Shown here one piece after another: positions 1 through 22,633 of a stretch of 22,633 nt of DNA. Made by a program: the position numbers and the translations under genes. This stretch comes from Paludibacteraceae bacterium. Lineage in GTDB: Bacteria; Bacteroidota; Bacteroidia; Bacteroidales; Paludibacteraceae. Positions within the stretch are counted from its first letter, which is position 1, and every line of letters starts with the position of its first letter. The stretch is taken from assembly GCA_947445425.1 (NCBI GenBank), contig CANFFA010000003.1, forward strand, positions 1 to 22,633, in the 5' to 3' direction. A model generated the notes under the pieces. The model saw only the letters and a list, made by a program, of their open reading frames with translations, was not told where the DNA came from and searched no databases.

Positions 1-144
1 TTATTGAGATATTGTGGAAAAGAGTAAAGTATCAATGGATACCTTTTAACGCATATCTATGCTTTCAAAACCTCAAAAGTAGTATAACAAACATACTGGC
101 CAATTACGGTAAAAAATACGACATTATATTCTAGCCATTACTTA
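1..144 (+). mobile_element. Right end of an IS630-type insertion sequence
   Basis: The window opens inside an insertion sequence. Seen: a transposase-like C-terminal reading frame stops at 132-134 and overlaps a terminal repeat at about 114-142. That repeat matches the right end of the element at 5410-5648 in 26 of 31 positions read inward, including AATACGACATTATAT and CCATTACTTA at identical spacing. The outer TA at 143-144 fits the TA target duplication known for the IS630/Tc1 superfamily. Directly after it the sigma-factor reading frame begins in mid-domain, so the IS appears to have inserted into that gene. The left end is outside the window. Assignment to IS630 rests on the protein fragment and the TA flank. 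Confidence 0.72.
3..134 (+). CDS. IS630-family transposase, C-terminal fragment (cut by window edge)
   Basis: Reading from base 3 gives 43 residues and a TAG stop. The segment begins IEILWKRVKYQWIPFNAY and ends ILANYGKKYDIIF. This resembles the C-terminus of IS630-family DDE transposases, where the last catalytic Glu sits in a NPIEILWR.IKYEW block followed by an AY..(W/F)..L segment and a closing NFG..Y.INF. The Glu of IEILW would be the third catalytic acid. The remainder of the gene lies upstream of the window. The stop falls inside the terminal repeat, as is common in compact IS elements. The truncated sigma factor downstream is in the same frame, 15 bases after this stop, so it could be transcribed from the transposase promoter. 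Confidence 0.72.
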   Translation: MEILWKRVKYQWIPFNAYLCFQNLKSSITNILANYGKKYDIIF

Positions 145-149
145 GCTAT

Positions 150-602
150 ATGGCTGAAGAGTTGGTTCAGCGTACTTTCATTAAAATTTGGGATACAAAA
201 GAAAAAATAGATCCAGATAAATCTTTTATTTCTTATTTGTGTACCATAGCTAAGAATATGCTATTGAATGAGTATGAACATCAGACTGTTAAGTTTGTGT
301 ACAGTGAATATATTAAAACGAATTCTACAATTGCTGACTATGACACAGAAAAAGAAGTGGATCGGAAATTGTTAGAAGATTATATTGATAAATTGACAGA
401 TAAGCTACCGCCTAAACGAAAAGAAATTTTTATTTTAAGTCGTAAAGAAGGGTTATCAAACAAAGTAATTTCAGAACGACTAAACATCTCTGAAAGCACT
501 ATTGAAACACAACTTTCAAAAGCGCTTTCATTTATGAAAAATGAATTAAGAAAGCATACTGAGTTAGTATTAATTCTATTAATCACATCAAGTCTTAAAT
601 AA
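150..602 (+). CDS. FecI-like ECF sigma factor, 5'-truncated
   Basis: Seen: 150 residues beginning MAEELVQRTFIKIWDTKEKI, the region 2.2 to 2.3 signature of ECF sigma factors. Region 2.4 follows (FISYLCTIAKNMLLNEYEH) and then a sigma-70 region 4 helix-turn-helix at about residues 80-135 (LPPKRKEIFILSRKEGLSN, ISERLNISESTIETQLSKA). The C-terminal hydrophobic tail is usual in Bacteroidota FecI-like proteins. Known: such proteins run about 180-200 residues, with 40-50 residues before AEELVQ that include region 2.1, which helps bind core polymerase. Here an in-frame TAG at 132 and the IS end at 143-144 leave no room for them. ATG 150 is simply the first methionine after the IS. Inference: the gene is disrupted and its product impaired or inactive. 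With the FecR gene downstream it would have been the locus regulator. Confidence 0.85.
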   Translation: MAEELVQRTFIKIWDTKEKIDPDKSFISYLCTIAKNMLLNEYEHQTVKFVYSEYIKTNSTIADYDTEKEVDRKLLEDYIDKLTDKLPPKRKEIFILSRKEGLSNKVISERLNISESTIETQLSKALSFMKNELRKHTELVLILLITSSLK

Positions 603-606
603 ATTA

Positions 607-654
607 TTTTTTTTGTTTTGAATAGTGGAAAATAAAAGTATAACTGTATATAAT
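607..654 (+). promoter_or_regulatory. ECF-type promoter motif, copy A (before fecR-like gene)
   Basis: Eight T (607-614), a 9-nt spacer, AGTGGAA (624-630), 13 nt, then CTGTATATAAT (644-654). The anti-sigma gene starts 49 nt downstream. The same parts at the same spacing occur at 5344-5391, 7481-7527 and 13160-13207, while the bases between them differ, which points to selection rather than recent copying. The GGAA-type -35 box and roughly 16-bp spacing are reminiscent of ECF promoters. Which protein reads it is inferred, not shown. Confidence 0.6.
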
Positions 655-703
655 TTATATAAATAATATCTGTAGTTATAAACAGTATATATATTGGAAT
701 AAG

Positions 704-1699
704 ATGAAAAGAGAAGAATGTTTGGAGATTTTTGACAGTTATATTCAAAATGCTGCAAGCAAAGAAGATGTAAAACGTTTAAGTACCTGGATCAGAAATG
801 ATAGTGGGATTTCTGTTTGGCTTGAAAATCAGATTTTAAGCTCCTCATCAGTCATGAGTCAGGAGGTTCAGATGCGCATGTTTGAAAATATTAAGGCGGG
901 AATAATTGTGCACCCCAATATGGATTCATCCACTACGAAAGGATTGAGAATTATTTTTAATGCGAGTAAATTGATGCGTATAGCAGCGATGTTTGTACTG
1001 CCATTTTTAACAGCAGCGGGCGTGTATTACTTTATGTTAAAATCTGGAACTACTCCAGTTCCTTACGTTATTGCTGTAGAACGTGGTCATAAAGCAATTT
1101 TAACACTGCCCGATGGAAGTAAGGCATGGTTGAATTCAGAATCAAAATTGACTTACTATTCAGATTATAATAAAAAGAAAAGGGAGCTACAATTGGAAGG
1201 AGAAGGTTATTTTGAAGTCGCTCATAATCCGAAGAAACCTTTTGTTGTAAAAAGTAATGATATGGCTGTCGAAGCACTGGGTACCGTTTTTGAAGTAAAA
1301 GCATATTCCGATGATAATTTAATATCTTCTGTATTAATGAAAGGAAAAATTCGGGTTACAACTCCTGGTGGGGTAGCTGTTTTAGCTCCTAACCAAAGGA
1401 TTTTATATGACAAAAAAACACATAAAATGAATCAGCAGGATGTTGCTCGGTCAGATGATTTTGCTAGCTGGAAGAATAATGAATTAAGGTTCGAAGATGA
1501 ATCTCTACAAGACATTGCTAAAAGTATTCAAAGAATATATAATGTGAAGATTGTATTTACAGATGAGAAAACGAAAAATTATCATTTTACAGGCACTGTG
1601 CCAAATGATAGTCTGGAAGGTGTACTTAACATAATTACAATGACATCACCAGTTTCTTTTCAAATAAATAACAAACAGGTAACTATATTTAAAAAATAA
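704..1699 (+). CDS. FecR-like anti-sigma factor
   Basis: Inner-membrane anti-sigma factor that would hold the ECF sigma factor and release it on a signal from a TonB-dependent transducer. Seen in its 331 residues: a cytoplasmic N-terminal segment with a FecR-type sigma-binding start (CLEIFDSYIQNAASKEDVKR), one membrane helix at about 91-111, a periplasmic FecR domain at about 120-215 with ERGHKAILTLPDGSKAWLNS and EGEGYFEVAHNPKKPFVV, and a C-terminal DUF4974-type domain at about 258-330 (LRFEDESLQDIAKSIQRIYN). Length is normal for Bacteroidota members and the frame is intact. The gene lies 101 bp after the damaged sigma gene and has its own motif copy, so it may still be expressed although its partner is broken. 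Confidence 0.93.
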   Translation: MKREECLEIFDSYIQNAASKEDVKRLSTWIRNDSGISVWLENQILSSSSVMSQEVQMRMFENIKAGIIVHPNMDSSTTKGLRIIFNASKLMRIAAMFVLPFLTAAGVYYFMLKSGTTPVPYVIAVERGHKAILTLPDGSKAWLNSESKLTYYSDYNKKKRELQLEGEGYFEVAHNPKKPFVVKSNDMAVEALGTVFEVKAYSDDNLISSVLMKGKIRVTTPGGVAVLAPNQRILYDKKTHKMNQQDVARSDDFASWKNNELRFEDESLQDIAKSIQRIYNVKIVFTDEKTKNYHFTGTVPNDSLEGVLNIITMTSPVSFQINNKQVTIFKK

Positions 1700-1901
1700 T
1701 TCTCTGTTTAACCAATTATTGCGTTTGAATAATCTATTTGCTATGTAACTTAAATGTGTTTTACAAGAGAAAAATGTCCAAACAGCTATTTGCTTGTTAT
1801 TTATCTTGCGTAGTATAGTGCAGCCAGATTTATTTTTATTGATTTTTGGAATAATTATATTTTACTTCCATTTGTAAGTGACTTTGTATCTGTAAAAAAT
1901 G

Positions 1902-1909
1902 TACTTTTG
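1902..1909 (+). promoter_or_regulatory. Possible Bacteroidota housekeeping -7 box before susC1
   Basis: TACTTTTG fits the Bacteroides consensus TAnnTTTG and lies 43 nt before the susC1 ATG. A TTTG at 1883-1886 could serve as the -33 element, but its spacing (15 nt) is shorter than usual, so the assignment is weak. The 253-bp gap 1700-1952 contains no copy of the AGTGGAA/CTGTATATAAT motif and no other structure I can support. Confidence 0.35.
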
Positions 1910-1952
1910 TGCTTTTTATGTTAGGACTTAAAACTAAAAGCTCAAGATTGCA

Positions 1953-4900
1953 ATGATGCAGACGATAATAAAACTAAATTTATTGAAAGTAATTTTTAAT
2001 AAAGGTTTATTATGTGTTTTTGCTACAATGTTTTCCATGCAATTACAAGCCCAAATTTCTATTGATGTTTCGAATCAATCTCTAAAGGATGTTCTGAGAA
2101 AGATTGAAGATATAAGTGATTATCGTTTTTTTTACAATGAAAAGTTAGAAGGTCTTAAAAAAAAATGCACAATAAAATGTCATAATTATAGCATTGAAAA
2201 AACAATGTACTTGCTTTTAGCCGAGACAGCAATAGACTATGAAATAAAGAATAAAACAATAATTGTACTTTTTAAAAGTGATAAAGTAATTTCAGATTCA
2301 AAACTAATTTCTGCCAATGTAAATGATGTAAATGGAGATCCTATCATTGGTGCCAATGTCATGGTTAGTGGGACTAAAACTGGAACAACTACAGATAGAA
2401 ATGGAAAGTTCACACTTTCAGTTACTGCTGATTCAAAATTGGTAATTAGTTATATTGGTCACGTAAAACGATTGGTGAATGTTTCTGATATAAATGGTAC
2501 TTCTATTCAATTAATTGAAGAAAGTGGACAGCTGACAGATGTTGTTGTAGTGGGGTACGGTAAGCAAAAAAAAGTGCATTTAACAGCTTCAGTAGCTTCC
2601 ATTTCGGCAAAAGAACTCGAATATAGGCCGGTCGTATCCATTTCTCAACTATTACAGGGGCTTACGGCAGGAGTGACTGTGATAAAGCAGGCGGGTAGCC
2701 CAGGGAATGACATTCCAATTATCAACATACGAGGCATTAATACCATCAATCCCGCCGAGAATGGTCCCTATTGTTTGATTGACGGAGCACCTGCTTACAT
2801 AGAGAATGTAAATCCGGCAGATATTGAATCAATCTCCATACTTAAAGATGCTGCAGCCACAGCTATTTATGGTAGTTCGGGTGCAAATGGTGTGGTGCTA
2901 ATTAACTTAAAAAAAGGAGTTCCCAGAAAAACTCAAATTAACTTCAATTGTTATCTTGGCAACCAACATCCTACAACAACACCAGAAACTGTTGATGCGT
3001 TAGACTTTATGAAGACACATAATCTTCAACAAACAAACAACGGACTACCTCTACTTTACTCTCCAGAATACATTTCCAAATACAAACGTTATTTAAGAAC
3101 ATCAGATTTGTACCCAAATACAAACTGGTTGAACGAGATTCTAGTTCCCAACTACATTCATAACGAAGATCTCTCAATTTCCGGTGGTAACTCTGATTTT
3201 GTAGCGAGATTTTCGTTGGGAAATTTAAAAAATACCGGGTTAATACCCAATACAAGTTACGACCGGAAGTCTATTCGTTTTAACTCCACTTATACGCCTT
3301 ATCAATTCCTCTCCTTTAATATTGCAATCAGTAATCTTTTTACCGAAAATATTCAACCTTCATATTCGACTTTAGAGATTTACAAAACAGCCAGTCTCTC
3401 TTCTGTTATGTCAAATGCACGTTTGCAAAATGGGAACTACGGTAGTGGGTATTTGTACAATGGAACGAATGCATTAGCGTTAGCCGAATTGGGAGGAGAG
3501 GATAAAAATAAGGGTAATAATGCGGGTATAGATTTAGGTTTTACATTGACGCCATTAAAAGGGTTAGACTTGTCCTTTATCTATTCCTATCGATCCAACA
3601 CCTATGATCGGACCATTTTCAAAGGTCAATATGATTGGTATAATGATAATGGTACTTCAGGTGGTATTTCTCCTGCTACCAACAGCTTCAAATCAAGTTA
3701 TATTTATTCATTGGCCAATCAATACAGAGTAACGCTGAATTATTGTAACAGAATAAATAAACATTATTTTTCAATTCTTGCTGGAATGGATAATTCCGAC
3801 ACGCATACAGGTAATTTGACAGCCGGACGGAGCAATTATTTTAATAATGATTTTCAACAAATAGATGCTGGAGATATAGCCACTGCTACAAATAGCGGAA
3901 AACAAGATGCTTATGCAAATATTTCTGGAATTGGTCGGATGAATTATGCCTATGATGATAAATATCTCTTTGAACTAAATGCTCGGAACGATCAATCTTC
4001 TATTTTTGCACGTGATCATAGAAATGCTTTTTTTCCATCATTGTCGGCTGGTTGGCGTCTATGTCAAGAGGATTTTATGGAAGATATAAAAACTTTATCA
4101 AATCTCAAACTTCGGTCTTCATGGGGTACTTCGGGCAGGGCTGTAGCACCCAATGGAGATTTTTATCCCTATTTAAATAAAGTTGAGATTTCGAATCAAG
4201 CAACAGTTATGAATGAAGCTTTACAAACTGGCGCTGCAGTTAGCCAATGGGCTGATGAAACATTTACCTGGGAAAAGACTGAAATGTATAATATTGGTCT
4301 CGACTTTGGATTATTCAATAATAGACTTACAGGAGAACTTGATTTATTTACCAAGAAGCTCACCGATGGGGTTTATTTAAGGCCAATGCCAGCTATTTCA
4401 GGTTTAACAAGAGCTTATACCAATTTTGTGGGCATGCAAAATCGTGGTTGGGAACTTTCGGTAAGATGGAACGATAACATTGGAAATTTAAAGTATGGCG
4501 TTGGACTTAATTTAGCAGACATTAAAAATGAAATTACGGATATTGGAGGGCTTGATCCTGTTTATACAAGTAACGGAAGTGCATACAGTGTTGGACATGA
4601 ACTTCTTGCTTATTATGTATATAAATCGGATGGATTATTGACCAAAGATGATGTTGCCGACCCAAATGTGCCGAAAATTTCAACCAAGGTGGTAGCCGGA
4701 AATGTAAAATTATTGGATATTAGTGGACCCAATGGTGTGCCGGATGGAAAGATTGATGCAAATGACCGCTATTATGTGGGGTCACGATTCCCGAGGTATC
4801 AGTTTTCAGCACCCATTCATTTGGAATGGAACGGTTTTGATGCCTATATCTTTTTGCAAGGTGTTGGTAAATCAACGGGTCTAATTAATCGGTATGCTTC

Positions 4901-5267
4901 CACGGTTAATTCCACAGCTACTCAGGGAAGTTATTTGTCGTGGGAGAAAGACACCTGGGATGCTGAAACTAATCCGGGTGGAAAAGTTCCCGCTTTCGGT
5001 GGAGATAATGGAGGATTGTCTGATTATTATATGAAAAGCAATGCCTATATTCGGCTCAAAACTTTGACTTTGGGTTATAGTTTAGCAGAAAAGATGCTGA
5101 AAAAAGTAGGAATTGATAAGCTTCGTTTTTATGTGTCCGGCGAAAATGTGTTGACCTTTACCGATTTCTACCAGGGGTTCGATCCTGAGATGCTGGTTAA
5201 TGTCAATTTATTTAATTACCCGAATGCTTCAACTTTTGTGGTGGGATTTAATATCGGTTTTAAGTAA
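1953..5267 (+). CDS. SusC-like TonB-dependent transducer with STN domain (SusC1)
   Basis: Outer-membrane 22-strand beta-barrel receptor that would import glycan fragments with TonB energy and signal to FecR. In 1104 residues: signal peptide 1-34 (ending LQAQ); STN/secretin-TonB N-terminal domain about 35-107 (ISIDVSNQSLKDVLRKIED); CarboxypepD-regulatory-like domain about 119-190 (DPIIGANVMVSGTKTGTTTD); linker DVVVVGYGKQKK, the SusC signature; plug about 205-320 with DAAATAIYGSSGANGVVLI; barrel to a terminal GFNIGFK. STN is the known mark of transducers paired with ECF sigma/anti-sigma systems, which fits the genes upstream. No SusD gene follows: a terminator lies 41 bp after the stop. The protein is colinear with SusC2 (16246-19320) from the carboxypeptidase-like domain onward and clearly paralogous. 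Confidence 0.95.
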   Translation: MMQTIIKLNLLKVIFNKGLLCVFATMFSMQLQAQISIDVSNQSLKDVLRKIEDISDYRFFYNEKLEGLKKKCTIKCHNYSIEKTMYLLLAETAIDYEIKNKTIIVLFKSDKVISDSKLISANVNDVNGDPIIGANVMVSGTKTGTTTDRNGKFTLSVTADSKLVISYIGHVKRLVNVSDINGTSIQLIEESGQLTDVVVVGYGKQKKVHLTASVASISAKELEYRPVVSISQLLQGLTAGVTVIKQAGSPGNDIPIINIRGINTINPAENGPYCLIDGAPAYIENVNPADIESISILKDAAATAIYGSSGANGVVLINLKKGVPRKTQINFNCYLGNQHPTTTPETVDALDFMKTHNLQQTNNGLPLLYSPEYISKYKRYLRTSDLYPNTNWLNEILVPNYIHNEDLSISGGNSDFVARFSLGNLKNTGLIPNTSYDRKSIRFNSTYTPYQFLSFNIAISNLFTENIQPSYSTLEIYKTASLSSVMSNARLQNGNYGSGYLYNGTNALALAELGGEDKNKGNNAGIDLGFTLTPLKGLDLSFIYSYRSNTYDRTIFKGQYDWYNDNGTSGGISPATNSFKSSYIYSLANQYRVTLNYCNRINKHYFSILAGMDNSDTHTGNLTAGRSNYFNNDFQQIDAGDIATATNSGKQDAYANISGIGRMNYAYDDKYLFELNARNDQSSIFARDHRNAFFPSLSAGWRLCQEDFMEDIKTLSNLKLRSSWGTSGRAVAPNGDFYPYLNKVEISNQATVMNEALQTGAAVSQWADETFTWEKTEMYNIGLDFGLFNNRLTGELDLFTKKLTDGVYLRPMPAISGLTRAYTNFVGMQNRGWELSVRWNDNIGNLKYGVGLNLADIKNEITDIGGLDPVYTSNGSAYSVGHELLAYYVYKSDGLLTKDDVADPNVPKISTKVVAGNVKLLDISGPNGVPDGKIDANDRYYVGSRFPRYQFSAPIHLEWNGFDAYIFLQGVGKSTGLINRYASTVNSTATQGSYLSWEKDTWDAETNPGGKVPAFGGDNGGLSDYYMKSNAYIRLKTLTLGYSLAEKMLKKVGIDKLRFYVSGENVLTFTDFYQGFDPEMLVNVNLFNYPNASTFVVGFNIGFK

Positions 5268-5307
5268 TAGAAAGATTTTAAGAGCCTGTTAAATAACGGG
5301 AAAATAA

Positions 5308-5351
5308 TAAAAGCAGTATGGTGACATTTTCTCACCTTACTGCTTTTTTTT
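5308..5351 (+). terminator. Rho-independent terminator after susC1
   Basis: Stem arms 5312-5324 (AGCAGTATGGTGA) and 5332-5344 (TCACCTTACTGCT) pair at 12 of 13 positions, with a 7-nt loop. Flanking A and T runs extend the stem and the right arm ends in eight T. It ends the susC1 transcript. Its T-tract also serves as the upstream part of motif copy B. Confidence 0.85.
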
Positions 5352-5391
5352 ATTCAGAGTAGTGGAATCAGTTTAATAAACTGTATATAAT
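5344..5391 (+). promoter_or_regulatory. ECF-type promoter motif, copy B (before GH29)
   Basis: T-tract 5344-5351, 9-nt spacer, AGTGGAA 5361-5367, 13 nt, CTGTATATAAT 5381-5391. The -10-like part is identical to copies A and C. It lies 308 nt before the fucosidase ATG. Removing the inserted element (5410-5648) would leave about 70 nt, in line with 49, 83 and 55 nt for the other copies. Confidence 0.6.
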
Positions 5392-5409
5392 TGTGCTCAG
5401 TCTTCAAAA

Positions 5410-5648
5410 TAAGTAATTGGAAGTAAATAATGTCGTATTATTTTAAAAACTCAAATTTAAAATGGAACGCGGATTTACACAGAAAATACGGATAAAAAAA
5501 CGGATGTATAATTGACTACGTCAATTGATTATGCACTCTAATCAAAAATGCTTGCATTTTTTTAAATCCGTTTTCAATCAGTCTAGACCGTGTAAATCCG
5601 CGTTCCATTTCCTTTTAAAATACGACATTATATCTGTCCCATTACTTA
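5410..5648. mobile_element. MITE-like element with IS630-type ends
   Basis: A non-coding element of about 235 bp (5412-5646) flanked by TA on both sides. Seen: terminal inverted repeats AGTAATTGG...AATGTCGTATT on the left and AATACGACATTAT...CCATTACT on the right, matching at 23 of 28 positions. The right end also matches the IS end at 114-142. Inside is a perfect 21-bp inverted repeat, 5460-5480 against 5590-5610, containing GGAACGCGGATTTACAC. Further pairs are AAAACGGAT with ATCCGTTTT, and AATTGAC-tac-GTCAATT. The whole region can fold into one long hairpin. Inference: a non-autonomous derivative mobilised by an IS630-family transposase, inserted between motif copy B and the fucosidase gene. 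The rest of 5268-5699 holds only the terminator, the motif and a short AT-rich leader. Confidence 0.75.
5460..5610. repeat. Inner 21-bp perfect inverted repeat of the MITE
   Basis: Arms at 5460-5480 and 5590-5610 are exact reverse complements over 21 bp and enclose a 109-bp loop with secondary inverted repeats. The arms are more GC-rich than the surrounding AT-rich DNA. This could be a separate, older palindromic element nested within the IS630-type ends, or simply the stem of one element. Confidence 0.75.
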
Positions 5649-5699
5649 AGAGACAGCTATCTATTTGTAATATATTATCAATCCATAAAATGATTTAGG

Positions 5700-7406
5700 A
5701 TGAAGAAATCAGTATTAGTTTTCATTTCACTTCTCTTTGTAATTGTCCACCTTAGTTCTCAAAACTTAGAAGGAAATAGGCATAGCTCCAAAGTCGATGA
5801 CGATAAAATGAAATGGTGGAAAGAGGCTAAGTACGGTATGTTTATTCACTGGGGAGTATATGCTGTACCTGCAGGAAAATGGGGCGAAGAGACCTGGTAC
5901 GCCGAGTGGATTATGAAAAATGCCAAAATTTCGAGGGCAGAGTATGCCAAGTTGGCTGAAAAATTCAATCCAACAAAATTCAATGCGGAAGAGTGGGTAA
6001 AGATGGCCAAAGATGCAGGACAGAAATACATTGTTTTTACTTCAAAGCATCACGATGGTATGGCAATGTTTAAATCGAAGGATCCCTACAATATTGTGGA
6101 TGCTACACCATTCAAACGAGATGTGGTTAAAGAACTCGCCGATGCCTGTCGGAAATATGATATTAAACTGGGTTTGTATTATTCGCAGGCGCAGGATTGG
6201 TATCATCCCGGCGGAGCCATTTGGGATAGTGTTGAGTGGGATAATTCGCACATTGGAAGTATGAATAAATATATTGATGAAGTAGCATTGCCTCAGGTAA
6301 AAGAAATTTTGTCTAACTATGGTGATATAGCAGTGCTTTGGTGGGATACACCGGTGGGTATGACTAAAGTGATGGCTCAGAAAGTAGACTCATTGGTTAA
6401 ACAATTTCCCAATTTAATAACAAACGACAGATTAGGTGGAGGTTTTGGTGGAGATCTTGAAACGCCGGAGCAGTTTATACCAGCCACTGGTTTCCCAGGG
6501 CGCAATTGGGAAGCATGTATGACGCTAAATGGTGATTGGGGGTACAATGCATGGAACGATCGTTGGAAAAACACGAAAGACGTAGTTCGGATATTGGTGG
6601 ATATTGCCAGTAAAGGAGGAAACTTACTGCTCAACGTTGGACCGAATGCTTACGGTGTAATACCCGAAGTTTGTCAGAATACACTTCGTGAAACAGGTGA
6701 ATGGCTCAAAATAAATGGAGAAGCCATCTATGGGGCACAAGCATCACCCTTCCCCTATTTATATTGGGGGCGTGCAACTCGCAAAGGACAAAAATTGTAT
6801 TTACACGTCTTTGACTGGCCTAAAGACGGAAAGTTAGTGGTTCCTTTGAGCAATGACCTTAAAAATCCAGTATTGTTGGGTTCACCGAAGACGAAATTAT
6901 CTGTCAAAAAAACAGGCGATCGTAATGTTATCTATGTCCCCGAATATGCACTTGATAAAAATGCTTCGGTAATTGCTATTGATGTTGTAGGTGAATTACA
7001 AGTGAATGCTTCACCAAGTGAGGGAAAACCAGTTACTGTAATTGGAACAAACAAACAATCGGCAACCGATTTATTGACAGACAATCAGCTAACTACAATA
7101 TGGACAGCCGAAAAAGATGAAAACAAGGTTGTACTGGAGCAGGATTTGGGTAGAGAGGAGAGTATTAGCGCTTCAGGTTTGCTCGAAAAAGGCAAACAAC
7201 ACGGTATGGAAAATCGCTTTAAACAAAAATACGAACTCCAATACTGGAATGGGAAAGAGTGGGTGAAATTAGTTGATGGTTGGACGAATGGTGGTGGAAT
7301 TGTCAAAACATTTGAACGGATAAAAGCCAGAAAATTCAGACTTCAACTCGAAGCGGAAAACGGCTTACCTTCATTGGCCGAATGGGTGTTGTACCGTGGT
7401 GAGTGA
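5700..7406 (+). CDS. Alpha-L-fucosidase, GH29, with C-terminal beta-sandwich domain
   Basis: Secreted retaining enzyme that removes alpha-L-fucose from glycans. Seen in 568 residues: signal peptide 1-20; GH29 TIM barrel about 36-345 with WWKEAKYGMFIHWGVYAVPA, FTSKHHDGMAMF (His117, His118), LGLYYSQAQDW and AVLWWDTPVG, whose Asp216 is the expected nucleophile; then GGNLLLNVGPNAYGVIPEV near the end of the barrel, a short beta-rich linker domain, and a C-terminal F5/8-type or galactose-binding-like domain at about 440-568. The acid/base residue cannot be fixed by eye. The architecture recalls the GH29-B (alpha-1,3/1,4) branch, but that is not proven. It appears monocistronic, with a terminator after it. 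Its leader carries the MITE, so expression may be altered. Confidence 0.93.
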   Translation: MKKSVLVFISLLFVIVHLSSQNLEGNRHSSKVDDDKMKWWKEAKYGMFIHWGVYAVPAGKWGEETWYAEWIMKNAKISRAEYAKLAEKFNPTKFNAEEWVKMAKDAGQKYIVFTSKHHDGMAMFKSKDPYNIVDATPFKRDVVKELADACRKYDIKLGLYYSQAQDWYHPGGAIWDSVEWDNSHIGSMNKYIDEVALPQVKEILSNYGDIAVLWWDTPVGMTKVMAQKVDSLVKQFPNLITNDRLGGGFGGDLETPEQFIPATGFPGRNWEACMTLNGDWGYNAWNDRWKNTKDVVRILVDIASKGGNLLLNVGPNAYGVIPEVCQNTLRETGEWLKINGEAIYGAQASPFPYLYWGRATRKGQKLYLHVFDWPKDGKLVVPLSNDLKNPVLLGSPKTKLSVKKTGDRNVIYVPEYALDKNASVIAIDVVGELQVNASPSEGKPVTVIGTNKQSATDLLTDNQLTTIWTAEKDENKVVLEQDLGREESISASGLLEKGKQHGMENRFKQKYELQYWNGKEWVKLVDGWTNGGGIVKTFERIKARKFRLQLEAENGLPSLAEWVLYRGE

Positions 7407-7444
7407 GACTGTTTGAAGAAGTAAGATTACAGATCTACTTTGAC

Positions 7445-7487
7445 AAAAAAAAACAGTAGTATGAAAACCTCATATTGCTGTTTTTTT
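7445..7487 (+). terminator. Rho-independent terminator after GH29 gene
   Basis: Stem CAGTAGTATGA (7454-7464) pairs with TCATATTGCTG (7470-7480) using two G-U pairs around a 5-nt loop. An A-run (7445-7453) precedes it and seven T (7481-7487) follow. As after susC1, the T-tract is shared with the next motif copy. Confidence 0.8.
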
Positions 7488-7527
7488 GTTCTGGGTAGCG
7501 AAAATTCAAGTATTAGCTGTATATAAT
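7481..7527 (+). promoter_or_regulatory. ECF-type promoter motif, copy C (before 7611 gene)
   Basis: T-tract 7481-7487, 9-nt spacer, AGCGAAA 7497-7503 (a variant of AGTGGAA), 13 nt, CTGTATATAAT 7517-7527. The first gene of the unit starts 83 nt downstream. It is the most divergent copy in the -35-like half but identical in the -10-like half. Confidence 0.55.
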
Positions 7528-7610
7528 TTGTTAGTTGAATTTCTTAAAAAAACGCGAGAAGGTATATTCTGAAAATAACAATATTTATTAATAAAAACAC
7601 AATTACCCCA

Positions 7611-9545
7611 ATGAGAACATTTTATCGATGCCCCAAAAGACTATTTTCTATCTCGTTTTTCATTCTAACCGCTTTCATTTTTTTCTTGCATTTGAATTCA
7701 AATGCAGCAGAAGCAGCATCTACGAAGCCAATGACCGTGCAAAATCCAGGAATAATTAAACATTCTGATGTTGTTTTTATGTACGACCAATTTAAAAACT
7801 ATAAAGACTTCGGTTGTACAGTGCTGGGTTGGGAAGGTAAAAAAGATAAAGTTTTGATTCAGAGTGCATACGACAATGGATTACGACTTTTTGCTGTTAG
7901 CATCGGACTGCTTACTGAGGTTACAGATATGATTAAGTTCGATGAGGAACACTGCTTAGAAGGGTCAGTTGTCGATTTTGGAGGAGAACCCTTTGTCTGT
8001 CCGTGGCTTTGGGATGCAAAATACAAAAACCATAGAGCTTACTGGTGGTGTACCAATACACCTTATGTGAAAAATTATTTTTCATCTACCATGGCACGCC
8101 GAATGACAATTGGTGCTACCGGTCTTCACGTGGACGATTTTAGAGGTGGTGCAGGAGCTTTGGCATATATTGGAGGATGTTTTTGCCCTCATTGTATGAA
8201 TGGATTCACGAAATGGCTTCAAGAGAAATCAGCTAGTGATAAATTGATAAAAACACAATTGACTGAGGCTAACGTACCCAAACTGGAACATTTTAATTAT
8301 AAAGAATTTCTGACCCAAAAAGGTTATAACAAAGAGAAGTATCTGAAAACTTATAAGACAGCCCCACTTTATTCATTATTTGCTGAGTATCAGATTACAA
8401 GTGCCGTAAATTTTGTCAGAGATTTACATGCTCAAGCAAAAAAAACATCTGGAAATCCCAATCTAACGTTAAGTGCAAATGATGATTTGACCGATGAGCA
8501 TGGAAGATCCATGGCTCCATATTTGACTTATTTATGTGCAGAACTTCAGCAACATCACGCAGAAACTTTAAGACCAACAAACGCTCCTATTTATTCCTAT
8601 AAATTAGGAGATGGTTTCCGTCGTCCGTTTACCAGTACAGCATCCGGTCATGATTGGGCCTTTATCAAGGTAAACAAAAAAGTTTGTTTAGTCCGCTCCT
8701 GGACAGCACTTTCTTATGCTATGGGACATAATTTTATGGCACCTGCTTATCAGTGGGCCTATACAGAGAAGCTCGGTACTCATTGGTATACTCCTGAAAA
8801 AGGAGATTTTGAAGGGATTCACCGTTTTATTCGCGAAAATGCAAGCTTGTTTGACAATTACGAACCGATAGCGCCCACCACCCTTATTTTCGACAATAAA
8901 GCCAACCGTTTGTCTCAAGATTCAGATGCAATAGTCAGAAAAATCAGCATCGAATTGGTGAAGAGGAATATCCCATTTAAGATTGAGATTGCTGGAGATG
9001 AGTTTCTGCCGCAATATAGAATTGGAAAAAAAGAGATAGGCAATGCACAAGCAGTGATAGTTGCCAAACAACCGCTGATGGATAAGGAACAACTAAAAGT
9101 GCTAGAATCGGCAGGGAAACAAGGTCGTATAGTTCGTTGGCCTGATGCTGTTAAATTAGAGTCACTTATCGGCACACCGATAAAGATTAGTGGTGGTGCA
9201 TCAGATAAAGATTCAATTATGATCTTTTTGCGTCAGAATCCAACGAATAAATTAGCACCCATTGTTATCCATGTTTTGAACAGGGATTATCAGGCAACAA
9301 CGGATATGATGCGTGAGAAAAAGGATTTTTACATTGAAATAGATAGCAAGATTCTGAATAACAGACAATTTACAAAGGCGAAATTCTACACTCCTGATTT
9401 ATCGAAAGCCACATTTGAAAAGTTTGGTCAGGCAGAAGGCACACACTTTACAACTGTTGAAAATTTGAAGGTGGAAAATGGGAAATCTGTGGTAAGAATT
9501 AAAGTGAATAAATTGAACGAGTGGGGAATTATTGCACTCGAATAA
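7611..9545 (+). CDS. Secreted TIM-barrel-like protein, putative new glycoside hydrolase
   Basis: I do not recognise a named family. Seen in 644 residues: a long signal peptide (about 1-33, hydrophobic FSISFFILTAFIFFLHL) and an N-terminal region to about 415 that looks like a glycosidase TIM barrel. That region contains ATGLHVDDFRGG (Asp175, Asp176) and GGCFCPHCMNGFTKWL, with Cys190, Cys192 and Cys195 followed by an aromatic-rich helix. The CxCxxC.xxFxxWL pattern recalls GH42-type and related clan GH-A enzymes. About 420-520 looks like a Rossmann or glutamine-amidotransferase-like domain (the position of the GH42 trimerisation domain), and the rest is beta-rich. It leads a unit with an esterase-like gene and a GH92 mannosidase, so a role in the same glycan is inferred. 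Catalytic residues are not established. Confidence 0.6.
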   Translation: MRTFYRCPKRLFSISFFILTAFIFFLHLNSNAAEAASTKPMTVQNPGIIKHSDVVFMYDQFKNYKDFGCTVLGWEGKKDKVLIQSAYDNGLRLFAVSIGLLTEVTDMIKFDEEHCLEGSVVDFGGEPFVCPWLWDAKYKNHRAYWWCTNTPYVKNYFSSTMARRMTIGATGLHVDDFRGGAGALAYIGGCFCPHCMNGFTKWLQEKSASDKLIKTQLTEANVPKLEHFNYKEFLTQKGYNKEKYLKTYKTAPLYSLFAEYQITSAVNFVRDLHAQAKKTSGNPNLTLSANDDLTDEHGRSMAPYLTYLCAELQQHHAETLRPTNAPIYSYKLGDGFRRPFTSTASGHDWAFIKVNKKVCLVRSWTALSYAMGHNFMAPAYQWAYTEKLGTHWYTPEKGDFEGIHRFIRENASLFDNYEPIAPTTLIFDNKANRLSQDSDAIVRKISIELVKRNIPFKIEIAGDEFLPQYRIGKKEIGNAQAVIVAKQPLMDKEQLKVLESAGKQGRIVRWPDAVKLESLIGTPIKISGGASDKDSIMIFLRQNPTNKLAPIVIHVLNRDYQATTDMMREKKDFYIEIDSKILNNRQFTKAKFYTPDLSKATFEKFGQAEGTHFTTVENLKVENGKSVVRIKVNKLNEWGIIALE

Positions 9546-9680
9546 CAATTTAAGAATAGGTTTGAATCGATATATTAGCAATCAATCATTTACACATAAA
9601 ATAGTCATGCACAAAATGCACTAAAGAGCGTGAAAATAAAGAGTTTAGATATATCACAACAAACACCTTTGCAGCCCAAT

Positions 9681-9721
9681 CATTGGCACATTGGCATATT
9701 ATTTAATTAGCATATTATTTA
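9681..9721. repeat. Short tandem repeats before the SGNH gene
   Basis: CATTGGCA is repeated directly (9681-9688, 9689-9696), and GCATATTATTTA occurs at 9694-9705 and again at 9710-9721, just before the ATG at 9725. These are low-complexity intergenic repeats. The gap 9546-9724 otherwise holds a possible TAGGTTTG -7 box at 9557-9564, but without a well-placed -33 element. Confidence 0.5.
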
Positions 9722-9724
9722 CGC

Positions 9725-10534
9725 ATGAAACTAATAAATTTTATTATCGCTGCTATCATAATACTTAGTAACAGCTTTCATCCATTATACAGCAATACAC
9801 CTCAGGTTGTAAATAATAAATTAAAAGCTAAGCTGCATAAACAGGTTGTTATTTTCAGTAAATCAAACATACAAATCGTTAACGCTGGAATACCAGGCAA
9901 TAACTCGTCAGACCTCCTCAATAGGTTTGATCAGGAGATTAATCAGGCAAAACCCGACCTGGCTATAATTATGGTCGGAACAAATGATATGCTGAATACG
10001 AAAAATCTGGTCACTTACAGCAATTATAGGTCTAACCTGAGAACGATGGTTACTCGTTTAAAAGACAAAGGGATAAAACCACTATTAATCTGTCCACCTC
10101 CTGCGGATACTGCTTATTTATACGAACGACATGACCGGAAGGCTTATGCAGAAATGCCCAATGAGAAAATGGATTCAGTGAGGAATATCATCAAAGAACT
10201 TGCTGTGGAAAATAGTTGTGGTTATGTAGATGTTTACGATGCTTTTGTAAAACTTAAAGTGCCTAAACACAATAGTGACGACTATATTCGAAACGAGATA
10301 AATAGCAATGCCAGAGATGGTGTACACCCCACTCCCAAAGGATATGATTTAATCGCCAAAGCGGTATTTAATTATCTGATAACAACTAAAACAGTGTTTT
10401 CTGGAATGAAGATTATCTGTTTAGGTGACTCGATAACCAATGGTGTGCATGTAAAAGGTGCTGGTACTGCAACCGGAGAAACGTATCCCGGAGTTTTGTA
10501 TTGTTTGTTGGATAGTTACATTCATAAAAATTAG
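9725..10534 (+). CDS. SGNH/GDSL hydrolase with circularly permuted motif order
   Basis: Probable secreted carbohydrate esterase (deacetylase-like). Seen in 269 residues: signal peptide about 1-23, then the SGNH blocks in unusual order. Block II is NAGIPGNNSSDLL (Gly55), block III is MVGTNDM (Gly85-Asp88) and block V is DGVHPTPKGYD (Asp198, His201). Block I, which normally opens the domain, is instead at the C-terminus: ICLGDSITNG (Ser236). It is followed by a TYPGVLYCLLDSYI helix that would normally lead into the block II strand. The N-terminal helix TPQVVNNKLKAKLHK could be a second copy of that helix. All four blocks are present once, so a functional permuted domain is plausible. It lies 44 bp before the GH92 gene, in the same unit. 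The alternative is a broken remnant of a tandem SGNH fusion. Confidence 0.8.
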   Translation: MKLINFIIAAIIILSNSFHPLYSNTPQVVNNKLKAKLHKQVVIFSKSNIQIVNAGIPGNNSSDLLNRFDQEINQAKPDLAIIMVGTNDMLNTKNLVTYSNYRSNLRTMVTRLKDKGIKPLLICPPPADTAYLYERHDRKAYAEMPNEKMDSVRNIIKELAVENSCGYVDVYDAFVKLKVPKHNSDDYIRNEINSNARDGVHPTPKGYDLIAKAVFNYLITTKTVFSGMKIICLGDSITNGVHVKGAGTATGETYPGVLYCLLDSYIHKN

Positions 10535-10578
10535 GTTTCCATCATAAAAGCAGACGCAATCAAATAATAAAATAGCAT

Positions 10579-12960
10579 ATGAATCAAACACGAATTGTCC
10601 GAAATGTAAAGCTGGTTTTAATGATTGGCATATTTTTAAGTTTTTTTCAATTCACCCCACTTCATGGTTCAAAACCTGAATTTGTAGTTGATTATGTCAA
10701 TACACTTATCGGGACTGCGCGAAAAACCGAAGGTGGCGCTTTACCTTCTGTAACTGTTCCATTTGGAAGAACTCACCTGGTGGCAATGACGAACCTGAAT
10801 TTCGTAGGTCAGATGCCTTATCATTACGAGGGTAAAAAGATTGTGGGATTTATGGCAACGCATCAGCCAGCGCCGTGGATGGGAGATTATGGTAATTTTT
10901 CGATTTTCCCAACCTTAGGAGAATCTATACCTTGCGATAACACCGATTTTTACAGACTTGATCACCAAAAAGAGATAGCCAAACCCTATTATTACAGTGC
11001 CGATTTGGTGCATGCCCATAATCAATATGCCATGAAGTCGGAGATTGCTGGCGTAGGTGATGGAGGAGTTTTCCGCTTTACATTTAATAAAAAAGGGGAG
11101 CAGGGTTTGTTTATTCAAGCTTCGCCAAAGTCTGTTAATGACTCGCTCAAATCTTATCTTGCACAATTTGGGTTGACTGAATCTTCTGCAAAAAAGACCA
11201 TTGGAAATGGATATATTCAAATTGATGTTGCGAACAATGCAGTGTATGGATATAATGCCAACCGACAGGATGCCGATTTAGGTGCTCCACTGGATAATTT
11301 CAAGGGCCATTTCTATATGCGGTTTAATAAGAAAATCAAATCGTTTGGGACCTGGGATTATCGTTACGGGAAAATGCCCAATAGAACTACACAGTTGGGA
11401 ATAAATGTAGGTGCTTATCTTGTTTTTGAAGAGGACGATCAAGCACTTGAAGTTCGTGTAGCGACCTCGTTTATCGATAAAATGCAGGTGATGGCAAATT
11501 ACAACAAAAAGATTGAAAACCGGAGTTTTGAATCGTTGGTAGAACAGACTAAACAGGTTTGGGAAAAAGAGTTATCCCGCGTGAGCGTAGATACCAAAAG
11601 CGAAAACGACAAAATTATCTTTTATACCGCTGTCTATCATACTTTATTATACCCACGAATCTTTTCAGAAGATGGAAGGTATTATAGTGCTTTTGATGAC
11701 CAAATTCATCCGGGAGATAGTTATACAGCTTTTTCCACATGGGATACCTTTCGAGCACAACACCCATGGTTGATACTGATTGCTCCAGAGCGCGTTGGAC
11801 CCATGATACAGGCCTTGCTCCAAAACTACAAAGAGGGAGGTTGGCTTCCCAAGTGGCCCAACCCAGGTGAAACAGCCATTATGATTGGATCACACACTGA
11901 TGCCATTATTGCAGATGCTTATATTAAAGGAATTCGTAATTATGATGTAAATCTAGCGTATGAAGCGGTTCGAAAGAATGCATTTACATTACCCTACGGA
12001 GATATTGGGGGTGATGATTTTTATTCTGACGTAACGATGTACAATGTAAAGAAACCGGAATTCAGAGCAAAAGATGCAGGAAATTACTGGTGGGACCGTT
12101 CTACGTGGAACGGAGGTGTTGAGTCGCGTGGTGGATTGACCCATTATCTGAAATATGGATTTGTACCGATTGACTACACATACGAGAGCGTAAGTCGCAC
12201 CATCGAATTTGGCGTAGATGATTACTGTATTGCACAAATGGCAAAGGAGTTGGGGAAAACAGACGATTATACCGAATTGATGAAAAGGGCGAAATACTAT
12301 AAGAATTTATACAATCCCCAAACTGGTTTTTTTGCTCCTCGCTACCACGACGGACGTTGGTTCGAGAAACCCAATGAAGGATTTACTGAAGGTTCACCCT
12401 GGACCTATCGCTTCGGTGCAATGCACGATGTAAATGGAATGGTAGAGCTGATGGGTGGTGAAAAGATTTTTACACAACGACTAGACAGCAACTTTGTCGG
12501 CAAACACTACCGTCACGACAATGAGCCAGGGCATCATTATATCTACCTGTATGATTGGGTGGGAGTCTATTCCAAAACACAAGCATTGGCTCGCGAAAAT
12601 TTTCGGAAGAACTATACTGCAGATCCGGCTTACGGAATCAATGGAAATGACGATTGCGGTCAAATGTCTGCCTGGTATCTCTTTACGGCGATGGGCTTTT
12701 ATCCCGTAGCACCTGCAAGTGGAGAATATGCTTTTGGTGCACCGCAATTTTCAAACATGACGGTCTACCTGGATTCGTCAAAATCCAAAAAACTGGAAAT
12801 CGTAGCACATGATTTTTCTGAAAAGAATCTCTATGTAAAAAAGGTAACCGTAAATGGAGTTTTGCAAAAAAGTCCTTTTTTGAAACACAATCAGATAAAA
12901 AATGGGGGACTGATAGAATATTGGATGGATGCGAAGCCTGCTTATACCTTTAAAAAGTGA
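10579..12960 (+). CDS. GH92 alpha-mannosidase
   Basis: Secreted, calcium-dependent inverting exo-alpha-mannosidase of family GH92, which in Bacteroidota trims mannose from N-glycans, mannans and similar polymers. Seen in 793 residues: signal peptide about 1-30; N-terminal beta-sandwich beginning VDYVNTLIGTARKTEGGALP and GRTHLVAMTN; an (alpha/alpha)6 barrel with YTAFSTWDTFRAQHPWLILI, HTDAIIADAYIKGIRNYD, DNEPGHHYIYLYDWVG (Glu649 region, expected general acid) and GNDDCGQMSAWYLFTAMGFY (Asp691/Asp692 region, expected general base), then YPVAPASGEYAFGAP. The length is typical. The linkage specificity cannot be read from sequence by eye. It is the last gene of its unit and is followed by a strong palindrome. 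Confidence 0.95.
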   Translation: MNQTRIVRNVKLVLMIGIFLSFFQFTPLHGSKPEFVVDYVNTLIGTARKTEGGALPSVTVPFGRTHLVAMTNLNFVGQMPYHYEGKKIVGFMATHQPAPWMGDYGNFSIFPTLGESIPCDNTDFYRLDHQKEIAKPYYYSADLVHAHNQYAMKSEIAGVGDGGVFRFTFNKKGEQGLFIQASPKSVNDSLKSYLAQFGLTESSAKKTIGNGYIQIDVANNAVYGYNANRQDADLGAPLDNFKGHFYMRFNKKIKSFGTWDYRYGKMPNRTTQLGINVGAYLVFEEDDQALEVRVATSFIDKMQVMANYNKKIENRSFESLVEQTKQVWEKELSRVSVDTKSENDKIIFYTAVYHTLLYPRIFSEDGRYYSAFDDQIHPGDSYTAFSTWDTFRAQHPWLILIAPERVGPMIQALLQNYKEGGWLPKWPNPGETAIMIGSHTDAIIADAYIKGIRNYDVNLAYEAVRKNAFTLPYGDIGGDDFYSDVTMYNVKKPEFRAKDAGNYWWDRSTWNGGVESRGGLTHYLKYGFVPIDYTYESVSRTIEFGVDDYCIAQMAKELGKTDDYTELMKRAKYYKNLYNPQTGFFAPRYHDGRWFEKPNEGFTEGSPWTYRFGAMHDVNGMVELMGGEKIFTQRLDSNFVGKHYRHDNEPGHHYIYLYDWVGVYSKTQALARENFRKNYTADPAYGINGNDDCGQMSAWYLFTAMGFYPVAPASGEYAFGAPQFSNMTVYLDSSKSKKLEIVAHDFSEKNLYVKKVTVNGVLQKSPFLKHNQIKNGGLIEYWMDAKPAYTFKK

Positions 12961-12986
12961 TAGTTTTTTTTGAAATTAGATCTTAT

Positions 12987-13120
12987 GCGAAAGTAATTTT
13001 ATTGCATTTGATACAAAAGAGCAAAGAATAAAGACATATTGCAATGTCTTTATTCTTTGCTCTTTTGTCATTTTATTCACTTGTCATTTTTGACTTATCA
13101 TAGCAAAAGTTTACTTTCGC
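12987..13120. repeat. Nested palindrome / terminator-like hairpin after GH92
   Basis: Seen: a perfect 24-bp inverted repeat, arms 13014-13037 and 13044-13067 around the loop ATTGCA, containing GAGCAAAGAATAAAGACAT. It sits inside an outer inverted repeat, GCGAAAGTAA (12987-12996) with TTACTTTCGC (13111-13120), which extends imperfectly inward. It probably ends the GH92 transcript, although no T-tract directly follows the inner stem. The symmetry over 134 bp also suits a small palindromic mobile element. The gap 12961-13262 holds this, motif copy D and an AT-rich leader. Confidence 0.75.
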
Positions 13121-13159
13121 AAAAAAGTCTATTGAATGGTTATCGCAATTAATTTCAAC

Positions 13160-13207
13160 TTTTTTTATTCCCGAATAGTGGAAAAACAAAGCTGAGCTGT
13201 AAATAAT
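13160..13207 (+). promoter_or_regulatory. ECF-type promoter motif, copy D (before the sus operon)
   Basis: Seven T (13160-13166), 10-nt spacer, AGTGGAA 13177-13183, 13 nt, CTGTAAATAAT 13197-13207 (one change from copies A-C). It lies 55 nt before the ATG at 13263 that opens the five-gene sus operon. Unlike copies B and C, its T-tract is separate from the preceding hairpin, so the T-tract seems to belong to the motif itself. Confidence 0.6.
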
Positions 13208-13262
13208 ATAACAGCATAAAAAAATATTAAGTACTTAAAATCTATAATTACAGGTATTGAGC

Positions 13263-14222
13263 ATGGAAAAGAAAATAGAAACACTACAATTACTTCAAAA
13301 TAGACGTAATTTTTTAAAAAATGCAGGAGCAATAGGTCTGGGGTTACTTGCCTCCCCTCTGCTGACAGATTTGTTTGCTCAAAACACCCCAAACATCCCA
13401 AAAAAGGAGGGAAAGTCAGACAAGTTAATTCCTTTTGAAGATCCGAATGCGCCGTGGACAATGACTCATTCCGGTCAGGATCAACATACAATAGCGGAAA
13501 TTGAGTCGGCATATAAAGAGATGAATCCCGTTCAATACTATCCAGCCTCTGATCGTTGGCTCAATTTACCCATTGTTTATAAAGCTTTAACTGGATCCAA
13601 CACAAAGCTTAGTATTGTAATGCTTGGAGATAGTATTGTTAATGATACCTACCGCTCACAGTGGGATAATCTTGTATTACAACCTGCTTATCCAAATTGT
13701 AAAATTTCTTGTGTAGCAATTGTGCGTGGCAGTACTGGTTGCTGGTATTATAAAGAAGGAAACAACATAGAAAAATATGTACTTCCTCATAACCCCGATC
13801 TACTAATCATTGGAGGGATATCTCAGAAAGATGATATTGACTCCATACGTGAGGTGATAAAAAAAGTACATTCTGCCCGTAAATGCGATGTATTACTGAT
13901 GACTAAAAGTTACGGAGAGGTGTCTGGAAAAGTTACCAAACGCTATGCCGATCCTTACCTCGATTATATACCTGGAAAGGTAGAAAATGGCTGGTCATAT
14001 GATATCCCTACCGACCCAAAAGATTACAGACGTCAATTATTAGAATTGGCTCAAGAAACAAAATCCGGATTTTTAGATATGACAGCACCATGGGGCACCT
14101 ATATTCGCCAGTCTGGAAAACCGCTCGATTACTTTAAACGAGATATCATACATGCCAATGTTAAAGGTGAGCAAATTATAGGACGAATTTTGGCCGCTCA
14201 TCTATCACCAGTAAAATTTTAA
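13263..14222 (+). CDS. SGNH hydrolase with Tat-type signal
   Basis: Probable periplasmic carbohydrate esterase. The frame is open from TTG 13257, but ATG 13263 is the better start and gives 319 residues. Seen: a twin-arginine-like signal NRRNFLKNAGAIGLGLLA (Arg14, Arg15) with cleavage near DLFAQ; a pro-rich spacer; block I IVMLGDSIVND (Ser124); VRGSTGCWYY in the block II place; IIGGISQKDD in the block III place, where the usual GxND is not canonical; and block V DIIHANVKGEQIIGR (Asp294, His297). The order is normal, unlike the enzyme at 9725. It is the first gene of the operon, 23 bp before GH127. The ester it cleaves is unknown; acetyl is the usual guess. Confidence 0.82.
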   Translation: MEKKIETLQLLQNRRNFLKNAGAIGLGLLASPLLTDLFAQNTPNIPKKEGKSDKLIPFEDPNAPWTMTHSGQDQHTIAEIESAYKEMNPVQYYPASDRWLNLPIVYKALTGSNTKLSIVMLGDSIVNDTYRSQWDNLVLQPAYPNCKISCVAIVRGSTGCWYYKEGNNIEKYVLPHNPDLLIIGGISQKDDIDSIREVIKKVHSARKCDVLLMTKSYGEVSGKVTKRYADPYLDYIPGKVENGWSYDIPTDPKDYRRQLLELAQETKSGFLDMTAPWGTYIRQSGKPLDYFKRDIIHANVKGEQIIGRILAAHLSPVKF

Positions 14223-14245
14223 TATCAAACTCAAATAAACTATCC

Positions 14246-16213
14246 ATGAAATTAAAAACTTATACAAAATGGCTCCTGATTGCTGTAATCTGCATCAGTA
14301 ATACTTATCTCTTCTCTCAATCGAATGCGGTATTTAAAGAGACGGAGTTGTCGAAAATCAAACCCAAAGGGTGGTTGAATACAATGTTGAAGACTCAGCG
14401 AGATGGATTGACGGGGAATATAGCAGTTTCCGGCAAACCTTTTACCTTTGAAGGTTGGGGTTTTGCTAAAGATAAAAAGATGGATAATTGGGAGCCTTTT
14501 GAACAAACAGCTTACTGGGCGGATGGTGCATTACGTTGTGGTTATTTAATTGATGATAATAACCTGAAAGAGAGAGTTAAGAAATGGATTACCTACCAAA
14601 TTGACTCAGCCGCTGTGGATGGAGCCTTAGGACCTAAAGATATTAAAAGTTTGTGGCCGGAAGTGGTTTTTTTCAGGGCAATGATGGCAGAGTATTCAGC
14701 CACAAAAGACAAAAAAGTGTTGGATGCCTTAATTCGGAATTACAACTCGCCAAAATATTCCAAATTATCGGGTAAAGAACTTGACTACAGCGGCGAACGC
14801 ATGATGTTGCACATTGAAATTATGCTTTGGCTCTACCAGCAAACAAATGATGTTTCGTATATAAACCGTTCGGTGGAGACTTATGACCGCTTTTGTGGGG
14901 AATTTGAAAAGATGTCACTTAGTGCTTTATTGTCGGATGCTATACCTCATTGGCATGGGGTGAGTTATGCCGAAAATATAAAAATACCGGCTTTGTTGTA
15001 TATGTATACCGGTAAAAAGCTCTATTTAGATGCTGCCCAAAATGCCATACGCAAAGTGTATAAATACCATGGATTGGTGGATGGTTTACCTTCATGTAAC
15101 GAAGGGCACGATGGAAATGCCAGTAATCAAGTTCATGAAACCTGTACGGCAACCGACATGCAATGGACTCTGGGGTATATGTTGGAGGCAACCGGTGATG
15201 CCAAATGGGCAGATTTGATAGAAAAAATTTGTTTTAATGCTGGTATGGGATCGGTTACAAAAGATTTTAAATCCCACCAATACTATTCTGGTCCAAATCA
15301 ATGTATAGCCGACTCTATGTCGAGCCACTGGAATTCACATGTGTGGTTTTGTCGTGAGAGTACCTATCGGATGGCCTATCGTCTCAATTTTGGGGTGTTT
15401 TGTTGTACCGGTAACATCAATCGGCTTCTTCCAGTTTTTTCTTCGCGTATGTGGATGACCAAAGGGGATGATGGTATCGTGGCATCCTTGTATTCTCCCT
15501 CTACTTATACTACTAAAATCGGAAAAAATGGAGAAGAAGTAACAATAGACGAAATGACCAATTATCCCTTTGATGAAAATGTAAAATTTAAAATATCTAC
15601 AAAAGAAGCTACTGCATTTTCATTTTGGGTAAGAATTCCCGAATGGTGTAAAAAAGGCTCTATCAGCATTAACGGAAAGAAAAGTGCTATAAAATGTTTA
15701 CAAGGTACTTACGTGGAGGTAAAACGTAGTTTCCAAAACGGAGATGTAGTATCGGTAGATTTGCCCATGGAGGTGCAGGTAATTCCTTGGCAGGAGAATG
15801 GAATGGCTTTTGAACGTGGACCATTGGTTTACTCCTATAGTGTCCCCACTAAAGCAACGGCTATAGAAACCAGACAATTAAACGGACAATTTTTCAGTAC
15901 TTATGATATGAAACCTGATGGGAATTGGAACTATGCACCCTTGGTGGGCATTGGGAAAGAGGCTGTGGATGTGAAAGTTGTCAAGAGTACTAATTTTGAA
16001 AATCCATGGAATCCACTTACGACACCGGTACAATTAGAGGTCAATGCAGTTCCTGCGACAAACTGGGAGATACGGCATAAACATTTCACCCCAGTATTGC
16101 CTGGATTTGTGGATAAGGGAGCCCCTGAAACCATAAAATTAGTTCCGTTGGGAACAACAACACTTCGGATGACAGTTTTTCCAGATCTGGAAAAAAGATT
16201 CTCAAAACAATAA
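14246..16213 (+). CDS. GH127-type beta-L-arabinofuranosidase-like enzyme (DUF1680)
   Basis: Secreted glycosidase of the GH127/DUF1680 superfamily. Known members remove beta-L-arabinofuranose, and one branch acts on aceric acid in rhamnogalacturonan II, using a zinc-bound cysteine nucleophile. Seen in 655 residues: signal peptide 1-25; (alpha/alpha)6 barrel about 35-425; CNEGHDGN (Glu286, candidate acid), VHETCTATDMQWTLGYM (Glu298 and Cys300, candidate zinc ligands) and FGVFCCTGNINRLLP (Cys386 and Cys387, nucleophile/zinc pair); then beta-sandwich domains with ISTKEATAFSFWVRIPEWC and FERGPLVYSYS. All four expected metal-site residues are present, so activity is plausible. It lies 32 bp before susC2. 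Related families (GH137, GH142, GH146) share the fold and cannot be wholly excluded. Confidence 0.88.
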   Translation: MKLKTYTKWLLIAVICISNTYLFSQSNAVFKETELSKIKPKGWLNTMLKTQRDGLTGNIAVSGKPFTFEGWGFAKDKKMDNWEPFEQTAYWADGALRCGYLIDDNNLKERVKKWITYQIDSAAVDGALGPKDIKSLWPEVVFFRAMMAEYSATKDKKVLDALIRNYNSPKYSKLSGKELDYSGERMMLHIEIMLWLYQQTNDVSYINRSVETYDRFCGEFEKMSLSALLSDAIPHWHGVSYAENIKIPALLYMYTGKKLYLDAAQNAIRKVYKYHGLVDGLPSCNEGHDGNASNQVHETCTATDMQWTLGYMLEATGDAKWADLIEKICFNAGMGSVTKDFKSHQYYSGPNQCIADSMSSHWNSHVWFCRESTYRMAYRLNFGVFCCTGNINRLLPVFSSRMWMTKGDDGIVASLYSPSTYTTKIGKNGEEVTIDEMTNYPFDENVKFKISTKEATAFSFWVRIPEWCKKGSISINGKKSAIKCLQGTYVEVKRSFQNGDVVSVDLPMEVQVIPWQENGMAFERGPLVYSYSVPTKATAIETRQLNGQFFSTYDMKPDGNWNYAPLVGIGKEAVDVKVVKSTNFENPWNPLTTPVQLEVNAVPATNWEIRHKHFTPVLPGFVDKGAPETIKLVPLGTTTLRMTVFPDLEKRFSKQ

Positions 16214-16245
16214 TAAGAGTGCTTCTAACCATAATTATCTAAATC

Positions 16246-19200
16246 ATGAAAATAAGGTTGAATTCTTTCAACGCCAAATTACAGTTTGGCGAGACCTCAC
16301 GTAATGTGTTATTGCTAATTTTGTTTTGTTTGACCATCTTTTCAGTAAAAGGACAAAATTCGATTTACCTAACTGGTAAAGTTCAAGATGGTACTGGTGT
16401 CGGAATTCCTGGAGTAACGATACAAATAGTTGGCGAAAAAAATCCTGTAATATCAGATTTTAAAGGTGAGTATTCACTTTCGGTGAATGAAAATGCTCGT
16501 TTGAGTTTCACATTTATAGGTATGGAAACAGAAATAGTTCCTATAAATGGTAGAAAGAAGATAGATGTTGTATTAAAAGAAAAGAGTAATGAATTGGAAG
16601 ATGTGGTGGTTGTTGGTTATGGTAAACAAAAAAAAGCCAATATGACAGCTGCCGTTTCTACTATTACAGCTAAGGAATTGGAAGATAGACCTATTTCTTC
16701 AATTGGACAAATTCTACAAGGATTAAGTACAGGTGTTACTATTATGAAGGAATCAGGAGCACCCGGAGAAACTCCTGTTATCAATATACGTGGTATTGGG
16801 ACTTTTAATCCGACAGATAACGGACCTTATTGCTTAGTAGATGGAGTACCAACCTATATTGAGAATGTGAATCCAGCTGATATTGAAAATATTTCGATTT
16901 TAAAAGACGCAGCTGCTACTGCCATTTATGGTTCTTCTGGAGCAAATGGGGTCATTCTTATTACCACTAAATCGGCGAATAAAGAGAAAATCAGCATAAC
17001 ATTTAATAGCTATTTAGGGTCACAAAGTCCCACGTATAATCCTAAGTTTGTAAATGCTGTTGACTTTATGAATATTCATAATTTGCAGCAGGTAAATAAT
17101 GGATTAGCACCACTGTTTTCACCAGAAGTTATTTCAAGCTCTAATCGAAATATGGGTACTTCTGATTCATATCCGAATACTAATTGGTATCAACAACTAC
17201 TTAAACCTAGCTATATATACAATCAGGATTTATCGATATCGGGAGGTACTGCCAAATTAAAAAGTAGTTTAACGTTGGGCAATTTTCGAAATATTGGTTT
17301 AATTCCCAATTCAAGTAATGGCAGAAAATCAGTTAAATTATCTTCTAATTTCACTCCAAGTGAATACTTAAAATTGAATGCTGCTTTTGGTGATCTCTTT
17401 ACTGATATTGTTCAACCATCGTCTACAAGTAGAGGCGTTTTTAATAATATAGCAACGATGCCTCCCATCTACAACGCTAAATTGCAAAATGGACTTTATG
17501 GCTCTGGAGCAAGTGGAAATAATGTTTTAGCTCAGGCAGAAGCCGGCGGTAAAGATAATGATGTGAGAGAAAATACCACTATTGACCTAGGTGCTTCGAT
17601 TACGCCATTAACTGGATTAGAAATATTATTAAGCTATTCCTACCGTTCCAGCAACAATTACCGTACCAATTTTAAGGATCAATATCAATGGTATAATAAC
17701 GACGGGACATTGGGAGATGTATTTCCAACTACCCGAACCTTTAAGTCAATCTATACTCATTTTTATGCCAATCAATACCGATCGTCTGTTAGTTACAAAA
17801 AGAAAATTAAGAAAAATAGTTTTTTCATACTTGCCGGTTTTGATAATTCGGATACATCCATTGACCTATTAAACGCCTCACGCTCCAATTATCTTTTTTC
17901 CCAATTTCAGCAATTGGATGCAGGTGATGTGGCCACTGTAACCAATAGCGGAAGACATGATTTATATGCCAATATATCTGGGCTTAGTCGACTTAATTAT
18001 GTTTATGATGATAAATATTTGTTTGAGGCCAATGCCAGGTATGATCAATCATCAGTTTTGGCACCAGGTTATCGTGATGGATTCTTCCCCTCAGCTTCAG
18101 CTGGTTGGAGAGTAAACCAAGAAAAGTTTATGTCAGAACTAAAATCTATTTCCAATTTGAAACTCAGGGCTTCATGGGGGCGATCAGGCAGGACCGTAAC
18201 ACCGGAAAGTAATTATTATCCTTATCAAAGTAAAGTGGATATTGCTACACAGTCAGTAGTATTGAATGAGGCAAGTCAAAGAGGAGCAGCAGTTACTGCC
18301 TGGTCTGATAATAATTTTACCTGGGAAAAATCAGAAATGACTAATTTTGGTGTTGACTTTGGCTTTTTCAGTAATAAATTAACAGGAGAATTTGATTATT
18401 TCGACAAGCAAATGACCGATGGAGTATTTTGGAAACCAGCGCCACTAACTTCTGGTCTTACAAGGGGTTACTCTAACTTTATTGGGATGAATAATAAAGG
18501 GGTAGAGTTTTCATTGAGATTAAATGATAAAATTGGAGATTTAAAATATAGCATCGGTTTGAATTTTACAGATATAGTAAACAAAGTTACTGATATGGGG
18601 GGACTTCCTCCAGTAATCCAATCAAGTGGAATCATCAAAAGTGTCGGCCATGAGATTGATGCTTGGTATGTTTATAAAACAGATGGACTGTTGACACCGG
18701 AGGACATTGCCAATCCGAATGTTGCGAAATTACCGAAAGCTGTTGCAGGAAATGTAAAAATATCAGATATTAGCGGTCCCAATGGAGTGCCTGATGGAAA
18801 AATAGATGCTGCTTATGATCGATATTATGCTGGCACGAAATTCCCTAGATATCAGTATTCTTTTCCAATTAATTTATCATGGAAAGGTTTTGATGCCTAT
18901 ATTTTCATTCAAGGAGTAGGTAAATCTACCTCTTTAATTAACAGATATCAACAGCCAGTCAACACTGCCGCCACTTTAGGAAACTATTTATCGTGGGAGA
19001 CAGACACATGGAATGCTGAGACAAACCCTACTGGTAAGTACCCTGCATTTGGAGGAAACAATGGAGATGCTAATTCTGATTATTATATGAAAAGTAATGC
19101 TTATCTTCGCTTGAAAACGGTAACGCTTGGATATAGCTTTCCAACTAAATTGATAAGTAAGCTGGGGATCTCAAAAGCCCGCTTCTATTTTTCAGGAGAG

Positions 19201-19320
19201 AATTTGTTGACTTTTACTAATTTTTATGAGGGATTTGATCCCGAAACACCTGTAAATTTGAATATCTTTAATTATCCCAATGTAAAATCATATACTGTAG
19301 GTATTAATCTTAATTTCTAA
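16246..19320 (+). CDS. SusC-like TonB-dependent transporter (SusC2)
   Basis: Outer-membrane importer of the SusCD complex. Seen in 1024 residues: signal peptide about 1-36 (ending FSVKGQ); CarboxypepD-regulatory-like domain about 40-113; linker EDVVVVGYGKQKKANMTAA; plug with NPTDNGPYCLVDGVPTYIEN and DAAATAIYGSSGANGVILI; barrel to a terminal VGINLNF. There is no STN domain, so it should transport without signalling. It is strongly similar to SusC1 along the whole shared length, for example NVNPADIE(S/N)ISILKDAAAT and GFDAYIF(L/I)QGVGKST, while codons differ, so the duplication is not recent. SusD follows after 21 bp, the standard pair arrangement. Confidence 0.96.
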   Translation: MKIRLNSFNAKLQFGETSRNVLLLILFCLTIFSVKGQNSIYLTGKVQDGTGVGIPGVTIQIVGEKNPVISDFKGEYSLSVNENARLSFTFIGMETEIVPINGRKKIDVVLKEKSNELEDVVVVGYGKQKKANMTAAVSTITAKELEDRPISSIGQILQGLSTGVTIMKESGAPGETPVINIRGIGTFNPTDNGPYCLVDGVPTYIENVNPADIENISILKDAAATAIYGSSGANGVILITTKSANKEKISITFNSYLGSQSPTYNPKFVNAVDFMNIHNLQQVNNGLAPLFSPEVISSSNRNMGTSDSYPNTNWYQQLLKPSYIYNQDLSISGGTAKLKSSLTLGNFRNIGLIPNSSNGRKSVKLSSNFTPSEYLKLNAAFGDLFTDIVQPSSTSRGVFNNIATMPPIYNAKLQNGLYGSGASGNNVLAQAEAGGKDNDVRENTTIDLGASITPLTGLEILLSYSYRSSNNYRTNFKDQYQWYNNDGTLGDVFPTTRTFKSIYTHFYANQYRSSVSYKKKIKKNSFFILAGFDNSDTSIDLLNASRSNYLFSQFQQLDAGDVATVTNSGRHDLYANISGLSRLNYVYDDKYLFEANARYDQSSVLAPGYRDGFFPSASAGWRVNQEKFMSELKSISNLKLRASWGRSGRTVTPESNYYPYQSKVDIATQSVVLNEASQRGAAVTAWSDNNFTWEKSEMTNFGVDFGFFSNKLTGEFDYFDKQMTDGVFWKPAPLTSGLTRGYSNFIGMNNKGVEFSLRLNDKIGDLKYSIGLNFTDIVNKVTDMGGLPPVIQSSGIIKSVGHEIDAWYVYKTDGLLTPEDIANPNVAKLPKAVAGNVKISDISGPNGVPDGKIDAAYDRYYAGTKFPRYQYSFPINLSWKGFDAYIFIQGVGKSTSLINRYQQPVNTAATLGNYLSWETDTWNAETNPTGKYPAFGGNNGDANSDYYMKSNAYLRLKTVTLGYSFPTKLISKLGISKARFYFSGENLLTFTNFYEGFDPETPVNLNIFNYPNVKSYTVGINLNF

Positions 19321-19341
19321 TTCATTAAATGAGTATATATT

Positions 19342-21150
19342 ATGAATGCATATTTTAAAATATACCTGTCAATGGCTTTAACTGCCTTTTTATTTGGTTG
19401 TCAGGACTATCTGAATATAACACCTCCAACTTTACCTGGTGACAAGACGTTTTATTCAACTCCAGATGAGTTAGAAGCAGCTATTTTGTCTTGTTATAAC
19501 TTTTTATCGACATCAACTATTACGGCGAATGACCAGCCCAATACGCTGACTGCTGACCACATGGCAGATGATATGATAGGCAGTTCCAATTTTACATCCA
19601 TTGTAAATGGAACCATAAGCTCTTCTGATACAAATACTAAAAACTACTGGGCGAGTCTTTTTCAGGGAGTTACACGTTGTAATTTGTTACTGAACAGAAT
19701 GACTAATTCCCAAGCGGTAACTCCACCTGCGCTCTATAATCAAATTCAGTCTGAAGCAAGGGTGATGAGAGCCAAACTCTATTTTGAATTAGCATCCAAT
19801 TGGGGGTCGGTACCATTGATGACCACCATACTTCCACAAACAGAGTATCGCTTCATACAGAAAACAGACCGGGATACAATTTTCAATTTCGTTATTCGGG
19901 AGTTGGAACAATCGGCTAACTCACTCCCGCTCTCCTATACAGGAAGTGATTATGGACGATTTACCAAAGGTGCAGCCTTGGGTTTGGCCGCTCGTGCAGC
20001 ACTCTATGCTGCCTTTATCAGAAATCCGGTTCAACCCGACCCAATGTTAATGTCGAAGGTTATTTCATTTACGGATTCTGTAAAATCATCCAATACTTAC
20101 ATTCTCAATTCTGATTATAGAACATTATTTATGTATGGCGGGGAACATTCTAAAGAGACAGTAATCTCTGAATGTTATAATACGGCTGCTACGAAAACGC
20201 ATAAAATTCCTTATAATTTTTTGCCTTTTATGGCTTCTGGAATTAGCAAATTTAGTCCGGTACAGGATTTTGTTGATGCCTATGAGTGTACAGATGGTTT
20301 ACCTATTGATAAATCTCCTCTGTATGATCCTAAAATCCCGTATAAAAATAGGGATCCACGCTTGGCAAAAACAATCATGCTTCCACGTGTTAATGCAGGA
20401 GCAACTGGAAAGCTTGACAGTACTACCCTCTATCCGGGTACCACATGGACGGTGAATGGAAATGTTCGTGAGTTTAAAAATACGATAAGCTCAAACTATG
20501 ACAAGAACTTTACCGAGGGAGGCAAAAACGTTACTAATCCTGAAATTAGCGGTACTTCGTATAAAAGTATAACAGGTTATGCTATCATAAAGTATTGCGA
20601 CCCTCAGGACCAAGCAGTACTTCAAGCTTCACAAATGGATGTGATGTTGATGCGTTATGCTGAGATATTGTTAATGAATGCTGAAGCCAGAATTGAACGA
20701 AACCAAGGCGATGATTTGGCAAAGGCAGCTGAATATATGAATTTGGTGAAAGCAAGAGCATACGGTGTTACGCCTACAATTTTTGCTACGAATGCAGCAC
20801 GGGTTCTGCCTACTCTTACACAAAGTGAAATGCGTAAACGTTTGCGTATGGAACGCCGTATGGAGTTTGCTTTTGAAGGGTTAAGGTATAATGATTTACG
20901 AAGATGGAATTTAGCTCTTACCGTACTTCCAGGCACAAGATATGGTCGACCTAGCAATTTTTATGATATGGCTGGATTAATACCAACAATTGATGAAAAT
21001 GGAATTGTGCATTATTCTGATGCAATTATCGCTAAATTAAAACCTGCTACTACAGCTGTCAGAACCTATAGTACAACATTCTTACTATTTCCTGTTCCAT
21101 TAGATGAATATATAATGAATAATGGGCTGGGTCAAAATGCTGGATATTAA
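19342..21150 (+). CDS. SusD-like glycan-binding lipoprotein
   Basis: Surface lipoprotein that forms the lid of the SusC barrel and captures oligosaccharides. Seen in 602 residues: lipobox ending LFGC (Cys20); SusD N-terminal region DYLNITPPTLPGDKTFYST; TPR-type helix EARVMRAKLYFELASNWGSV; C-terminal RagB/SusD signatures LMRYAEILLMNAEARIERNQ and MEFAFEGLRYNDLRRW. The length is slightly above the usual 500-600. It is translationally close to SusC2 (21 bp) and to the next lipoprotein (18 bp). It is the only SusD in the window, for two SusC proteins. Confidence 0.96.
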   Translation: MNAYFKIYLSMALTAFLFGCQDYLNITPPTLPGDKTFYSTPDELEAAILSCYNFLSTSTITANDQPNTLTADHMADDMIGSSNFTSIVNGTISSSDTNTKNYWASLFQGVTRCNLLLNRMTNSQAVTPPALYNQIQSEARVMRAKLYFELASNWGSVPLMTTILPQTEYRFIQKTDRDTIFNFVIRELEQSANSLPLSYTGSDYGRFTKGAALGLAARAALYAAFIRNPVQPDPMLMSKVISFTDSVKSSNTYILNSDYRTLFMYGGEHSKETVISECYNTAATKTHKIPYNFLPFMASGISKFSPVQDFVDAYECTDGLPIDKSPLYDPKIPYKNRDPRLAKTIMLPRVNAGATGKLDSTTLYPGTTWTVNGNVREFKNTISSNYDKNFTEGGKNVTNPEISGTSYKSITGYAIIKYCDPQDQAVLQASQMDVMLMRYAEILLMNAEARIERNQGDDLAKAAEYMNLVKARAYGVTPTIFATNAARVLPTLTQSEMRKRLRMERRMEFAFEGLRYNDLRRWNLALTVLPGTRYGRPSNFYDMAGLIPTIDENGIVHYSDAIIAKLKPATTAVRTYSTTFLLFPVPLDEYIMNNGLGQNAGY

Positions 21151-21168
21151 CTATTTAATAATTTGGAT

Positions 21169-22500
21169 ATGTTTGAGATATTAAAAAACAAAAGTGGGTT
21201 AATGTTAGGTGTTTTTATTGGCTTAATGGTTCTTATATTAAGCTCATGCGATCCTAAAGAAGAAATTGGGAAATTAGCCCCTCCTAATACCGTTGCAGGT
21301 ATTAAATCAATTACTGTAAATGTTAAATTTATAGACTATACATTCACTTTTTTAGAAGGGGTTGATTCTGTTGCTACCGTTACCTTACCTGTCGGAACTA
21401 CTGCGCCGACTTCAATTGGAGTTAAATCGGTTACCATGGCTGATGGTGCTTCAGGTGTAATGAAAGGTCAGGTATTAACGGTATCAAGTGGCGTTGCCAC
21501 CATCCCTGTTAAGTCAGAAGATGGAAAAGTAACCAAGAATTACAAAATCAATTTTGTGATTGCCACATCAGGTGTTTCAAATATACAATACCTGAGTATG
21601 AAAGTGAATACAACTGACTACGTCATTAGATTTAAAACGGGGTCGACATTGAAATCAGATACAACCATCAATCTGCCATTGGGCGTGAGTATTCCTTCCA
21701 CTGTAAAAGTTAATCAGGTTACATTATCAACGGGCTCAACCGGCGTAGTTATTGGTCAAGAAATTCCTGTAGTAAATAGTAAGGTTGTTTTATCGGTTAG
21801 CTCTACCAGCAATAGTGTAAGCACTACCAATATCTATACCGTAACTTTTTTGGAAACATTTTTAATAGGAAGTACAACTTATCATGGTGTTAAAATTGGA
21901 AATCAGGTGTGGTCTGTGGAAAACTTACGCACAACTAAGCTGAATGACAGTACGGCAATCAGAAATCCTAAAAATGGAACTGAATGGAAAAATATGGCTG
22001 ATACGGCTGCTTTTTGTGCTTATAATTTCACAGCTACCAATGCCACTACTTACGGTTATTTGTATAATTGGCATGCGGTGAATAGTGGGAAATTAGCTCC
22101 CGCTGGCTGGCATATACCTACCGATGAAGAGTGGTCGGCCATGCAAAATTGGTTGATTGCAAATGGATTTAATTACAACAGCAACGATTTAACATCAAAT
22201 AGCATAGGCAAATCCATGGCTTTTAGTACCAACTGGTTGGCAACTACATTAGATGGAGCTGTAGGCAATACAAAAGTAGTTCAGAATAATCTTTCCGGTT
22301 TTTCGGCGAAAGGTGCCGGCGCTCAGCCTTATATGGGCACTACTCCAACCAATCTGACTTACGGCGCTTATTGGTGGACAAAGACAGAAACCAGCTCTTC
22401 GACAGCCAGTTGTAGGGGATTGTACTACACTTACCCAAATTTACTCAAACTGGATAGTGATAAAAGAACCGGATACTCCATCCGTTTGGTCAAAGATTAG
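21169..22500 (+). CDS. Lipoprotein with two DUF5018-like repeats and a FISUMP domain
   Basis: Probable surface glycan-binding lipoprotein in the position where SusE/SusF-type proteins sit. ATG 21169 is preferred over TTG 21163. Seen in 443 residues: lipobox ending LSSC (Cys24); two beta-rich repeats of about 85-90 residues, the first with VTLPVGTTAPTSIGVKSVTM and the second with INLPLGVSIPSTVKVNQVTL; then from about 228 a Fibrobacter succinogenes major paralogous domain with IGNQVWSVENLRTTKLNDST, YGYLYNWHAV, LAPAGWHIPTDEEWSAMQNW and closing YSIRLVKD. The FISUMP domain is a C-type-lectin-like fold common on Bacteroidota surface proteins, and its ligand is unknown. It is the last gene of the operon. 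Confidence 0.85.
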   Translation: MFEILKNKSGLMLGVFIGLMVLILSSCDPKEEIGKLAPPNTVAGIKSITVNVKFIDYTFTFLEGVDSVATVTLPVGTTAPTSIGVKSVTMADGASGVMKGQVLTVSSGVATIPVKSEDGKVTKNYKINFVIATSGVSNIQYLSMKVNTTDYVIRFKTGSTLKSDTTINLPLGVSIPSTVKVNQVTLSTGSTGVVIGQEIPVVNSKVVLSVSSTSNSVSTTNIYTVTFLETFLIGSTTYHGVKIGNQVWSVENLRTTKLNDSTAIRNPKNGTEWKNMADTAAFCAYNFTATNATTYGYLYNWHAVNSGKLAPAGWHIPTDEEWSAMQNWLIANGFNYNSNDLTSNSIGKSMAFSTNWLATTLDGAVGNTKVVQNNLSGFSAKGAGAQPYMGTTPTNLTYGAYWWTKTETSSSTASCRGLYYTYPNLLKLDSDKRTGYSIRLVKD

Positions 22501-22529
22501 AACCAATTATCACTATTTAAAAATATGAA

Positions 22530-22558
22530 ATTGGGGTTGGCGCTAGGCCGATCCCAAT
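22530..22558 (+). terminator. Hairpin after the sus operon (possible terminator)
   Basis: ATTGGGGTTGGC (22530-22541) pairs over 12 positions, two of them G-U, with GCCGATCCCAAT (22547-22558) around the loop GCTAG. It lies 30 nt after the last stop. The nearest T-run (eight T near 22587-22594) is too far away for a textbook terminator, so termination is likely but not certain. I see no gene in 22501-22633. Confidence 0.5.
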
Positions 22559-22633
22559 ACATATTCCTTTAAAAATTCCCTTTGATTTTTTTTAATGAAT
22601 GTGAGTTGATGGATTGTGAAAAACTGTCCAAAA

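What the first reader, a model, noticed from the sequence alone, without database searches (positions are those of the whole stretch)
607..13207. Four-copy composite promoter motif defines a local regulon
T-tract / 9-10 nt / AGTGGAA / 13 nt / CTGTATATAAT occurs at 607-654, 5344-5391, 7481-7527 and 13160-13207, each 49-83 nt before the first gene of a unit once the MITE is discounted. Spacing is fixed while intervening bases vary. It is absent before susC1, the putative sensor, which instead has a housekeeping-like box. This suggests an ECF promoter specific to this PUL: the sensor is made constitutively, while the anti-sigma factor and the degradative units are induced. The T-tract doubles as terminator tail in two copies.
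Basis: partly seen in the sequence, partly recalled or inferred. Interest (0 to 1): 0.85.

Follow-up and report, generated by a model that had tools for sequence, protein, structure and literature searches.

The report
Private promoter of a sugar-gene cluster
A two-part DNA switch stands in front of several gene units of one carbohydrate-degrading gene cluster and recurs in related species that carry the same regulator, so it is very probably the private on-switch read by that cluster's sigma factor, although in this genome assembly the sigma-factor gene itself is split by a jumping element.

Summary
AGTGGAA-N13-CTGTATATAAT occurs four times at the stated places (0 of 100 shuffles reached four). 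A fifth, weaker copy lies on another contig of the same assembly. Twenty-one sites from seven genomes reduce it to GAR-TAGYGRAA-N13-CTGTAWA; the T-tract and the ATAAT tail are not conserved. In 48 same-genus genomes, 17 of 20 exact core matches fall in the 7 genomes with the orthologous FecR anti-sigma gene; the other 3 lie inside long open frames.

Best reading: the cognate promoter of the cluster's FecI-like ECF sigma factor, driving anti-sigma and enzyme units but not the sigma gene. Two corrections. susC1 lacks the motif here and in one relative, but four other orthologous loci carry it there and a fifth has a degenerate form, so a constitutive sensor is not a rule of the system. And the sigma gene is split here by an IS630-like element; a related MITE sits in the fucosidase leader.

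A second sigma cluster uses another word (ATGTGGG-N13-WWCGTC) with the same GTGG-N17-GT skeleton, hinting at a family-wide promoter code; five other clusters of three or more loci gave 0-1 hits each, so universality is not shown. No transcript start or sigma dependence was tested.

The parts
623..650 (+). Promoter copy 1 (TAGTGGAA-N13-CTGTATA) before fecR; T-run 607-614 just upstream
5360..5387 (+). Promoter copy 2 before the fucosidase gene; T-run 5344-5351 is the tail of a strong hairpin
7496..7523 (+). Promoter copy 3 (TAGCGAAA-N13-CTGTATA) before the 7611 gene; T-run 7481-7487 is the tail of a strong hairpin
13176..13203 (+). Promoter copy 4 (TAGTGGAA-N13-CTGTAAA) before the unit 13257-gene, GH127, SusC2, SusD2; T-run 13160-13166
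144..602 (+). 3' piece of the ECF sigma gene (TIGR02985); homology to intact relatives begins at 144; the 5' piece is on contig C89
1..144 (.). End of an IS630-like element that splits the sigma gene; window 1-149 is identical to one end of contig C89
   Evidence: IS630 name recalled
704..1699 (+). FecR anti-sigma gene
1902..1909 (+). TACTTTTG, housekeeping-like box before susC1
1953..5267 (+). susC1, TonB-dependent receptor with STN domain (presumed transducer)
5410..5648 (.). MITE between promoter copy 2 and the fucosidase gene, TA at both ends, ends like those of the IS630-like element
5700..7406 (+). Alpha-L-fucosidase family (PF01120) gene
7611..9545 (+). Protein of 644 aa without Pfam or NCBIfam match
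9725..10534 (+). GDSL/SGNH hydrolase gene
10579..12960 (+). GH92 gene
13257..14222 (+). Protein of 321 aa without Pfam or NCBIfam match (orthologue in G010 also has the promoter)
14246..16213 (+). GH127-family gene
16246..19320 (+). susC2
19342..21150 (+). susD2

Best explanation
The motif is the cognate promoter of the FecI-like ECF sigma factor at the head of this PUL: -35 element (GAR)TAGYGRAA, rigid 13-nt spacer, -10 element CTGTAWA. A glycan bound by SusC1 would signal through FecR, free the sigma, and sigma-RNA polymerase would then fire at fecR (so raising its own antagonist), the fucosidase, the 7611 gene and the GH127-SusC2-SusD2 unit. The sigma gene is not a target. SHOWN: motif, spacing, exclusivity in the assembly, recurrence in seven genomes at the same genes, co-occurrence with the orthologous locus, absence upstream of sigma, and the split sigma gene here. 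INFERRED: binding by this sigma, start site, glycan signal, feedback.
For: Four copies, 0 of 100 shuffles; no other match at 2 or fewer mismatches in the assembly. Present upstream of fecR in all six orthologous loci read (5 exact, 1 with one mismatch) and at susC in four. 17 of 20 exact core matches in 48 same-genus genomes lie in the 7 with the FecR orthologue (15 before an ORF, 1 at a contig end, 1 inside an ORF); 3 in the other 41 are inside open frames of 251, 770 and 1021 codons; reversed control 5. Columns not used to pick the sites are conserved too: A two bases before CTGTA in 21 of 21, G at -3 in 15, A at -2 in 17, G at -1 in 14. Spacer bases vary. No TAnnTTTG in the -10 area of 21 sites. 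A second sigma cluster shows its own word at the same two genes with the same skeleton.
Against: No transcript start, binding or genetic data. The sites were collected with the core, so its own conservation is partly by construction. At one mismatch the core gives 60 hits in the 7 genomes against 30 for the reversed control, many of them probably chance. The sigma gene is split in this assembly, so the promoter may be idle here. A B. faecis locus matching a published mapped 5' end showed no clear motif.
Confidence: 0.82

Rival explanations
1. The motif is the binding site of a dedicated activator, with a different sigma factor starting transcription nearby.
For: Two conserved boxes at fixed spacing would also suit a dimeric activator; no binding data exist.
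Against: No regulator gene other than sigma and FecR was found among the Pfam and NCBIfam matches of the window genes. The boxes are not repeats of each other, sit 22-90 nt before most start codons and have no TAnnTTTG box of the housekeeping kind in the -10 area (0 of 21). The word changes with the sigma cluster.
Confidence: 0.1
2. The motif is real and sigma-linked, but in this organism it is a relic: the insertion has silenced the sigma gene and with it the regulon.
For: The sigma gene is in two pieces on contigs that overlap by 149 identical bases, with HTH and DDE_3 transposase ORFs between them; no intact copy was found in the assembly.
Against: Compatible with the best explanation; all copies are still well preserved. 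The assembly is 76% complete and contigs break at the insertion, so an intact allele in the population is not excluded; the 3' piece keeps sigma region 4 and part of region 2.
Confidence: 0.4
3. The copies are remnants of a mobile or duplicated leader sequence rather than selected promoters.
For: A MITE and an IS element are active in the locus.
Against: Spacer and flanks differ between copies while both boxes stay; the same sites recur in other species; the motif is not part of the MITE, which lies downstream of copy 2.
Confidence: 0.03

Closest known systems
FecI/FecR/FecA-type cell-surface signalling with FecI-like ECF sigma factors, including the PUL-linked sigma/anti-sigma pairs of Bacteroides
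   Same: ECF sigma, FecR and a TonB-dependent receptor with STN domain side by side; the sigma gene carries no copy of the motif, as FecI-like factors are said not to autoregulate (PMC8103513, passage).
   Different: The anti-sigma gene itself and several enzyme units carry the promoter; in E. coli, from recall, FecI serves the transport operon. The promoter word differs.
ECF promoters described in Bacteroidetes (F. psychrophilum SM6, P. gingivalis SigP, B. thetaiotaomicron SigH-1)
   Different: Those concern T9SS or stress genes, not a PUL-internal regulon; the SigP consensus in PMC4800418 (passage) is a different string; the SigW-1 motif for a PUL subset was reported as non-significant (PMC12596196, passages).
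Housekeeping sigma-ABfr promoter (TAnnTTTG, TTTG near -33)
   Same: A TAnnTTTG box precedes susC1 in the window and G010.
   Different: 0 of 21 motif sites have TAnnTTTG in the -10 area.

Membership tests
FecI-like ECF sigma (TIGR02985, Bacteroides expansion family 1) | Sigma region 2 and region 4 domains; family model above cut-off | tested here: met
   3' piece alone: Sigma70_r4_2 and Sigma70_r2; TIGR02985 127.1 bits, cut-off 126.4
FecI-like ECF sigma (TIGR02985, Bacteroides expansion family 1) | Intact reading frame in this genome | tested here: not met
   Gene split between C89 and the window by a transposase-bearing element
FecIRA-type cell-surface signalling | Adjacent FecR and TonB-dependent receptor with STN domain | tested here: met
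FecIRA-type cell-surface signalling | Signal passes from receptor through FecR to sigma | not testable with these tools
   needs genetics
ECF-type promoter | Two boxes at rigid spacing upstream of target genes | tested here: met
   13-nt spacer in 21 sites; position before genes. Spacing was fixed by the search pattern; no other spacing was searched for this word
ECF-type promoter | GGAAC-like -35 and GTC-like -10 of well-studied ECF promoters (recalled) | tested here: inconclusive
   GRAA and GTA here; GTGGG and CGTC in the second cluster
ECF-type promoter | Transcription starts there and depends on the sigma | not testable with these tools
   no RNA or genetic data
Housekeeping sigma-ABfr promoter | TAnnTTTG at -7 | tested here: not met
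   0 of 21 sites
IS630-like element (inserted in sigma) | DDE_3 transposase, inverted ends, TA at both junctions | tested here: met
   the criteria themselves are recalled

The most novel reading that the evidence does not exclude
PUL-linked FecI-like sigma factors of Bacteroidales share one promoter skeleton (two bases, GG, 17 nt, GT) and differ in the surrounding letters by sigma sub-family, so that each PUL reads its own word. The words can be found without autoregulation, by comparing the fecR and susC leaders of one locus, which would turn many orphan PUL sigma factors into readable, largely non-crossing regulons.
Probability: 0.45. Interest if true: 0.75.

Novelty: new member of a known kind. 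Interest (0 to 1): 0.6.

Why it matters
Nearly half of the 50 ECF sigma factors of B. thetaiotaomicron lie in PULs (PMC12596196, passage), yet ECF promoters were called challenging to predict (PMC3878776, passage), no motif was known for any B. thetaiotaomicron ECF in 2020 (PMC7366714, passage), and prediction elsewhere leans on autoregulated sigmas, which FecI-like ones are not (PMC8103513, passages). Here a cognate promoter is defined to the base by comparing species, and a second sigma cluster yields a second word with the same skeleton. That gives testable regulon predictions and candidate orthogonal promoters. The locus also shows regulatory change: the transducer gene without its sigma promoter, and mobile elements in the sigma gene and in one leader.

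Tried and rejected
T-tract as part of the motif: rejected; a run of 5 or more T in 14 of 21 sites, at varying positions; two of the four window T-runs are tails of strong hairpins, two are not. CTGTATATAAT as one 11-mer: rejected, 3 of 21.

Test against a published 5' end (B. thetaiotaomicron PUL24, 291 nt upstream of BT1875; PMC11501099, passages): B. thetaiotaomicron was not among the 80 loci kept; the B. faecis counterpart (L265) shows no clear motif there. A negative, though that end is not proven to be a sigma start.

The second word gave 30 exact hits in 100 genomes while its reversed control gave 59: the count is no evidence, only the positions are (11 at fecR/susC, 3 before other ORFs with signal-like starts judged by eye, 15 in open frames of 189 or more codons, 1 unclear). 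Four of the 11 served to write the pattern.

Of eight one-mismatch core hits in G010 only three were read in context: C732 lies 54 nt before a secreted-looking protein and was counted, C512 lies 67 nt before a 301-codon ORF and was not, C163 has no near gene. The promoter/terminator scan of 5250-7560 found nothing above shuffles and missed both hairpins.

Full report
CHECK OF THE OBSERVATION. AGTGGAA-N13-CTGTATATAAT has four matches in the window at up to 3 mismatches (624, 5361, 7497, 13177; 0, 0, 2 and 1 mismatches) against 0.06 expected; none of 100 shuffles had four. The T-runs start at 607, 5344, 7481 and 13160. In the own assembly (2.52 Mb, 381 contigs, 76% complete) nothing else matches at 2 or fewer mismatches, and three 3-mismatch hits equal the control of 3. 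The window is the whole of contig C3.

THE LOCUS. On the + strand: part of an ECF sigma gene, FecR, SusC with STN domain, fucosidase family, a 644-aa protein without a family, GDSL/SGNH hydrolase, GH92, a 321-aa protein without a family, GH127 family, SusC2, SusD2 and a Fib_succ_major protein. It is a PUL with a FecIRA-like head; the sigma piece matches TIGR02985.

COMPARISON BETWEEN SPECIES. Of 100 relatives searched, 76 have some match to the FecR protein. I treat as orthologues the five same-genus hits of 56-61% identity (G046, G010, G040, G002, G039) and one of 44% (G033); others are at 39% or less. All six loci carry the core motif upstream of fecR (five exact, G039 with one mismatch), and G046, G040, G002 and G033 also upstream of susC; G039 has a degenerate form there. 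G010 has six exact core matches (fecR; fucosidase orthologue; one at a contig end that resembles copy 3; an FAD oxidoreductase; a gene cut by a contig edge; the orthologue of the 13257 gene) and a one-mismatch site before a 587-aa protein. The FAD-oxidoreductase site has a counterpart in the own genome on contig C142 (1 mismatch), so the own regulon has probably five promoters. Exact sites beyond fecR and susC were seen in G000 and G010; the one in G039 is inside an ORF.

THE MOTIF REFINED. Aligning 21 sites from 7 genomes gives GAR-TAGYGRAA-N11-A-R-CTGTAWA. The sites were chosen by the core, so the core's own conservation is partly by construction; columns outside it are independent: A two bases before CTGTA in 21 of 21, G at -3 in 15, A at -2 in 17, G at -1 in 14. 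T-runs of 5 or more occur in 14 of 21; the full 11-mer CTGTATATAAT in 3 of 21. The T-runs of copies 2 and 3 are tails of strong hairpins (-19.3 and -19.6 kcal/mol, z -6.3 and -7.9); those of copies 1 and 4 are not (z -0.2 and -1.1; a strong hairpin lies further up at 13010-13075).

CO-OCCURRENCE WITH THE REGULATOR. In 48 same-genus genomes TAGYGRAA-N13-CTGTAWA occurs exactly 20 times: 17 in the 7 genomes with the orthologous FecR (15 before an ORF, 1 at a contig end, 1 inside an ORF in G039) and 3 in the other 41, all inside open frames (251, 1021 and 770 codons); the reversed control has 5. At one mismatch the 7 genomes give 60 hits against 30 for the control. The motif was not found upstream of sigma in six orthologous loci (400 nt available in five, 42 nt in one) nor on C89 (best 4-5 mismatches).

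SUSC1. It has TACTTTTG, and G010 TATATTTG at a similar distance; these fit TAnnTTTG, but the partner box is not clear. Since four other orthologous loci use the ECF motif at susC, a sensor outside the sigma's control is not a rule of this system; it goes with the two genomes that show the larger regulon (inference from few genomes, several incomplete).

THE SIGMA GENE IS INTERRUPTED. Homology to the intact relatives begins at window 144. The missing part (residues 5-48 of the G010 protein, 64% identical) is on contig C89:1071-1202, minus strand. C89 and the window share 149 identical bases. Between the pieces lie an HTH ORF and a DDE_3 transposase ORF, with ends TAAGTAAT/ATTACTTA and TA at both junctions. 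I call it IS630-like from recall of that family. The MITE at 5410-5648 has matching ends and 16 further copies over at least 200 of 236 bases. Whether all cells carry the sigma insertion cannot be told; the search found no intact copy in this assembly.

The second word, searched without regard to position in 100 genomes, gave 30 exact hits against 59 for the reversed control, so the number is no evidence. The positions are: 11 lie at fecR or susC of loci listed, 3 before other ORFs with signal-like starts, 15 inside open frames of 189 or more codons, 1 unclear. Leaving out the four used to write the pattern, 7 of 26 lie at fecR/susC, against an assumed generous chance of 0.00125 each (3e-15). 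Both words read GTGG, 17 nt, GT. A third cluster (L033, L034, L037) has AAGG or ACGG, 17 nt, GT upstream of fecR. Recognition-helix residues differ between clusters (SESTIETQL, SERTVEVRI, SENTVESQL), which is only suggestive.

LITERATURE. Nine searches of the held library listed no paper that I recognised as giving a PUL-specific ECF promoter consensus. Seen as passages: PMC12596196, PMC3878776, PMC11501099, PMC9249621, PMC4800418, PMC7366714, PMC9723704, PMC13088901; PMC8103513 as passages and part 1 of 2 of one section. The EcfO paper is not held. PMC12596196 reports a conserved motif for SigH-1 and a non-significant one for SigW-1 in a PUL subset. Most subscription papers and supplements were out of reach, so absence from print is not shown.

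VERDICT. A real, regulator-linked motif, very probably the cognate ECF promoter of this PUL, with a corrected consensus, a somewhat larger regulon, a split sigma gene in this assembly and a hint of a family-wide code.

Noticed in passing
window 1-144 and contig C89 (L322 1-1077): IS630-like element inside the sigma gene, with HTH and DDE_3 ORFs and TA at both junctions.
   Followed up: partly
window 5410-5648: MITE with the same ends as that element; 16 further copies over at least 200 of 236 bases in the assembly.
   Followed up: partly
L105 (contig C142), 5402 on the minus strand: Fifth probable promoter copy before an FAD-dependent oxidoreductase gene, away from the window.
   Followed up: partly
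L343, L345, L354 (G018, G008): The second word ATGTGGG-N13-AACGTC stands 65-93 nt before ORFs with signal-like starts away from fecR/susC: candidate regulon members of the second sigma cluster.
   Followed up: no
window 1902-1909 and G010 susC leader (L056): susC1 has a TAnnTTTG box where related loci have the ECF motif: possible promoter replacement.
   Followed up: partly
window 13010-13075: Very strong hairpin (-35.5 kcal/mol, z -11.2) between GH92 and promoter copy 4, possibly a two-way terminator.
   Followed up: no
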